A DNA stretch of 64,000 nucleotides. Origin: Bacteroidota bacterium (GTDB taxonomy: Bacteria; Bacteroidota; Bacteroidia; Bacteroidales; F082). The stretch covers positions 1-64,000 of the forward strand of contig JAERTD010000033.1 in NCBI GenBank assembly GCA_016845175.1. The letters are read 5' to 3'. This document shows, in pieces, positions 1 through 64,000 of this stretch. Each line of letters opens with the position of its first letter. Position 1 is the stretch's first letter. The notes beneath the pieces are model-generated. The model searched no databases. It was given only the letters and a program-made list of their open reading frames with translations, and was not told where the DNA came from. A program made the position numbers and the translations under genes.

Positions 1-157
1 GTATTGATCAGGAGGATGAAGTTAAATACTTGTTATAAAATTCAGATATATAATCTATAAGGTGTATTATACTAGAATATACTTTAAATAAAATGAACGT
101 TACAAATGTCAACAAAAATAAAAACCAGGAATGTTTACAAAAGACACGCTGATTTGT

Positions 158-173
158 TATATTTGTATACAAA
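158..173 (+). promoter_or_regulatory. Promoter -7 element and overlapping palindrome upstream of the HTH gene
   Basis: TATATTTG at 158-165 fits the Bacteroidota -7 consensus TAnnTTTG. A perfect 12-bp palindrome, TTTGTATACAAA (162-173), overlaps its 3' half and the expected start site. The ATG lies at 183, so the leader would be only about 10 nt. The position suggests an autoregulatory operator for the HTH protein; that is inference. Confidence 0.45.
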
Positions 174-182
174 ATATGCCCA

Positions 183-686
183 ATGATTTCAAGGATTCAA
201 GAATTAATGCAGGAACAGAATTTAAGCGCCACTAAATTTGCAGAAGCTATCGGCGTGCAACGGTCCGCGGTTTCTCATGTACTTTCTGGAAGAAATAAGG
301 CCAGTCTCGACTTTGTTTTGAAGATAAAACAGGCATACCCTGAAATCAGCCTGGATTGGATATTACTGGGAAAAGGTGAAAAGACTGTAACCATAGCCAA
401 AGAAAGTAAAGTTGATATTACTGAAGAATCAGACAATATGACAGCATCATTACAATCAACAATCCATTTTGAAAAATCATCGGAAACTGATCAGTTACAG
501 GAAAAGCTTACAGAATTTCAAGGAATTCTGCCGGAGGAGATAGTACAAGATGAAGATCCTCCAAGATATGGTAGCCAGGAATCACCAACTATAGAATCTA
601 CTAAAAGCCTTCGGTCACCAGGGCAGCCCAAACAAATTATACTGGTTTATACGGATAAGACCTTTGAGATATTAGAGGCCAAATAA
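183..686 (+). CDS. XRE-type helix-turn-helix transcriptional regulator
   Basis: A 167-residue protein. Residues about 4-65 form an XRE/Cro-like helix-turn-helix (ATKFAEAIGVQRSAVSHVLSGRNK contains the turn and recognition helix), followed by the ISLDWILLGKG stretch typical of short Bacteroidota HTH proteins. Residues 70-167 are acidic, low in hydrophobic residues and unrecognised, probably a flexible linker and a small C-terminal tail. It is a stand-alone gene with its own promoter and a terminator right behind it. No phage genes are nearby, so it looks like a chromosomal regulator; its targets are unknown apart from the possible palindrome in its own promoter. Confidence 0.85.
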   Translation: MISRIQELMQEQNLSATKFAEAIGVQRSAVSHVLSGRNKASLDFVLKIKQAYPEISLDWILLGKGEKTVTIAKESKVDITEESDNMTASLQSTIHFEKSSETDQLQEKLTEFQGILPEEIVQDEDPPRYGSQESPTIESTKSLRSPGQPKQIILVYTDKTFEILEAK

Positions 687-716
687 AAAAGCCGGAAGTC
701 GAAACCACCGGCTTTT
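687..716. terminator. Bidirectional rho-independent terminator between the HTH gene and ndk
   Basis: AAAAGCCGG (687-695) pairs with CCGGCTTTT (708-716) around a 12-nt loop, giving A/T flanks on both sides. It sits between two convergent genes. Confidence 0.8.
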
Positions 717-735
717 ATCTCATATTGTGTAAGTC

Positions 736-1155
736 TTAAAATTTTTCAAGTTCTGAAAAGAAGAAATTACCTTCAATAATAGCATTTTCATCACTGTCAG
801 ATCCGTGAACCGCATTGGCTTGAATATTAGTTCCATAGAGTTTTCTAATTGAACCTTCAGCAGCTTCTTCCGGGTTGGTGGCTCCAATGTAGTTTCTGTA
901 GGCTTCAACTGCATTCTCCTTCTCCAGTATGGCCGCATATATAGGACCGGATGACATGAAATCGGTTAAAGCATCAAAAAACGGTCGGTCCTTATGAACT
1001 GCATAAAACATCTCGGCTTGCTCCTTTGAAAGTCGTGTGAATTTCAGCGCTTTAATTGTGAACCCACCTTCTGCGATTTTGGTAATAATCTGTCCCATAA
1101 AGCCTTTGGAAACGGCATTGGGCTTGATCATAGTAAATGTGATATTTCCTGACAT
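736..1155 (-). CDS. ndk: Nucleoside diphosphate kinase
   Basis: 139 residues, the normal family length. It transfers the gamma phosphate of ATP to NDPs through a phospho-histidine; the catalytic His is H117 in NAVHGSDS, and the N-terminal TMIKPNAV strand with the ATP-site Lys is present. The start is placed at ATG 1155 (MSGNITFTM); an upstream in-frame ATG at 1188 would add 11 residues not usual for the family and would lie on the predicted -7 element. Convergent with the HTH gene. ndk next to a DHH phosphoesterase and a GldI-like gene is, as I recall, a recurring Bacteroidota arrangement. Confidence 0.95.
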
Positions 1156-1187
1156 TTTTTTATTGTTAGTAATTAATAAGTATCTCA

Positions 1188-1228
1188 CAAAAATAAAAGA
1201 TTCTTTGGCCTTACAAACGTTTTGTAAG
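1188..1228 (-). promoter_or_regulatory. ndk promoter region with inverted repeat
   Basis: On the minus strand TATTTTTG (1195-1188) fits TAnnTTTG, and a TTG at 1216-1214 lies about 18 bp further upstream. The TTG is inside a perfect 8-bp inverted repeat, CTTACAAA-cgt-TTTGTAAG (1210-1228). The repeat could bind a dimeric regulator; this is inference. Confidence 0.45.
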
Positions 1229-1321
1229 ACTTTTGTTGTCAGTAGTTACAATCATTTCTGATTTTGCAGCTTAATGCCACCAATTAGAAGCAGGCACAGA
1301 CTAACAAGGCATAAAAACCAT

Positions 1322-1329
1322 TATATTTG
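1322..1329 (+). promoter_or_regulatory. Predicted -7 element for the DHH/FKBP genes
   Basis: TATATTTG fits TAnnTTTG and would start transcription about 20 nt before the ATG at 1358. No clear -33 TTG is seen. Confidence 0.4.
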
Positions 1330-1357
1330 CCGCCTATTAAAGTATTGACGATTCATT

Positions 1358-2386
1358 ATGTTGGAAACTAGTCAGCAAGCTGAGCTAAAAGAACTTGTAA
1401 ACACTCCCTGTAACATAGTATTGGTTACACACACCAATCCGGATGGTGATGCCATTGGATCTGCTATGGCTATGTACCATTACCTAAAGAAAAAGGGACA
1501 TAGGGTTACCCCGATGGTTTCCAATCGCTTTCCTGACTTTCTTTCCTGGTTACCTGATTCTGATCAGATGATTATCCATGAGCAACAGCCTAAGTTGCTG
1601 AAAGCTGCACTATTGGCTGCTGACCTGGTGTTTTGTTTGGATTTTAACGACCTGAGCCGAACAGGAAGTATATATGACTTACTGAAGGTGAGTGACAAGC
1701 CCAGAATACTTATTGACCATCACCTTGACCCTGTGGTTGAGGATTTCGATTATGTTTTTTCTACTACCAATACCTCTTCAACAGGTGAGTTGGTATTTGA
1801 CTTCATCAATTTAATGGGTGATGCAACACTTATAGACAAAAATATTGCATCATGTCTGTATGCCTGTATCGTTACTGATACAGGGTCGTTTAGCTTTGCC
1901 TGTAATAATGGCAAAACTTTTAGTGTGGTGGCAGAACTGATAAAGCAGGATATTGATGTGGAGCATATTCACCGCCTCATATATGATACCTTTTCAGAAA
2001 ACAGGCTCAGGTTATTGGGACATGCCATCAGCGAACGCATGATTGTTTGGGCCGAGCATCACACAGCCATTATCTATCTGAACAAGGAAGATCTGCGTCA
2101 CTATAATTACCAGGTTGGTGATACTGAGGGGATTGTGAATTATCCGCTTTCCATGAAGAAAATCAATATGGCGGTTCTTATTACTGAAAAAGATAAAAAG
2201 GTAAGGCTTTCATTTCGTTCCAAAGGATCATTTTCTGTGAACTTGTTTGCCAGGAAACACTTTAATGGTGGCGGTCACCGCAATGCTGCGGGTGGGAATA
2301 CTTCTCTGAGTATTGAGCAGACCATTAGCAAGCTTAAAGAGGCAGTTGCCTCCAGTAGTCATGAACTAAACTACTCTGAATCCTGA
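1358..2386 (+). CDS. DHH-family phosphoesterase (NrnA-like oligoribonuclease/pAp phosphatase)
   Basis: 342 residues. The DHH domain carries HTNPDGDAIGS (about residues 25-35), a metal-site FCLDFND (about 92-98) and the name-giving DHH at 120-122. The C-terminal DHHA1 domain ends with GGGHRNAAGG (about 305-314). NrnA-type enzymes hydrolyse nanoRNA and 3'-phosphoadenosine 5'-phosphate using Mn2+; that assignment rests on family resemblance. The gene is followed after one base by an FKBP lipoprotein gene, so the two are probably cotranscribed. Confidence 0.9.
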   Translation: MLETSQQAELKELVNTPCNIVLVTHTNPDGDAIGSAMAMYHYLKKKGHRVTPMVSNRFPDFLSWLPDSDQMIIHEQQPKLLKAALLAADLVFCLDFNDLSRTGSIYDLLKVSDKPRILIDHHLDPVVEDFDYVFSTTNTSSTGELVFDFINLMGDATLIDKNIASCLYACIVTDTGSFSFACNNGKTFSVVAELIKQDIDVEHIHRLIYDTFSENRLRLLGHAISERMIVWAEHHTAIIYLNKEDLRHYNYQVGDTEGIVNYPLSMKKINMAVLITEKDKKVRLSFRSKGSFSVNLFARKHFNGGGHRNAAGGNTSLSIEQTISKLKEAVASSSHELNYSES

Positions 2387-2387
2387 T

Positions 2388-2918
2388 ATGCAAGTATCTT
2401 TCTTACATAGCCTCACAGGTTTTCTTATGGTAGTACTTATGGCATCCTGCATGGAATCAAGACCTCCGGAAGAGACCAAACAAGCTGTCAATCCCGAAGA
2501 ATCACTGATCAAAGTTAACCGCTACCTTATTAAGAAAGAAAAGACTGATATTGACAATTATATCCGCCGTCATGGTTGGAAAATGCAAGAAAGTGGTAGT
2601 GGTCTGCGTTATCAAATATATGATGATATAGCTGGGAACAAGGCAGTTACTGGTAAAATAGCCACTATTGAATATAAAATATGGTTGCTGTCGGGTGATC
2701 TGGTGTACAGTTCTGAGGAACTGGGACCAAAGACCTTTAGAATTGGTCATGGAGGTGTGGAAAGTGGACTAGAGGAAGGAATTCTTCTCATGAGCCCTGG
2801 TGATAAGGCTCGTTTTATTTTAGCCTCACATCTGGCCTATGGATTGCTTGGAGATGATAAAAAAATACCACCTAAGATGCCCATAGTGTATCAGGTTGAA
2901 TTAATTGAATTACAATAG
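2388..2918 (+). CDS. gldI: FKBP-type peptidyl-prolyl isomerase lipoprotein, GldI-like
   Basis: 176 residues with a lipoprotein signal peptide (lipobox MASC, Cys21). One FKBP domain covers about residues 70-176 (RFILASHLAYG and IPPKMPIVYQVELIE are the C-terminal FKBP strands). GldI is the gliding and T9SS-associated prolyl isomerase of Bacteroidota. The symbol rests on size, lipobox and the neighbouring DHH phosphoesterase and ndk rather than on a diagnostic motif. The ATG is one base after the DHH stop. Likely acts in the periplasm anchored to a membrane. Confidence 0.7.
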   Translation: MQVSFLHSLTGFLMVVLMASCMESRPPEETKQAVNPEESLIKVNRYLIKKEKTDIDNYIRRHGWKMQESGSGLRYQIYDDIAGNKAVTGKIATIEYKIWLLSGDLVYSSEELGPKTFRIGHGGVESGLEEGILLMSPGDKARFILASHLAYGLLGDDKKIPPKMPIVYQVELIELQ

Positions 2919-2945
2919 AATACTAATATAACAATACATTAAAAA

Positions 2946-3827
2946 ATGAAAAAGACATTTCTGATTTTAACAATTTTGGTTGCCGGTATGGGTTTCTTCC
3001 TAATTTCTTGTGGCGGCGGGGATACCGACGGTGAAGGTTTCACAACCACCGAGTCTGGCTTAAAATACAAGATTCACACCAACAGTACAGATACAACCAG
3101 ACCTTTGGTAGGTACTTTTCTTGGTATTGACTTGACCTATGGTGTAGGTGATTCTGTATTATTTCACAGCAACGATTTGCCAAATCCATTCGTACTTCCT
3201 ATGGTAGAGGGTGTGCATCAGGCTGATATTTACGAAGGGCTTGCCTTGATGAAAGTAGGTGACAGCGCCACTTTCCTGTGTAACCTTGATTCAGTATTTA
3301 GCAAGTTGTTCCGCTTCCAGGGACCAACTCCTCAATTTGATTCCGCTGAGTATATGTATTTTGGAATCAAGCTCAAGAATGTGAAAACCAGAGCTCAAAT
3401 TGATGCCGAGCATGCAGAAGAAACAGCCAAAGCAGCTGCCAATGAGTTGAAAACCAGGGATGCTTTTATAGCTGAGAATTATGCAGGTGCACAACCTACG
3501 GCTTCCGGTTTATATTATATTGAAACTGTTAAAGGTAAGGGTGCCAATGCAGAAGCCGGACAAAAGGTAAAGGTGCATTACCATGGTACTTTCCTAGATG
3601 GAAGTAAGTTTGACAGTTCCTATGACCGTGGTGCTCCTTATGAGTTTACCCTTGGACGTGGTGAGGTGATCAAAGGATGGGACGAAGGCATTGCCTTAAT
3701 GAAAAAAGGTGGAAAAGCCGTTCTCATAATTCCATCAGATTTGGCTTATGGCCCCGCCGGTCGTAGTGGTATCCCAGCTTCTTCTACCCTTAAGTTTGAG
3801 GTGGAGTTGGTAGATATTACCAAATAA
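2946..3827 (+). CDS. Two-domain FKBP-type prolyl isomerase lipoprotein
   Basis: 293 residues, lipobox LISC (Cys22). A first FKBP-like segment (about 35-150) is divergent; a second, complete FKBP domain (about 185-293) has the standard strands (KVKVHYHGTFLDGSKFDSS, GEVIKGWDEGIALMKKG, DLAYG, IPASSTLKFEVELVDI). A charged helical linker rich in Ala and Glu joins them. It follows the GldI-like gene by 27 bp and precedes a three-domain relative, so it is part of a small paralogous array of periplasmic folding factors. Substrates are unknown. Confidence 0.9.
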   Translation: MKKTFLILTILVAGMGFFLISCGGGDTDGEGFTTTESGLKYKIHTNSTDTTRPLVGTFLGIDLTYGVGDSVLFHSNDLPNPFVLPMVEGVHQADIYEGLALMKVGDSATFLCNLDSVFSKLFRFQGPTPQFDSAEYMYFGIKLKNVKTRAQIDAEHAEETAKAAANELKTRDAFIAENYAGAQPTASGLYYIETVKGKGANAEAGQKVKVHYHGTFLDGSKFDSSYDRGAPYEFTLGRGEVIKGWDEGIALMKKGGKAVLIIPSDLAYGPAGRSGIPASSTLKFEVELVDITK

Positions 3828-3841
3828 AGAGATTCAATCAT

Positions 3842-3879
3842 CAAACAGCTCATATTCATTGCAGGGTATGAGCTGTTTG
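3842..3879 (+). terminator. Long hairpin between FKBP genes
   Basis: A perfect 13-bp stem, CAAACAGCTCATA (3842-3854) against TATGAGCTGTTTG (3867-3879), with a 12-nt loop. The following sequence is only moderately T-rich, so it may be a weak terminator or a processing/stabilising hairpin that lowers expression of the third FKBP gene. Confidence 0.6.
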
Positions 3880-3918
3880 CTATTATTCAGGTGAGTAAAA
3901 CAGATAATCCTTTCTACG

Positions 3919-5256
3919 ATGAAAACAAATTTTAGTCTTTTTGTAATTACTCTATTGCTAGTTGGACTGCTTATGGAATCCTGCGGCACAGGCTCGTCAC
4001 ACACCTTTGTGAAATCGGATTCAGGTGTGTTTTATACGGTTCACGAGAGGGGGGAAGACACTAGTCGACCTGCTGAATCAGATATCGTTACTGTACATAT
4101 GGATTATCGCCTGGATGATACACTGTTATTTACCAGCCGAAGCCTCAACAAAGACTTTGAATTCCCACTCATCAAACCCATGTTCGAGGGCGATGTATAC
4201 GATGGAATTAAGCTCATGGGGAATGGTGATTCCATGACATTCAGAATTGTGGCTGATTCCTTCTACTTTAACACAGCCCAACTAACAGAATTACCAGATT
4301 ATGTTGTGGCTGGTAGCCCTATGTATTTTGATGTGAAGTTGCTTAATCACAGAAGCCAGGAATCCTTTGAGGAAGAAAGAAAGGATGAGGAAATCAGACT
4401 TCAGGGTGAGGAAGAAGAGATTATCAAAAAGTATTTATCCGAGCTGGATTTAGTTATTCATCCACAGACCTCAGGTCTTTATTATTATCCCTTGAAACAG
4501 GGAAAAGGTAAAAGACCGGATTCCGGTGATATGTGCCGTGTGGAACTTACCGTGTCCTTGCTTGATGGAACCCAGCTATATTCCAATGTAAATAGCGGCG
4601 ATCCATTGGATGTTGAATATGGAAAAGGATTTGATACCCAGGGGTTCATGGAAGGCCTGGGCATGCTGAAAACAGGAGGGAAGGCACTATTGATTGTTCC
4701 TTCGAAAATAGGAGTCGGCAGCAGTGGAAAGAATGGAGTGCCTCCTTTTACACCCATACAGTATGAAATGGAACTCAAACGTATTGCCACTATTGAACAG
4801 GTTAAAAAGGAACGCAAGCAGCGTATTATTGAAAAGGAAAAAGCACTGGAGCAGAGGAAATTAAATGAACCCCGCCTGATTAGAAAGTATATTTCCGATA
4901 ACAAAATTGATGTAAAACCGAATGCATCAGGTTTGTATTTTATTGAGGCTGAAAAAGGTAGCGGTGATTTTGCTCAAATCGGTGATTCGGTTTGGGTGCA
5001 CTATCGTATGTATACCATTGAAGGCAGACAATTGGAGTCCTCTTATGAGAACCAGGATCCTTTTAGATTTGCATTGGGAAGTGGCACCATAATAGAGGCC
5101 TGGAAGGAAGCCCTTCTGCTCATGAATGAAGGTGCCAAGGCTACTATTCTTACACCCTCTACATTGGCCTATGGAAAACGAAGGTTAAGGAATGGTGTAG
5201 AACCCTATTCCCCATTAATTTATGATTTGGAATTGGTGAAGATCAAAAAGCCTTAA
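3919..5256 (+). CDS. Three-domain FKBP-type prolyl isomerase lipoprotein
   Basis: 445 residues, lipobox MESC (Cys22). Three FKBP-like segments: about 35-150 (divergent, like the first segment of the preceding gene), about 185-290, and about 330-445, each of the last two preceded by a charged helical linker and the phrase ASGLY/TSGLY. The third is the best preserved (DSVWVHYRMYTIEGRQLESS, IIEAWKEALLLMNEG, STLAYG). Prolyl-isomerase or chaperone activity in the cell envelope is inferred. Its TAA shares the tetramer TTAA with the stop of the convergent response regulator gene. Confidence 0.88.
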   Translation: MKTNFSLFVITLLLVGLLMESCGTGSSHTFVKSDSGVFYTVHERGEDTSRPAESDIVTVHMDYRLDDTLLFTSRSLNKDFEFPLIKPMFEGDVYDGIKLMGNGDSMTFRIVADSFYFNTAQLTELPDYVVAGSPMYFDVKLLNHRSQESFEEERKDEEIRLQGEEEEIIKKYLSELDLVIHPQTSGLYYYPLKQGKGKRPDSGDMCRVELTVSLLDGTQLYSNVNSGDPLDVEYGKGFDTQGFMEGLGMLKTGGKALLIVPSKIGVGSSGKNGVPPFTPIQYEMELKRIATIEQVKKERKQRIIEKEKALEQRKLNEPRLIRKYISDNKIDVKPNASGLYFIEAEKGSGDFAQIGDSVWVHYRMYTIEGRQLESSYENQDPFRFALGSGTIIEAWKEALLLMNEGAKATILTPSTLAYGKRRLRNGVEPYSPLIYDLELVKIKKP

Positions 5257-5660
5257 GAGATCCGGTCTTTAAAGTATTTATAAATCATATCTGCCAGACT
5301 CTGTGCTTTAAAAGGTTTAGCCAGAAAATCATCCACGCCAGCTTCGAAACAGTTCTGGCGATCATAATCCATGGCATAGGCTGTTACAGCAAATATTACA
5401 ACCGCCTTATCCGGCTGCAATTGTTTTTCGTATTCTCTTATTTTGCTTGTGGCTTCTATTCCATTCATTAGCGGCATTTGAATATCCATCAGTATGAGGT
5501 CGTACTCGTTCTCCAGAAATAATTCCACACCCCTCTTACCATTTTCTGCCAAATCTACCTGATGGCCAAGTTTTTTGAGTACTACTGTAGCAAACTTCTG
5601 ATTGAGATCATTGTCCTCAACCAGTAAGATTTTAAGGTTGTTTATGTTGTTATTCGTCAT
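5253..5660 (-). CDS. Single-domain response regulator (CheY-like)
   Basis: 135 residues consisting of one receiver domain. Visible: acidic pair in LLVEDND, phospho-acceptor Asp in LILMDIQMPLMNG, the Thr in AVTAYAM, and Lys in AKPF. The ILMDIQMPLMNGIEAT signature resembles receivers of hybrid-kinase phosphorelays. There is no DNA-binding output domain. It lies 173 bp beyond the TPR hybrid kinase on the same strand and is the obvious candidate partner. A strong GGGAGG about 9 nt before the ATG is unusual for this genome. Confidence 0.92.
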   Translation of the reverse strand: MTNNNINNLKILLVEDNDLNQKFATVVLKKLGHQVDLAENGKRGVELFLENEYDLILMDIQMPLMNGIEATSKIREYEKQLQPDKAVVIFAVTAYAMDYDRQNCFEAGVDDFLAKPFKAQSLADMIYKYFKDRIS

Positions 5661-5688
5661 AATAAAATCCTCCCAAAAACTATATTCT

Positions 5689-5696
5689 CAAATATA
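5689..5696 (-). promoter_or_regulatory. Predicted -7 element for the response regulator gene
   Basis: TATATTTG on the minus strand (5696-5689), about 29 nt upstream of the ATG. It suggests the regulator can be transcribed apart from the kinase upstream. Confidence 0.4.
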
Positions 5697-5833
5697 ATGC
5701 CATAGGTTTCAAAGGTTTTATCTTACAGTTAACCAGTCTGATAGAATACTTATTGAAGACTGTATTTCAAAATATGTGTCAATTGTGGAAATTGATTCCA
5801 GAATTGATCTGGTCCAAAACTAAACTATGCTTC

Positions 5834-8554
5834 TCAGCTTGTTCCGGCCAAAACCTTTTCGATGGCCCGTACCAGCTCTTTCTTCATGATGGGCTTGGAA
5901 ACGTATTCATTAAACCCTGACTGTAGCATTTTATCTTTATCACCGGCCATGGCATAGGCAGTTTGCGCAATGAAAGGTATTTTCTCAAACTCTGGCCATT
6001 TCTTTTTGATATCGCTCATTAAACTGATCCCATCCCAAGGGGCAGGTAGGTTAATGTCCATTAGAACGAAATCAGGGGTAATTTTTTTCTTAAGAATTTC
6101 ACCCACATGTTTCAGGGCATTGTTACCATCGGTGGCAATAACTACCACTTTAGCTTTGGCCAGCATCTTCTTAAACAATATTTGATTCATCCGGTCGTCT
6201 TCAACCACAAGCACATGGCGGCCTTCCCAGGGTAAGTCTGGTTTAGGTTCATCTTTGCCTGCCTTTTCGGCTGTCTGTGAAGGGCTGACAATAGCTTCAG
6301 GTTTTTCTTCTTCCCTGATACCCACTTTGGGTGAGGCTTCAATAATGGTAATGCTTTCTTCAGCCTGAAGTGAAGGCGCTGTCTCAACTCTTTCTTTAGC
6401 CACTGGGAAATACAGATGAACCACAGTTCCGGAGCCTTTATCTGATTTGATCTCTATCCTGCCGCCAAGCAATTCAATCATTTTTTTCGATAAAGGTAAA
6501 CCCAGGCCTGCTCCCTGGTAGGTGGTTGAATAACCTAAACTTTCCTGTCGGAAGGCCTCAAATACTTGTGAAAGGAAGGTTTTGTCAATTCCAATTCCGG
6601 TATCTTTAATGGAGAGAAGTACCAAGGCCTCATCAGTAGGCTCTTCATAGTGAATTTTGATGAATCCCTTATTGGTAAATTTTACTGCATTATCAATGAT
6701 TACAGTAACAATTCGGGATACAATTTCCGGATCTGCATCTATACTCTTAATCTCCTGATCGGTTTTAATGATCTTTAATCCTTTTTCTTTTGCCCGTGGT
6801 TCATATTGTTCAACCTTCGTGTTCACAATCGCACGAAGACTACAATTAACTTTATTGATTTCCAGGTCATTGGCGTCAATTCTGCTGATATCTATAATGT
6901 CGTTCAGCAGATGGAGCAGGCGGTCGCCACTCTGACTAATGCTGTCAGCATATTCATACAGACTTTCATCTTCGATTAGGGCTAGTTCTGTTTCCAGCAA
7001 AGAAGAAAATCCTAAAATACCATTCAACGGGGTACGAATCTCATGACTGATATTTGCAAGAAAAGCATTCTTAAGGAAATTAGCCTCTTCAGCTTTGGCC
7101 AAACCAGCCTTTAAATCAATGTCAGCCTTTTTTCTTTCCTCTATTTCCTGTTGTAGGGCAATGGTTCGTTCAGCAACACGGCTTTCCAGTTCTTCATTAA
7201 AGTCTTTCAACTGGCTGTTAATCTGCTCAATTTCAATACTTCGTTGCTCCAGCAGGCTTCTTTTCTTCTTACGTTTTCTGGTGTTTACAAAAAACAGTGA
7301 TGCAGATAATATCAATAGCAGGATATTTCCAATGATCAGATAGTTTATATTGCGTCTTTTCTGCGCAATTCCCGACTTCTCATCTGCAATCTGCTTCAGG
7401 TTGGCATTACCCTTTATATAGGTTTCCACTGTTTGATCAAAATGATATTGTTCTATTCTGTCATTCAGGCCCTTGCTTATTACAGAGTCTTTTAACAAAT
7501 TGTGTTTCTTTAGAAAATCGATGGATAAGCTAAGCTTCTGTTCCTTACTGGCCAGTTCCGATTTAAAAAGGTATGCATCTATTTCCAGATCCTTTAACTG
7601 ATTATTTTCAATCAGAAAAAAGGCTGAGTCAACAGCTTGTTGGGCAGCAGAATAATTTTTTCTGGTCAGTTGGTATCTTGCCAGATTCAGGTAGTTAAAG
7701 GCCAGACCCCAATTATCATGGGTCTTAAAATCAAGTTCTTTAGATTGTGACAGGCTCTCATAGGCCTTATCATACATTCCTTGTTCAAGGTAAATGCTGG
7801 CAATATTCGATAATACGGATGACTGTCCAACCATATTGTTCAGGTTGCTGTTTTCCAGCAGTGCAGAATTAAAATAAAGCAGGGCTTTATCATATTGCTC
7901 ATTGGCTTTAAATACACTCCCGATATTGTTCAATGCAAAGGCTATACCCTGATGGTCTTCAAGGCTGTAATATATGGCCAGCGCTTTTTTATAATAGCCT
8001 AAGGCCGTATCCATGGCTGCTATTTCATAATATACGTTGCCAATATTGTTGTAAGACCCGGCCAGGCCACTTTGATTGTTCTGCTGTTTCTCAGCATCCA
8101 TGGATACCAACTGGTATTGCAGGGCTTTCTGATAGTTACCCAGCGTTTCATATATCAAGCCAATGTTTCCGCTACTTCTGGCGATACACATTTGATTGGA
8201 AGATGCCTCACCCAGTTGTAAGGCCATATGATAATTCAGTAAAGCTTCCTTGTATTCACCAAAAGCATAGTGGATATTCCCGCGCTGATGATAGGTTTTG
8301 GACAAAAGGGAATCATCTCTTATCTCCTGGGCTTGAACTTTGGCCTGTTGAATGGCATTGATGCTTATATTACTGTCCGTATAAGTAATGCGTGAAGACA
8401 ATGCTAACAATGAATCAATTCGCACCCTCTCATCTTCAATTTCCTCAAAGAAAACCGGAAGATTTTCTTCCTGGCTCCAACCTCCCATACTTAGTAAGAT
8501 GGCCAGGGCAAGCGTACTTAATTTGATGCTTATCTTACTGAATGGCTTGTTCAT
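5834..8554 (-). CDS. TPR-containing hybrid sensor histidine kinase
   Basis: 906 residues. Signal peptide (about 1-28), then roughly seven tetratricopeptide repeats in the periplasm (about 50-350), a transmembrane segment (about 404-424), a coiled coil, HisKA with NISHEIRTPLNG, an HATPase domain (DTGIGIDKTF, GAGLGLPLSKK), a Pro/Glu-rich linker and a C-terminal receiver with VVEDDRMN, FVLMDINLP and KPIMKK. The start lies 20 bp inside the end of the methyltransferase gene, so it is probably translated from the polysaccharide transcript. TPR kinases of this kind are common in Bacteroidota; what the TPRs sense is unknown. Confidence 0.93.
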   Translation of the reverse strand: MNKPFSKISIKLSTLALAILLSMGGWSQEENLPVFFEEIEDERVRIDSLLALSSRITYTDSNISINAIQQAKVQAQEIRDDSLLSKTYHQRGNIHYAFGEYKEALLNYHMALQLGEASSNQMCIARSSGNIGLIYETLGNYQKALQYQLVSMDAEKQQNNQSGLAGSYNNIGNVYYEIAAMDTALGYYKKALAIYYSLEDHQGIAFALNNIGSVFKANEQYDKALLYFNSALLENSNLNNMVGQSSVLSNIASIYLEQGMYDKAYESLSQSKELDFKTHDNWGLAFNYLNLARYQLTRKNYSAAQQAVDSAFFLIENNQLKDLEIDAYLFKSELASKEQKLSLSIDFLKKHNLLKDSVISKGLNDRIEQYHFDQTVETYIKGNANLKQIADEKSGIAQKRRNINYLIIGNILLLILSASLFFVNTRKRKKKRSLLEQRSIEIEQINSQLKDFNEELESRVAERTIALQQEIEERKKADIDLKAGLAKAEEANFLKNAFLANISHEIRTPLNGILGFSSLLETELALIEDESLYEYADSISQSGDRLLHLLNDIIDISRIDANDLEINKVNCSLRAIVNTKVEQYEPRAKEKGLKIIKTDQEIKSIDADPEIVSRIVTVIIDNAVKFTNKGFIKIHYEEPTDEALVLLSIKDTGIGIDKTFLSQVFEAFRQESLGYSTTYQGAGLGLPLSKKMIELLGGRIEIKSDKGSGTVVHLYFPVAKERVETAPSLQAEESITIIEASPKVGIREEEKPEAIVSPSQTAEKAGKDEPKPDLPWEGRHVLVVEDDRMNQILFKKMLAKAKVVVIATDGNNALKHVGEILKKKITPDFVLMDINLPAPWDGISLMSDIKKKWPEFEKIPFIAQTAYAMAGDKDKMLQSGFNEYVSKPIMKKELVRAIEKVLAGTS

Positions 8555-9338
8555 GGGTCTTCGTAATATGATAGAGCTGTTCTTTCTTATTTAGGGCGTA
8601 TCGGTCGACATCTGTCAGTGACCAATCATCCGTGAATGGATTAGTGGGAATTACCTTGAACCCGGCTTTCGATAACCGGTCAGCATAATCGGCAGCATAG
8701 ATTCGAACATGGTCAAACTGACCAAAATACTTCTCTTTATCCTTTGGATCAGAAACACTGAAATCCTCGTAGGTTTCCTTAAGTTTATAGGAAATGGGAA
8801 CCTGCAATATGGCTGTTCCTCCTGTAACCAATACCCGATATACTTCTTTCATGGCCTTTAGGTCTTCCGGGATGTGTTCCAACACATGGTTGCAGATGAC
8901 CAGATCAAACTCCTCATTTTTAAACGGGATATCCAGTATGTCGACCAACTTAATTTTCTTGTTGTAATAAGAGCCCTCAAAATACTTGGTCCCGGGTACA
9001 TACAAGATATTTTCCTTTTTGCTCAATATATTGTACAAAGCTGGTTCGGGAGCTATGTGTAATACTTTCATTTTGGTATCCAGCAAATGGCTGTATTGAT
9101 CCAGAAAGAGGTAAATTAAACGATCCCTGTCGGTACTCAGGCAACGTGGGCAGATATTGTTATCCCTTAATCCTGCACCAACAATCTCATGTTTTTTAAT
9201 GGCAGGCAGATCAAATCCACCAGGGAGCATTTTCTTAAAACTATGCTTACAAATCGGGCAATGAACGGCATCACCCTTGTAATACCAGCCTCTGAGGGCT
9301 AAATAGGATTTCTTTGCTATTTGTTTTAAGGCCGACAT
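8535..9338 (-). CDS. SAM-dependent class I methyltransferase with zinc-ribbon N-terminus
   Basis: 267 residues. An N-terminal CPIC ... CPRC pair (about residues 28-64) probably binds zinc. The methyltransferase core follows: KVLHIAPEP (motif I position, with APEP in place of the usual Gly-rich loop), LVDILDIPFKNEEFDLVICNHVLEHI and the VLVTGGTAILQVP strand, of the methyltransferase-11 type. It is the penultimate gene of the polysaccharide operon, 24 bp after the beta-helix gene and overlapping the kinase gene. A sugar or lipid substrate is likely from context but unproven. Confidence 0.85.
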   Translation of the reverse strand: MSALKQIAKKSYLALRGWYYKGDAVHCPICKHSFKKMLPGGFDLPAIKKHEIVGAGLRDNNICPRCLSTDRDRLIYLFLDQYSHLLDTKMKVLHIAPEPALYNILSKKENILYVPGTKYFEGSYYNKKIKLVDILDIPFKNEEFDLVICNHVLEHIPEDLKAMKEVYRVLVTGGTAILQVPISYKLKETYEDFSVSDPKDKEKYFGQFDHVRIYAADYADRLSKAGFKVIPTNPFTDDWSLTDVDRYALNKKEQLYHITKTHEQAIQ

Positions 9339-9362
9339 ATCGGTGGTATTAATGCATATACT

Positions 9363-11042
9363 TTATCTAGTGGACTTTGGTAAAATGGTGAAAGGCTTGT
9401 ATTGATAAGCATTTTCGTAGACCACACCATAGTAGTACTCCCCTTGAGCAAAGTTTGTCAAATCAAGTGTTACAAGCTCTTCTTGGTACTTTTTTAATTG
9501 GTAAATATCTTTGAATACAGTCTGTCCCAAATGATTGATAATCAATACGACAACCTTTTTGTTTTCTTTTGATTTCAATGGAATATTCAATCGGCCACTA
9601 CAAGGATTGGGGTAGGCATTCCCCAATTGGAGTTTCTGGTCCTGGATTTCTTCGATATCTGCTGAGGGATCATGTGATTCATAAGCACCCGCATCAAAGC
9701 TGCCATGCCATGGTCTGGATCTTCCTTCAATATCTGTGGTAATACCTACAGCGCTTAGGTCAACTCCGTAATTTACCGCAGCTGAATTGGGTTTGAGATC
9801 AAAATTATCCTGGCCCGGGTCGATGAACTTCACCTGTGCAGTGGAGACCATATTGAAGTTGTTTTGCTGGCTTACCTTATCATTAGGTACCATAAGATTA
9901 ATAAAGGATGCATTGCCGGTAACCGGATGGTATCCAGGATCTGTGATGAGGTTGTTAGAGGCGTAGCCCATGGCAGCATTGGGGTTATTATAGGTGATCC
10001 CAAATGATTTAGGACTAATGATGGTATTGTTGTACAATTCAAAGGTAGCGTTGGGGGATAGGGCACCATCCACGAATCCTACATAGATTCCACTTTTAAA
10101 TTCAGTATCGATATCAGGTTTATAGGTTCGACCTGGTCTTACAATAAGGTTGTTATAGATTTTCATAAATCCCATCCCAAATACATCAATTCCATCTCCC
10201 TTGCCGTCATAAATTTTATTGTTATAGCAATCGCATTTAGAGCCCCCGCCGATCATTATCCCCGACATCTGACCAGGATATTCTTCGTAAGAGTCATTGA
10301 TAATGGTATTGTTATAAATTTTACAGTTTTCCGGGGCGGAACTTACCTGTATTCCATCCCATCCAGTGTTTACCACCAGGTTATTGTATACTTCTACACC
10401 TTCAATTACATGTGGCATGACTACTATATCACCACATTGGCTGATGGTTTGACCCGTAAATTTGGAACTTCCAATATATAATCCTTCATCGGCAATATCA
10501 TGGAGGTAGCAATCATGAATTTTCAGATCGTACATGGTGAAATTATCACGGGTGATGAGGTTGTCGCAGTCAGTTTGGAAAGGTTCAGTTTTGGCATAAA
10601 TACCAGCAATGACTGTATTTGAAATCTCACAATATTCAATTTCAATATTGGTACTTAGATAATCGATGGACATGCCGGCACCGGCAGAGACGCGCTTGAC
10701 CTGAATGCCATAATCCAGGCCTTCAAGACCGTTGCCACTGAAAATCACATGCTTGCAGTTATAAAACTTAATCCCATAAAAATGATCCGTATCAATAACC
10801 ACAGGACCACCCTGATTGATCACAGTGATGGGTTGTTCTGCAGTACCCTGTAGGTTTTGCAGCAACAGATAATCCTTAGCTCCGGCCAACAAACATACCA
10901 CAGCACCTGGTTGAATGGCAGTGCCATCGACTACAAATTCGCTGGCAGCTATTTCTATAGTACAGTTGACATCAGCACCAGCAGTTGCCGGATTAAGGCA
11001 AATGCCAATAACTAAACTTATAATCAATACTAATTTTTTCAT
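9363..11042 (-). CDS. Secreted right-handed beta-helix protein with T9SS sorting domain
   Basis: 559 residues from ATG 11042, which overlaps the upstream stop as ATGA with AGAGGA just before it; an in-frame ATG at 11066 is less likely because the signal peptide MKKLVLIISLVIGICL starts at 11042. The body (about 40-440) is a parallel beta-helix with repeated YNN/IYNN turns, like pectate-lyase-fold polysaccharide lyases, epimerases or glycosidases. The C-terminal 80 residues form a type A T9SS sorting domain beginning LGNAYPNPC. In a polysaccharide operon it most likely modifies or binds the polymer at the cell surface. No catalytic residues could be assigned. Confidence 0.88.
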   Translation of the reverse strand: MKKLVLIISLVIGICLNPATAGADVNCTIEIAASEFVVDGTAIQPGAVVCLLAGAKDYLLLQNLQGTAEQPITVINQGGPVVIDTDHFYGIKFYNCKHVIFSGNGLEGLDYGIQVKRVSAGAGMSIDYLSTNIEIEYCEISNTVIAGIYAKTEPFQTDCDNLITRDNFTMYDLKIHDCYLHDIADEGLYIGSSKFTGQTISQCGDIVVMPHVIEGVEVYNNLVVNTGWDGIQVSSAPENCKIYNNTIINDSYEEYPGQMSGIMIGGGSKCDCYNNKIYDGKGDGIDVFGMGFMKIYNNLIVRPGRTYKPDIDTEFKSGIYVGFVDGALSPNATFELYNNTIISPKSFGITYNNPNAAMGYASNNLITDPGYHPVTGNASFINLMVPNDKVSQQNNFNMVSTAQVKFIDPGQDNFDLKPNSAAVNYGVDLSAVGITTDIEGRSRPWHGSFDAGAYESHDPSADIEEIQDQKLQLGNAYPNPCSGRLNIPLKSKENKKVVVLIINHLGQTVFKDIYQLKKYQEELVTLDLTNFAQGEYYYGVVYENAYQYKPFTILPKSTR

Positions 11043-12238
11043 GATCCTCTTTTTGCACGTTCCCAATTCACACTCTGCTGACCCTTGAGAAAGCGTCTGA
11101 ATCCCAGGTAAACAGCATAATTCATTATGAAAAAGTAATAGGGTATAAACAGTAGTTTTATCTTAATTTTTCGGTTTTCAAAATACCATCCCATTAAGGC
11201 AAACACATAAAACAGTACTTGTCCGTAAAACAAGAGTGTATATACATTGCTGACATTATCAAATCCTGCATCCCAAGCCAACCACAGATTGGCAAGAAAT
11301 ATCAGAGGCAAGGCAATGGGAGCTATGGTCCATCGCAATACCCTGTGAGACACATACTGGAAGCTTAAAATGCCATACTTGAATGGATTGAGAAGAGGAC
11401 TTAAGCGCAGAATGGACTGGATCCCACCAGCTGCGATTCTAATCTTCCGTTTTAGTTCTTCTTCCACATTGGCTGAAGCACTTTCAATGGCATAGGCTTC
11501 TGGGTCATATTGTATGGTATAGCCTTTCATGGCTATGCGTAAGGAGACTATGAAATCATCCAGCAAAGTATCTTTTTCAACATCTTCAAAAAGCTCTGTT
11601 CTTACTGCAAAGAGTTCACCGGCAGCACCCACTACAGAATACAATTCTGCATCCCATTTTTTGAGTTTGGATTCATATTTCCAATAAATCCCTTCACTAC
11701 CCACAGCAGCGTCGGCTTCTTTGCTGAAAATACGCTTTTCACCTGACACACACCCCACCTTCGGATCCTTAAACATATCCACGATGCGCTGCACAGATTC
11801 TTTTCCGAGCATGGTGTTCCCATCAGAAAAAATAACAATCGGTGTTTTTACAAACTTAACCCCACGGTTCATGGCACCAATTTTACCTCCACGAGCATCT
11901 TCATGGTATACCTGAACACCCTGATCAGCATATTTCTTTAGTATATCCGGTGTGCCATCGTCAGAACCATCTGTTACCCATAGCTGATGAACCTTTTCCT
12001 TTGGATAGAGCATCTCAAAGGAGTTTTTTACCTTGGCATCAACATAATCTTTTTCATTGTATGCAGCAACGAATAGGGTAACCTCCGGCTCATAATCTTC
12101 GTTCACTTGCTTTTTCTTACCTGAAAAGACCCGTTTTAAGAGAACGAGTATAAACAATAAAATGCCATAGCCCAGGTAAGCATAAAAAACAAGAAATAGC
12201 AGTACCCAAAAAATGATTTCTATACTATTCATGGTCAA
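11039..12238 (-). CDS. Membrane glycosyltransferase, family 2
   Basis: 399 residues. One N-terminal transmembrane segment (about 7-35), a GT-A domain (VTLFVAAYNEKDYV, VTDGSDDGT, IFSDGNTML, acidic TLLDDF) and three or four C-terminal transmembrane segments (about 290-385). The RKIRIAAGGIQS stretch occupies the place of the QxxRW acceptor motif of processive GT2 enzymes, but without the Trp. Probably adds a sugar to a lipid-linked precursor at the inner face of the membrane. Confidence 0.9.
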   Translation of the reverse strand: MTMNSIEIIFWVLLFLVFYAYLGYGILLFILVLLKRVFSGKKKQVNEDYEPEVTLFVAAYNEKDYVDAKVKNSFEMLYPKEKVHQLWVTDGSDDGTPDILKKYADQGVQVYHEDARGGKIGAMNRGVKFVKTPIVIFSDGNTMLGKESVQRIVDMFKDPKVGCVSGEKRIFSKEADAAVGSEGIYWKYESKLKKWDAELYSVVGAAGELFAVRTELFEDVEKDTLLDDFIVSLRIAMKGYTIQYDPEAYAIESASANVEEELKRKIRIAAGGIQSILRLSPLLNPFKYGILSFQYVSHRVLRWTIAPIALPLIFLANLWLAWDAGFDNVSNVYTLLFYGQVLFYVFALMGWYFENRKIKIKLLFIPYYFFIMNYAVYLGFRRFLKGQQSVNWERAKRGS

Positions 12239-12241
12239 GAT

Positions 12242-13033
12242 TTAGTTTATTTTTTTTGCAGCCATATTGAGATGGTCAATTTCAACATATTCGAATTCTC
12301 CACATGAATCCAGAATTTCTTTAAGCTTTTCACCACCACTATGGACGGATTCCAGTGTGATTAATATATTAGGATATTCCGACATAAACTTTTTGGCACC
12401 ATTTAGCACCTCCGACTCCATACCTTCCACATCCATTTTGATTAATATCTTATCTTCTTTTTTAATTTCCATTTCAGGGATGAGAGAGTCAAGAGCTACC
12501 ACCTCAACGGTCAAATCCTTGCCGCCCACCACCTCTTCCAAAAAGCTGCTGTTAGCAGCCAAATGAGAAGCACCAGTATTTACTGGGTCGTACACAAACT
12601 GGACTTCATGTTTGTGATCGCCCAGAGCCACAGGATATACTTTGACTTTATCCACCAATCCATTCAATTCAAGATTGGTATTGGTAGCATTAAAGTTGGA
12701 TTTTACTGGTTCAAAAGCAAAGCCCTTCAATCCTTTTTGTGCCAGGAGAATGGAATAGGTGCCAATATTGGCCCCTATATCAAGGAAGACATTGTAATTC
12801 ATATAGTTACTATACATGAATTTTTTAACTTCCCACTCGTAGGCATAATTGGCAAATTGAAAATCCAGTGTGCCTTGACGTACGAGGAATTTCCCCAAAC
12901 TACTTTTGTAATACCTTGTCTTTCTGGTAGTTTTTCTGGTTAATACATACCTTATGGAAGAAAATATATACCGGAATTCACCATGTTTAATAAAGTCCTT
13001 AAAATACTTTATATACGTGAAAATTTTATTCAT
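12242..13033 (-). CDS. FkbM family methyltransferase
   Basis: 263 residues. After a basic N-terminus the SAM-binding core is clear: FLDIGANIGTYSILLA, FAFEPVKSN, and the FkbM signature IKMDVEGMESEVLNGA, with LITLESV near the end. FkbM proteins O-methylate diverse small molecules and sugars. In this operon O-methylation of a polysaccharide residue is the simplest guess. A second, unrelated-context FkbM gene lies at 46.4 kb. Confidence 0.9.
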   Translation of the reverse strand: MNKIFTYIKYFKDFIKHGEFRYIFSSIRYVLTRKTTRKTRYYKSSLGKFLVRQGTLDFQFANYAYEWEVKKFMYSNYMNYNVFLDIGANIGTYSILLAQKGLKGFAFEPVKSNFNATNTNLELNGLVDKVKVYPVALGDHKHEVQFVYDPVNTGASHLAANSSFLEEVVGGKDLTVEVVALDSLIPEMEIKKEDKILIKMDVEGMESEVLNGAKKFMSEYPNILITLESVHSGGEKLKEILDSCGEFEYVEIDHLNMAAKKIN

Positions 13034-13065
13034 ACACTATTCATCAATCTAATTAGTCTTACACT

Positions 13066-13683
13066 TTACTTAACGCGCTCCCATGTTTTTGTTTCCGGAT
13101 TGTATTGTTTAAGCAGTTTGCCAGGGTTACCACCCACAATAGAGTAGGGAGGTACCGATTTAGTGACCACACAACCGGCAGCCACTACTGAGTGCTTTCC
13201 TATGGTAACTCCCGCGGTAATTACTGCGTTGGCACCAATCCACACTTCGTCTTCTATAACAATTTTTTTGGTAGTAACAGGCTGATCAGCAATGGGTTTT
13301 TCTATGGATTCATAACCATGATTCAGTCCAGAGGCCACAATATTTTGTGCAAACATAATATCATTTCCCACCTGTATGGGGCCGATGAGCACATTACTCA
13401 TCCCGATTCGGGTTCGTTCACCAATGATCACATCTCCCACACCATTATTAATGGTAGAAAAATCTTCGATGGTTGAGTTTTTACCAATGGAGAAATGGTT
13501 AAATGGCAATACATCCATCCTCACTCGACGACGGATGAGTGCACCCCTGCCATTTTTATGTTTTAATGGATTTACAAAAATCTTCACCCATAATCGTGGG
13601 CGTGCCTGGTTTTTAGGCATCAGCATCCACAATGCGAATTTCTTAAGTTTTTCGTTGGATTTTATTTTGTTGACTATACCCAT
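13066..13683 (-). CDS. Left-handed beta-helix acyltransferase (hexapeptide-repeat acetyltransferase)
   Basis: 205 residues. Hexapeptide repeats run from about 60 to 190 ([59 protein letters not shown]) and end with [10 protein letters not shown], the hallmark of the WcaF/NodL/LacA-like acetyltransferases. A catalytic His candidate is in GLNHGYES. It probably O-acetylates a sugar of the polymer with acetyl-CoA as donor. It lies three bases after the upstream glycosyltransferase stop. Confidence 0.92.
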
Positions 13684-13686
13684 GAA

Positions 13687-14880
13687 TCAGGTTTTTGTAT
13701 TTACAATGGCCTCATAAATTGCTTTCACATTGTTTTCCCATGTATGGGTGCGTGCAAAGGCAATTCTGTCTTTGGCCTTTTCTTCAGTATCATCTTCCAA
13801 AGCCTTGCTAATAAATTCAACATACTCTTCCTTATTATGGGCAAGATAGGTATAATCCTTAAAAGCTTTCATGGTCTCCGTTGCTGTGGCTACTACTGCC
13901 TTACCCATGGCCAGGTACTCATCAATCTTACGAGGGTAGTTTCCGATGGTTAATTCATTAAGGGCCTGTGGGTTAAGAGCAACATCAAAGGCCATTAAAT
14001 AATCAGGTAATTCCTTTTCATTTTTGGAACCCAGAAAGATCACATTTTCAATCTGGTGCAACTCGCTTTTTTGGAATACCTCATCTTCAGGACCTACCAG
14101 GACCACATTCCAATCAGGTTTGCTTCGGGCAATATGTGCCAGGACTTCTATATCCAATCTTGAACTCTTTAACGCTCCAATGTATCCAATTACCGGGGAT
14201 GGGATGGATTTAATATCCTCGGGTAGTTCTTTGATCAGGTCCCGGTTGAAAAGACTGACATCACAACCCTGACCCACGTAAACAGAATTTGGATTGTTAA
14301 CAGCCGCTATGTCGTTGAGATACATTGAATTTGATACCACCAGATCGGATTTGGACATAAGTTGGTCTTCAAAGAAAGCACCATGCCTTCTAAAATAATC
14401 CGTTTCACGCATATTATCTCTGGTGTAGTAAATATTCATTGCTGGTTTTAACAATTCCTTGAAGTGTAAGGCCCTGAAAAAGTCACTATCGTTAAACAGT
14501 ATAAAATCCTTAAAACCCAACTCCTTGATTGCCTTATTGATACGTTTAGCATACCGTTTGTTGTTCATCTTGTTAAAGAAGGCAAAAAGGGACCTGAACT
14601 GTATTTTACTAAGGGATTCGATGGTGGTTTTTGGAAAAAGATTCCACATACTATCGTTCACTTTAACCAACTCCTCCTGTTTGCCCTGAAGTATTTCTTT
14701 TCGTTTTTGGATCAGAGGGTTAGATTTCTGGCGGTAAAAAGTGAGACGGTCAATGGGATAGTTTACATAAAGAACCCTATTATCTCTTGCAAACTCATAG
14801 GATAGGTTAATACAATTGCTCCCAATGGGTGAATCCAGAGCCTGAAGTCCAAGCACCACAATATCTCTGTTTTTAACCAT
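13687..14880 (-). CDS. Glycosyltransferase (GT-B fold), tandem paralogue
   Basis: 397 residues. N-terminal half starts KNRDIVVLGLQALDSPIGSNC; the C-terminal half carries GYIGALKSSRLD, VLVGPEDE and ALNPQALNELTIGNYPRKIDEYLAMGKAVVAT, the donor-nucleotide region of GT4-like enzymes. No signal peptide or membrane segment is visible, so it is cytoplasmic. It resembles the next upstream gene along its whole length (14886-16082), which indicates tandem duplication. Sugar specificity cannot be read. Confidence 0.88.
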   Translation of the reverse strand: MVKNRDIVVLGLQALDSPIGSNCINLSYEFARDNRVLYVNYPIDRLTFYRQKSNPLIQKRKEILQGKQEELVKVNDSMWNLFPKTTIESLSKIQFRSLFAFFNKMNNKRYAKRINKAIKELGFKDFILFNDSDFFRALHFKELLKPAMNIYYTRDNMRETDYFRRHGAFFEDQLMSKSDLVVSNSMYLNDIAAVNNPNSVYVGQGCDVSLFNRDLIKELPEDIKSIPSPVIGYIGALKSSRLDIEVLAHIARSKPDWNVVLVGPEDEVFQKSELHQIENVIFLGSKNEKELPDYLMAFDVALNPQALNELTIGNYPRKIDEYLAMGKAVVATATETMKAFKDYTYLAHNKEEYVEFISKALEDDTEEKAKDRIAFARTHTWENNVKAIYEAIVNTKT

Positions 14881-14885
14881 AGCTC

Positions 14886-16082
14886 TTACTTTTCGAGTTG
14901 TTCAATATAGTTGTATATCTTCTTTACGAAATTTTCCCAGGTATGTTCCCCGGCAAAGGCGATTCGTTCCTTACGTTTCTCTTCAGAGTCTTCAGCCAAT
15001 GCGCGTTCAATTTCAGTTACATACTCCTCTTTGCTTGAAGGCAGGTAGGTATGATCTTTAAAATAGGCCATGAAAGTAGTTTTTGTTGCTACTGTTGGCT
15101 TACCCATGGCGAGGTATTCATCAATCTTTAATGGGTAATTGATGTCGGTGATTACGTTCACCACCTGAGGGTTAAGTGCTACATCAAATCCTTTAATATA
15201 AGCGGCAAGTTCTTCAGGAGCTTTCTTACCCCAGAAATAGACATTGTCGAGTTGGTGTAGTTTGCTGTTCTCAAATGCCTCATCTTCAGGACCAACCAGT
15301 ACCAGGCTCCATTGGGGGCGCTGCTCGGCGATATGGACCAGGGCTTCAATATCCAGACGAATGGATGTTAGAAAACCCACATATCCTATGATGGGCTTGG
15401 GGATACCTTCAAACTCATTGGGGATGGCCATTTTTCCATCCGGGTCGCTGTATCGTTCCAAATCAACCCCCTGACCAATCATATGCGAATTAGGATTTGT
15501 TTCTCTGGCATAGTCAGCAAAATAATCAGAATTGGTGACTGCAACATCTGCCTTCTCAATGATTAAGGGTTGCAAACGGGTACCATGGCGTTTATGATAA
15601 GCTACATGAATAACCGCATCGCGCAGTAAATACACGAAAACATCAGGTTTCAGCAGTTCCTTAAAGTAGAAACCGGTAATCATGGAATTATCATTAAACA
15701 GGATATAGTTTTTAAAATCAAGCTTGTGAATAGCCTTCCATACTTGCTTAGCATAGCGCTTGTCGTTGATTTTATTAAAAAAATTGAAGATTCTAGGATT
15801 TCGAATCCAGTTGATGGACTCCACTATGGTTTTTGGATAGAGTACCCAAAGGCTGTCACTTTTCTGTTCCAGGTCCTCAGCCTCACCGCGATTGATTTTA
15901 AGGCGTTTGGCCACGTCTTCATCTTGTTTGTGCAGCAGCGCTGAACTCCTTTGTAAGGGTGGGTTTACATATAAAACACGATTATGCCTGGACATTTCTA
16001 TGGCCGTATACTTGCAAGTACTGGCTATATTATAGTCCCAAGCCTGTAATCCATAAACGATAATATCCCTGTTCTTAATCAT
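14886..16082 (-). CDS. Glycosyltransferase (GT-B fold), tandem paralogue
   Basis: 398 residues, collinear with the 397-residue neighbour: it starts KNRDIIVYGLQAWDYNIASTC and carries GYVGFLTSIRLD, LVLVGPEDEAFENSKLHQL and LKIDEYLAMGKPTVAT at the same places. The conserved Gly-rich and EYLAMGKP regions argue that both copies are active. Differences are concentrated in the N-terminal acceptor half, consistent with different acceptors. The gap to the downstream paralogue is 5 bp. Confidence 0.88.
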   Translation of the reverse strand: MIKNRDIIVYGLQAWDYNIASTCKYTAIEMSRHNRVLYVNPPLQRSSALLHKQDEDVAKRLKINRGEAEDLEQKSDSLWVLYPKTIVESINWIRNPRIFNFFNKINDKRYAKQVWKAIHKLDFKNYILFNDNSMITGFYFKELLKPDVFVYLLRDAVIHVAYHKRHGTRLQPLIIEKADVAVTNSDYFADYARETNPNSHMIGQGVDLERYSDPDGKMAIPNEFEGIPKPIIGYVGFLTSIRLDIEALVHIAEQRPQWSLVLVGPEDEAFENSKLHQLDNVYFWGKKAPEELAAYIKGFDVALNPQVVNVITDINYPLKIDEYLAMGKPTVATKTTFMAYFKDHTYLPSSKEEYVTEIERALAEDSEEKRKERIAFAGEHTWENFVKKIYNYIEQLEK

Positions 16083-16094
16083 AGTTCGATGGTT

Positions 16095-17249
16095 TTAGCT
16101 ATAATGTTTCTTATAAACCGTTTCATAAAGCTTCAGAACATCTTCAGCCATATGTTTCCATGAAAACTTTTCAGCTTGCTTGAGCCCTTTGGCAATAAAA
16201 TCTTTACGCATGTTTTCATCAGCAAGGAGCTTTACAATGCCTTCGGTGATCTCTTCTGGTTTGTAAGGATCAACTATATAGGCTGCTTTTCCCGAAACTT
16301 CCGGCATGGAGGATGTATTGGAGGTAATAACGGCAACTCCACACCTCATGGCTTCCAGCATCGGGATTCCAAAGCTTTCTCTCAATGAAGGGTAGAGGAA
16401 GAGTTCGCATAGATTGTAGATGGCTGGTAAGTCGGTGTTTACCACATAACCTGTCAGAATGATTCGATTGATTAAGTCTTTATCTCCAATATCAGATAAT
16501 ATTTTCTCCAGGGCCTGACGCTCGTAGTCGAGCATGACCAAATAAATGTCGTCTCCTGTTTGTTTGATATAATCTGAGAATGCTTTGAGGGTGCCAGGCG
16601 TATTTTTCTTGGGGTCGGTATTACCCAGGAAGAAGAAAAAGCGGTCAGGTAAATTATATAGACTTTTCACCCGGTCTAGCTCATCCTGATCGTTAATTAC
16701 TCTAAAGTGCTCACTCACACCATTATAAATGGCTACCAAACGATCATCCTCGGCAGGGATTCCAAAAAACTCACCGATTCTGTTTCTTTCAAAATTCGAT
16801 ACGGTAATGATCTTATCACTTTTCTTTACCACCGTGGGCACCACATAACGCCGGTACATATTTCCGAATTTCTGGTACCAGGTACCAGACTTTTTGAACA
16901 AAGCAATGCTCTCCATATATATGATGTCGTGCAAAGTGGTAACTAAGGGCATGCCCGCATTCATGGGAGCTGTGTTACTGGTGCAATGCAGGATATGGCA
17001 ACCTTCTTTTTTGGCAGCCTTGGGCAGCGCAAACTGCTCCCAGGTCGGGTAGGGGCCACCACCAAGTTCCACAATCTTAAAATTATCTGTTTGCTTGAGG
17101 GTATCTTTATCTTCATCAGGCTTGACGAAAACAACATATTCATTCTCAGTATCAATCTTTTGCAACTCGTTTATCAATTCGAGTGCCACCATGTCCATAC
17201 CATGTTTCTTGGTTCTGAATAAGCGCTGACCTTCTATTGCTATTTTCAT
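16095..17249 (-). CDS. Glycosyltransferase, family 4
   Basis: 384 residues. The N-terminal domain begins MKIAIEGQRLF and contains VTTLHDIIY and KIITVSNFERNRI; the C-terminal domain contains FFFLGNTDPKKN, an FLYPSLRESFGIPMLEAMRCG stretch with the EX7E catalytic/donor motif, and ITSNTSSMPEVSG. These are standard mannosyl- or rhamnosyl-transferase GT4 features. The start overlaps the stop of the upstream GT2 gene by 4 bp (ATGA). Cytoplasmic. Confidence 0.93.
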   Translation of the reverse strand: MKIAIEGQRLFRTKKHGMDMVALELINELQKIDTENEYVVFVKPDEDKDTLKQTDNFKIVELGGGPYPTWEQFALPKAAKKEGCHILHCTSNTAPMNAGMPLVTTLHDIIYMESIALFKKSGTWYQKFGNMYRRYVVPTVVKKSDKIITVSNFERNRIGEFFGIPAEDDRLVAIYNGVSEHFRVINDQDELDRVKSLYNLPDRFFFFLGNTDPKKNTPGTLKAFSDYIKQTGDDIYLVMLDYERQALEKILSDIGDKDLINRIILTGYVVNTDLPAIYNLCELFLYPSLRESFGIPMLEAMRCGVAVITSNTSSMPEVSGKAAYIVDPYKPEEITEGIVKLLADENMRKDFIAKGLKQAEKFSWKHMAEDVLKLYETVYKKHYS

Positions 17250-18463
17250 TTCTTTCTTGATTTGTTGAACCTTGGTTTTATCTGAAATGCGTTATAGGTG
17301 TGCTTGGTGTGAATAAACTTCTCATTGGCACCCCTGATTTTAAGTAATGACAAGGCCATAAGAACGAAACCTTTCGGTAAGGAAAGAATGGCTTTTAATG
17401 TCCTAAAGTTATAAAATTTCCGTGGGATGGAGAATAAAAAAACAAGCACAAGACTGCTCAGGCTGATCAACCATGCACCAAACCAGTCAGGACTTATGAA
17501 AAAAGAGAGTGCAGTAGCCAGTATTAGAAAGCCCAATAGCAGAACCCTTGGGAGTTGCAGGTAATGGACGGCTTTGAAAAAGTACTCATAATTCCCTTCT
17601 GAAAACAGTGCTTTAGTTGCCGGAATGATATGTTTGCCAAAGTAATGAAACTGAGCAGACAACCATCTGCGTCTTTGTTGAGTAAAGACCCTCGCATTCT
17701 GTACCTTCTCATCATAAACATAGGCCTCGGACAAATATTCAATTTCGTAACCCTCTCGATACAAACGCATTTCAATCTCTTTGTCAAAGCCTCCAACTAC
17801 CTCTACTTCCGACATCATTTGTTTGAACATGGGATAATCAAAGGCCATGGCAGAACCAATAAGAGTAGAAGAAAAGCCCAAGACACATTGGCCTTTTCTG
17901 AAAATGTTGTTGTTGATCTCTTCACTCACCGCATCAAGGATGGAAAAGCTGGTATTCATATTTTTCGCCACCCTATGTCCCTGTATAGCTTTGAAGCCCT
18001 TATTATAGGCTTGGTTGATTCTTTTGAGAAAGTCTGGTTCCATGATATTATCAGCATCCAATATGCAGGCAACTTCATAGTCTTCTTCCATTTTTCCCAA
18101 TGCATAATTTAGGGCTCTTGATTTGGTGCTGATCTCGAAATTCTTAGCAAACAGTTTGATATCCAGCTTTCTCAGTTTTACTAGGGTGTCTGCTGCAAAG
18201 GCATCCGCAATAACAATTATATCAAACTTATCGACTGGGTAATCCTGATTGAGTGCTTCAGCAGCCACACTGATGATTACCTCATCTTCTTTATAAGCTG
18301 GAATGAGTACAGCAATTTTTCGGAAGGTATTTTCCTTTGGTGCATCTGTTTTATAAGGGAACAGGCTGGCCACAGCAAAGACAAATAGGAAGAGCACAGT
18401 TAGTGTTACATAACTATAAACAATTAGATGGGCGATATCAAATATTATATGAAAGTAACTCAT
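17246..18463 (-). CDS. Membrane glycosyltransferase, family 2 (copy A2 of a duplicated pair)
   Basis: 405 residues. An N-terminal transmembrane segment (about 10-35), a GT-A core (IAVLIPAYKEDEVI, CILDADNIMEP, acidic FDKEIEMRL) and the QQRRRW acceptor motif of processive-type GT2 enzymes, followed by two or three C-terminal membrane segments (about 310-380). It is collinear with the gene at 19402-20625. Genes 17246/18467 and 19402/20629 thus form an A-B-A-B array created by duplication of a two-gene module. Confidence 0.9.
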   Translation of the reverse strand: MSYFHIIFDIAHLIVYSYVTLTVLFLFVFAVASLFPYKTDAPKENTFRKIAVLIPAYKEDEVIISVAAEALNQDYPVDKFDIIVIADAFAADTLVKLRKLDIKLFAKNFEISTKSRALNYALGKMEEDYEVACILDADNIMEPDFLKRINQAYNKGFKAIQGHRVAKNMNTSFSILDAVSEEINNNIFRKGQCVLGFSSTLIGSAMAFDYPMFKQMMSEVEVVGGFDKEIEMRLYREGYEIEYLSEAYVYDEKVQNARVFTQQRRRWLSAQFHYFGKHIIPATKALFSEGNYEYFFKAVHYLQLPRVLLLGFLILATALSFFISPDWFGAWLISLSSLVLVFLFSIPRKFYNFRTLKAILSLPKGFVLMALSLLKIRGANEKFIHTKHTYNAFQIKPRFNKSRKK

Positions 18464-18466
18464 TAA

Positions 18467-19396
18467 TTAAAGGCTGGGGTTTTCATGAATCTCTTTGGAG
18501 AATGCATTGGTAATATTCCAGCCAATGGCCCGGTAATAAGCAAGAAAAAGTTTGATTTTTCCTTTGATCAGGAATTTAAAAGCATTTTTTGGAATAGCCA
18601 TAAACAGCTGATACATCATGCTCAGATAGAAGGTCTTACCTTCAATGTTTCTTCGCATATATACCAAGCGGTTACGGTTTTGATAATAGATTTTTAAAGC
18701 AGATAGCTTTCCGGTGGATACTGATTCTTTATGCAGGACATGGGAATTGGCCACATAAAACATCTTATAACCTGCTTTTGCAATTCTGGCACACCAATCG
18801 GCCTCTTCGTAATACAAAAAGAAGATGTACGACATCAGCCCCACCTCTTTTACTACTCGCATAGGAACCATCATGGCTGCCCCGTGGGCATAGGGTGTTT
18901 CCCTATCCTCATTAAACCTGCCATCGTCCTTTTGCCAGTAACCAATGGCAAAGTTTCTCATGGTCACAGGATTGATGGGTGTATAGCCAGCATATTGTAT
19001 GGTGTCGGGCTGGTAATAGAATTTTATTTTTGGGCTCACAGCCCCAATGCTTTGATCTCCTTCCAGTTTGTCTATCAAGGGTTCCATGAAACCTTCGGGT
19101 ACTTCGATGTCGTTATTCAGTAATAAAATATAATCGCCCCTTGCACGCATCAGTCCAAAATTGTTACCGGCAGCAAAACCGTAATTAATTGGATTGGCTA
19201 TATATATGATGTTGGGAAAACGCTCCTTGATTATTTCCGGTGTATCATTGGATGAATCGTTGTCGATCACAATGACTTCAAAATTAGGCCAGGTAATCTT
19301 ATTTAAAGATTCAATGAGTTTACAGGTAACTTCAGATTGGTTGTAGTTAACAGTAATGATAGATACCAATGGATAATGCGTACGGTTTTTTGCCAT
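18467..19396 (-). CDS. Glycosyltransferase, family 2, rhamnosyltransferase-like (copy B2)
   Basis: 309 residues. VSIITVNYNQSEVT, VIDNDSSNDT and LLNNDIEVPEGF are the nucleotide and metal sites of a soluble GT2 of the WcaA/RfbF type; FFLYYEEADWCARI is the catalytic-base region. No membrane-spanning domain is clear, though a C-terminal hydrophobic, basic stretch may attach it to the membrane. It is collinear with the gene at 20629-21564 and belongs to the duplicated pair. Confidence 0.9.
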   Translation of the reverse strand: MAKNRTHYPLVSIITVNYNQSEVTCKLIESLNKITWPNFEVIVIDNDSSNDTPEIIKERFPNIIYIANPINYGFAAGNNFGLMRARGDYILLLNNDIEVPEGFMEPLIDKLEGDQSIGAVSPKIKFYYQPDTIQYAGYTPINPVTMRNFAIGYWQKDDGRFNEDRETPYAHGAAMMVPMRVVKEVGLMSYIFFLYYEEADWCARIAKAGYKMFYVANSHVLHKESVSTGKLSALKIYYQNRNRLVYMRRNIEGKTFYLSMMYQLFMAIPKNAFKFLIKGKIKLFLAYYRAIGWNITNAFSKEIHENPSL

Positions 19397-19401
19397 AGAG
19401 G

Positions 19402-20625
19402 TTATTTTGATTCATCTTCGTCCACATGTGAATGGGTGGTATGCAAAAACTTTTTGCTGGCACCTTTAATTCGTAATAGGCTTATAATCATTAATATGAA
19501 GCCATGTGGTACACGCAGCAATGCTAAAAAAGTCTTCATATTATAGAACCTACGTGGTACGGAAAATAGCAGTGCCAAAACCGTAGCTACAAACAAGCCC
19601 AACCAAAAGTAAAAGGGTGGTTGAAACCATTGCTGGACCTGTGTGTCGAAAACAAAATAAATGAGACCGTAAATACAACAAGATAAAAACAGGATTCCGG
19701 CCAAGAGTATTCGGGGTGGCTGAATCATTTGCAACACCTTATCGAAGTAATCTATATTACCTCTGAAAACCAACTCTCTCAGGCCATCTATAAAATGACT
19801 CCTGAAGTAATCGAGTTGTGCAGCAATCCATCGGCGTCTTTGGTTGACAAACACATCTGATTTCTGAGTTTTCTCATCATAGATCAGGGCATCATGGACA
19901 TATTCAATGCGGTAATTCTTTTTAATGATCTTCAGTTCGACCTCTTTATCTTCACCAACAGAGTCAACGGTGGCCATGGTTTTCTTAAACAAATGATAGT
20001 CCAGTCCCATACCTGATCCTATCAAAGCGGATGAGATTCCCAACACACGGTGGCCTTTTCTGAAAATATGGTTGTTTATTTCCTCACTCATGGCATCCAG
20101 AATGGCGAAATGGGCATTGAGGTTTTTAGCGGTACGGTGACCCTGTACGGCCTGGAATCCTCTTTCAAAAGCCTCATTTATTTTTCCCAGTACATTGGGT
20201 TCCATGATATTGTCTGCATCAAGTATGAAGGCAATGTCATAATCATCGCCAATTTCAGCCATACAACGGTTAAGGGCTTTGGATTTTTTACTGACTTCAA
20301 ATTCAACCACCACAACCCTAATGGGCAGCTCTCTTAAAGCAGCCAGTGTTTTTTCATTGAATGAATCAGCGATGACGATTACCTCATATTTGTCTTTGGG
20401 ATAATCCTGATTGAGTGCTTGTTTGGCCACATTAACGATGACGGCATCTTCCTTATAACCAGGAATCAGGACTGCAAACTTACGTTGTTTACTGGCTTGA
20501 ATCGGCTTTTGAACTTTATAAAACAAGCCAAAGAAAGCAAACAGAAAAATGTAGAATGTTGCAGACAACAGGTATAGATAGGCGAGGACTTCAATACCAT
20601 TGACAACGTAACGTAATATTTCCAT
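19402..20625 (-). CDS. Membrane glycosyltransferase, family 2 (copy A1 of a duplicated pair)
   Basis: 407 residues with the same plan as the protein at 17246-18463: N-terminal transmembrane segment, FAVLIPGYKEDAVI, FILDADNIMEPN, GEDKEVELKI, NQRRRWIAAQ, and C-terminal membrane segments. All catalytic motifs are kept, so both copies look functional. It starts three bases after the stop of the upstream B1 gene. Confidence 0.9.
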   Translation of the reverse strand: MEILRYVVNGIEVLAYLYLLSATFYIFLFAFFGLFYKVQKPIQASKQRKFAVLIPGYKEDAVIVNVAKQALNQDYPKDKYEVIVIADSFNEKTLAALRELPIRVVVVEFEVSKKSKALNRCMAEIGDDYDIAFILDADNIMEPNVLGKINEAFERGFQAVQGHRTAKNLNAHFAILDAMSEEINNHIFRKGHRVLGISSALIGSGMGLDYHLFKKTMATVDSVGEDKEVELKIIKKNYRIEYVHDALIYDEKTQKSDVFVNQRRRWIAAQLDYFRSHFIDGLRELVFRGNIDYFDKVLQMIQPPRILLAGILFLSCCIYGLIYFVFDTQVQQWFQPPFYFWLGLFVATVLALLFSVPRRFYNMKTFLALLRVPHGFILMIISLLRIKGASKKFLHTTHSHVDEDESK

Positions 20626-20628
20626 AGG

Positions 20629-21564
20629 TTACTTTTTAATTAATTTGGGTATATCAAATACAATCCCCTTATGATGACTCAGGTTCCACCACACAGCTTT
20701 CCAATAGGCCCATATCAGGTCAAAACGACGTCTGGCAAGGAACTGCAGCGTTATCCTAGGTAAAGTTACTAAATAAATATATAAAAGACTCATGGCTTTC
20801 TTTAGGCCTGTCGTATTTCTGCGGGCAAAGAGAATGCGCCCACGCATCAGATAAAAGATCTGGAAAGGACTGTTCTTTACTGTGGAAATGGATTCCTTAT
20901 GATACACCAACGATTTTCCCTGATAATATATCTTATAGCCTGCTTTTTTAATGTGGGCGGCCCAATCATGTTCTTCGTAGTATAAAAAGAAAACATCTGC
21001 CATCATGCCCACTTCTTCTATAATACGCATGGGTACCAGCATAGATGCTCCAAATATGGACCCGGTTTCTTTGGTTTCCATGTATTGTCCCGTGTCCTCT
21101 TCACCAAAGCCAATGGCAAAATTTCTGATGGTTATCATATTAAAAGGGGTGAAGCCTGCGAACTGGAGTATGTTGGGTGTGTGGAAATACTGGATCCGGG
21201 GACTCACCATACCCACATCAGCTTGGTTTTCCAATACTTCAACCAGCGGCTCTAAAAAATCCGGTTCAACTTCTGTATCATTGTTAATAAACAACACATA
21301 TTTACCTTTACAATGCGGGAGGGCCACATTATTTCCACCTGCAAATCCAAGGTTCTCGGTAGTTTTGATAAGATTTACGCTGGGATATTCCTTTTTAATA
21401 ATATCGGGATCATCACTGGGTGATGCATTATCCACAATCAGGATTTCAATGTTTTCGTAGGTAATGGATTCCAGGGAGTTTAAAAACTCTAGTGTGACTG
21501 CTGACTGATTGTAATTCACACTGACCACCGAAACCAAAGGAACCGGACTGTTCAATTTGCTCAT
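20629..21564 (-). CDS. Glycosyltransferase, family 2, rhamnosyltransferase-like (copy B1)
   Basis: 311 residues. VSVVSVNYNQSAVT, LIVDNASPSDD and LFINNDTEVEPDF give the donor/metal site; FFLYYEEHDWAAHI matches the same region of its paralogue at 18467-19396. Soluble or peripherally bound. It starts 17 bp after the polymerase gene. Confidence 0.9.
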   Translation of the reverse strand: MSKLNSPVPLVSVVSVNYNQSAVTLEFLNSLESITYENIEILIVDNASPSDDPDIIKKEYPSVNLIKTTENLGFAGGNNVALPHCKGKYVLFINNDTEVEPDFLEPLVEVLENQADVGMVSPRIQYFHTPNILQFAGFTPFNMITIRNFAIGFGEEDTGQYMETKETGSIFGASMLVPMRIIEEVGMMADVFFLYYEEHDWAAHIKKAGYKIYYQGKSLVYHKESISTVKNSPFQIFYLMRGRILFARRNTTGLKKAMSLLYIYLVTLPRITLQFLARRRFDLIWAYWKAVWWNLSHHKGIVFDIPKLIKK

Positions 21565-21581
21565 AATTAACGGTTTACAGT

Positions 21582-23105
21582 TTAGTCTTTAGTAAATATT
21601 GACCAAGGCTTTATTCCTTTCTTCTCCAGATCAAACCACTGGCGATCTAGCTGCTGGGCCATCAGAATGAAACACCAACTCAGGTAAATCAGGGCACCGG
21701 TGGGCATCTGACCGAGCACACCATTTCCGTAAGAGGCACCCATAACACCTGCAAATGAAGCAATTAGGGCGCCAAGCACCCCTGCCAATTCGAGCGATTT
21801 CACCCGAATCATAACCAGATAAAATCCTTTTAAAATAATAAAAGACAAAAAGAATAAATGAAGAATCAGGCCTACGATTCCTTGTTCAGCCCATATCTGT
21901 ACATACCAACTATCAGTAGCCACATTAGCAAGAAAACCCTGTGGCGAAAATCGCTGACCCCAGTTACCAGCCGCACCTATACCGCCTCCAAAAGGCTTGT
22001 CTGCCAGGTAGGTACTTAAAATAGCTCTGTTTTCCAATCGTACCTGGTAGGACGCATCATCTTCCGGTCGGAAGGCTGTACGCATTCGTGCGACCTGATA
22101 ATTACTGTCACCAATATAGGTATAGGCAAAAAAGACATACATAAAAGCCATAAAAACACCTCCGATGACCAGAACCCTGATGTTCTTTCTAAGGATGAGA
22201 TAGGTAATGCCTCCAATCATGGGTACAATCATCGCGCCTCGGGTACCAGATATCATCATACCCCAAAGGCCCATAAAGCCCATAATGAAAAAGAATATTT
22301 TTCTATGTGTTTGTTTTACGGAGATGGCCGTAAGAATACCGGCAACACCAGCTGCACCCTGTGCAGCTCCAAACTGACCTGCATCACTCATAAACGAGAA
22401 GACCCTGAGCTGCCCCATAATAATATGAGTAATGGCTCCTACCGTATCCAGCCAATACTGCTCAGCAAAGTCTGGTCCCAAATATAACTGCTGCAGCCCT
22501 TTGAGGGTGGCTAGAATGGTAAATACACCCCATATATATAAGAACAAATACAGATGTCTCAGGCGGTTAAACAGCATAAATCCCAGAGGAAGAAATAATA
22601 CTGGATACATTGACATACCTCGCATGGCGTAAAACCACGCCGTACGGCTAAGTGCCAAAGGGTTAAATAGTTCCAGTATACCATAAACAAACCAGGCCAT
22701 CATAAACCAGGTGGCTGTACGATTGGCCTGCCCAAAATTGACTTTTGTGTAGAAATTCTTGAATATCATGGCGATATAGGTGATCACCAGAAAACCATCA
22801 ATCCCTAAACCTAGGGGAACACCTCGAATATACCGGGTAAGCCCAATGGCAACGAATGAAAAAATGAGTAAGGTGATTACTCCAATCTCAGGATAATTAA
22901 ACAGTCGATTCAAAAAAATTAACAGTGGAGCCATCATGACCAGGGCGATGGCAGTCATAATACCACCCTTTGCTATTACAACCCCAAAAACAACAGCTCC
23001 AAGAAGGACGGCTGCTATAACCAGAGGGTGCTGTAGCTTGGCTGCACCAGTTTTTTCTTTAATAGAATCAAACATATTCGGAAATAACTGCTTTAAAAAT
23101 AACAA
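21582..23105 (-). CDS. O-antigen ligase/polymerase-like membrane protein
   Basis: 507 residues with about 11-12 hydrophobic segments and a large extracytoplasmic loop (about 330-400) containing RLENRAILSTYLADKPFGGGIG, the Wzy_C/WaaL-type loop with the conserved Arg and Gly residues. It probably polymerises repeat units or transfers the finished chain at the periplasmic face. It sits between the flippase and the glycosyltransferases, as in Wzx/Wzy-dependent loci. Confidence 0.88.
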   Translation of the reverse strand: MLFLKQLFPNMFDSIKEKTGAAKLQHPLVIAAVLLGAVVFGVVIAKGGIMTAIALVMMAPLLIFLNRLFNYPEIGVITLLIFSFVAIGLTRYIRGVPLGLGIDGFLVITYIAMIFKNFYTKVNFGQANRTATWFMMAWFVYGILELFNPLALSRTAWFYAMRGMSMYPVLFLPLGFMLFNRLRHLYLFLYIWGVFTILATLKGLQQLYLGPDFAEQYWLDTVGAITHIIMGQLRVFSFMSDAGQFGAAQGAAGVAGILTAISVKQTHRKIFFFIMGFMGLWGMMISGTRGAMIVPMIGGITYLILRKNIRVLVIGGVFMAFMYVFFAYTYIGDSNYQVARMRTAFRPEDDASYQVRLENRAILSTYLADKPFGGGIGAAGNWGQRFSPQGFLANVATDSWYVQIWAEQGIVGLILHLFFLSFIILKGFYLVMIRVKSLELAGVLGALIASFAGVMGASYGNGVLGQMPTGALIYLSWCFILMAQQLDRQWFDLEKKGIKPWSIFTKD

Positions 23106-23111
23106 ATATAA

Positions 23112-24545
23112 TCAAGAATCCCCTTTAAGCTTGCTCAAAAAACCGCTAAAGAAGCCAAATCCGTCGGTAAAAATTTTCCTGAAATGGAGTCCTAATTCCC
23201 TGTGTAAATAATGATAGCCCACCATGATGCCCACAATGGCGAAGAGGATGGTTACACAAGCGACCATCTCAAGTATGGTCATGGTTGTGAACTCATTGGT
23301 AATCTGGGCAATCAGGGATACATCCTGGAAACCCCAGAGTAATAAGGCAGCTACAGAAAAGAAGCTGACGAGATAATACAGTCCAAAAACGACAATGGCA
23401 TCACCAATAATATTTGAGCTGGTCATATAAATGACCTTAATGAAGTTTTGTTTGGGCATATTCACACTGTCCAGGGCCACACCGATGAAGCGATCGATGG
23501 GTAACAGCAAGCCATAAATACAGAAAATCCTGAAAATAGTGGCCGTTTGAGTGTATTCAGGTCCTCCAAGGATGGTTACAAACTCCTCTGCAAAGATGAA
23601 ACAAAAGATCATCACCGGGATCAGCAGATAGGTGAGTCCGCCTGCATTTTGATAGAAAATTTCACGTACAGCGGCTTTGTTGTTTTCAATACTCGCTTTG
23701 GACATACCTGGAAAAGCCGTCATGGCAAAACTCCTGACCGGAATTTCGATGATTTCGGTAAGCTTTAAAGGGATGCTGTACAGCGCTACACCGGTGGTGC
23801 CAAGAAATGGGCTTAAACCAATGATAAAAGTATCAGCGCTCTTAAGTAAGTTGCTTCCAATCAGTGTTCCTGAAGTGTATTTACCAAAATCCAGTAGTAT
23901 TTTACTGGTCCTCTTTTTGGCTTTAAATACATAGCGGATCCCATCCCAGTTCAACAAGGAACTTACTATGGAAGTCAGCACATTGGTCAGAATAAATACA
24001 ATGGTGATGACCAACAGGCCTGAATGGATGAAAAAATAATTAATGACCAGATAAAGCATAAAACTTCCCACATTCAACATCCTTAATCCCAGGATCTGAT
24101 CAAAGCGCATCTTGGCCTGCAAGACAGAAAACGCATTATTAAAGGGAATATTGATGATTGCAAGTATCGGAAACCAGGTGAAAAACAAACTAAAACCGGA
24201 AGCACTTACCGCATCACTAAAGAAAATATTGATGAGAAAAACCACCGCAGCAATAAAAACCGAACTCACCAGGTTGATCACATAATTGGATCCTATCAAT
24301 TGATGCCCCTCCTCTTCGGAAGCGCCTGATAAAAACCTGACAATTGCTGTTCGGGTTATTCCAAACCTCAGCATATCAATGAAGTTAGCCGTAGTTAGAA
24401 AAAGCACCCACTCACCAAAGTCGTTGGTAGGAAGACTTCTAACCAAGACTATGAAACTAAAGAAACCCAGCACTGCAACAAGACCATTGTTGGCCAGAGA
24501 AAGGAAGTTACTATTTTTTAATATTTTTGAGAGGAAGCTTGCCAA
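23112..24545 (-). CDS. Polysaccharide flippase (Wzx/MOP superfamily)
   Basis: 477 residues, about 12-14 transmembrane segments spread over the full length, starting with an amphipathic N-terminus (SKILKNSNFLSLANNGLVAVLGF). Charged residues in the first membrane segments and FGITRTAIVRFLSGASEEEG are typical of the polysaccharide-biosynthesis branch of the MOP exporter superfamily. It should flip undecaprenyl-linked repeat units to the periplasmic side. Gap of 5 bp to the co-polymerase gene. Confidence 0.88.
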   Translation of the reverse strand: MASFLSKILKNSNFLSLANNGLVAVLGFFSFIVLVRSLPTNDFGEWVLFLTTANFIDMLRFGITRTAIVRFLSGASEEEGHQLIGSNYVINLVSSVFIAAVVFLINIFFSDAVSASGFSLFFTWFPILAIINIPFNNAFSVLQAKMRFDQILGLRMLNVGSFMLYLVINYFFIHSGLLVITIVFILTNVLTSIVSSLLNWDGIRYVFKAKKRTSKILLDFGKYTSGTLIGSNLLKSADTFIIGLSPFLGTTGVALYSIPLKLTEIIEIPVRSFAMTAFPGMSKASIENNKAAVREIFYQNAGGLTYLLIPVMIFCFIFAEEFVTILGGPEYTQTATIFRIFCIYGLLLPIDRFIGVALDSVNMPKQNFIKVIYMTSSNIIGDAIVVFGLYYLVSFFSVAALLLWGFQDVSLIAQITNEFTTMTILEMVACVTILFAIVGIMVGYHYLHRELGLHFRKIFTDGFGFFSGFLSKLKGDS

Positions 24546-24550
24546 AACAA

Positions 24551-27472
24551 TTATCCTTCTTTTTTGATATGGACTTTGTATTTAAAAGGAGCTAATAAAT
24601 AAGTCTTTATTTTCTTGAAGGTTTCAGGTTTGGTTCTTTTTTGTACATCGGTCATGAACTCTTCGAGATTATAGAGTTCCACCTCATTCAATACAACGAA
24701 TGGTTTCTGCTCAACTACCTCATCAAAAGTGGCCAGTGCGGTCTTGTCGGCTTTTGTGAGCTTGCTATTGGCTTTAATCACATATAGCGACAAGTCTGCC
24801 TGATTGATGAGTTTAATTGGATAAATATTATAAATAATGGAAGGAATTTCAAGGAAAATATAATCGTAGGCTTTGTTATCTTTTCTTAAGAAACTAGAAT
24901 CAGACATCAATTCCTGAAGGTTTGACACATCTATAAAATTATCCTTTATCTTATAGTTATAACTATAGTTGTAGTCATCGCTTATGCCCTGATCTTCATA
25001 GTTTAGCATGAGTACACTATCGCCAAACGACCTTAAACGGCTGGCCATTTTCTGGCTTAATAGTGATTTACCCACAGCGTCTTGCGAACTGAAAATGAGT
25101 ACCAGATATGGTTTTTCAATATCCTTTTTCGAATTGATGGCCATCTTGATATTCTGTATGGCAATATCAACCAATCGGTTGCTCACATTGGACAATTCAA
25201 CGGCCTGACTTCTGGAACCCAGATGCGGATAGGCACCTCCTAATTTCATACCGGTAGCTTTTGCTACGCGGCTAGGACTTTTCATGGAGGTATCGAAGTA
25301 TTCAAGGACCAGAATGACAAAGAGTACGAAAACAAAGCCAAACATGGCAGCAGCCACTATGATAAACTTGGCTCTCGAAGGATTTGCCTGAATAGGGAAG
25401 TAAGGAGCATCCACAATTTTTACATTGGTAGCCATTTCCTCATTCTGCTGTTTCATTTTGGCCAGATTTAAACTCCTGAGTAACTCAAGGTAAGCCTGTT
25501 CAGCAACTTTGATTTCACGCTCGATTCTGGTTAGCATGGCGCCCAGGGGTGCAAATTTCTGATAGGTACGAACGAAATCCATCTTTCTTCGTGCCAGTAC
25601 TACCAGTGCAGCTCTTGCTTCTTCGTAAGCAATAGTATTGTTCAGCCATTCGTCAAGTAAGGTCTTGATGGGCATCCCTTGTGTGGTATGACTATATAAG
25701 TAAAGCTGATCAACATAAAGTTTAATGTCGTTTCTCAATTCCTGTTGGCGCTTGCGCAGCACAACCAATTCCTCTTCGATTCGTTGGTCATAATCTGCCG
25801 CAATATCATTGATCACAATACTTTCAGTAATCTCTGCAAGTTCCTTCTTGAGCTGGTTGATCTCATCGCTCTTGAGGTATATACTATCCCTGGCTGTGAG
25901 GTTTAGTTCAAGTTCTTTAAGCGCAGCTGATGAAGAGGCCAGTCGAATCTGTTCATTCTGATAAAATAGGTCAAGGTCCTCCTTTTGAGCTGCGATATAT
26001 TTACTTTGCTCGTAATAATTGATAATGTTGTTCTTCTTATTAAACTTCAGCAGGCGGTCCTCAGCAGCTTTAAGTTTCTTATCAGCGGAATCTACCTGGC
26101 GTTCGAAATACTTTACTACTAGGTCAGTTTCATTGGCACGTAGCAGTTTGTAGTTCTTCATAAATACCTGAGAAAGAATCTTCAAGGTCTGCTGACAGAT
26201 TCCGGGATCATCTGAGGTATAGGTCAAACGAACCAAGTCACTATTGTTGATGCGATAGATTTGAATGTTGCTGATGTGTCTAATGCTATAATGCGGATGC
26301 ATTCCATAATGCAACAATCCATAAATAAAGTTTGAATCGCTCGAATTATAGAAACGTGTCAGATTGTTCAATGTCTTGGCAAAATCATCAGGATTAACTC
26401 CTGGTGGGATGATGGGGTCTTTTTCCCATTCTCTTCCAGCTGTGGAGTGGTCTTCGACAAATATTGTGGTACCCCCTGATACCTGAGCGGCAGAGGAGGA
26501 GTGATCAATTGTTGGAGAAACCTGTTTCACAGCATAATCATATTCATAGGTATTGGCAACACCGCTATTGCCTTCATCAATGATGATCTGTTGTCCTGGG
26601 CTTAATGATCTGTTTTGAAGATTATTAACTTCCCTTAATTTGCTCATATTAACCCCATACTTTTTGGCAATGGAGTATAATGTTTCTCCAGCTTTAACCG
26701 TATGGTATTTCTTGGAAATAGGAGTGGTTTTACGGATAACCAATGACTGACCAGGAGTAATATCACCGGAGGTCATATTATTCATGGACATGATTTGACC
26801 ACGGGATACTCCATAACGACTGGCTAATTCGGAAAGGGATTCGCCTTGTTGTACCACATGATAGGTGAAGCTTTCTTCTTCATCCACCGGCATTTGGGTG
26901 TTTCCTTTTTCAACGCCTGATCCAGCCGGAGTAGTGGTAGGGGTATTCACTCCGAGATTTGTCCTTATTTTTTCCTGAGCAGCACGATTCTTCTTCTTGC
27001 TGATCTCTTTTTCCAGGCTTTGAATCTCTTTTTCAAGAGATTTGATTTGTTGTTCCTTTTCACGCTCAATACCGGATTTGTTGTTTTTCACAACCAGGTC
27101 TTTCACACGTTTGGGAATAAAAACTTGTAAGCGATCAAAATTGGCGGATGAAATATACTGTCTGTTGTAATTTTCCAGTGATAAATCCTGGGCAAGAAGT
27201 TGTAAAGCTGTTTCGACAATAGTTTGCCTTGAGTTAAGCAAGTTAATCATATTGTCAAACTGAGCACTGATACTAAAGAAGTCGGTAGGTCGCTGAGAAG
27301 TTGACTCAATGGAATATCCAGTGGTGATACCGGTGTAGATAACAGCTTCAGACTGGTACACCTGCTGTTGGTTTCTTGTAAAGTAATAAGTAACGCCTGC
27401 CAGTATAATAGGTACAGCAAGCAATATTAATAGGTTGCGTTTAAAAAGCTGTATGATTTGTACTAAATCCAT
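24551..27472 (-). CDS. Wzz/Wzc-type polysaccharide co-polymerase with two LysM domains and a degenerate kinase domain
   Basis: 973 residues. Order: transmembrane segment 1 (about 14-32), Wzz N-terminal region (to about 120), charged coiled coil (135-170), two LysM domains (about 203-247 and 255-299, each with a Y-H-V/T-V..GE-L..A..Y-G-V pattern and ending PGQ), a long helical periplasmic region (about 360-690), transmembrane segment 2 (about 703-727) and a cytoplasmic P-loop domain (about 780-950). The P-loop keeps AVGKS, but the Walker A' and B aspartates are replaced (LNYEDQG, IFLEIPS), and a Tyr cluster (YNYSYNY, about 824-830) lies inside the domain instead of at the C-terminus. It should control chain length and export; the LysM domains would bind peptidoglycan. 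Kinase activity is doubtful. Confidence 0.88.
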   Translation of the reverse strand: MDLVQIIQLFKRNLLILLAVPIILAGVTYYFTRNQQQVYQSEAVIYTGITTGYSIESTSQRPTDFFSISAQFDNMINLLNSRQTIVETALQLLAQDLSLENYNRQYISSANFDRLQVFIPKRVKDLVVKNNKSGIEREKEQQIKSLEKEIQSLEKEISKKKNRAAQEKIRTNLGVNTPTTTPAGSGVEKGNTQMPVDEEESFTYHVVQQGESLSELASRYGVSRGQIMSMNNMTSGDITPGQSLVIRKTTPISKKYHTVKAGETLYSIAKKYGVNMSKLREVNNLQNRSLSPGQQIIIDEGNSGVANTYEYDYAVKQVSPTIDHSSSAAQVSGGTTIFVEDHSTAGREWEKDPIIPPGVNPDDFAKTLNNLTRFYNSSDSNFIYGLLHYGMHPHYSIRHISNIQIYRINNSDLVRLTYTSDDPGICQQTLKILSQVFMKNYKLLRANETDLVVKYFERQVDSADKKLKAAEDRLLKFNKKNNIINYYEQSKYIAAQKEDLDLFYQNEQIRLASSSAALKELELNLTARDSIYLKSDEINQLKKELAEITESIVINDIAADYDQRIEEELVVLRKRQQELRNDIKLYVDQLYLYSHTTQGMPIKTLLDEWLNNTIAYEEARAALVVLARRKMDFVRTYQKFAPLGAMLTRIEREIKVAEQAYLELLRSLNLAKMKQQNEEMATNVKIVDAPYFPIQANPSRAKFIIVAAAMFGFVFVLFVILVLEYFDTSMKSPSRVAKATGMKLGGAYPHLGSRSQAVELSNVSNRLVDIAIQNIKMAINSKKDIEKPYLVLIFSSQDAVGKSLLSQKMASRLRSFGDSVLMLNYEDQGISDDYNYSYNYKIKDNFIDVSNLQELMSDSSFLRKDNKAYDYIFLEIPSIIYNIYPIKLINQADLSLYVIKANSKLTKADKTALATFDEVVEQKPFVVLNEVELYNLEEFMTDVQKRTKPETFKKIKTYLLAPFKYKVHIKKEG

Positions 27473-27473
27473 A

Positions 27474-28247
27474 TTATCTGAGTACGTTAATTAAATTGAA
27501 CCGCATGCCTGTTATCACTTCCAGCACCTGATAGTTTTTATTGAACTCGGCAATCGACTGCTGATACAATACTGTACCTTTAATTTGGATCTCTTTCAGT
27601 CGTGTATATTCTGCTGTTGAAATCTCTCCATTCAAAAACTCGTTTTGAGCCATTTGCATTTGCATCATGGTAAACGACTCATACTCATTGTATATCCTGA
27701 TCTGAGCCTGAAGGTTCACAAGGTCATTGTATACTACAATAACACGCTCCTGAAGGTACCTTTTATTAATCTCCTTCTGAGCAATGGAAATCTCAACCCA
27801 TTTTTTCTGTTTATTAATTCTGTTTCTTCTGTCTACAATTGCCCCGATTGGAAGACGGATATAAAACATACCTGCAAAAGCGGTTCTCCATGATTCGGTC
27901 AGGTAATATCTGTCCACACGTGTAATTTCATCCCTGTCTCTGTAGGTCCATTGACCTCCAACCGCATCAAGGTTGACACTAAAATACTCCAGCCATTCTC
28001 TTGCAGCCGAAGTTTCCATATAACGGTAATAGTCCACCTTCAGGTCTTCATACAACATACTTGGTGAGTTGTAGGCAGCGGAATCGGTTAATACCCTGAG
28101 AGGAGGAAGGCGTTTGGTAATATCCTGGGTAAGTGGATTAAAATAACGGGTGGTGTCAATCCGAAACGATTGTCCATATATGGTACAGCCCAACAGCAGA
28201 ATAATTGCTGTTATGAAAGTTGTTCTTAGCTTTAATCCAATTGCCAT
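27474..28247 (-). CDS. Half-length TolC-like outer-membrane protein
   Basis: 257 residues. The signal peptide ends either at IYGQ (signal peptidase I) or at LLGC (lipobox); I cannot decide. Residues about 115-255 resemble the second half of a TolC/OEP protein: a strand FYIRLPIGAIVDRR, long helices, and a NGEISTAEYTRLKEIQ turn followed by NYQVLEVITG. A normal TolC is about 450 residues with two such halves. It starts one base before the co-polymerase gene and no Wza gene is present, so it may be the outer-membrane part of the exporter. Confidence 0.7.
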   Translation of the reverse strand: MAIGLKLRTTFITAIILLLGCTIYGQSFRIDTTRYFNPLTQDITKRLPPLRVLTDSAAYNSPSMLYEDLKVDYYRYMETSAAREWLEYFSVNLDAVGGQWTYRDRDEITRVDRYYLTESWRTAFAGMFYIRLPIGAIVDRRNRINKQKKWVEISIAQKEINKRYLQERVIVVYNDLVNLQAQIRIYNEYESFTMMQMQMAQNEFLNGEISTAEYTRLKEIQIKGTVLYQQSIAEFNKNYQVLEVITGMRFNLINVLR

Positions 28248-28275
28248 ATATACTTATTGCTTATCAGTCTTATAT

Positions 28276-28335
28276 ATGCCACTATATATGTGGTATGCAA
28301 ACTACCAAAAAAATACAATCCAGAAATTGTGGCAT
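28276..28335 (-). promoter_or_regulatory. Leader with small terminator-like hairpin and alternative pairing
   Basis: In the minus-strand transcript between the sugar transferase and TolC-like genes, ACAAT/ATTGT (28330-28326 with 28319-28315) forms a short hairpin followed by seven U (28313-28307). AUGCCAC (28335-28329) can pair perfectly with GUGGCAU (28282-28276), which can instead pair locally with AUACCAC (28296-28290). Pairing of the outer two would intrude on the hairpin. An attenuator is possible but unproven. Confidence 0.35.
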
Positions 28336-28370
28336 TAAATACTTATTAAATATTTTTTAACATCTGTATC

Positions 28371-29585
28371 CTAAACATTTTCCTTCTGTAAAAGCGCAGG
28401 GATGGTTCTAAATATAAGTTTGATATCCCCCCAAAAGGAATAAGTTTCAGCATATTGATTATCAAGTCCTTTTCTTTCTTCTTCTGACATTTTTCCACCT
28501 TTACCACGCAACTCAACCTGCCACAATCCGGTTATTCCTGCAGGTCCCATGAAACGGGCACTCCAATCGTCGGATGTTAATAACTCTGCCTCGTATAAAG
28601 GTAGGGGGCGGTTGCCTACGATTGACATATCACCTTTCAGCACATTAATGAGCTGAGGCAATTCGTCAATACTGGTGTTTCTAATGAAATTTCCAACCTT
28701 TGTAACCCTTGGGTCATTGGTGATTTTTATAAAAGTGGATGTGGTTTGTTCTTTTTTCTGCTCCTGATACCAATGTTCACAAATTTCCTGGCCTTCAAGG
28801 TATAGAATAGGGGAGCAGTATTCACCTTCCGGAAGCATGCTACATGTAGGACAATTGGTATCTATTTTTACTTCCTCTTTGGCTTCTTCTTGTTCAGCAT
28901 ATTGGTTCATATGCTTAAGATCTTTCAATTTGGCATCAGCCCCGGTATACATGGATCTGAATTTGAGAAAATTGAAGATCTTATAACCAGTACCTACGCG
29001 CTTGGATTTGTAAATGACCTGACCCTTGGATTCCAGACGGATTATAAGGGCTACCGCTAATAATATGGGTGATAGCATGGTCAGAGCCACCAAGGAGACT
29101 AGTATATCAAAAGCCCTCTTTATCAGTGGAATTTTGTATTCTGTGTAAGCTTGTTTTGATACCGGCTTTTCTGCAAGTTCCTGGTAATACTGTTTCAGAA
29201 AGTTTATTCTGTCATAAATGGCTGTATAGTCGAGAGGGTAAACAAATAAATCACTCACAATCTCCCTGTTTTTAAGGGCAGCCTTAAATATTTTGTCATC
29301 GTTAATCTCGCTGGTAACCAAAAAGGGTGTTTTGGTATACCCTTCCAGTCCTTTAACCATCTTGCCAACCTCAATTCCACTCATACCAGGTAACTGGGCT
29401 TCTGAGATTATGGCATTAAATTCCGGACCCGTTTTAAGAAAATCCATGGCTCGCAGGCAATTCTTAAACTGAGTTAACTCATACTTATCTTCCATGGAAA
29501 GGAAGTTTTGAATGGTTTCCTCGTTGTTTCCGATATATAGAACCTTTAATGCTTCTTTCACGGTTTCAGGATTAGGGGAATGCAA
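28371..29585 (-). CDS. Initiating sugar transferase with N-terminal pseudo-receiver domain
   Basis: 404 residues. Residues about 13-132 have the length and pattern of a response-regulator receiver (AIISEAQLPGMSGIEV, FLVTSEIND), but the phospho-acceptor Asp is Glu62, the acidic pair is Asn20-Asn21 and the Lys of KPF is Tyr116. A transmembrane segment (160-184) leads into a bacterial sugar-transferase domain (KSKRVGTGYKIFNFLKFRSM, NDPRVTKVGNFIRNTSIDEL, NVLKGDMSIVGNRPLP), which moves a sugar-1-phosphate onto undecaprenyl phosphate. Between them an insert holds C245, C248, C257 and C269. It follows a response-regulator gene by 4 bp. The short form (no extra membrane helices) resembles PglC/WcaJ-C enzymes. 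Confidence 0.9.
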   Translation of the reverse strand: MHSPNPETVKEALKVLYIGNNEETIQNFLSMEDKYELTQFKNCLRAMDFLKTGPEFNAIISEAQLPGMSGIEVGKMVKGLEGYTKTPFLVTSEINDDKIFKAALKNREIVSDLFVYPLDYTAIYDRINFLKQYYQELAEKPVSKQAYTEYKIPLIKRAFDILVSLVALTMLSPILLAVALIIRLESKGQVIYKSKRVGTGYKIFNFLKFRSMYTGADAKLKDLKHMNQYAEQEEAKEEVKIDTNCPTCSMLPEGEYCSPILYLEGQEICEHWYQEQKKEQTTSTFIKITNDPRVTKVGNFIRNTSIDELPQLINVLKGDMSIVGNRPLPLYEAELLTSDDWSARFMGPAGITGLWQVELRGKGGKMSEEERKGLDNQYAETYSFWGDIKLIFRTIPALLQKENV

Positions 29586-29589
29586 AAGA

Positions 29590-29967
29590 TTAGATGCCTC
29601 TTCGAATGATCAGGTTTTCAATCCTAATAGAAAGCTCTTCCGGGTTGAAAGGTTTTACGATATAATCATCAGCTCCAAGCTTTAGACATTTTACGCGCTC
29701 ATTGGAACTTTCTATACCTGAAAGCATGATCAGTGGGATATGCTTAAAAAATCCACTGGCCCGAACGTTTTTGATGAAATCATACCCGTCCAGATTTGGC
29801 ATCTGAATATCTGCAACGATTAAGTCAGGCATATTACCCTCCTCTAGGTATTTAATACCTTCCAATCCGTCATTCCTGGTAACAACCGTAAATGTTTTAC
29901 TTAAAAAATTTTCAAGCAGCATCCGGATGCTGATTTCGTCATCAATGATGAGTATAGTTTTTTTCAT
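29590..29967 (-). CDS. Single-domain response regulator (CheY-like)
   Basis: 125 residues, a complete receiver: acidic pair in LIIDDEIS, phospho-acceptor Asp in LIVADIQMPNLDGYDF, Ser in IMLSGIE, Lys in IVKPFNPEEL. No output domain. It lies between a hybrid kinase and the pseudo-receiver sugar transferase, 4 bp from the latter, and is thus a candidate for carrying the phosphorelay signal by direct protein contact. Confidence 0.93.
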   Translation of the reverse strand: MKKTILIIDDEISIRMLLENFLSKTFTVVTRNDGLEGIKYLEEGNMPDLIVADIQMPNLDGYDFIKNVRASGFFKHIPLIMLSGIESSNERVKCLKLGADDYIVKPFNPEELSIRIENLIIRRGI

Positions 29968-30014
29968 ACTATTGAATTTTCAATTCTTTTGTGTCTAAGG
30001 GGTCGCAATGGTAA

Positions 30015-30022
30015 CAAAAATA
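30015..30022 (-). promoter_or_regulatory. Predicted -7 element for the polysaccharide operon
   Basis: TATTTTTG (30022-30015 on the minus strand) fits TAnnTTTG and would start transcription about 40 nt before the response regulator gene, the first gene of the long operon. No good -33 TTG is seen. The rest of the 239-bp spacer shows only a small AT-rich palindrome (29971-29984). Confidence 0.4.
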
Positions 30023-30206
30023 GGGATTTTATTGGCAGTATCGATTGGTTCATCTAAAGTTTTCTACATATAAAGGTTAATAAGTCACGACTTGATTCAT
30101 AAATAGTTTATCAACTGATAACGCTTTCATCATTTTGCCCCTCAAAACGCTATAGGTTCGTTGTCAGATAATCACCTTTTAAGTTAGTATTAGTTTGCAT
30201 TATTCA

Positions 30207-31556
30207 TCAGGCCCTGGCTTTAATACTACCTAATATCAACGGCAGTTTGCTTACATTAAAGGGTTTACTGATATAGTCATCCATTCCGGCATCCAGACAA
30301 CGCTCCCGGTCTTCCTTGTGGGTGTTAGCTGTGAGCGCAATAATTTTAACGGGGTTTTCTGCAGAGGTTTCATTCTCAATCTTTCGAATGGTTTTGGCGG
30401 CTTCAATTCCATCCATCACTGGCATTTGAACATCCATCAGGATTAGATGAAACTCTTCCTCCTTAAATTTCTCGACAGCTTCAACACCGTTACAAGCCAC
30501 ACTCATTTGGTAACCTTCATTTTTAAGCAGGCTCATGGTGATTTTCTGGTTGATGTGATTGTCTTCAACCAATAAAATGTTGCTGGTTTCGGAAGCTGGT
30601 GATGAAACCAGTTTGGGAGTAATTCCTGCCTTAAAACTTATGGCGACTGTAAATGAAGTACCCTTATTCACGATACTCTTCATGCTGATATCACCACCCA
30701 TAAGTTGGCATAATTGTCGGGTAACAGCCAAACCAAGACCACTGCCACCCGTTCGCCGGGTCAGGCTATCATCTTCCATTGAAAAGGCTTTCCATATATT
30801 ATCCTGATGCTCTACAGGAATACCAATCCCAGTATCATGGATAACAAATTCTATCTGATGCCTATTTCTACTATTCTCTATTTGCCTGATTTCAAAGCTA
30901 ATGCTTCCCTCTTGAGTGAATTTTACAGCATTGTCAACAATATTGAATAAAATTTGCTTTAAACGCAGCGAGTCGCCGGTGACGTATTCAGGAAGTGCAG
31001 GATCGAGGTTGAGCTTAAAAACCAGCTGCTTATCGTCCATTAATTTCCTGAAATGGTCTACCACCTCATAAACTTCAGATCTTAAGTTGAAATTCAGATG
31101 ATCAAGCACCAATTCGCCCATTTCAAGTTTGTTGAAATCGAGGAGGTCGTTGGTGAGCCTTTGAAGGGATTCACTTGACTTTTTAATATTTCCCACCACC
31201 TCGAGTATTTCCGAATCATCGGTCATCGCTTTCAGCAGATGTGTGGCTCCGATAATGGTATTGAGAGGGGTTTTAATTTCATGGCTCATATTGGCCAGGA
31301 AATTATTTCTCAAGCCCTTGGATTGCTTAGCAATTGTTGTCATTTTCCTGAGTCTGTTAGCTAGTTGGCTGCTGCGTTTTATCTGCTTTTCACTTTCGTT
31401 TTGGTAGCTCCGTAAATCTATGTTTACCTTGTTAATTCTGTAAATCCATAGCAATAAAAAAACTGTAGTTGCAAACCAGCCAATGATAAGTAGCTGGCCA
31501 ACAAAAACAGGGGATTCCTGCAGATTTATAAAGAGTATCAACTTTTGAGTCAACAT
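30207..31556 (-). CDS. Hybrid sensor histidine kinase without periplasmic sensor domain
   Basis: 449 residues. One transmembrane segment (about 18-38), a short coiled coil, HisKA with NMSHEIKTPLNT, an HATPase domain (DTGIGIPVEH, GGSGLGLAVTRQL) and a C-terminal receiver (LLVEDNHIN, LILMDVQMPVMDG, SKPFNVS). No extracellular domain is visible, so the signal must be membrane-borne, cytoplasmic or delivered by another protein. Located directly upstream of the response regulator and the pseudo-receiver sugar transferase. Confidence 0.93.
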   Translation of the reverse strand: MLTQKLILFINLQESPVFVGQLLIIGWFATTVFLLLWIYRINKVNIDLRSYQNESEKQIKRSSQLANRLRKMTTIAKQSKGLRNNFLANMSHEIKTPLNTIIGATHLLKAMTDDSEILEVVGNIKKSSESLQRLTNDLLDFNKLEMGELVLDHLNFNLRSEVYEVVDHFRKLMDDKQLVFKLNLDPALPEYVTGDSLRLKQILFNIVDNAVKFTQEGSISFEIRQIENSRNRHQIEFVIHDTGIGIPVEHQDNIWKAFSMEDDSLTRRTGGSGLGLAVTRQLCQLMGGDISMKSIVNKGTSFTVAISFKAGITPKLVSSPASETSNILLVEDNHINQKITMSLLKNEGYQMSVACNGVEAVEKFKEEEFHLILMDVQMPVMDGIEAAKTIRKIENETSAENPVKIIALTANTHKEDRERCLDAGMDDYISKPFNVSKLPLILGSIKARA

Positions 31557-31753
31557 ATGGAAGCCAACTGCCCAATTATTAGGCCAAATAATGACATGTT
31601 TGTAAATCCCACATAATCAGATAAGTGTGTGTCTAGTGTTACTTATATACTTTCCCATAATTGGAAATGTGTTGACAAACAAGTACAAATGAATGGAATA
31701 ATACTAGGTTCGTAGAGAAAATAAAGCTCTGGCGAGTCGACTCTTGATATGAT

Positions 31754-32791
31754 TTATTTTGAGGCCTTGTTAAAGTGTTTTCTCAGTGCCTTTTGTATCT
31801 GTGGGTTGAGGTCTATTGGAATGTCATGTCCCATGTGTTCAAGCCACAGACTGTCCGAATCAGGGATGAGTGAGGCACATCGTTGTCCATGTACAAATGG
31901 AATAAGTGGATCATCATAACCATGGATAATGAGGCTAGGTGTAGTGAGTTTAGTCAAATATCTATAGCGTGAGCCTGAGGCTGAAGTAGCCGCCAGATGC
32001 TGAGGAGACACCTTGGGATTATAACCCTTTCTTTCCCTAAGATTAAACAAAACAGTTTCAGCGAGGGCTTTCGTGTTTAAGTGATAAGCAAATCCTGCAT
32101 TGAGAACAAGTCTGGTAGCCAGGTGCATTTTTATGGTATTGGCTTCAGTGGTGATCAATTGATACTTCACCGAAAGCAAAACCAACTGGCTTATGGTATT
32201 CATATTGATGGAGGGTAATTCGGGGTCTTCTATGAAGCCGGATGACATCATGGAGCACAGGCTCAAGGTACGTTCCGGATGGTTGATTGCAAACTGTTGC
32301 GCAACCATACCACCCAGAGAAATTCCCAATATATGGGCTTTCTCAATGGAAAGATCATCCAGGATAACAAGGCCATCTTCGGCCATATCATCCAGAGTGT
32401 AGGCCGTTTTGGGGCTCCAGTCTTCCATCCAATCAGATAGACCACAGCCACGATAATCAGATCTGATCACCTGATACCCAGCCTTAAGCAGACTGTCAGT
32501 GAAGTATCTTGGCCAGCCCATGGCATCATTGGCTATGCCCATAAACAATAAAACGCTGCCTTTACAACTGTCTTTGGGGTAGATACTTTCATACCAGATC
32601 TTGATATCACCGTTCCAAACAGTAGCTGTATCACCTGTTAGTTGATCGGGTAATTCAGATTGGACAACCTGCTCAATAATCTCGTTGGTTCCGTCGGGCA
32701 ATTCCGGCCCAAAGCTGTATAGAAAAACAGCCAGACCAATTACCATAATGGTAATAATCCCAATCAATATAAGCAGAACCTTTTTAAGCAT
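31754..32791 (-). CDS. Alpha/beta hydrolase, membrane-anchored
   Basis: 345 residues. An N-terminal hydrophobic helix (about 4-26) acts as an anchor or signal. The hydrolase core follows: oxyanion region LFMGIANDAMGW, SDYRGCGLSD, nucleophile Ser in GISLGGMVAQQ, Asp in HGYDDPLIPF, His in EHMGHDIP, a complete triad. Substrate unknown. It starts one base after the peroxidase stop and is probably cotranscribed with it. Confidence 0.9.
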   Translation of the reverse strand: MLKKVLLILIGIITIMVIGLAVFLYSFGPELPDGTNEIIEQVVQSELPDQLTGDTATVWNGDIKIWYESIYPKDSCKGSVLLFMGIANDAMGWPRYFTDSLLKAGYQVIRSDYRGCGLSDWMEDWSPKTAYTLDDMAEDGLVILDDLSIEKAHILGISLGGMVAQQFAINHPERTLSLCSMMSSGFIEDPELPSINMNTISQLVLLSVKYQLITTEANTIKMHLATRLVLNAGFAYHLNTKALAETVLFNLRERKGYNPKVSPQHLAATSASGSRYRYLTKLTTPSLIIHGYDDPLIPFVHGQRCASLIPDSDSLWLEHMGHDIPIDLNPQIQKALRKHFNKASK

Positions 32792-32792
32792 C

Positions 32793-33338
32793 TTACTTGC
32801 TTTCTCCCTCGATCCAGGTCACAATTTTATCGTTCATGGGTTTTACCATGGGATTAATTACGTGCTCCAACTCACCCTTCTCGTTAATGAGGTATTTCTG
32901 AAAATTCCATTTAACACTGGAATTTTTAACCCCATTCTTTTCCTTTTGCGTAAGCCATTGGTATACAGGGTGCATCTCATCACCTTTAACCGAAATCTTC
33001 GACATCATTGGGAAACTTACCCCATATTCCAGACTGCAAAAACTTTTGATTTCCTCATTGCTACCTGGCTCCTGCTTTTTAAAATTATTGGCAGGGAATC
33101 CAATGATGATGAAGTTCTGGTCTGCAAAGGTTTCGTATAGTTTTTGTAAATCTTCATATTGCGGGGTCAGACCACATTTGGAGGCTACATTCACGAGCAT
33201 TACTTTTTTTCCTTCAAGCTGGCTAAAGGCAAAACTGTTTCCATCAATATCCTCGACGGTGAAATCATAAAAGGCGGATTGTCCCATAAGTAAAACAGGA
33301 AAGAGTAACAGTAAGGATAGTATTTTCAGAGTTTTCAT
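32793..33338 (-). CDS. Exported glutathione peroxidase-like thiol peroxidase
   Basis: 181 residues from ATG 33338. A longer reading from 33434 would place 32 odd residues before a clear signal peptide, MKTLKILSLLLLFPVLLMGQ. The GPx fold shows the peroxidatic Cys in VASKCGLTPQYEDL, the Gln/Asn region PANNFKKQEPGS and the Trp in KWNFQKYLI. Most bacterial members use thioredoxin-type reductants. It probably reduces peroxides in the periplasm. Confidence 0.92.
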   Translation of the reverse strand: MKTLKILSLLLLFPVLLMGQSAFYDFTVEDIDGNSFAFSQLEGKKVMLVNVASKCGLTPQYEDLQKLYETFADQNFIIIGFPANNFKKQEPGSNEEIKSFCSLEYGVSFPMMSKISVKGDEMHPVYQWLTQKEKNGVKNSSVKWNFQKYLINEKGELEHVINPMVKPMNDKIVTWIEGESK

Positions 33339-33354
33339 AAGATTGTGTTTGCTA

Positions 33355-33362
33355 CAAAGATA
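33355..33362 (-). promoter_or_regulatory. Predicted -7 element for the peroxidase/hydrolase operon
   Basis: TATCTTTG on the minus strand (33362-33355), a full TAnnTTTG match, about 17 nt before ATG 33338. The shortness of the leader supports the shorter start chosen for the peroxidase. Confidence 0.45.
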
Positions 33363-33459
33363 CCATTTCCCAGACAGTAGGCTGGGATTTACTGATGATA
33401 GTCGACGATTCTGTGAATGATGCCAACACCTCAACCCAAATGGTTTTGAAAGGGAAATG

Positions 33460-34269
33460 TTAATAATTCAAGTGCCTGATATCATGGCTTATACGTATCT
33501 TCTCGATGATTGACTCTTTCGAGCTTTCATTGGTGAGTACCAATTGCTTGATTAAGTCATCCAGACCAGCAGCTATGGTTTTCTGATGATAGGTAGTCAC
33601 AGAACCAATCAATACATGCAAATCGTGCCAATCGCCAATTAATTGCTCGATTTCCTTGAGTTTCAGTTCCTTTTGTTGAATGGCAGCATCTGTTATCAGG
33701 CTGTTTATGATTTTGTACACCTCGACCACTGCTTTCAAATGAAATCTGATTTTGTGAAGTTTTTTATCATCAATTTCCTCAAGTAAACAATCAATTTTTG
33801 TGGACTTTTCGTCGATAAAATGACGTATGTTGCTTAGGATAGCTGTCTGGTCAAGATTTACTAGCTTGTTGCTTAGCTTTTCATTGAGCCTGTGAAATTT
33901 ATCAAGCTTAAACAGACCAAGCTCATCCCGTAGCTGCTTTGCAGCCTGGTCCTCAACTCCTGAAAGATATGATGAATACATTTTAGCTGATTCATCGGAT
34001 TGCTTCTCGATCAAGGCTTGGTTGATATGGCATTCTCTGAGAACTCCAGCAGTGGCAAATAACTTCTTAAAGAGCCTGAAATGTTTCTTTTTTTTGAAAC
34101 TTTCTTCTCCAGCCTGCTCCATCAGCAGCAATAGGGATCGCATACGCTTGATTTGTACCCTAACCTGGTGGGTGTCATATTCCGTTATCAAGTGTTGAAG
34201 GGCTTGAAAATGGAACAAAAATCCTTGTGCCCGAAGCTGATACTGTGCTTGTAAAGGTGAGGTGGACAT
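33460..34269 (-). CDS. CHAD domain protein
   Basis: 269 residues, entirely helical in appearance. The conserved-histidine pattern is visible at HQVRVQIKRMRSLL (about 34-47), RLFKKLFATAGVLRECHIN (about 65-83), HKIRFHLKAVVEVYK (about 170) and DWHDLHVLIGSV near the C-terminus. CHAD domains bind polyphosphate through their basic and His residues. No CYTH domain is attached and no polyphosphate kinase gene is nearby. Confidence 0.85.
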   Translation of the reverse strand: MSTSPLQAQYQLRAQGFLFHFQALQHLITEYDTHQVRVQIKRMRSLLLLMEQAGEESFKKKKHFRLFKKLFATAGVLRECHINQALIEKQSDESAKMYSSYLSGVEDQAAKQLRDELGLFKLDKFHRLNEKLSNKLVNLDQTAILSNIRHFIDEKSTKIDCLLEEIDDKKLHKIRFHLKAVVEVYKIINSLITDAAIQQKELKLKEIEQLIGDWHDLHVLIGSVTTYHQKTIAAGLDDLIKQLVLTNESSKESIIEKIRISHDIRHLNY

Positions 34270-34361
34270 AAGGCAAGGAAAGTCTTATAGTGTTTGTGAT
34301 CCTTTGATGACTTGTTCAAATAATTCTACTTACATAAAACCGAATGAAAACTGTAGTCTTC

Positions 34362-34772
34362 TTATTTCTTGCTCATGGGTTGAAGCTGTCGAATAAGACG
34401 CTTCAGGCTGTTCTCAACCTTTAATGCCATGCAACCCAGGTCATCATTTTCAACGGCCATCATGGAAGCGAAAGGATCCACCGCAGCCACCTCAATATCT
34501 TTGTTGTCTAGTTGTTGAACTATCACATTACAGGGCAGGAATACACCTACCTTATCTTCCTTTGTCAGTGCATTATGAGCAAATTCCGGATTACAGGCAC
34601 CCAATATCATGTATGGTCTGAAATCCACATCTATTTTCTTTTTAAAGGTAGCTTTTACATCTATCTCTGTGATGATGCCAAAGCCTTCTTTTTCAAGTCC
34701 TTCAGTAACGAGATCGATGGCGTCTTCAAAACTGATGTCCTTGAGAATCGTATCAAAATAGTACTTCTTCAT
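34362..34772 (-). CDS. DUF302 family protein
   Basis: 136 residues. SFEDAIDLVTEGLEKEGFGIITEID at the start and the YMILGACNPEFAHNAL and VFLPCNVIVQQ strands are diagnostic of DUF302, a small alpha/beta fold of unknown role. Cysteines in GACNP and LPCNV are conserved in this family. Appears to be a single-gene unit with its own promoter. Confidence 0.88.
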   Translation of the reverse strand: MKKYYFDTILKDISFEDAIDLVTEGLEKEGFGIITEIDVKATFKKKIDVDFRPYMILGACNPEFAHNALTKEDKVGVFLPCNVIVQQLDNKDIEVAAVDPFASMMAVENDDLGCMALKVENSLKRLIRQLQPMSKK

Positions 34773-34802
34773 TAATGATTAATTTGGGTTCTGATGAATG
34801 CA

Positions 34803-34810
34803 CAAATATA
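34803..34810 (-). promoter_or_regulatory. Predicted -7 element for the DUF302 gene
   Basis: TATATTTG on the minus strand (34810-34803), 30 nt upstream of ATG 34772. Confidence 0.4.
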
Positions 34811-34822
34811 GGTTAATTCAAG

Positions 34823-35170
34823 CTATTTTTTCTTTTTCTTACTCGACTTAGCCTTAGGGTTATAGTTAAGAGCCAGTTGAATCCAATAGGCCAGGTTCTC
34901 TTCCATATCTATACCTTCAGGCTCTATAAATACGAAGCCTTTCATGGGTTTATTGGTGAAATCCATGGGTTTACAAGCTTTTTTCAAAAGTGATTGCTCA
35001 TATATCTCAGGATCAATGCGTGCCATTAAGTTGTTTTTAACGATTCCCACACACATTTTGTCATCCACCATAAAAGTGAGACCTCCCATCATTTTTTTCT
35101 CAATAAAGTTCACTCTTTTGTCCTTGAGTATACTTTTCATTCTTTCTGCCAAATATTCGTCGTATGCCAT
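34823..35170 (-). CDS. TfoX/Sxy N-terminal domain protein
   Basis: 115 residues. The TfoX-N domain is recognisable from MAYDEYLAERMKSIL, the KKMMGGLTFMVDDKMCVGIV strand pair and the C-terminal WIQLALNYN helix. The tail is Lys-rich. Stand-alone TfoX-N proteins are widespread and mostly of unknown function; there is no TfoX-C domain, so a competence role is not implied. Follows the next upstream gene by 3 bp. Confidence 0.85.
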   Translation of the reverse strand: MAYDEYLAERMKSILKDKRVNFIEKKMMGGLTFMVDDKMCVGIVKNNLMARIDPEIYEQSLLKKACKPMDFTNKPMKGFVFIEPEGIDMEENLAYWIQLALNYNPKAKSSKKKKK

Positions 35171-35173
35171 AGA

Positions 35174-35686
35174 CTATTGTTTTCTTTTATACAATCCATC
35201 AAATAATATGTTCCAGCTTTTTCCATTATCCCGGCTCAACTCCCAGGTCTGCCTAACCTCCCCGTTTACAGGCGTCCAACGGATGCGGTTGATATGGGTT
35301 TTTCCATCCAGCTTCTTAGTGTTTTCCAGACTCATCATCCCATTCTTAAACTCTCCGGCCAGTTTGAGGGCACTCCCTCCGTTATCTATCCAAAACTGTT
35401 CCCATTGAAGACTTTCCTTATTGAAAATATTGATGCTTTTACCATGATAGGGAGATGGTGCAGACTGATAGTGTTCCAATAATGCCACACTATCCAGAAT
35501 GCTTTCTATGTGGCTGATACCCACGATAGTATCAGTGCCATATTTGTAAACCTCCCAATGGCCCAACCAGAAATCAAACTGATGTTGTTTTTCTTTTAGT
35601 TCGGCATCCGAAAGAACAGATTGGCCTTGGCTTATATTGCTAATAAGCAAAATGACTAGGAATAATAGCGAGGTAAATCGATTCAT
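35174..35686 (-). CDS. Exported DUF1579-like beta-barrel protein
   Basis: 170 residues with a signal peptide ending ISQGQ. The mature part begins FDFWLGHWEVYKYG and contains repeated short strands with Trp residues (WEQFWIDNGG, RQTWELSRDNGKSWNILFDGLYKR), resembling the DUF1579/lipocalin-like family. Function unknown; probably periplasmic. Likely cotranscribed with the TfoX-N gene. Confidence 0.7.
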   Translation of the reverse strand: MNRFTSLLFLVILLISNISQGQSVLSDAELKEKQHQFDFWLGHWEVYKYGTDTIVGISHIESILDSVALLEHYQSAPSPYHGKSINIFNKESLQWEQFWIDNGGSALKLAGEFKNGMMSLENTKKLDGKTHINRIRWTPVNGEVRQTWELSRDNGKSWNILFDGLYKRKQ

Positions 35687-35783
35687 ATATAGCTTAAATA
35701 TAGCACATTAAGTGATTTTCTCAAAAGATGAGCATGCTGTAAATATATGGTATTTGCCAATAGGTTGGGAGGATGGAATCCTG

Positions 35784-36887
35784 TTATTGAGATAACTTAA
35801 GGCGGGCAGAAATAGGAAAGTGATCGGAACGACGCAGCTTGTGTCGGTTGTATTCACTTACTTCTAAACTGTTGCTGCTCATGATATAATCGATGCGCAG
35901 CATAGGTAGGTCGCCAGCATAAGTTCTGCCGATTCCGTTTCCTTTTTGTGTAAATGAATCATCCAGATAATTCATGAGTTGGTGATATACAAAGGAAGAG
36001 GGGGTATCATTGAAGTCCCCGCACAGTATAATATGTTTTGGTGATGTCTTAAGGATTTCGATCACATATTCTATCTGCTTTTCCCTGAGCCGGAAGGCCT
36101 GAGACAATTTGCTGATAATCTTTTTCGAGTGGGCTTTAAACCCCATATCATCCTTTGAGTCTCGGTTCATCACAAATTCAATGTCCTCAGGTACCAACCT
36201 GATGTTGGCCAGATGGATATTAAAAACCCTTAGGGTGTCATTTCCATAAAGCAAGTCGGTGTAAATGCCAAAGGTTCTGCTGCCTTCAAATTTTAGTTTA
36301 CCCTTATTGATGGCCGGAAATTTGGAAAATATGACCAGGCCTGATAAATAATTGTAGCGTGGGTTATAATAACTTTCAAAGTAATAGGTACCTGCATGCA
36401 GACTGTCTTTTAGTGTTTTCAGGGGTTGGTAGAGGTTTTGATCATGGGACTGAAATTCTTGCAGGCAAACCACAGAAGCATCTTCTTCCTTAAGAAAATT
36501 CAAGATGTCATTTTTTACGGTGAGGGCCGTAAATTCCTGACTTCCTTTACTGAATTGTTGGACATTATAGGATACCACCTTTAAGCCCTGATCATCTATA
36601 GCCTTATTGGTCGAGAATTGGAAATTGCTTAACATATTGCCACTCCCAGCCACAAGCACCAGTATGTTGAGCCAGAGCCACTTGCTTTTAAAAAACACCA
36701 ACAACATCAGCATCAAAAGGTTAATGATGAAGATCATGGGATACATCAGACCGAAAACAGCAAATAAAGCAGTGGTTGATGGTGCAAAACTACCAGCCAG
36801 AAGTGAAAAAACAAGAGCCAATACTGCCAGTAAATTTAGCGGAATGACTATGATTACTATTGGGTTATGTGACTTGGTATGAAACAA
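35784..36887 (-). CDS. Membrane-anchored endonuclease/exonuclease/phosphatase family protein
   Basis: 367 residues. Three N-terminal transmembrane segments (about 8-85), then an EEP domain with VSYNVQQF, CLQEFQSHD, FNIHLANI, ILCGDFNDTPSS and RSDHFPISARL, so all metal and catalytic residues are present. The start used is TTG at 36887; no ATG or GTG exists between the in-frame stop at 36911-36909 and the first membrane helix. Bacteroidota carry this gene downstream of rhomboid genes. Substrate (nucleic acid, phospholipid or phosphate ester) is unknown. Confidence 0.88.
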   Translation of the reverse strand: MFHTKSHNPIVIIVIPLNLLAVLALVFSLLAGSFAPSTTALFAVFGLMYPMIFIINLLMLMLLVFFKSKWLWLNILVLVAGSGNMLSNFQFSTNKAIDDQGLKVVSYNVQQFSKGSQEFTALTVKNDILNFLKEEDASVVCLQEFQSHDQNLYQPLKTLKDSLHAGTYYFESYYNPRYNYLSGLVIFSKFPAINKGKLKFEGSRTFGIYTDLLYGNDTLRVFNIHLANIRLVPEDIEFVMNRDSKDDMGFKAHSKKIISKLSQAFRLREKQIEYVIEILKTSPKHIILCGDFNDTPSSFVYHQLMNYLDDSFTQKGNGIGRTYAGDLPMLRIDYIMSSNSLEVSEYNRHKLRRSDHFPISARLKLSQ

Positions 36888-36901
36888 GTGTAGGATATGC
36901 C

Positions 36902-37846
36902 TTATTTTTTATTACTTGACTTGAAAAGTAATTCTTTTTCTTTTTTGCTCAGACTGCTGTATCCTGATTTTGAGATTTTATCCAGGATTTCATCTATCTC
37001 CTCCTGCTGGGCAGCTTTATTTGCATTGTATTCATCATCACTGAAGCTCCTTTTGTTTTGTGGCCTGGAAGCTTTAAAATTGGCAGATGGTTTTGAGTGA
37101 TAGGTGAACTTTGGAAGCTTAAAATTGTTCAGGAAGGAGGTCAGGTCATTCCCGTTCCTAAGCATATAGGCATAAACGAATCCCCAGAAAGCACCTCCCA
37201 AATGGGCAATATGCCCACCTGCATTGCCTTGCCTCATACTTAGCAGGTCGATGGCGACAAATACAATGGCCACATATTTCATTTTAACCCGACCAATAAA
37301 CAACAGTTGAACCGTATAATTGGGCACATAGGTACTAATGGCAATAATGATGGCCAGTACTGATGCGGAGGCACCCAAAGCCACGGCCTGGCCTTTAACA
37401 TCGCTAAACAGCGGAAATAGATTAAATGAAATAATAAAGAACAGGGCACCCATAAGACCTCCCAGGATATAAGTACGTAAAAGTTTCCTGGGACCCAGAT
37501 ATTCGAGAAATATTCTGCTGCCAAAATACAGCATCACCATATTAAAGAGCAGATGGAAGAAACCTTCATGCAAAAACATATAGGTGAAAAAGGTCCATGG
37601 CTTGAAAATCAGGGTATTCAGATCAGAGGGCAGGGCAAAATACTCTGCCACCAATCCGATGGCCACGCCAGCGCCCGAATTGTCTGCACCAGCTAGCCAG
37701 GCTAGGGTCTCAATCAACTGTACTACTATAAAAACAGCAGTGTTAATGAGCAATAGCCTGGAAAGTACGGTTTTGGATAAAAAAAGTTGTTTAAAAAACT
37801 CTCCGGTATTTGATGGTTGGCCAAACATTCTATTCAATAATTTCAA
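36902..37846 (-). CDS. Rhomboid family intramembrane serine protease
   Basis: 314 residues, six or seven membrane segments (about 28-245) and a cytoplasmic tail with the Bacteroidota-typical EIDEILDKISKSGYSSLSKKEKELL stretch. The catalytic Ser is in LGASASVLA, a GxSx variant of GxSG, and the His in GHIAHLGGAFWG. It cuts membrane proteins within the bilayer; substrates are unknown. Paired with a second rhomboid gene 24 bp upstream. Confidence 0.92.
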   Translation of the reverse strand: MKLLNRMFGQPSNTGEFFKQLFLSKTVLSRLLLINTAVFIVVQLIETLAWLAGADNSGAGVAIGLVAEYFALPSDLNTLIFKPWTFFTYMFLHEGFFHLLFNMVMLYFGSRIFLEYLGPRKLLRTYILGGLMGALFFIISFNLFPLFSDVKGQAVALGASASVLAIIIAISTYVPNYTVQLLFIGRVKMKYVAIVFVAIDLLSMRQGNAGGHIAHLGGAFWGFVYAYMLRNGNDLTSFLNNFKLPKFTYHSKPSANFKASRPQNKRSFSDDEYNANKAAQQEEIDEILDKISKSGYSSLSKKEKELLFKSSNKK

Positions 37847-37870
37847 TTAGTAAAAAGGAGCACAGCCTGA

Positions 37871-38614
37871 TTAATACAGCTGACCTTTTTGTTTCCAGTA
37901 CCTGATGATCAGGTAGCCAAATAGCATACCGCCCAAATGGGCAAAATGAGCCACATTATCGCCAGGGCTATTGGCAATGCCTGAGAAAAGTTCGATGGCA
38001 CCATAAATGATGACAAAATACTTTGCTTTAATAGGTATGGCAAAATAAATGTAAATCAGGGAGTTGGGGAACATCATCCCAAAGGCAAGCAAAATGCCGA
38101 ATACAGCACCAGAGGCACCCACGGTTGTTGAATTTACAATGGCATTCAGGGCACCCATGCCGGAATCCTGATAGTTCATTCCTTGCTGGATAACGGAGTA
38201 ACCCTCTTTATACACGATTTCTATTTGTTCTGGTGATAAGCCGGCTTCCAGCACACTAATCCGTATATAGGCCACTATCATCTGAATAACAGCAGCGCCA
38301 ACACCTGTGGCCAAATAATAATTTAAAAATCGTTTTGGGCCCCAAACATTTTCAAGTACATTTCCAAACATCCATAGGGCAAACATATTGAACAGGATAT
38401 GTGAAAACCCTCCGTGCATAAACATATAGCTGACAAACTGCCACACACCAAAATCAGGAGAACTAGGGTAGTGCAATCCCAGATAGCGGTTTAAGTCGAG
38501 GTTTAAGGCGCTCCCCATAGCCAGGGTCCCAAGAAAGAACAAGCCGTTGATTATCAGTAGGTTTTTAACTACCAATGGTAGCACATTAAATCCTCTGGGG
38601 CTATATTGTTGCAT
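37871..38614 (-). CDS. Rhomboid family intramembrane serine protease
   Basis: 247 residues, six transmembrane segments. Catalytic Ser in VGASGAVFGILLA (canonical GxSG) and His in NVAHFAHLGGMLFG; MFMHGGFSHILFNMFALWMFG is the conserved second-helix His/Asn region. There is no tail like that of its neighbour. The mutL-rhomboid-rhomboid-EEP order is a common Bacteroidota arrangement, probably an operon. Confidence 0.94.
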   Translation of the reverse strand: MQQYSPRGFNVLPLVVKNLLIINGLFFLGTLAMGSALNLDLNRYLGLHYPSSPDFGVWQFVSYMFMHGGFSHILFNMFALWMFGNVLENVWGPKRFLNYYLATGVGAAVIQMIVAYIRISVLEAGLSPEQIEIVYKEGYSVIQQGMNYQDSGMGALNAIVNSTTVGASGAVFGILLAFGMMFPNSLIYIYFAIPIKAKYFVIIYGAIELFSGIANSPGDNVAHFAHLGGMLFGYLIIRYWKQKGQLY

Positions 38615-38694
38615 ATATGTTATTCTTATCTGTTTCGATCAAACGCCGGGTCCATCACAATTCGTATGTGTTTCCATGTTTGAACTGTTAATTA

Positions 38695-40539
38695 TTACTT
38701 TTTTGCCTTAATCAAATCATCAATATCGGCGAGAGGTACTATGGTCAATATCTTGCTGCCATCCGGAGCAGTTTCAGGAACTGTACTGGCAAACAATTGA
38801 TCAAATGTGGCTGACATTTCCTGTTGCGTCATTTTTTTGTTTTCAAACCCCGACAGTTTGCCAGCCATTGAGCGGGCTAAAATAATATTTTTATTTACAG
38901 CAAGATCGCCAGACTCCTGCTTGTGCTGCTCAATAATATACTCCAGGGTAGCTGTAACTGAATCGTCATTTAAGTCACCGGGAATTCCATTGATAACGAA
39001 GCTGTTACTTCCAAGTGCCTCAATGATAAAACCAATTTTTTCGAGTTCCTTCTTCAGTGTTCTGATGATTTCTGCATCTCCTGGAGAGAAGTGAACTTCT
39101 TCAGGAAAAAGTTGTTGTTGAGAGGGATTTTGCATGCCTTCAAGCAGAGACAAATATTGCTCGTAGAAGATACGTTGCTTGGCTTTTACCTGATCAATCA
39201 TCATCAGTCCGGAGGCCACATTGGTCAAAATATATTTGCCATGTACCTGAAAAAATGAGCCCACATGGGAAGATTCCTCCAAATCAAGAGCCTCGGTATT
39301 TGATTTCAGCACCTCAGGAAAATCAGAAGTTACAGGCATCTTTGGACTGCTTTGAAACAGGTTTTCCCATTGGTCATCACCTTCACGTTTATCGGGTTTC
39401 TGATAGGGGATATCTGTTTTCCTTTCTTCCCTGAAAGGGTTAAAATCAGGGTTTACCTGAATACCAGGAATGGGGATATTCTCTTTTGGTGGCGTATTCA
39501 GGCTTGCCTCTATGCTGGGTTCTACATCAAAGTCGAGGGTGGGTGTGAAATTATATTTTCCAATGGATTGCTTCACAGCCGCATGCAGTACTGCATAGAT
39601 AAAGCGGGCATTTCGGAAGTTTACTTCAGTTTTGGTGGGATGGATATTGATGTCGATTTCTTCCGGATCCACTTCAATGTGTATGAAATAGGATGGGTGG
39701 GCATCTGTTGGTATCAATTCATGATAGGCATTGGCTACTGCATGATGCAAATAGGCATGCTTGATAAAGCGTCCATTCACAAAGAAATACTGCTCGCCTC
39801 TTGTTTTTTTAGCGAATTCGGCTTTCCCGATAAAACCGCTGATGTTTACTTCATCGGTTTTTTGCTCAACGGTCAGCAGTCTTTCATTGTAGATGTTCCC
39901 AAACAGGTCAACAATTCTTTTCTTCAGGCTTTCCGGATTCAGCTTGAATACCACTTTGTCATTATGGGTCATGGAAAAACCAATCTCTGGATTGATCAAT
40001 GAAACCCTTATGAATTCCTCAATGATATGCCTGGTTTCTGCCGCATTGGATTTTAAGAAGTTACGGCGCGCAGGTACATTAAAAAACAAATTCTTTACGG
40101 CAATATTACTACCGGGATTTGCAGCTATAGCCTCCTGTCCAATGACTTTGGAGCCTTCAATTTTAAGTAGGGTGCCCAATTCCTCATCATGGGGTTTCGT
40201 CCTGACTTCCACCTGTGCAATCGCTGCGATGGAAGCCAATGCCTCTCCGCGAAATCCCATGGTCCTTATGGCGAACAAATCATCGGCAGAGTTTATTTTC
40301 GAAGTGGCATGACGTTCGAAACTCATGCGCACATCAATGGCCGACATGCCACTACCATTATCAAGCACCTGGATGAGGGTTTTGCCGGCATCCTTGATAA
40401 TCAATTGAATGGTATCGGCACCAGCATCCAATGCATTTTCAAGGAGTTCCTTAACCGCAGAAGCCGGACGTTGTATTACCTCGCCAGCAGCTATTTGATT
40501 GGCCACAGATTCAGGAAGCAATTTAATGATATTCGTCAT
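38695..40539 (-). CDS. mutL: DNA mismatch repair protein MutL
   Basis: 614 residues. The GHKL ATPase is complete (VANQIAAGEVIQRPASAVKELLENALDAGA, DNGSGM, TMGFRGEALASI), followed by the transducer domain (GEQYFFVNGRF, IHPTKTEV). The C-terminal dimerisation domain lacks the endonuclease motif DQHA(X)2E(X)4E (here DQVKAKQRIFYE) and the CPHGRP motif, so nicking activity is unlikely. It works with MutS in mismatch repair. Confidence 0.96.
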   Translation of the reverse strand: MTNIIKLLPESVANQIAAGEVIQRPASAVKELLENALDAGADTIQLIIKDAGKTLIQVLDNGSGMSAIDVRMSFERHATSKINSADDLFAIRTMGFRGEALASIAAIAQVEVRTKPHDEELGTLLKIEGSKVIGQEAIAANPGSNIAVKNLFFNVPARRNFLKSNAAETRHIIEEFIRVSLINPEIGFSMTHNDKVVFKLNPESLKKRIVDLFGNIYNERLLTVEQKTDEVNISGFIGKAEFAKKTRGEQYFFVNGRFIKHAYLHHAVANAYHELIPTDAHPSYFIHIEVDPEEIDINIHPTKTEVNFRNARFIYAVLHAAVKQSIGKYNFTPTLDFDVEPSIEASLNTPPKENIPIPGIQVNPDFNPFREERKTDIPYQKPDKREGDDQWENLFQSSPKMPVTSDFPEVLKSNTEALDLEESSHVGSFFQVHGKYILTNVASGLMMIDQVKAKQRIFYEQYLSLLEGMQNPSQQQLFPEEVHFSPGDAEIIRTLKKELEKIGFIIEALGSNSFVINGIPGDLNDDSVTATLEYIIEQHKQESGDLAVNKNIILARSMAGKLSGFENKKMTQQEMSATFDQLFASTVPETAPDGSKILTIVPLADIDDLIKAKK

Positions 40540-40559
40540 AAAGAAAAACTTCTAAATCC

Positions 40560-40871
40560 CTATCTTACACCAAATAAGGCAATTAATTTGTCGACAAAGT
40601 CTGTAAAAAAGATCAGATAGATCCCCCCAATAACTACTGAACCATAAAATAGATAGGAGATACTGATACTCAATGTACTTTTTTTGCCTTCCTTATCCTC
40701 TTTTCGCCACCTTTTCGACATTTGCCGTCGTAAACCTTCCTTATGACTTAACTCGGAGCTGTAACCCAGATTGGCTTTTTTTTGTTCAAGAGCTGCTTTC
40801 TCTTCATCATAATACCTGGGACGGTATGAAAACCGCTTAGGCTGTGGTGTTTTGAAAGTGATGAAACGCAT
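40560..40871 (-). CDS. Small membrane protein preceding mutL, function unknown
   Basis: 103 residues. A basic, Tyr/Arg-rich N-terminal half (RFSYRPRYYDEEK, RRQMSKRWRKEDKEGKK) is followed by one transmembrane helix (about 70-90). Similar short proteins sit next to mutL in other Bacteroidota. I do not recognise a function. The gene ends 20 bp before mutL starts. Confidence 0.75.
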   Translation of the reverse strand: MRFITFKTPQPKRFSYRPRYYDEEKAALEQKKANLGYSSELSHKEGLRRQMSKRWRKEDKEGKKSTLSISISYLFYGSVVIGGIYLIFFTDFVDKLIALFGVR

Positions 40872-40893
40872 ATTATCCTGACTTTTGTGATTA

Positions 40894-40901
40894 CAAAATT
40901 A
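40894..40901 (-). promoter_or_regulatory. Predicted -7 element for the mutL operon
   Basis: TAATTTTG on the minus strand (40901-40894), 23 nt before ATG 40871. The remaining spacer up to 41119 shows no other clear signal. Confidence 0.4.
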
Positions 40902-41119
40902 CCTTAATTTGGCAATTCAGACCACTACCTTAACATAAAATAACAATTCGATCTCTTATACTTAGTAATAATGCTGTGTTGAGATCAATCTTTGACTTGC
41001 AGAAACCTGATTCAGAAACAGCGGATCCCATTTTATTATACTGCTGAGCATTAAAATTATCTCTCTGTCCCAGGCTACCGTCTTAATGCCTATTTTTACC
41101 ACATCAAAAAATTGGGAAA

Positions 41120-41497
41120 ATGAATATTAGCAATCCAATGGATAAGCTTATTGTGGTAGGAGATAGGGTTCTTATAAAGCCCAAGAGTGCTGCCAATAAG
41201 ACCAGAAGTGGTTTATTACTCCCTCCTGGTTATAAGGAAAAGGAAGAAATACAAAGTGGTTATGTGGTCAAAGCTGGTCCTGGATATCCCATACCCTTAC
41301 CTTCAGATGAATTGGAAGAGCCCTGGAAGAAAAAAGAAGACCAGATTAATTATATTCCCTTACAGGCTATGGTAGGTGACTTGGCCATTTTTCTGAAAAA
41401 AGGAGCAGTGGAGGTTCAGTACCATAATGAGAAGTATTTCATTGTACCTCAACATTCCATATTACTGCTGGAACGTGACGAATTAAACGAAGGCTGA
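41120..41497 (+). CDS. Divergent GroES-like (Cpn10) protein
   Basis: 125 residues. KLIVVGDRVLIKPKSAANKTRSGLLLPPGYKEKEEIQSGYVVKAGPG matches the N-terminal half of Cpn10 including the mobile-loop position; the C-terminal half has the expected GDLAIFLKKGAVEV and FIVPQHSILL strands. It has a 25-residue insertion with PLPSDELEEPWKKKED absent from standard GroES (about 95 residues). An in-frame ATG at 41138 is an alternative start. No groEL is adjacent, so it is probably an auxiliary co-chaperonin. Confidence 0.85.
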   Translation: MNISNPMDKLIVVGDRVLIKPKSAANKTRSGLLLPPGYKEKEEIQSGYVVKAGPGYPIPLPSDELEEPWKKKEDQINYIPLQAMVGDLAIFLKKGAVEVQYHNEKYFIVPQHSILLLERDELNEG

Positions 41498-41526
41498 TCT
41501 TCTCATTCTTAATTGCCACTAAATCA

Positions 41527-42681
41527 ATGATTAATCTAACAAAATTCATTTCAGTTCTTCTGCTGTTTGCCCTGTTGAATGCCTGTACATCCAAACAGGA
41601 ATCAGTTCCCTATGAACGATTATTTAACGATAGTATCCAGAGAGGTTTGCCATCCATCATCAGCCATGCCAAGGGCTTTAGTGTGTATCAGCTGGATTCG
41701 GTGTTCCGATTGGATATTTACCAGCCCAATTTAGGACAGAATATTGCTGCAACTTATTATTTATCAAAGAAGTTCTCAGAGCAGGAACTTGCAGCGCACA
41801 ACAACTATCTGAAAATACCACTTGATAGTGTAGCTGTATTCTCGGGCACCCAAATCAACGCTTTTGAAAGATTGGGCTTGTTGGAGTCCATTGTTGGTAT
41901 TTCGGAGGCCAGATATATTATTAATCCGGATATTGCTGAACGACTGGAAGAAGGAAGTATTATGGAATTAAGCAACAGTGGTAGCTTTTACCTGGAGCGC
42001 ACACTTATGCTGAATCCTCAGCTGATTTTTTATTCACCCTATAAGTTCAATGAGGTCCATCCCTTGGCAGCAGCCAAAATCACTATGGTTCCCTTTTTCG
42101 ATTTCCGGGAAAAGGATCCTCTGGGTAGGGCAGAGTGGGTAAAATTCACAGCCCTTTTTTACGACCAAATGGAGGAGGCTTCAGAACTGTTTCAGCATAT
42201 TGTCACCCAGTATGAATCCTATGCTGCTATGGTCGCTGAGGTAGAATACCGACCCACTGTTTTTGCAGATAAATACTTCAATGGGCAATGGTATGTGCCT
42301 GGTGGACAGAGTTATGTGGCCAAACTTTTTTTTGATTCTGGGTCGGATTACCTATGGGCAGATGATCCACACACAGGCAGTTTCCCTCTGGATTATGAAG
42401 TTGTTTTTGCCAAGGCGCACGATGCTGATTTTTGGCGTATCCTGGGATCTTATGGTGATACACCCAGTTATGCTGCTTTGGAATCTGAAAATGGACTTTA
42501 TCGGCATTTTAAGGCCTTCAAAAACAAACAGATCATTCATTGCGATGCTCAGGCGACTGCTTTTTTTGAAACCAGTCCACTGGAACCCCAGTTAGTATTG
42601 GCCGACCTCATTAAAGCTTTTCACCCGGAGCTTTTGCCTGATTATCATGCTAAGTACTATAAAGTTCTTTTGAAAGAATAA
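41527..42681 (+). CDS. ABC transporter substrate-binding lipoprotein (iron-chelate/cobalamin type)
   Basis: 384 residues, lipobox LNAC (Cys20). Typical BtuF/FepB cluster features: VAVFSGTQINAFERLGLLESIVGIS, a bilobed arrangement with LMLNPQLIFYSPY, and a second lobe with VFADKYFNGQWYVPGGQSYVAKLF. It starts 30 bp after the GroES-like gene and precedes a FecCD permease and ATPase, making a full importer. The ligand (siderophore, haem or cobalamin) cannot be read; no cobalamin riboswitch was found upstream. Confidence 0.9.
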   Translation: MINLTKFISVLLLFALLNACTSKQESVPYERLFNDSIQRGLPSIISHAKGFSVYQLDSVFRLDIYQPNLGQNIAATYYLSKKFSEQELAAHNNYLKIPLDSVAVFSGTQINAFERLGLLESIVGISEARYIINPDIAERLEEGSIMELSNSGSFYLERTLMLNPQLIFYSPYKFNEVHPLAAAKITMVPFFDFREKDPLGRAEWVKFTALFYDQMEEASELFQHIVTQYESYAAMVAEVEYRPTVFADKYFNGQWYVPGGQSYVAKLFFDSGSDYLWADDPHTGSFPLDYEVVFAKAHDADFWRILGSYGDTPSYAALESENGLYRHFKAFKNKQIIHCDAQATAFFETSPLEPQLVLADLIKAFHPELLPDYHAKYYKVLLKE

Positions 42682-42785
42682 GCAGATCCAGCTGTAGAAA
42701 GTAGCTGGCATTGGACTGACTACTAATGAACTGGTATATTAATTGACTTCAGCCTATTTGATAAAGTTTATTATTCTATTTTTAT

Positions 42786-43832
42786 TTGCTCATGTTGCAT
42801 AAGAAAAATATGGTGCTTTGGTTTATCGGTTTAAGCCTGATGCTGGCTGTGCTGTTTTATGCAAACTTGTGGTATGGTTCTGTACTTATCCAGTGGACAG
42901 ATATATTTTCGGTACTTATGGGTAAAACTTCTGTTACTGATATCAGTCGGGTGATTGTATTGGAATACAGATTACCACAGGCCATTACTGCCTTGTCGGT
43001 GGGCATGGGCCTGGGCGTGGCTGGCTTATTGTTGCAGACCATTTTCAGAAATCCCCTGGCAGGACCTTCTGTTCTGGGAATCAGCTCCGGGGCAAGCCTG
43101 GGCGTAGCTATTGTAATCTTACTTGGTACAAGTTTACAGTTCGACTGGCTTGGTTCCACTCATATTCTGAGCGAACTAGGAGTGGTATTTGCTGCCTTTT
43201 CAGGTGCTTTACTCGTCTTAGGCATCATTTTGTTTGCCTCAGGTCGCATTGCCAATGTGGTGAGTATTCTCATCATTGGAATAATGATTGGCTATACAGT
43301 CTCGGCCATTGTTGGTTTTCTTCAATTCATGAGCCATGCGGAGGAGCTACATGCCTATGTACTGTGGGGTCTGGGTAGCTTTTCCAACAGCAGCAGTGAA
43401 CAGTCGGTTTTTCTACTGATCAGCATGTTGATAGTTGTGGGCATTGGTTTTGTTTTCATAAAACCACTAAATGCCTTATTGATGGGAGAAAGCTATGCCC
43501 GAAGTGTAGGTGTGAACACCACGAGAGTGCAGAGGGCTGTTATTATATTATCGGGATTGATCATTGCTCTGGCCACAGCATTTACCGGACCCATAGCCTT
43601 TATTGGGCTGGCTGTACCACATTTGGCGAGAAACTTATTCCGCAGCTCAAATCATGGTTTACTGATCCCATCTGTCCTGCTTATGGGTTCCATACTGACC
43701 CTATTATGTAATCTGATTGCCAAATTACCAGGCTATGATACTTCCTTGCCCATTAATGCAGTAACTTCATTGATTGGAGCGCCCATTGTGATCTGGGTTA
43801 TTGTCAAACGCGGACGCTTAAAAAAGGGATAA
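42786..43832 (+). CDS. FecCD/BtuC-type ABC transporter permease
   Basis: 348 residues, about ten transmembrane helices. Family markers: EYRLPQAITALSVGMGLGVAGLLLQTIFRNPLAGPSVLGISSGAS and the cytoplasmic coupling helix GPIAFIGLAVPHLARNLFRSSNH. Inner-membrane channel for an iron chelate or cobalamin. One base separates it from the ATPase gene. Confidence 0.95.
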   Translation: MLMLHKKNMVLWFIGLSLMLAVLFYANLWYGSVLIQWTDIFSVLMGKTSVTDISRVIVLEYRLPQAITALSVGMGLGVAGLLLQTIFRNPLAGPSVLGISSGASLGVAIVILLGTSLQFDWLGSTHILSELGVVFAAFSGALLVLGIILFASGRIANVVSILIIGIMIGYTVSAIVGFLQFMSHAEELHAYVLWGLGSFSNSSSEQSVFLLISMLIVVGIGFVFIKPLNALLMGESYARSVGVNTTRVQRAVIILSGLIIALATAFTGPIAFIGLAVPHLARNLFRSSNHGLLIPSVLLMGSILTLLCNLIAKLPGYDTSLPINAVTSLIGAPIVIWVIVKRGRLKKG

Positions 43833-43833
43833 T

Positions 43834-44631
43834 ATGTCGACATTACTACATATCGATTCCATATCCACCGGTTATCATTGGAATACCCGGAATGAAGTAA
43901 TCCTGCATGACAATATCTCAGCCCAAGTATCCAACGGAGAAATGGTTTGTATGCTGGGTCCTAATGGAGCTGGTAAATCAACCTTTATGAGAACAATACT
44001 GGGTTTTGAACCCTTGCATAGGGGACAGGTATATTTTGATAAAAAATCATTGACTGATCTGAGTGTTCATGCATTGGCAAAAAAAGTGGCTGTGGTTCTG
44101 ACTGATAGGATAGATGATAATTTCCTTTCGGCCTACGAAGTAGTTTCTTCCGGACGGTATCCTTATGCTTCCTTTACCGGGCGCTTAAAAGAAACTGATC
44201 ACCAACACATTGTTGAAGCATTGGCATTGGTCGGTGCCAGCGCTCTGTCATCCCGTTTTTTTAGGGAGTTAAGTGATGGTGAAAAGCAGAGGGTTTTACT
44301 GGCACGGGCCCTTGCACAGGATACTGACCTGATATTTCTGGATGAGCCTGCTGCCTTTATTGATTCTCCAGGAAAAGTTGAACTCATGGAGTTGTTAAGA
44401 TCCCTTTGCCAGCAGAATGACAAAGGCATACTAATTACTACTCACGATATGGAACCAGCGCTACGGTTTGCAGATAAACTGTGGTTGTTTGCCGATCAGC
44501 GACACTTTCAGGAGGGAAGCCCTGAACAGTTAATTAGAGGAGGATCAATTAATTCCTTTTTTGATACTGAGGAAGTAGTATTTAATCCTGAAAACAGACG
44601 TTTTGAAAAACGCATTGACCAGAATTCATAA
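43834..44631 (+). CDS. ABC transporter ATP-binding protein (FhuC/BtuD type)
   Basis: 265 residues. Walker A GPNGAGKST, a Q-loop position occupied by VVLTDRIDDN (no clear Gln), the signature FRELSDGEKQRVLLARAL (usual LSGGE replaced by LSDGE), Walker B LIFLDEPAAFID and switch His in TTHDME. It powers the permease encoded just upstream. LSDGE and the odd Q-loop are seen in some cobalamin/iron ABC ATPases and do not imply loss of function. Confidence 0.95.
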   Translation: MSTLLHIDSISTGYHWNTRNEVILHDNISAQVSNGEMVCMLGPNGAGKSTFMRTILGFEPLHRGQVYFDKKSLTDLSVHALAKKVAVVLTDRIDDNFLSAYEVVSSGRYPYASFTGRLKETDHQHIVEALALVGASALSSRFFRELSDGEKQRVLLARALAQDTDLIFLDEPAAFIDSPGKVELMELLRSLCQQNDKGILITTHDMEPALRFADKLWLFADQRHFQEGSPEQLIRGGSINSFFDTEEVVFNPENRRFEKRIDQNS

Positions 44632-44650
44632 ATCCTAATACTGCGATAAG

Positions 44651-46312
44651 ATGTACACAACACTACGAAATCTCCTCTTTTTGATACCCATGCTGGGAAT
44701 TCTTGGTCTCCACCAGGTCTATGGTCAGCAAAAGCAATTGGTCGACCTTATTGTCTATAATACTCATATCTACACTGTAGATAAAGATTTCAGTACTGCC
44801 GAAGCTATGGCCGTTAGTAAAAAACGTTTTGTAGCTGTGGGCAGTACAAGTGATATATTAGCTGCCTATGATGCTGAGCAAATGCTGGACGCCAATGGCC
44901 ATTATATTTATCCTGGCTTTAATGACGGACACTCACATTTCCTGGGATATGGAAATGCATTGATTCGCTATGCAAACCTAAAAGGTACCATGTCATATGA
45001 GGAGGTGCTGGAACAGCTGGAACAGCATGCCAGAAACTATCCATCGGAATGGATACTAGGCCGGGGATGGGACCAAAACGATTGGGAGGATAAATCCTTT
45101 CCTACCAATAAAGAATTGAATAAACTATTTCCCAATAATGCAGTGGTACTCATCCGCATAGATGGACATGCTGTTTTGGCCAATGATGTAGCCCTTAAGA
45201 AAGCAGGTATACATGCAAAAACGAAAATTCATGGAGGCGAGATTTTGCTCGAAAATGGTGTTCCTACCGGAGTATTAATTGATAATGCTGCTGATTCACT
45301 AAAATCTCTTGTACCCCCCCTGAGCAAAGCCCATACCATTGCTGCTTTTGAGAGAGCTGAAGCTGACTGTTTTGCGGTGGGTTTGACCACGGTTACCGAT
45401 GCAGGTATGACTAAAGCTAATGTGTTATTATTGGATAGTTTACATCAATCAGGTGCCATACAAATGCGTGTGTATGCCATGTTGCATCCAAGCCTGGAAA
45501 ACATTGGCTACTTTTTCCCCAAAGGGCCTGTTTATACCAATAAACTAACGGTTTCTTCTGTGAAACTATATGTGGATGGCGCACTGGGATCCAGGGGTGC
45601 CTTGCTGCTGGAACCATATAGCGACGATCCTGATAATATAGGCTTGCAGCTTGAGTCAAATGACTACTATAAGCGCATGTGCAAGCTAGCTTACGAATCT
45701 GGCTATCAGGTAAATACTCATGCTATTGGGGATTCAGGAAACCGATTGATGTTGCGTACCTATGCAGATTTGTTACAAGAGCCTAATGACCGAAGATGGC
45801 GCATCGAACATGCGCAGATCGTCAGTCACATGGATTTATCTTTTTTTAGTGAGTATTCTGTTATACCCTCAGTGCAGGCAACTCACTGTACATCAGATAT
45901 GTATTGGGCAGATGAACGATTGGGTCCGGAGCGTATTAAGACTGCCTATGCATATAAAGACCTGCTCTCAGCGAATGGATGGTTGGTTAATGGCACAGAT
46001 TTTCCCATCGAAAACATCAACCCCCTGCATACATTTTATGCATCTGTTCACCGAAAAGACCTGCATGGCTGGCCCGAGCATGGTTTTCAAATGGAAAATG
46101 CACTTTCCAGAAAAGAGGCTTTGTATTCCATAACCCTCTGGCCAGCCAAGGGTAGTTTCGATGAAGACATCAAAGGTAGCATTGAAGTGGGGAAATGGGC
46201 TGATTTTGTATTGCTGAATCAGGATATTATGGAAATTCCAATGGAAGATTTACCACACACGGAGGTGGTAGCGACTTATCTTGATGGAATAAAGGTGTAC
46301 GAGAACAAATAA
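44651..46312 (+). CDS. Exported amidohydrolase (YtcJ-like)
   Basis: 553 residues with a signal peptide (ending VYGQQ). Amidohydrolase-3 features: metal ligands HSH in FNDGHSHFLGYG, VDGALGSRGALL, NTHAIGDSG, EHAQIV and the Asp in NGTDFPIEN, plus the C-terminal composite beta-sandwich (KWADFVLLNQDI). YtcJ-type enzymes hydrolyse amide bonds of unidentified substrates. It is 19 bp after the ABC ATPase gene, so cotranscription is likely; a role in releasing or cleaving the imported ligand is a guess. Confidence 0.9.
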   Translation: MYTTLRNLLFLIPMLGILGLHQVYGQQKQLVDLIVYNTHIYTVDKDFSTAEAMAVSKKRFVAVGSTSDILAAYDAEQMLDANGHYIYPGFNDGHSHFLGYGNALIRYANLKGTMSYEEVLEQLEQHARNYPSEWILGRGWDQNDWEDKSFPTNKELNKLFPNNAVVLIRIDGHAVLANDVALKKAGIHAKTKIHGGEILLENGVPTGVLIDNAADSLKSLVPPLSKAHTIAAFERAEADCFAVGLTTVTDAGMTKANVLLLDSLHQSGAIQMRVYAMLHPSLENIGYFFPKGPVYTNKLTVSSVKLYVDGALGSRGALLLEPYSDDPDNIGLQLESNDYYKRMCKLAYESGYQVNTHAIGDSGNRLMLRTYADLLQEPNDRRWRIEHAQIVSHMDLSFFSEYSVIPSVQATHCTSDMYWADERLGPERIKTAYAYKDLLSANGWLVNGTDFPIENINPLHTFYASVHRKDLHGWPEHGFQMENALSRKEALYSITLWPAKGSFDEDIKGSIEVGKWADFVLLNQDIMEIPMEDLPHTEVVATYLDGIKVYENK

Positions 46313-46365
46313 AAACCCAAAGACCAGATAATCAATATGTTTATTGGAATCTGAGATAGGGTTTT
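46312..46365. terminator. Bidirectional terminator between amidohydrolase and FkbM genes
   Basis: An interrupted stem: AAAACCC (46312-46318)/GGGTTTT (46359-46365), CAGAT (46325-46329)/ATCTG (46349-46353), and CAATA (46333-46337)/TATTG (46342-46346) closing a 4-nt loop. A/T tracts on both ends suit two convergent genes. Confidence 0.65.
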
Positions 46366-47050
46366 ACCGAAAAAAGTAGCGTTTACTGCGACGCAACCAC
46401 AAGCTTGTATTTCTTAGGAATAGGTTAAAATGATCCACAAGGCTCAGTTTGATGCTGTCCTTGTGGAAGTAGACCGTATCACTTTGATCCTTAAACCAGA
46501 TATGATAATTATTCTCAGAAAGCCAGTTATTTATTTCCGATATATAAGGGTTAATGTAATACTTTCCATGGGTTTCGATGGATAGAATCCGAGGCCTGCT
46601 GCTCATGGTGGACAATACATGCCATTCACTGCCCTCTGTATCTATGCTTAATAAATCTATGTTGCCAGGGTCGATGGATGAAAACAGCTTGCAATCCACT
46701 TCAATATTCTTGGTGGAGTTCAGTTGATAATGATCATTTACCAAAGCCGGACTAGAGGGCAACTCGGCAGCGAAAGTGGAAGCTTCGGCCCTTGCCAGTG
46801 TAAGTTTTCCAGAACGATTATAAATGGCAAAAGGGTAGAGGGTTATATTGGAGTGTTCCTTAAAATAGGCCTCAATTGCAGCGATGGATTTTGGTTCGGG
46901 TTCCACCAGCATGGTGGTCACACCCTCGTTAATATAATCAATTATATTTGATGTTTCGGGAAGATAGACACCGACTTCACATACTTGTGAGATGTCCATT
47001 CCAATGGATTTAGTCTTTCGATAAATCTGTTTCTTTGGCTTGTTGTTCAT
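46364..47050 (-). CDS. FkbM family methyltransferase
   Basis: About 228 residues from ATG 47050 (MNNKPKKQIYRK), overlapping the cation-efflux gene by 41 bp. ATGs at 47104 and 46999 are alternatives, and the last would leave no overlap. The core shows VCEVGVYLPETSN (a Gly-poor motif I), VEPEPKSIAAI, and LLSIDTEGSEWHVLS, the FkbM signature. The C-terminus is basic and hydrophobic, possibly membrane-bound. Substrate unknown; its place after hypB and a metal efflux gene gives no functional hint. Confidence 0.8.
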   Translation of the reverse strand: MNNKPKKQIYRKTKSIGMDISQVCEVGVYLPETSNIIDYINEGVTTMLVEPEPKSIAAIEAYFKEHSNITLYPFAIYNRSGKLTLARAEASTFAAELPSSPALVNDHYQLNSTKNIEVDCKLFSSIDPGNIDLLSIDTEGSEWHVLSTMSSRPRILSIETHGKYYINPYISEINNWLSENNYHIWFKDQSDTVYFHKDSIKLSLVDHFNLFLRNTSLWLRRSKRYFFR

Positions 47051-47963
47051 TTTTTTGAGTTTGTTCCTGCTGTGTATCCTCATGATACCCTTGTGGCTCC
47101 ACATGAATGGTCACAGCTAAGTTGGGTAAGGCGCTTTTTAAATCTTCTTCCACCGCATCACAGATGGTATGAGCATCTGCCACACTCATGGTACCTGGAA
47201 CTTCCAGATGAAAATCGAGTTCTCGGTTGGGTCCGGCTTTACGACTTCTGAGCATGTGATAGGATAGCTCATCCGCTGTATGTTTTTCAATAATGGTTTT
47301 TATGGTTTGTTGTTCTTCCTGTGGCAAGGCAATATCCGTCAATGGTCTGAACGCCTCTGACAATATCTCGAAGGCTTCTTTTAAAATATAAGATGCTACC
47401 ACTATGGCGGCCACAGGGTCGAGAAAATGCCATCCGGTAAAGTATATAGCCAGCAGGCTAAAACCTACTCCAAGTGAAGTGTATACATGGGTGCTCAGAT
47501 GTAGAGCATCTGCTTTTAAGGCTACAGAATCAGTCTCTCTGGCCACTCTAAAAAGCCTTCTGCTTACCACCAGATTGATGAGAGCCGATATAATCATCAC
47601 TATAAAGCCTAGTCCAAGGGCGCTATGGTCAAGGATTTTTTCTTCATCCATCAATCGGGTCACTGCATGGAATATAATCCATCCGGAGGCCACAAAAATC
47701 AACAACGCTTCTACAACCCCTGATATATTTTCAAATTTTCCGTGACCATAAGGATGTTTATCATCAGCTTCTTTTTCTGAGACCCGAATGGAGAAATAGG
47801 CCATCACAGATGCCAAAAGGTCGATAATGGTGTGAACTGCTTCAGAAATAATACTCACTGATCCACTGAGGATACCGGCAATGAGGTTGAATACAATGAT
47901 GAAACTGTTCGAATATATCGACAGTCGTGCAGCATTTGAAGCTCTGTTGTTCGTAGTGACCAT
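47010..47963 (-). CDS. Cation diffusion facilitator family transporter
   Basis: 317 residues, six transmembrane segments. Metal-site residues are in SEAVHTIIDLLASVMAY (helix 2, H-x3-D) and ALHLSTHVYTSLGVGF (helix 5, H at the second position), followed by the cytoplasmic domain with HMLRSRKAGPNRELDFHLEVPG and VTIHVEPQG. CDF proteins export Zn2+, Fe2+, Co2+ or Ni2+. The gene follows hypB after 43 bp on the same strand, so export of surplus nickel or zinc is a reasonable but unproven role. Confidence 0.93.
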   Translation of the reverse strand: MVTTNNRASNAARLSIYSNSFIIVFNLIAGILSGSVSIISEAVHTIIDLLASVMAYFSIRVSEKEADDKHPYGHGKFENISGVVEALLIFVASGWIIFHAVTRLMDEEKILDHSALGLGFIVMIISALINLVVSRRLFRVARETDSVALKADALHLSTHVYTSLGVGFSLLAIYFTGWHFLDPVAAIVVASYILKEAFEILSEAFRPLTDIALPQEEQQTIKTIIEKHTADELSYHMLRSRKAGPNRELDFHLEVPGTMSVADAHTICDAVEEDLKSALPNLAVTIHVEPQGYHEDTQQEQTQKNEQQAKETDLSKD

Positions 47964-48006
47964 TAGCCTGGGGCTGCTAATATTAGGTTGCTTATAAGAT
48001 TCTGTT

Positions 48007-48789
48007 CTACAGATTCTTTAGCCACTGATACCACTGATCCATACCTTCCCCGGTTTTTACGGACACTTCAATGAATTCCAGGTGGTGGTTGACACGACTT
48101 GCGTAGGCCTTGGCCTTTTCCACATCAAAATCAACATAAGGCAGCAAGTCAGTTTTATTGATGATGCACAGTTGAGCTGTTTCAAACATCGTTGGATACT
48201 TAATGGGTTTGTCTTCTCCCTCAGTAACACTGATGATAACCACCCTTTTGCTTTCTCCCAGGTCGAACAGGGAAGGGCAGACTAAATTTCCTACGTTTTC
48301 GATAAAGAGTAAGGCATTTTCAGCTGGTTTTAGCGCTTTGGTAGCATGGTTAACCATATCCGCATCCAAATGACAACCGTTGCCTGTATTCACCTGAATT
48401 ACAGGAGCGCCGGCCTGATTGATACGATCCGCATCATTGCTGGTTTGCTGATCACCTTCGATGATGTATAATTGATGATCATTTTTAAGATCAGTGATGG
48501 TTTTTTCCAGAAGGCTTGTTTTACCTGAACCCGGAGAACTTACCAGATTCAATGACTTGATACCAAGGGCTTCAAAATAGCCTCTGTTGCGCTCCGCCAT
48601 TAAATTATTCTTGGCCAGGACATCTATCTCCAATTGTATTTCATGGCTATGAGAATGACCGTCATGGCTGTGCTCATGTGAATGTCCATGGTCGTGATGC
48701 TGGTGTCCGTGATCCCCTCTATAGGCCTCTTCACCAGGTTTCTTATATGTTATGTGGTTGTCATCTCCACATCCGCAAGTTCCACACAT
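48007..48789 (-). CDS. hypB: Hydrogenase nickel-incorporation GTPase HypB
   Basis: 260 residues from ATG 48789, giving the MCGTCGCG N-terminus that forms the high-affinity nickel site in E. coli-type HypB; a start at 48825 would hide it. A His-rich stretch (about residues 24-52, more than a dozen His) follows for nickel storage. The GTPase core has P-loop SSPGSGKTSL, EGDQQTSNDADRI, ENVGNLVCPS (metal Cys) and NKTDLLPY. It delivers Ni2+ to the HoxH precursor. It is separated from the hypFCDE genes by an oppositely oriented gene. Confidence 0.97.
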   Translation of the reverse strand: MCGTCGCGDDNHITYKKPGEEAYRGDHGHQHHDHGHSHEHSHDGHSHSHEIQLEIDVLAKNNLMAERNRGYFEALGIKSLNLVSSPGSGKTSLLEKTITDLKNDHQLYIIEGDQQTSNDADRINQAGAPVIQVNTGNGCHLDADMVNHATKALKPAENALLFIENVGNLVCPSLFDLGESKRVVIISVTEGEDKPIKYPTMFETAQLCIINKTDLLPYVDFDVEKAKAYASRVNHHLEFIEVSVKTGEGMDQWYQWLKNL

Positions 48790-48814
48790 ATTATTTCGTT
48801 TTAAAAAACAGCTG

Positions 48815-48830
48815 CAAAAGTACAAAATTA
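48815..48830 (-). promoter_or_regulatory. Two overlapping predicted -7 elements for hypB
   Basis: On the minus strand TAATTTTG (48830-48823) and TACTTTTG (48822-48815) both fit TAnnTTTG. They lie 26-40 nt before ATG 48789, which supports the shorter HypB start. Confidence 0.4.
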
Positions 48831-48984
48831 AGCAGTTGAGATGAACTGAATATATTCCGATTTAGCCTTAAGGGCTTGACTTTCTAAGCTATTTATAATT
48901 GATTTATTTTAGATATTACTTTTAAAATGAATCTTTTTTTCTTACTTTAGCGTACAATAAGTATACTGTTTAAAAGCCCCGAAA

Positions 48985-49386
48985 ATGAAGAAAAAGGTAT
49001 CCCTGCACGTTAAATGTCCACATTGTCGCAAGTCTTTAATGGATAATGAAGTACTTCTTCATGATTATCCTAGTATAAAATTAAACATTGTTACCCCGGA
49101 AGATAGAGGAGTGGTTCATTTATGTTCATTATATGAATGCTTTGACCATCAGTCGAGCCTGGATACGGAAAAAGGCACAGTCGTAGATTTTTATTGTCCG
49201 AAATGTAATAAAGAACTATTGGTCAAAGAAGAGTGTCAGTTGTGTAATGCGCCCATGGTCAATTTTGTATTGAAAGTTGGTGGTCGTGTAGCCATCTGCT
49301 CACGTCATGGTTGCTCTAACCACTATGTCGCTTTCCAGGACATAACCAGCGAGTTATCCAAGTTTTATCACGAATTCGACGCTTAA
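48985..49386 (+). CDS. Conserved zinc-ribbon protein of unknown function
   Basis: 133 residues with ten Cys, arranged as CPHC (11-14), two isolated Cys around LCSLYEC, CPKC (about 72-75), CQLC (about 85-88), and CSRHGC near the end, fitting two or three zinc ribbons. No signal peptide, membrane helix or DNA-binding motif is seen. It is inserted, on the opposite strand, between hypB and hypE. It is not HypA: it lacks the MHE start and the HypA fold length (about 115). Its stop shares TTAA with the hypE stop. Confidence 0.8.
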   Translation: MKKKVSLHVKCPHCRKSLMDNEVLLHDYPSIKLNIVTPEDRGVVHLCSLYECFDHQSSLDTEKGTVVDFYCPKCNKELLVKEECQLCNAPMVNFVLKVGGRVAICSRHGCSNHYVAFQDITSELSKFYHEFDA

Positions 49387-50399
49387 CAAATGCGGGGCAG
49401 CTGTTGTCCTGATAACATTTCTATTACCCGTTTACCACCGATCATGGTCTCAAGCCATGCTTTTCCTTTATAATCTTCAGTAATCTCACCAATGATACTG
49501 GCTTGTTGCCCGTATTCGTTTTGTTGCATGATTTCCACAGCCTTCTGAGCATCTTTCTTACCCACGACCAGAACTACTTTCCCTTCATTGGCCACATGAA
49601 TTGGGTCGAAACCAAGTAGTTCGCACATCCCTCTAACCTTTTCATGGATACGCAATTGGTTTTCTTTAATCTCGATGCCATAGGTTTCATTTTGGACCAG
49701 TTCTGATATTACAGTTCCCAATCCACCTCGTGTGGCATCTCGCATAAACCTTACCTCAGTGGTTTGATCCAACACATCGGCAATCATATGGTTCAAACAG
49801 GCACAATCCGACTTGATGTCAGCAGATATGTTGAGGTCATTGCGGGCAGCCATCACCGACATTCCATGATCGCCAATACTTCCGTTGATAATGATTTTAT
49901 CACCTGGTCTTATCCCAGTGCCGCTGCTGATAGGTTTGTATTTCTCATCAAGAAAACCAAGGCCGGATGTGTTGATAAATACTTTGTCACACTTACCCTT
50001 GTCCACTACTTTTGTGTCACCTGTAACAATTTGTACACCAGCCTTTTTTGCTTCCTCAGCCATGGTAACAACTATTTGTTCCAGGGATTCGTAAGAGAAT
50101 CCTTCTTCGATAATAAATCCACAACTCAGGTATTTGGGGATGGCGCCAGAAACAGCCAAATCATTTACAGTGCCTGCTATGGCAATTTTGCCAATGTTTC
50201 CTCCAGGAAAGAAGATTGGATCCACCACAAAGCTGTCTGTGGTAAAAGCCATATGTTTTCCTTCTACGCCAAATAAGGCGGAGTCGGATTGTTGCTTGAG
50301 AATAGGATTGTCGAAGTGTTTGGAAAATAGTTTTTCGATGAGGTCATGAGATAGTTTTCCTCCACTACCATGTCCTAGTAATATTGATTTTATTTCCAT
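49383..50399 (-). CDS. hypE: Hydrogenase maturation protein HypE
   Basis: 338 residues, PurM-like fold. LLGHGSGGKLSHDLIEKLF, DSALFGVEGKHMAFTTDSFVVDPIFFPGGNIGKIAIAGTVNDL and TRGGLGTV are family hallmarks, and the protein ends in PRIC, whose terminal Cys receives the carbamoyl group and is dehydrated to thiocyanate for the active-site CN ligands. Last gene of the hypF-C-D-E run. Confidence 0.98.
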   Translation of the reverse strand: MEIKSILLGHGSGGKLSHDLIEKLFSKHFDNPILKQQSDSALFGVEGKHMAFTTDSFVVDPIFFPGGNIGKIAIAGTVNDLAVSGAIPKYLSCGFIIEEGFSYESLEQIVVTMAEEAKKAGVQIVTGDTKVVDKGKCDKVFINTSGLGFLDEKYKPISSGTGIRPGDKIIINGSIGDHGMSVMAARNDLNISADIKSDCACLNHMIADVLDQTTEVRFMRDATRGGLGTVISELVQNETYGIEIKENQLRIHEKVRGMCELLGFDPIHVANEGKVVLVVGKKDAQKAVEIMQQNEYGQQASIIGEITEDYKGKAWLETMIGGKRVIEMLSGQQLPRIC

Positions 50400-50438
50400 C
50401 CCTTATGTATATTGTTGTGAGAGTTAAGAATCAGTGAT

Positions 50439-51518
50439 TTAGCGATTGTACATATAGTAAGCAGCACAGGAACCTTCACTGGATACCATGCAGGCACCAA
50501 TAGGGTTAGAAGGTGTACACACATTACCGAAGAGCTTACAATCTTTTGGTTTTTTAACACCACGGAGTATTTCTCCACATAAACAACCTTTGGGTTCTTT
50601 GGTGGGTTCCACGGTAACATCCAGGATTTTCTCAGTATTATATTTGTCATATTGAGCCCTTATCTTTAGCCCACTGTTTTCCAGTACTCCCAAACCTCTC
50701 CACCAGTCATCACCATATTCAAAGACCTCGTCGAGGGTTTCCTGAGCCTTTACATTCCCTTCTGGTTTCACAACCCTTGTGTATTGAATCTCAACTTTCT
50801 GATCATCATTTTCAATCTGTTTAACCAGCATTAAAACAGATTGCATCAAGTCCACAGGCTCAAACCCGCTTATGACAACACCCAGACCGAATTTTTTGGG
50901 TATATCCATATAAATGCCAGATCCGGTTATGGTACTCACATGTCCGGGTCCAATATACCCATCAATCTCAACGCCTTCATCAATAAGCGTTGCCATGGCA
51001 GGTGGCATTACTTTATGGGCACTGTACACGGAAAAATTATTGATTCCTGCCATCTGGGCTTGAATAATCCCAGCTGCTGAACTGGGTGCGGTGGTTTCAA
51101 AACCTATGCCCAGAAATACAACCTTTTTATCACGGTTAGCCTTAGCAAGTTTAAGGGCATCGAGTATGGAATAAACAATCTGAATATTAGCTCCATTGGC
51201 TCGTTCCTGTTCCAAGCTAGAGGAGGACCCCGGTACACGAATTAAATCTCCATAGGTAGTAATAATCACGTCGTCCAATCGGCTATAGGCAATCGCCTGA
51301 TCAATATATGACCTGCTGGTGACACAAACCGGACATCCTGGTCCTGAAATTAACTCGACAGTTTCCGGAAGCAAATAGGGGAGTCCAAATTTCTGAATGG
51401 ACATGGTATGCCCCCCGCAAACTTCCATGAGCTTAATGGGTTTGGTGGATTGGCGTTTGATTTCCTCAGCCAGTGCCAGAACAGTTTCTCTGTCCCGGTA
51501 TTCATCTATATATTTCAT
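50439..51518 (-). CDS. hypD: Hydrogenase maturation protein HypD
   Basis: 359 residues. Conserved motifs: CGGHTMSIQKFG, ISGPGCPVCVTS, LGIGFETTAP, and a Cys-rich C-terminus (CLCGEILRGVKKPKDC, CTPSNPIGACMVSSEGSC) that binds the [4Fe-4S] cluster. With HypC it forms the scaffold on which Fe(CN)2CO is assembled. The 88-bp gap to hypC contains two hairpins. Confidence 0.98.
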   Translation of the reverse strand: MKYIDEYRDRETVLALAEEIKRQSTKPIKLMEVCGGHTMSIQKFGLPYLLPETVELISGPGCPVCVTSRSYIDQAIAYSRLDDVIITTYGDLIRVPGSSSSLEQERANGANIQIVYSILDALKLAKANRDKKVVFLGIGFETTAPSSAAGIIQAQMAGINNFSVYSAHKVMPPAMATLIDEGVEIDGYIGPGHVSTITGSGIYMDIPKKFGLGVVISGFEPVDLMQSVLMLVKQIENDDQKVEIQYTRVVKPEGNVKAQETLDEVFEYGDDWWRGLGVLENSGLKIRAQYDKYNTEKILDVTVEPTKEPKGCLCGEILRGVKKPKDCKLFGNVCTPSNPIGACMVSSEGSCAAYYMYNR

Positions 51519-51537
51519 GTTTTTCGGTTTTTAAGAG

Positions 51538-51562
51538 AGCCTGTCAGGGTTTCTAACAGGCT
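51538..51562 (-). repeat. Hairpin in the hypC-hypD spacer (proximal to hypD)
   Basis: AGCCTGT (51538-51544) and ACAGGCT (51556-51562), perfect 7-bp stem, 11-nt loop. There is no T tract, so a processing or stability element is more likely than a terminator. Confidence 0.5.
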
Positions 51563-51576
51563 AAATGCATGGAGGT

Positions 51577-51601
51577 TATCAAAACAAGATAAGTTTTGAT
51601 A
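51577..51601 (-). repeat. Hairpin in the hypC-hypD spacer (proximal to hypC)
   Basis: TATCAAAAC (51577-51585) and GTTTTGATA (51593-51601), perfect 9-bp stem with a 7-nt loop, directly after the hypC stop. Confidence 0.55.
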
Positions 51602-51606
51602 GGTGA

Positions 51607-51876
51607 CTATACGATCCGTTGGTTAGTTTCCTTTTCTTCCTGATCAAGACTTTCGTTGAGGCTTTTAAATTCTTCAAAAGTTTTCAAGGTCTCTATGGCT
51701 TCTTCTTCATCCAGTTTCTGGATGGCAAAACCGGTGTGGATCAATACATAATCGCCTACTTTTAACTCTTCGTGACTGATGAGATGCAGGCTGGCATTAT
51801 AGGTAGCTGTGCCCACAGAGCAATTGGCAGTATCTCCGTCTATTTCTTCTATCCTTGCAGGTATACTTAAACACAT
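51607..51876 (-). CDS. hypC: Hydrogenase maturation chaperone HypC
   Basis: 89 residues. It begins MCLSIPARIEEI, with the essential Cys2 that binds the iron of the cofactor, and has the OB-fold strands GDYVLIHTGFAIQKLDEEEA. It partners HypD and the HoxH precursor. The C-terminal 20 residues are acidic and slightly longer than usual. It follows hypF by 11 bp. Confidence 0.98.
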   Translation of the reverse strand: MCLSIPARIEEIDGDTANCSVGTATYNASLHLISHEELKVGDYVLIHTGFAIQKLDEEEAIETLKTFEEFKSLNESLDQEEKETNQRIV

Positions 51877-51887
51877 AATGTTCTCAT

Positions 51888-54143
51888 TTAAATTAATCCT
51901 AATTCTCTTCTCTTGGCAGCGATGGCCAGTTGTCCTAATGCAATACCTCCATCATTGGAAGGTAGCTTTTCCTGTGAAAAGGCTGCAAAATTAATCTCTT
52001 TTAACTTCGCCGAAACTTTTTCCAATAAAAATCTGTTCTGGAAACTTCCACCTGACATGACCACCGTGTGTATATCCCTGTTTTCTCTGATATCGCAGGC
52101 CATTTGAACGACCACATCTACGATGGTATTATGAAATTTAGTGGCAACTTCAGCCACCGGAATTCCGATTCTTATGTCATCTATCATAGCAGAAAAACAC
52201 TCTTTGAAACTGATGGATTTGCCTAAACTATATGGGTATGTTGCTTCCGTATCATCAATGGCAACTGCTTCAAGACGCATGGGGGCCTCTGCATGATAGG
52301 CTGTATTCAAACATATCCCCAGAAGTGCAGAAACGGCATCAAATAGTCTTCCGGCACTACTGGTAAGCGGGCAGTTGATGTTCTGTTTCAGCATGGTGAG
52401 CAGGATTTCTCTTTCATGGGTATCAGTATTCTCAAAGAATGCGGGAAATAAGCTGGTGCAGTCTGAGCCATGATAGTGATACAAATAGGCAAGCATCATA
52501 CGCCAGGGATGCTTGCTTAAGGCATCCCCACCCGGTTGGGGAACGTATTCAAAATGATTAATGCGTTCGTAATCGGCTAAATCACAAACAAAAAATTCGG
52601 CACCCCAAATATGCCCATCATCGCCATAGCCTGTACCGTCGAAACTAATGCCGATTACTTGCTCATCCAGGTGATGTTCTGCCATACATGAAGCTATATG
52701 TGCGTGGTGGTGCTGAACCAGTGTGGTTTTTATTCCCAGATCGGCTGCAAACTTCGATGATAAATACTCTGGATGCATATCTGCTGCTATCAGCTCAGGT
52801 GTAAACCGGAACAATTCTTGAAAACGAGCCACTGATTCCGTATAAAAATCCAATGTCTCCAGATTCTTCAAATCACCAATATGCTGGCTCAGAATGGCTT
52901 GATTGCCTTTTCCGATGGCAAAGCAATTGACCAACTCGGCACCGGCCGCAAATATGCCCTCTGTTGAAATGGACAAATGCACAGGTGCAGGAGCATAGGA
53001 TCTTGAACGGCGAATGAGCCTGGGTTTATCATCCACGATCATGGCAACCGAATCATCGGTTCGGTTATGAATGTCGCGGTTGTAAGTAAGCACTGCATCG
53101 GCAATGGTAGCCAGCTTTTCAAGAGCTTCATCGTTATCAATGACAATGGGCTCATCGGATACATTACCACTTGTAAAAACTACTGCAGGAATCTGTAGTT
53201 TTTCAAATAACATATGATGGAAAGGCATATAGGGTAGCATGGCTCCGGCAGTTGATAAACCTATGCTGATGGAAGCTGCCAGTTCTTTCCTTATAGGTAA
53301 CAAAACTATGGGTTTCCTCCAGCTGTTCAGCAGCTTTTTATTTTCACTATCCATTTCAAGATAAACCTCTGCTGCATCAGAATCTTTTAACATTACGGCC
53401 AGAGGTTTCCCTTCCCGGTTTTTCCTTTGGCGTAAGCGTTTAACAGCTTCTTCATTGCTTGCATCACAACACAGGTGATAGCCTCCCAGACCTTTGATAG
53501 CCAGTATTTTACCCTGTTCAAGCATTTGGCAGCAGCATTTGATGATGGCGTTTATATCCATCTCAATGCCTTTGTGGTAGTGCAAAGTGTACTGTGGACC
53601 ACAAGTGTTACAAGCAACCGGTTGTGCATGAAAACGTCTGTCCAGCACCTCTGAATACTCCTTATGGCAAGTATTGCAAAGGGGAAATACCGACATGGTG
53701 GTTTTGGGTCGGTCGTAGGGTAGGCCTTTGATGATGGTGAAGCGTGGACCACAATTGGTACAATTGGTGAACGCATAGTTCTTTCTGTGTGGCTGTGATT
53801 TCATGTCATCAAGACAAGCCTTGCACACAGCAATATCAGGACTCACTTCTGTTACTTCATCCGAAATGGATTGGCTTTTAACAATGCTGAAATCAGAAAA
53901 ACCCTGAGGTTTTACCTCACTCACTTCAAGCGAATGTAAGGAAGAAGCCTCCGGTAAACATTGAGGGATATCCTTAATGAAATTTTCGATTGAATTTGAT
54001 GGGCCTTCAGCAAAAATCAAGACTCCCTGATTGTTATTTTCAACAGTTCCTAACAACTGATGTTTAAAAGCCAGGCGATAGATGAATGGTCTAAACCCAA
54101 CACCCTGTACAAGTCCTTTAATATCAATCCGTTTCCCTGCTAT
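51888..54143 (-). CDS. hypF: Carbamoyltransferase HypF, with non-standard start codon
   Basis: 751 residues if started at ATA 54143, the usual HypF length. Domains: acylphosphatase (DIKGLVQGVGFRPFIYRLAF, about 6-90), two zinc fingers (CKACLDDM, CTNCGPRF, CNTCHKEY, CNTCGPQY), a YrdC-like domain (KGLGGYHLCCDA) and a Kae1-like domain (HHHAHIASCM, SFDGTGYGDDGHIWG). It converts carbamoyl phosphate to carbamoyl-AMP and loads HypE. No ATG, GTG or TTG exists between the in-frame TAA (54179-54177) and the middle of the acylphosphatase domain (TTG 54056). The best start is ATA 54143, six bases after AGAGG; ATT at 54149 or 54170 and ATC 54161 are alternatives. Confidence 0.93.
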   Translation of the reverse strand: MAGKRIDIKGLVQGVGFRPFIYRLAFKHQLLGTVENNNQGVLIFAEGPSNSIENFIKDIPQCLPEASSLHSLEVSEVKPQGFSDFSIVKSQSISDEVTEVSPDIAVCKACLDDMKSQPHRKNYAFTNCTNCGPRFTIIKGLPYDRPKTTMSVFPLCNTCHKEYSEVLDRRFHAQPVACNTCGPQYTLHYHKGIEMDINAIIKCCCQMLEQGKILAIKGLGGYHLCCDASNEEAVKRLRQRKNREGKPLAVMLKDSDAAEVYLEMDSENKKLLNSWRKPIVLLPIRKELAASISIGLSTAGAMLPYMPFHHMLFEKLQIPAVVFTSGNVSDEPIVIDNDEALEKLATIADAVLTYNRDIHNRTDDSVAMIVDDKPRLIRRSRSYAPAPVHLSISTEGIFAAGAELVNCFAIGKGNQAILSQHIGDLKNLETLDFYTESVARFQELFRFTPELIAADMHPEYLSSKFAADLGIKTTLVQHHHAHIASCMAEHHLDEQVIGISFDGTGYGDDGHIWGAEFFVCDLADYERINHFEYVPQPGGDALSKHPWRMMLAYLYHYHGSDCTSLFPAFFENTDTHEREILLTMLKQNINCPLTSSAGRLFDAVSALLGICLNTAYHAEAPMRLEAVAIDDTEATYPYSLGKSISFKECFSAMIDDIRIGIPVAEVATKFHNTIVDVVVQMACDIRENRDIHTVVMSGGSFQNRFLLEKVSAKLKEINFAAFSQEKLPSNDGGIALGQLAIAAKRRELGLI

Positions 54144-54199
54144 TTCAATCCTCTTTTTGATGCCCGAAATTTTAATTTAAAATCGTTTTAAATTTATAA

Positions 54200-54217
54200 T
54201 TGTGAATTAGTTAACAG
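54200..54217. promoter_or_regulatory. Rex-type operator 1
   Basis: TTGTGAATTAGTTAACAG has the form TTGTKAA-N4-TTAACAR and differs from the consensus TTGTTAA-N4-TTAACAA at two of 14 defined positions. It lies in the -35 region of the hoxF promoter; rex is encoded at 60592-61218. Confidence 0.65.
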
Positions 54218-54227
54218 GAAAAGTTGC

Positions 54228-54235
54228 TATCTTTG
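54228..54235 (+). promoter_or_regulatory. Predicted -7 element of the hoxFUYH promoter
   Basis: TATCTTTG is a full TAnnTTTG match, 58 nt before ATG 54293. It lies between the two Rex-type operators and directly abuts operator 2. A TTG at 54200-54202 is the closest -33 candidate but is a few bases too far upstream. Confidence 0.5.
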
Positions 54236-54253
54236 CTGTTAATAAATTAACAG
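54236..54253. promoter_or_regulatory. Rex-type operator 2 (perfect palindrome)
   Basis: CTGTTAATAAATTAACAG: perfect 7-bp half-sites with the 4-bp spacer of Rex operators. Centre is 36 bp from that of operator 1. It covers the expected start sites of both the hoxF promoter and the opposing hypF promoter. Confidence 0.7.
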
Positions 54254-54255
54254 TA

Positions 54256-54263
54256 CAAAAGTA
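54256..54263 (-). promoter_or_regulatory. Predicted -7 element of the hypFCDE promoter
   Basis: TACTTTTG on the minus strand (54263-54256) fits TAnnTTTG. It faces the hoxF -7 element across operator 2, so the two transcripts would overlap by a few bases. The leader to the presumed hypF start is about 100 nt. Confidence 0.45.
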
Positions 54264-54292
54264 TAATTTTTCCAAATCAAAATACTGTATCA

Positions 54293-56173
54293 ATGAAAGA
54301 AAAAGTAGTCGAAATTATCAGCAAATACAACGGCGACCGAAGCCGCTTAATGGATATCCTTCTTGATATTCATGATTGGCAAGGTTACGTTGATGATGCC
54401 AGTGTTGATGTTCTCGCTTCAGAACTAGGTATCTCTGCTGCTGAAGTTAATGAAACGATTTCATTTTACCATTTCTTTTCAAATAAGCCAAGGGCAAAAT
54501 ACAACATTTATCTGAATGATAGTATTACCGCCTGTATGCGTGGTAGAGCGCAAGTTGAGCAAGCATTTGAAAATGAATGTGGAATAAAATTCGGAACCGT
54601 ATCCGCCGATGGCGTATTTGGACTTTATGATACTTCCTGTCAGGGAATGAACGACCAGGGTCCTGCTGCCATTATTAACGATCTGGTATTTACCAACCTG
54701 ACCCCATACCGTGTAAAAGCATTGGTGGATGGCATGAAGGAAGGCAAAGAGATTAAAGATCTTGTATATGAAGCCAATGGTGATGGAAACAATGCCGATC
54801 CTGATATGCAGGTAATGGTTCAAAACCACATCCGCAAGGGTGGCATGCTACTAGATAAAAATTTCGAGCCTTATGCAGTGGTTAATAATATGCTTAAGGA
54901 CAAATCTCCTGAGGATGTGATCCAAATTGTTCAGGATTCTAACCTCCGTGGACGTGGTGGTGCTGGTTTCCCAACCGGACTGAAATGGCGTTTTGGACGC
55001 AGAGTGGAAGGCGAACACCGGGTGATTATCTGTAATGCTGACGAAGGCGAACCAGGTACTTTTAAAGACCGTGTAATGCTCACCGAATTTCCAGAGTTGG
55101 TATTTGAAGGCATGGCCATAGCTGCTTACGCCACTGGTGCTGACATCGGGTTGGTTTACCTGCGTTATGAGTACCGCTATATGCTGGACTTCCTCAACAG
55201 AAAGCTTCAGGAAATGCGTGATGCCAATGCCCTTGGAAAAGATATCGGAGGCATTAAAGACTTTAATTTCGACATCAGGATTCAATTGGGTGCCGGAGCT
55301 TATGTTTGCGGTGAAGAATCTGCCTTGATCGAATCATTGGAAGGTAAGAGAGGCGAACCAAGAGATAAGCCACCATTCCCGGTAGAAAAAGGTTATTTGG
55401 ATTATCCTACCATCGTTAACAACGTAGAAACATTAGCCGCTACAGTTAAGATATTGCAAAACGGATCCGAATGGTTCACAAGCTTTGGTACAAAGGATTC
55501 CCATGGTACCAAATTATTAAGTGTTTCCGGTGACTGCCGTTTTCCAGGAATCTACGAAGTAGAATGGGGGACAAGTATACGCGAAGTACTGCAAATGTGT
55601 GGTGCTGAAAATGTTCAGGCCATCCAGGTAGGTGGACCTTCGGGTGTATTAATTGGAACCAGAGATATTGACCACCTCAACAAAACTGAATTGATGAACT
55701 GGTACAAACCATCCGGTATGATGACAGCTGAGAAATTCTTCGACAGAAAGTTGAGTTACTCTGATCTGCCAACCGGTGGTTCTATGATCATATTTAACAA
55801 AGACAGAAATCTGTTGGAGGAAGTGGTTATGAACTTCATGGACTTCTTTATTGAAGAGTCTTGCGGATCATGCTCAACCTGTAGGAGTTTACCACAGATT
55901 ATGAAAGAGAAGCTTGAGAAGATCTTAAGTGGAGCTGGTGTACGCCAGGATATCGATGATCTGTTAAGCTGGGGTAAGGTGATCAAAGTTAGTCGTTGTG
56001 GTTTAGGCCAAACAGCTGCCAACCCAATTCTCTCCAGTATTCTGAACTTCAGACATCTGTACGAAGAACATATCCAAGCTATGACCGATTACGACAATAC
56101 ATTCGATATGGAAGGTCTTGTAAAAGCCTCCTGTGACTTTGTAGGTAGAAAACCAGTTTTTCATAATTCTTAA
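54293..56173 (+). CDS. hoxF: NAD-reducing [NiFe] hydrogenase diaphorase subunit HoxF
   Basis: 626 residues, a NuoE-NuoF fusion as in group 3d hydrogenases. The NuoE-like part (about 1-165) keeps only two of the four [2Fe-2S] Cys (ITACMRG, DTSCQGMND). The NuoF-like part has the FMN/NADH sites (LRGRGGAGFPTGLKWRF, NADEGEPGTFKDR, GAGAYVCGEESALIESLEGKRGEPR) and a [4Fe-4S] site (CGSCSTCRSLP ... SRCGLGQTAANP). It exchanges electrons between NAD(H) and the hydrogenase module in the cytoplasm. First gene of the operon, behind two Rex-type operators. Confidence 0.96.
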   Translation: MKEKVVEIISKYNGDRSRLMDILLDIHDWQGYVDDASVDVLASELGISAAEVNETISFYHFFSNKPRAKYNIYLNDSITACMRGRAQVEQAFENECGIKFGTVSADGVFGLYDTSCQGMNDQGPAAIINDLVFTNLTPYRVKALVDGMKEGKEIKDLVYEANGDGNNADPDMQVMVQNHIRKGGMLLDKNFEPYAVVNNMLKDKSPEDVIQIVQDSNLRGRGGAGFPTGLKWRFGRRVEGEHRVIICNADEGEPGTFKDRVMLTEFPELVFEGMAIAAYATGADIGLVYLRYEYRYMLDFLNRKLQEMRDANALGKDIGGIKDFNFDIRIQLGAGAYVCGEESALIESLEGKRGEPRDKPPFPVEKGYLDYPTIVNNVETLAATVKILQNGSEWFTSFGTKDSHGTKLLSVSGDCRFPGIYEVEWGTSIREVLQMCGAENVQAIQVGGPSGVLIGTRDIDHLNKTELMNWYKPSGMMTAEKFFDRKLSYSDLPTGGSMIIFNKDRNLLEEVVMNFMDFFIEESCGSCSTCRSLPQIMKEKLEKILSGAGVRQDIDDLLSWGKVIKVSRCGLGQTAANPILSSILNFRHLYEEHIQAMTDYDNTFDMEGLVKASCDFVGRKPVFHNS

Positions 56174-56193
56174 TCGCGTAAATATCTAAAACA

Positions 56194-56889
56194 ATGAATA
56201 ATACTGTAAAATTCAAAATAGACGGTAATATTGTTACCGCTGAAAAAGGCCAGACCATTGTTGAGGCCGCACATGCTGCAGGGATTTATATACCTACACT
56301 GTGTAATTTTAAGGGTGTTAAGCCAAAGGGTTGTTGCAGAATGTGCTCGGTTAAGATCAACAGCCGGTATATGACTGCCTGTACCACACCCGTATCAGAT
56401 GGTATGGAAGTAGAAAACAATATTGATGAACTCGTCGACATGCGTAAAAGCATCATCGAACTTATGTTCGTCAGTGGAAACCACTTCTGCCCATCATGCG
56501 AGAAAAGTGGCAATTGCGAATTGCAGGCCCTTGGATATCGCTACCAAATGCTAGTACCACGCTTCCCATTTTCATTCCCACAGAAAGGTATTGACGCTTC
56601 AAGTCCTAAGATCATGAAGGATCAGAACCGCTGTATCATGTGCAAGCGTTGTATGAAGACCATTAAAGACGAAAATGGTAAGAACTATTTTGCCTTTAAA
56701 AACAGAAGCAATAAAGTGGAAGTTGTACTGGACGCAGAGATGGGAAAAACCATGCCTGACGATCTGGCTAAACTGGCCATGGAGAACTGTCCTGTGGGTT
56801 CCATTATCTATAAAGAGATAGGTTATAATGAGCCTATTGGTACTAGAAAATACGACAAAACTCCCATTGGTAGTGAAATTGAAGTTTAA
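56194..56889 (+). CDS. hoxU: Hydrogenase diaphorase subunit HoxU
   Basis: 231 residues, like the N-terminal domains of NuoG. A [2Fe-2S] ferredoxin fold (LCNFKGVKPKGCCRMC, ACTTPVSDG), the His-Cys3 [4Fe-4S] site (HFCPSCEKSGNCEL) and a ferredoxin-like region (RCIMCKRCMKTI, ENCPVGSI). It wires HoxF to HoxY. 20 bp after hoxF. Confidence 0.96.
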   Translation: MNNTVKFKIDGNIVTAEKGQTIVEAAHAAGIYIPTLCNFKGVKPKGCCRMCSVKINSRYMTACTTPVSDGMEVENNIDELVDMRKSIIELMFVSGNHFCPSCEKSGNCELQALGYRYQMLVPRFPFSFPQKGIDASSPKIMKDQNRCIMCKRCMKTIKDENGKNYFAFKNRSNKVEVVLDAEMGKTMPDDLAKLAMENCPVGSIIYKEIGYNEPIGTRKYDKTPIGSEIEV

Positions 56890-56907
56890 CAACTAAAAAA
56901 GAGAAAA

Positions 56908-57456
56908 ATGAGTAAGAAAATAATAGCAACCACTTCGCTAGCAGGGTGTTTCGGCTGTCATATGTCAATCCTTGACATTGATGAAAGAATCCTCCAACTG
57001 ATTGAACTGGTTGAGTTTAACAAATCACCAGTTGATGATATCAAGAAATTTACAAAACAAGTAGATATTGGAATCATCGAGGGTGGCTGTTGCAACAGTG
57101 AAAATGTTGAAGTACTTAAATATTTCAGAGAAAACTGTAACATTCTGGTTTCTTTGGGAGAATGTGCTATAATGGGTGGCTTACCAGCCATGCGTAATGG
57201 TATCCCAGTGGAAGAATGTCTGCAGGAAGCCTATTTGGATGGCCCTACTGTATCTTTGAACAAAGAGAAAATTCTGCCCAATGATCCTGAACTACCAATG
57301 ATCCTGGAAAAAGTATTTCCTTGTCATGAAGTAGTAAAAGTTGATTATTTCCTACCCGGATGCCCACCTAGAGCTGACCTCATTTGGGATGCACTGGTTG
57401 CTCTGGTTACTGGAAATGAGATGGATCTTCCATATGAAGTTGTAAAATTTGACTAA
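56908..57456 (+). CDS. hoxY: [NiFe] hydrogenase small subunit HoxY
   Basis: 182 residues, the short form without a signal peptide or extra clusters. Proximal [4Fe-4S] ligands are in LAGCFGCHMSI, SLGECAIMGG and LPGCPPRADL. It forms the hydrogenase module with HoxH. 18 bp after hoxU; the hoxH ATG follows 19 bp after its stop. Confidence 0.97.
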   Translation: MSKKIIATTSLAGCFGCHMSILDIDERILQLIELVEFNKSPVDDIKKFTKQVDIGIIEGGCCNSENVEVLKYFRENCNILVSLGECAIMGGLPAMRNGIPVEECLQEAYLDGPTVSLNKEKILPNDPELPMILEKVFPCHEVVKVDYFLPGCPPRADLIWDALVALVTGNEMDLPYEVVKFD

Positions 57457-57475
57457 CACAGAAAAAGATAAAGTT

Positions 57476-58927
57476 ATGCCTAAGAAAATAACTATAGAGC
57501 CCGTTACCAGAGTAGAAGGGCATGGAAAAGTAACCATTCAAATTGATGATTTTGGTAATGTACGCGACTCACGTCTTCATATCGTAGAATTCCGTGGTTT
57601 TGAACGCTTCGTACAAGGCAGACCCTATTGGGAAGCTCCAGTTTTGGTACAGCGTTTATGCGGTATTTGCCCTGTAAGTCACCACCTTGCTGCGGCCAAA
57701 GCATTGGACGTTATTGTTGGGGCTGGAACAGGTACTGGTTTGACAGCTGTTGGTGAGAAGATGCGTCGTTTGATGCATTACGGACAGTTTTTCCAATCAC
57801 ACGTACTGCATTTCTTCCACCTGAGTGCTCCTGATTTCCTCTTTGGAATTGATGGTGACCCATTGGTAAGAAATATCATTGGTATTGCACAGGAACATCC
57901 AGACCTTGCCGTACAAGGTGTGATGATGCGTAAATTCGGACAAGAGGTTATCCGTTTAACTGCCGGTAAAAAGATCCACGGAACAGGCGCTATCCCTGGT
58001 GGTATAAATAAAAACCTGAGCATTGCAGAACGCGACGAGTTGCTGAAAGGTGCTGATCCATTGAATGCCGATAAAATGGTTGAATGGTCAGTGGGAGCAT
58101 TGGATTTCTTCAAAAACTATCATAAAAATAACCAGGAAATGGTTGATGGTTTTGCAAGTTTCCCTTCAAACCACCTCAGTTTGGTACGTGAAGATGGAGC
58201 ACTTGATATTTATCATGGTGTCCTTCGTGCTGTCGATAATGATGGTAAGAAAATTCTTCATGATGTTGATTATCAGGAGTATGATAAGTATATTGAGGAA
58301 GAAGTAAGATCATGGAGTTATATGAAATTCCCTTACCTCAAAGACTTGGGTAAGGATAAAGGTTGGTACAGGGTAGGTCCATTGGCCCGTCTGAATACCT
58401 GTGATTTCATTACCACACCATTGGCACAGAAAGAATTTGAAGAATTCAAAGCCTATACCAATGGCAAACCTAACGGAATGAGCCTTCATATGCACTGGGC
58501 CCGTCTGATTGAAACCTTGCACTCTGCTGAGGTGATCAGAGACCTGCTCAACGATCCTGATCTACAGAATGAAGACCTGGTTACCAAAGGTAGTAAACTG
58601 CATAAGGGTGTTGGTGTTATTGAAGCCCCAAGGGGAACCTTATTCCACCACTACGAAATCAACGATCTGGATCAGATCACCCTTGCAAACCTTATTGTAT
58701 CAACTACCAATAACAACCAGCCCATGAATACAGCTGTGAATTTAACAGCCAACGCATTCATGAATGGTCAGCGTGAAATTACTGAAGGTATGATGAATGC
58801 AGTGGAAGTAGCCATCAGAGCTTATGATCCCTGCTTAAGTTGCGCAACCCATGCCATGGGTCAAATGCCTCTGGAAGTTTCATTGGTAAATGAAGCCAAT
58901 GAAATTATTCATCGCAGAACCAAATAA
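57476..58927 (+). CDS. hoxH: [NiFe] hydrogenase large subunit HoxH
   Basis: 483 residues from ATG 57476 (MPKKITIEPVTRVEGHGK); a TTG at 57449 would overlap hoxY and adds nothing conserved. NiFe ligands: RLCGICPVSHH (N-terminal pair) and DPCLSCATH (C-terminal pair). After that His a 24-residue tail remains, the peptide expected to be cut off by the maturation protease once nickel is inserted. This group 3d enzyme couples H2 to NAD+/NADH and is reversible. Confidence 0.98.
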   Translation: MPKKITIEPVTRVEGHGKVTIQIDDFGNVRDSRLHIVEFRGFERFVQGRPYWEAPVLVQRLCGICPVSHHLAAAKALDVIVGAGTGTGLTAVGEKMRRLMHYGQFFQSHVLHFFHLSAPDFLFGIDGDPLVRNIIGIAQEHPDLAVQGVMMRKFGQEVIRLTAGKKIHGTGAIPGGINKNLSIAERDELLKGADPLNADKMVEWSVGALDFFKNYHKNNQEMVDGFASFPSNHLSLVREDGALDIYHGVLRAVDNDGKKILHDVDYQEYDKYIEEEVRSWSYMKFPYLKDLGKDKGWYRVGPLARLNTCDFITTPLAQKEFEEFKAYTNGKPNGMSLHMHWARLIETLHSAEVIRDLLNDPDLQNEDLVTKGSKLHKGVGVIEAPRGTLFHHYEINDLDQITLANLIVSTTNNNQPMNTAVNLTANAFMNGQREITEGMMNAVEVAIRAYDPCLSCATHAMGQMPLEVSLVNEANEIIHRRTK

Positions 58928-58937
58928 ATAAAAGTAT

Positions 58938-58990
58938 AAGGTAAAGGTTGCTTGTTCCTTGGATCAATGGCCTTTACCTTTGTTTTTATT
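58938..58990 (+). terminator. Terminator-like hairpin between hoxH and hoxW
   Basis: AAGGTAAAGG (58938-58947) pairs perfectly with CCTTTACCTT (58971-58980), followed by TGTTTTTATT. The 23-nt loop is large. It probably reduces read-through from hoxFUYH into hoxW and the DHOD-like gene. Confidence 0.65.
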
Positions 58991-59031
58991 TTCAATCAAT
59001 CAATATCTATACAGAACTTAATTTTAACCTG

Positions 59032-59532
59032 ATGAAAAAGCCCTTAAAAGTACTAGTTTATGGTTACGGAAACCCAGGGAGACAGGATGATGGTATTGGA
59101 AATGAGATGGTTGACATGCTAAATGAATGGATTCCGGAGCATGATGTCAGTTGCATAGAAACGGATAGCAATTATCAGTTGAATATTGAAGATGCAGAGA
59201 AAGTATCAGAAAATGATGTAGTCATTTTTGTGGACGCTTCCAAAGAAGACATCAGTGAGTACAAATTCTCAAAGGTAATCCCCTCCGGTGAAAAAGTTGA
59301 ATTCACCATGCACGCAGTATCCCCAGGGTTCGTTGTGGACCTTAGTAAGAAGTTATTCAATAAAACTCCCGATGCCTATCTGTTACAGATCAGGGGTTAT
59401 GAATGGGATTTTAAAGAAGGACTTTCTGCTAACGCCAAATTGAACCTGGAGCAAGCCTATCAATTCTTAACCCGCAAGCTTTCCGAGTTATCATGCATTA
59501 GGGTGAATAAATCAATAAATATGTTAGACTAA
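59032..59532 (+). CDS. hoxW: Hydrogenase maturation protease HoxW-like
   Basis: 166 residues from ATG 59032 (MKKPLKVLVYGYGNPGRQDDGIG); an in-frame upstream ATG at 58948 lies within the terminator hairpin and adds 28 residues foreign to the family. The nickel-sensing acidic residues and His of HyaD/HoxW proteases are at GRQDDGIG, IFVDASKED and MHAVSPGFV. It removes the C-terminal tail of HoxH. The C-terminus is about 15 residues longer than typical. Its TAA overlaps the ATG of the next gene by one base. Confidence 0.9.
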   Translation: MKKPLKVLVYGYGNPGRQDDGIGNEMVDMLNEWIPEHDVSCIETDSNYQLNIEDAEKVSENDVVIFVDASKEDISEYKFSKVIPSGEKVEFTMHAVSPGFVVDLSKKLFNKTPDAYLLQIRGYEWDFKEGLSANAKLNLEQAYQFLTRKLSELSCIRVNKSINMLD

Positions 59533-60518
59533 TGGATTTATCAACAACTTATATGGGGTTGAAACTGAAAAACCCTTTAATCGTATCTAGTTCAAGACTT
59601 ACAGGTGATCTCAAAGGAATTATGCAATGCGTGGAGCATGGAGCTGGTGCCATTGTACTTAAATCACTGTTTGAGGAGCAAATCAGACTTGAAGCAGAGT
59701 CAAAGCTCCGCAACAGCCGTGACAACAATATCTACTATTGGTTTCCTGAAGCAAAGGAACAAGTGGTAGGCATGTCCCTTGAAGCCAATCTGGAAAAATA
59801 TCTGGATTTTGTTCGTGAACTCAAAAAACAAGTTGACGTACCTATCATTTCCAGCATTAATTGTGTCACTGCAGATGAGTGGCCTAAATTTGCTACAGCC
59901 ATTGAGGAAGCCGGAGCTGATGCCCTTGAACTGAATATTGCCATTTTCCCATTCCATGCTGAACTAAAAGCAGATAAAATACAGGAAACCTACTATACCA
60001 TCCTCAAAGAGGTTAAGAAACATGTAAGTATTCCTGTGTCTGTGAAATTAGGATACTACTTTACCAACCTCTGTTCTGTGGCCAACCAATTGGTAGAAGA
60101 TGGTGCAGATGCTCTGGTATTGTTCAACCGTTATTTCAGACCTGACATTGATATAGAAACACTTAAGGTTGTGGCTAATGATCATATGTCAACACCTGAG
60201 GAACTGAGCATTCCATTGCGTTGGATTGCCTTGTTGAGTGGTGCAAAAATAGATTGTGATCTGTCGGCTTCTACAGGTGCTCACTACCATACAGGTGTTA
60301 TCAAGCAACTGTTGGCAGGAGCCCAAACCGTACAATTGTGTTCCACTTTATATCAAAATGGTATCCCTTATATAGCAACCATTCTGAAGGATCTGAAAAG
60401 CTGGATGGAAGGTCATAATTTCAAAACCATTGACGATTTCCGTGGAAAATCACTTGAAAATCAGACCACTGATGCTTCTTTCGAACGCGTACAGTTCATG
60501 AGAAGAGACTTTGAATAA
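59532..60518 (+). CDS. Dihydroorotate dehydrogenase-like flavoprotein
   Basis: 328 residues. A TIM-barrel of the DHOD class with LSTTYMGLKLKNPLIVSSSRLTG, the FMN-phosphate site region (TGVIKQLLAGAQTVQLCSTLY) and PVSVKLGYYFTN. At the usual ELNxSCPN site it reads ELNIAIFPFH, so the catalytic Cys/Ser base is missing and pyrimidine synthesis is unlikely. Such DHOD-like proteins occur near anaerobic redox enzymes such as pyruvate:ferredoxin oxidoreductase. It overlaps hoxW by one base and ends the operon. Confidence 0.88.
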   Translation: MDLSTTYMGLKLKNPLIVSSSRLTGDLKGIMQCVEHGAGAIVLKSLFEEQIRLEAESKLRNSRDNNIYYWFPEAKEQVVGMSLEANLEKYLDFVRELKKQVDVPIISSINCVTADEWPKFATAIEEAGADALELNIAIFPFHAELKADKIQETYYTILKEVKKHVSIPVSVKLGYYFTNLCSVANQLVEDGADALVLFNRYFRPDIDIETLKVVANDHMSTPEELSIPLRWIALLSGAKIDCDLSASTGAHYHTGVIKQLLAGAQTVQLCSTLYQNGIPYIATILKDLKSWMEGHNFKTIDDFRGKSLENQTTDASFERVQFMRRDFE

Positions 60519-60563
60519 TAAACCGGTCAACTTAAGGTTGCGGATATCAGCCTAAAGTTAAAG

Positions 60564-60589
60564 CCTGCCCTTTTTGGGCAGGTTTTTTT
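60564..60589 (+). terminator. Rho-independent terminator of the hydrogenase operon
   Basis: CCTGCCC (60564-60570), loop TTTTT, GGGCAGG (60576-60582), then seven T (60583-60589). A strong, classical terminator right before the convergent rex stop at 60592. Confidence 0.92.
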
Positions 60590-60591
60590 AT

Positions 60592-61218
60592 TTACTTTTT
60601 AGGCATATTGGTGAAGTAGGCTAATTTCTCCAGCCTGGAAATGATGTCGAAGTTTTCCACATAAACCCCTTCAGGTGCTTCAATATGAACTGATGTAAAG
60701 TTTAGGATACCTTTCACATTAGTGTCAATAATCTGACTGGCAATTTCCTGTGCCCTTGACCTCGGAACGGCCAACACCACCAACTCAATGTTTTCCTGTT
60801 TGATGATGTCTTTCATCTTGGAAATATTGTAGCAATGGACTTCAGGAAACTGCTCCTTGGGTTCTTCTCTCAGGCGAAAGGTAACCGCGATTTCCAGTTT
60901 GCTATGGTCTGAATTGAAGTACTCCGCCACTGCTCGCCCCATATCCCCAATGCCTACAAAGGCAATCTTCTGGTATGTTGGGCCATCAATGGCTTCACCC
61001 ACCTTCTTAATGAGTTTTTTAATATCATAGCCTTTGTGGACATCACCACTGAAACCAATGAGCATTAGGTCGCGTCTGACATGTGCAGGATTGATTTTGA
61101 GTAGGTTGGCCAAACGATGGGAGTGAATAAAGGGCTTGTCTCCAGGGTAGTAATACAGCAATTTTCGCCGGTACAAACTCAGGCGTTCAACTGTGTTTGA
61201 AGGTAAATCGACTATCAT
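60592..61218 (-). CDS. rex: Redox-sensing transcriptional repressor Rex
   Basis: 208 residues. N-terminal winged helix (IHSHRLANLLKINPAHVRRDLMLIG, recognition helix about 44-54), Rossmann domain with FVGIGDMGRA (GxGxxG 89-94), ILNFTSVHIEAPEGV and the swapped C-terminal helix. Rex leaves DNA when NADH rises. At the end of the second Rossmann strand, where NADH-specific Rex has Asp (AFD), this protein has Arg115 (TFR), plus Arg117. Last gene of an operon with an outer-membrane barrel and a nickel permease. Confidence 0.95.
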   Translation of the reverse strand: MIVDLPSNTVERLSLYRRKLLYYYPGDKPFIHSHRLANLLKINPAHVRRDLMLIGFSGDVHKGYDIKKLIKKVGEAIDGPTYQKIAFVGIGDMGRAVAEYFNSDHSKLEIAVTFRLREEPKEQFPEVHCYNISKMKDIIKQENIELVVLAVPRSRAQEIASQIIDTNVKGILNFTSVHIEAPEGVYVENFDIISRLEKLAYFTNMPKK

Positions 61219-61219
61219 T

Positions 61220-61984
61220 TTATTTTGCTTTAAACTGATACACCAGTCCTAAGTTTAGCTGAAATTGACCGCTCCAGTCGGAAGACTTAGTGGGATCAGC
61301 ATACACATCAGCAAAGCTTTCCAAAAAACCCGGACTGAATTGAAGCATCATCTTCGGGCTTATTTGATAGGACAGACCCAGGAAGATTCCAATTCCAAAA
61401 TCATAGCTATTGAACTGTTCGGTAACTTCCCCGTCATAGATATAGTGATGGTTTCCAGGATCCAGAGGTTCATCAAGGTCTGCAAATTTTGGAGCATCTT
61501 CAGGATCGATATACAACAGACCACTACCATCCTGTTTAGCTTGCAACAAAATGGAATAATAAACAGTAGCTTTCACAAAGACTTTGAATTTGTTATCCCC
61601 CTTGATATAAACCAAACTGAAAGGAATGGTCAGGTATTGGTTTCTGTAATCGATTTCATTGACATAATAGCTATTATAACCCACAGAATCGCCAATTCTG
61701 ATTGGATAAATGCTGCTGATGGAAGTAAAGCCACGATTGTCATAATTCAGCCCCAGCCTTAGTTTCAACGCATTCCATTTGCTGTACTCCAGAAACGCAC
61801 CAATATTAGGACCCATACCACTCTTGGTGTCCGTGACATAGGCATCTGACACATCAGAAAACTGAATGCCTCCTTCTATTCCAATATTAAAACTGTCCTG
61901 AAATCCATTTTGGCCATAAGTGTTTACTGCAGAAATAGTCAGCAGCAACATCAGCAGTTGCTTTAGATATCGTAACCTTATCAT
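61220..61984 (-). CDS. Outer-membrane beta-barrel protein (PorT family-like)
   Basis: 254 residues with a signal peptide ending TYGQ. The mature protein has about eight alternating amphipathic strands (LRLGLNYDNRGF, YLTIPFSLVYIKGDNKFKVFVKATVYYSI, FGIGIFLGLSYQI, FQLNLGLVYQFKAK with aromatic C-terminal end), the PorT/outer-membrane-beta-barrel pattern of Bacteroidota. A loop rich in Asp, Pro and His (about 165-190) may face outward. It lies one base from rex and 10 bp from a nickel permease gene. Confidence 0.85.
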   Translation of the reverse strand: MIRLRYLKQLLMLLLTISAVNTYGQNGFQDSFNIGIEGGIQFSDVSDAYVTDTKSGMGPNIGAFLEYSKWNALKLRLGLNYDNRGFTSISSIYPIRIGDSVGYNSYYVNEIDYRNQYLTIPFSLVYIKGDNKFKVFVKATVYYSILLQAKQDGSGLLYIDPEDAPKFADLDEPLDPGNHHYIYDGEVTEQFNSYDFGIGIFLGLSYQISPKMMLQFSPGFLESFADVYADPTKSSDWSGQFQLNLGLVYQFKAK

Positions 61985-61994
61985 TGTCTTTTAT

Positions 61995-62723
61995 TTACCA
62001 TGTACTATATAGCCAATAGAAGCCTACCACTATGGCTGCAAGTCCTGCTAGTCCATTTATGGCAATAAATATATTGTCTTTCTTCTTTTGAGTTGCCATT
62101 TGACCCATGAGGCCTATGATAATTGAAAAAACCATCATGGCCAGTACTGTTCCTATCCCAAAGCCTACCAGGTACTCAACCGATTCCATCCGTGTTTCGA
62201 AAGCCAGGGTAGGCAAGAGGTGAACAATATGGGAAACGCCAGCAAGGCCGTGCAATATACCAATGCCCAATGCAGCCAGATAGGTCTGTTTTAAGACTTT
62301 CTCGTGGGTGTGCTTGTGCACATTAACGCTGTCATGGTCATGGTCGTGGGTATGTACAAAGACATTACCGGATTCATCTTCATGGGTATGCACATGGGCA
62401 TGTTTGGTAGTTTTGTTGTATTGTATCATCCTGTAAATGGCCCAGACACCAATAACGACCAGTAGCAGACCTACGATGCGTTCGCTGTTGTCTGAGATAA
62501 AATCAACAGGAATGAGTTCTTTAAAAAAGAAAAACAGCATGCCAATGAGCAACATACCTATAAGATGCCCCAGTCCCCAGGCCATACCAATTAACCATGG
62601 GCGTATTTTTTTGGTTAGTGCCAATGGTCCTACGGCTGCCAAATGATCAGGCCCACTCAACACATGAGCAAAGGCTGCAATTATGCCAAAAAGAACCGGA
62701 AATCCCGCTACAATCTCATTCAT
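61995..62723 (-). CDS. Nickel permease-like membrane protein (UreH/NicO type)
   Basis: 242 residues, six transmembrane segments. The N-terminal helix carries HVLSGPDHLAAV, the His/Asp motif of UreH/NiCoT-related transporters, and IGILHGLAGVSH repeats it in the second half. A cytoplasmic loop (about 110-145) holds about twelve His. Because it is near the hydrogenase genes and with rex in one operon, nickel import for HoxH is likely; efflux by an RcnA-like mechanism is the alternative. Confidence 0.85.
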   Translation of the reverse strand: MNEIVAGFPVLFGIIAAFAHVLSGPDHLAAVGPLALTKKIRPWLIGMAWGLGHLIGMLLIGMLFFFFKELIPVDFISDNSERIVGLLLVVIGVWAIYRMIQYNKTTKHAHVHTHEDESGNVFVHTHDHDHDSVNVHKHTHEKVLKQTYLAALGIGILHGLAGVSHIVHLLPTLAFETRMESVEYLVGFGIGTVLAMMVFSIIIGLMGQMATQKKKDNIFIAINGLAGLAAIVVGFYWLYSTW

Positions 62724-62744
62724 AGGTTTACTCTTTAAACATCA

Positions 62745-62752
62745 CAAAGATA
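62745..62752 (-). promoter_or_regulatory. Predicted -7 element of the nickel permease-rex operon
   Basis: TATCTTTG on the minus strand (62752-62745), about 22 nt before ATG 62723. No Rex-type site is seen in the 127-bp spacer. Confidence 0.45.
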
Positions 62753-62807
62753 GGGCTTATAACAATAAGGTTATGACGATATTGTATTTGTAAAGGGTCT
62801 AAATTTA

Positions 62808-62815
62808 TAGGTTTG
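62808..62815 (+). promoter_or_regulatory. Predicted -7 element of truA
   Basis: TAGGTTTG fits TAnnTTTG, with TTG triplets 17 and 23 bp upstream; the leader would be about 30 nt. Confidence 0.4.
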
Positions 62816-62850
62816 TGTACATTTGATTCTCCTTAGTAAAAAAACAAAGC

Positions 62851-63582
62851 ATGACACGTTATTTTGTTAAACTTGCCTATAACGGATCCCGTTATCATGG
62901 TTGGCAAAGCCAGCATAATGCCCATAGTATTCAGGCCGAACTCAATGAAAAGCTATCTGCTATGTTAGGTTCTCCCATTAACATTATTGGCTGTGGAAGA
63001 ACAGATACCGGAGTTCATGCTTCCACATTCTATGCACACTTTGAGGCTGAGCAATTGCCACATAAAGAAGCAGACTTTGTATTTAAACTCAATCGTTTTC
63101 TACCGGCTGATATTGTCATTTATGATGTGTATCAAGTAGCCGATGATATGCATGCCAGGTTTAGTGCAAAGAGCAGAACCTATCGTTATTATATCAATCC
63201 GATTAAGGATCCGTTTGCAGAGTTTTCCAGTTATTATTACCCAGCACCGCTGGATGTGGAACTTATGAATCAGGCAGCACGAATTATTCTAGAGTATGAA
63301 GATTTTACCAGCTTTTCAAAGTTGCATACCCAAACTGCCACCAATTTATGTGAAGTTACTGAAGCAGCCTGGCACAAAACCAAAAGAAGGTTGATTTTTA
63401 GTATTACTGCCAATAGATTTCTACGCAATATGGTGAGGGCAGTAGTAGGTACTTTATTGGAAGTGGGAAAAGGAAAACTTGAGGTTGAAGATGTACGGAA
63501 GGTTATTGAATCAAAAGACCGATCAAAGGCTGGTTTTTCAGTTCCTGCTCATGGTTTGTATCTGGAAGATGTAAGCTATTAA
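62851..63582 (+). CDS. truA: tRNA pseudouridine(38-40) synthase TruA
   Basis: 243 residues, normal length. YNGSRYHGWQSQ, the catalytic Asp in GCGRTDTGVHAS, HARFSAKSRTYRYYI and FLRNMVRAVVGTLLEVGKGK are all family motifs. It modifies U38-U40 of the tRNA anticodon arm. Single gene with its own promoter and terminator. Confidence 0.97.
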   Translation: MTRYFVKLAYNGSRYHGWQSQHNAHSIQAELNEKLSAMLGSPINIIGCGRTDTGVHASTFYAHFEAEQLPHKEADFVFKLNRFLPADIVIYDVYQVADDMHARFSAKSRTYRYYINPIKDPFAEFSSYYYPAPLDVELMNQAARIILEYEDFTSFSKLHTQTATNLCEVTEAAWHKTKRRLIFSITANRFLRNMVRAVVGTLLEVGKGKLEVEDVRKVIESKDRSKAGFSVPAHGLYLEDVSY

Positions 63583-63601
63583 TCTAATTGAAAAGAAAAT
63601 A

Positions 63602-63635
63602 AAAACCGGGTATAGAAAAATCCATACCCGGTTTT
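63602..63635. terminator. Bidirectional terminator between truA and the right-edge gene
   Basis: A perfect 12-bp stem, AAAACCGGGTAT (63602-63613) with ATACCCGGTTTT (63624-63635), extended by a GA/TC pair inside the loop. A and T tracts serve both strands. Confidence 0.9.
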
Positions 63636-63654
63636 ATAATGTAAACTAGCTGGA

Positions 63655-64000
63655 TTATTTCTTTTCTAATTCGCCAACCATTGGCATGGTGTTCATTAAC
63701 TCAACCTGAATAATGCTTTTCAGATAGCGTTCGAACTGGTAAAACTGTGCTGCTGGTTTGGGGCCAATAGACTTTGATATTCTATTGGTGTATTTGTTAA
63801 TCAGTTTGTTATAGGAGTTGTGGTTAGCCATACTCTCTTTCAGCATTTTAGAAAGTGATTCGCCTTCCAGCTCAAAATAGTGTTCTACATATTTTTCAAG
63901 TACTTTAAATCGTTTTTTGGCGAGTTCTTTCCTTTCTGCTTCATAGGAATCATATAATTTCCAGAATGCATCAGTATTGGCGTCAGAGATTTTAATTACT
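63655..64000 (-). CDS. Partial gene at right edge, helical protein of unknown function
   Basis: The frame is open from the window edge to the stop at 63655, giving the last 114 or so residues; the internal ATG at 63846 is not the start. The fragment reads ISDANTDAFWKLYDSYEAER at its start, then a run of charged helices (KELAKKRFKVLEKYVEHYF, SYNKLINKYTNRI, YQFERYLKSII) ending VGELEKK. The FW..Y..YE..R..L pattern recalls Spy/LTXXQ-like periplasmic helical proteins and sigma-factor-linked proteins in Bacteroidota; I do not assign a function. Confidence 0.7.
   Translation of the reverse strand, partial: VIKISDANTDAFWKLYDSYEAERKELAKKRFKVLEKYVEHYFELEGESLSKMLKESMANHNSYNKLINKYTNRISKSIGPKPAAQFYQFERYLKSIIQVELMNTMPMVGELEKK

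Follow-up and report, generated by a model that had tools for sequence, protein, structure and literature searches.

Why does an enzyme that would initiate an exopolysaccharide chain carry at its N-terminus a domain resembling a response-regulator receiver, and what could such a domain do without the residues of phosphorylation? The question is raised by a 64,000-nucleotide stretch of Bacteroidota DNA (hereafter the window), in which a gene encoding an initiating sugar transferase (PGT) fused to a receiver-like domain follows the gene of a single-domain response regulator. We favor the reading, with a probability of roughly 0.55, that these two genes form a module in which the regulator binds to a degenerate duplicate of itself and thereby controls the PGT directly. 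More tentatively, at somewhat under even odds, we propose that a working regulator and a phosphorylation-dead, PGT-fused copy of it constitute a phylum-wide "split receiver", two unlike halves whose pairing would control the entry step of exopolysaccharide synthesis as a heterodimer. The features of the locus on which our analysis is based are the following.

28371..29585, minus strand: pseudo-receiver-PGT fusion gene, 404 aa, TTG start
29169..29549, minus strand: pseudo-receiver domain, residues 13-139, CheY-like (beta-alpha)5 (AlphaFold2, Foldseek, Pfam)
29400..29402, minus strand: Glu62 in place of the phospho-acceptor Asp (from alignment with the adjacent regulator)
29250..29252, minus strand: Asp112 in beta5, corresponding to Asp97 on the alpha4-beta5-alpha5 dimer face of KdpE (99 of 116 pseudo-receivers have Asp here)
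29208..29210, minus strand: Arg126 in alpha5, corresponding to KdpE Arg111 (Arg in 87 and Lys in 14 of 116 pseudo-receivers)
28374..29126, minus strand: monotopic PGT catalytic domain, residues 154-404 (Pfam, Foldseek, invariant columns)
28374-28388, minus strand: C-terminal tail QKENV of the PGT, residues 400-404, almost universal in fused PGTs
29590..29967, minus strand: single-domain response regulator, the proposed partner, directly upstream of the fusion (Pfam, 7.3e-27)
30207..31556, minus strand: hybrid histidine kinase with a receiver, the next upstream gene (Pfam HisKA, HATPase_c, Response_reg)
13066..28247, minus strand: downstream exopolysaccharide genes for OEP, Wzz/GNVR protein, Wzx, Wzy, glycosyltransferases and a hexapeptide acyltransferase (Pfam, synteny)

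The fusion ORF starts 4 nt past the stop codon of the upstream gene. Its transferase half matches Bac_transf over residues 156-399 (Pfam, E=4.2e-57), has PglC (8e37) and WbaP as Foldseek matches, and contains a membrane helix at residues 154-185 in the AlphaFold2 model as well as an Asp307-Glu308 dyad that is invariant in the PGT alignment columns. With Bac_transf, the Asp-Glu dyad, one membrane helix and no N-terminal membrane bundle, it is a small monotopic PGT (PF02397). The initial annotation took this part to be a normal sugar transferase, which it is not entirely: it carries a Cys4 insert within the transferase domain (Cys 245, 248, 257 and 269, CPxC-x8-C-x11-C; residues 245-269, window 28779-28853). 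This insert is invariant in 25 close relatives, present in a line of 265-aa paralogues, and missing from many other lineages; by appearance, it looks like a metal site. The QKENV tail is common to fused PGTs and to short PGTs linked to a regulator, is absent from the 265-aa paralogues, and occurs also in short PGTs that have no adjacent regulator; it is a possible regulatory or docking element.

The N-terminal domain of the fusion protein matches the Response_reg model over residues 23-105 with E=3.5e-5 and 24.4 bits, which falls below the curated Pfam cut-off of 30.2 bits, and 23 of 72 homologues scanned singly were matched by the same model (best 6.6e-11). The structure prediction and fold search proposed in the initial annotation gave a receiver fold: AlphaFold2, run on 72 sequences, returned the (beta-alpha)5 order with a pLDDT of 95-98 over residues 11-130, and Foldseek aligned the domain to PmrA REC 9of8 with a target TM of 0.82 and an rmsd of 2.0 A. 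The far diverged homologue of B. fragilis is still modelled as a receiver fold in its N-terminal domain, which is the only reliable part of that model, and its nearest fold match is the atypical receiver of TadZ/CpaE (PDB 4lda).

While the fold is that of a functional receiver (PF00072), the acceptor Asp, the acidic pair and the Lys are missing. Glu62 stands for the acceptor Asp and Tyr116 for the Lys, both as originally claimed, whereas the acidic pair, first read as Asn20-Asn21, is off by one residue and becomes Gly19-Asn20 in the alignment with the neighboring true receiver. Since these residues replace the phosphorylation set, we class the domain only as a pseudo-receiver. Among 116 distinct pseudo-receivers, the acceptor position is occupied by Glu (72), Asp (14), Gln (10), Tyr (6), Asn (4) or others, 89 have Gly at the first acidic position, and the catalytic Lys is essentially gone; the least degenerate members (L195 and L196) keep both the Lys and the Glu. 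The dN/dS ratio of the domain in close pairs is 0.04-0.23, so by this measure it is under purifying selection and not decaying. Thus a receiver fold, loss of the phosphorylation residues and selection are found together, and by these comparisons the domain is a conserved pseudo-receiver across Bacteroidota, not a single decayed copy. The opposite case envisaged at the outset, in which homologues bear a normal Asp and this copy has simply decayed, does not hold, since the chemistry is lost phylum-wide.

The initial annotation had also suggested a profile search for the same domain pair elsewhere, and the fusion turned out to be present throughout Bacteroidota. Full-length fusion proteins with 50-66% identity occur in relatives of the same family, and a species-genome alignment search recovered 80 loci, nearly all with the fusion. 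The hosts include Bacteroides fragilis, B. stercorirosoris, Prevotella, Flavobacterium, Muricauda, Pedobacter, Mucilaginibacter, Sediminibacterium, Hymenobacter, Rufibacter, Cyclobacterium and Marinifilum, among others. Two loci with weak N-terminal matches, L062 and L063, were rejected as receiver fusions, as they encode large PGTs of the usual sort, whose catalytic domain is preceded by membrane spans.

The regulator encoded next to the fusion has intact catalytic residues (Asp9-Asp10, Asp53, Ser83 and Lys105), and the regulators beside fused PGTs in general keep the acceptor Asp in 113, and the Ser and the Lys in all, of 116 cases. It lies directly upstream of the fused PGT in all 26 first relatives, and over the first 27 loci the gap ranges from -16 to +42 nt; the two genes are thus separate, and we dropped a programmed frameshift fusion of them as an explanation. 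When all loci are considered, the regulator is directly upstream of 117 of 117 fused PGTs and in 8 of 8 further places, hence 125/125, although two of the eight repeat, as longer reads, loci that are in the count, which leaves slightly fewer than 125 distinct places. By contrast, none of 41 other PGTs in the window's genome and its relatives has a receiver protein within ~3 kb (Fisher p=7e-40 for 125/125 versus 0/41, without correction for relatedness). With ~75 receiver matches in the genome, the chance that a regulator would be adjacent by accident is small. In three genomes that have two fused PGTs, each copy has its own regulator beside it, and the pair persists where the remaining operon differs (L085, L089 and L095). 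The regulators beside additional PGT copies at L249, L251 and L253 appear to be without the acceptor Asp, the gene pair being kept. By sequence comparison, the observation is confirmed, and what looked like a single odd protein belongs to a two-gene module found across the phylum.

Two receiver proteins of the window had been put forward as binding partners of the fused domain. The adjacent one is the obvious candidate by its 125/125 linkage, whereas the one at 5253-5660 is not supported as a partner, being a distant relative with only 27% identity to the conserved regulator over residues 6-115, and not among the PGT neighbors found. The region 5253-8554, at the other end of the polysaccharide cluster, encodes this second single-domain regulator together with a TPR-hybrid histidine kinase. 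The hybrid kinase upstream of the module is a candidate kinase of the regulator in the window genome; only a subset of the relatives has it. Downstream of the module, the polysaccharide genes (OEP, Wzz/GNVR protein, Wzx, Wzy and glycosyltransferases) are widely shared among them. The Wzc-like chain-length protein of the Wzz/GNVR family (24551-27472) has two LysM domains in its periplasmic part (Pfam), which to our knowledge is unusual in this family, and the outer-membrane export gene (27474-28247) encodes a short, 257-aa protein of the OEP/TolC family that is not of the Wza type.

If regulator and pseudo-receiver bind each other, the face on which receivers normally pair, alpha4-beta5-alpha5, is where their contact would be expected. 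In the dimer of KdpE formed through this face, Asp97 and Arg111 make an intermolecular salt bridge (PMC4773095), and the equivalent positions in the pseudo-receiver, set by the distance from the conserved Lys position, are Asp112 and Arg126. The regulators have the same Asp in 99 and the Arg in 90 sequences, as frequently as the pseudo-receivers, and at Phe129, in the place of the hydrophobic-patch residue Val114 of KdpE, 102 of 116 pseudo-receivers have Phe or Tyr. The Arg is rarer in the other receivers of the window genome (8 of 19; Fisher p=0.006), while the Asp is widespread among receivers of all kinds (14 of 19), so its retention is suggestive and not proof. The beta5 Asp, the alpha5 Arg and the hydrophobic patch are therefore present in both partners, which by itself does not prove dimerization; it suggests that the pairing face was retained while the phosphorylation chemistry was lost.

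As to the origin of the domain, the nearest receiver in its genome to the least degenerate pseudo-receiver that keeps the Lys (L196) is the adjacent regulator (2.3e-16, the next being 1.2e-6), suggesting that the pseudo-receiver most likely arose by duplication of the regulator. When all pseudo-receivers were compared with their own and with other regulators, there was no preference (own 59.5, others 60.4), so that the case for duplication comes from the least degenerate member only. In the tree of catalytic domains, the 265-aa short PGTs, which have neither the pseudo-receiver nor the regulator, nest inside the fused clade (SH-aLRT 89-94 for this placement, not starred), and the simplest reading of this topology is that both were lost together in that line. 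Some deep-branching short PGTs (L201, L203, L204 and L205) have an adjacent regulator and no pseudo-receiver; thus, the regulator-PGT pair may predate the fusion. Two genomes of the Cyclobacteriaceae type (L144, 3336-5766; L146, 3019-5568) also have a PGT without pseudo-receiver, and a single-domain regulator in the same direction ~2.2-2.5 kb upstream of it, with a gene for a 675-aa protein in between.

These observations can be assembled into the following scheme. The module would stand at the head of an exopolysaccharide operon, its gene 1 encoding the phosphorylatable regulator and its gene 2 the initiating PGT, which would move a sugar-1-phosphate onto the polyprenyl-phosphate carrier. The duplicated regulator domain would have been retained on the PGT as a docking half that is incapable of phosphorylation. 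Once phosphorylated by a histidine kinase, the regulator would pair with the pseudo-receiver via the alpha4-beta5-alpha5 face, and the pairing would alter the assembly of the PGT or the access to its active site, thereby setting the rate of chain initiation without transcription. We infer the regulator-PGT contact, its face, the effect on the enzyme and the sign of this effect, activation being a guess by analogy with the EpsW/EpsZ system of Myxococcus xanthus, in which the phosphorylated single-domain protein EpsW stimulates the initiating PGT EpsZ post-translationally (PMC12802240, mBio 2025). With this precedent and the 125/125 linkage, direct, non-transcriptional control of the first step, as already suggested in the initial annotation, is plausible and the best inference. 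Direct coupling applied to 122 regulator-PGT pairs, which are too few sequences, gave top scores through a few clade-specific columns, and we set these scores aside. Over 23 core loci, mean identity is highest in the regulator (79%), followed by the catalytic domain (76%) and, far behind, the pseudo-receiver (39%); it is odd that the least conserved part should be the surface on which a 79%-conserved partner docks.

A rather unlikely alternative is that the regulator touches the catalytic domain or the C-terminal tail of the PGT, the pseudo-receiver having a separate job such as pairing PGT subunits like the cytoplasmic domain of WbaP. The deep-branching short PGTs that keep a regulator agree with it, since there the target of the regulator may be the catalytic domain, as does the model of EpsZ with EpsW, where the latter sits on both the DUF and the catalytic domain. 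The distribution of the QKENV tail over fused and regulator-linked short PGTs, and not the 265-aa line, is also in its favor, but this argument is weakened by the tails of short PGTs that have no adjacent regulator, and every PGT with a pseudo-receiver has a regulator, a tie tighter than a separate job predicts. It is less likely still that the regulator acts elsewhere, as a phosphate sink or on the export machinery or a kinase, the pseudo-receiver binding a histidine kinase or other protein. Hybrid kinases do lie nearby in some genomes including that of the window, and the Wzz/GNVR protein and Wzy are widely shared too; however, the kinase is not constant among relatives, the regulator stays with the PGT where the operon differs, and duplicated PGTs come with duplicated regulators.

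The two remaining alternatives concern the pseudo-receiver itself. That Glu62 stands in for a phosphorylated Asp and keeps the domain locked in an active state, as initially supposed, is highly improbable: although Glu is the commonest residue at this position and is present in the Lys-keeping L195 and L196, 44 of the 116 pseudo-receivers carry other residues, 14 of them Asp, and the residues that would read the state of the acceptor, namely the Lys and the Mg-binding acidic ones, are lost almost everywhere. Finally, a functionless receiver relic might be expected from the low identity of the domain and its match below the Pfam cut-off, but it is contradicted by the purifying selection and by the reading frame and fold retained across the phylum, and we give this idea almost no weight.

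The preferred reading, direct control of the PGT by a regulator docked on the pseudo-receiver, can be compared with several known systems. The fusion as such is not new, since O'Toole, Imperiali and Allen 2021 are cited in PMC12802240 for receiver domains fused to small monoPGTs, which, as far as that citation describes them, are of the same kind of architecture. EpsW/EpsZ likewise ties a single-domain regulator to a monotopic PGT, the one that initiates a Wzx/Wzy exopolysaccharide pathway, and EpsW is close to EpsZ in vivo, modelling placing it on the DUF and the catalytic domain (PMC12802240). However, EpsZ belongs to the large monoPGTs, having a membrane bundle and a DUF but no receiver, whereas here we find a small PGT with a pseudo-receiver, encoded next to its regulator. 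Activation has been shown for EpsW and is a guess by analogy for the regulator here. The window pair shares the regulator-PGT tie and lacks the large monoPGT with DUF; thus it is not of the EpsW/EpsZ family, though it may work similarly. The CheY-like pseudo-receiver of TadZ/CpaE also has a receiver fold without phosphorylation residues, but the one described here forms part of a PGT and comes with a linked regulator that is still functional by its residues. With the OmpR/PhoB-type alpha4-beta5-alpha5 dimers (KdpE, PhoB) our regulator and pseudo-receiver share the beta5 Asp and the alpha5 Arg; unlike in those proteins, there is no DNA-binding domain, and the proposed dimer joins an active and an inactive receiver.

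It was not until 2025 that a response regulator was reported to control a PGT directly, in myxobacteria (PMC12802240). If our reading is true, the same principle would operate in a whole phylum, including environmental bacteria and gut bacteria such as Bacteroides and Prevotella, and in a compact two-gene form, in which the pseudo-receiver pinpoints a likely contact site. It would also be an evolutionary case of a duplicated receiver that lost its chemistry and kept its interface, and it touches on the question of how bacteria decide what share of their common polyprenyl-phosphate carrier goes into any one surface polysaccharide.
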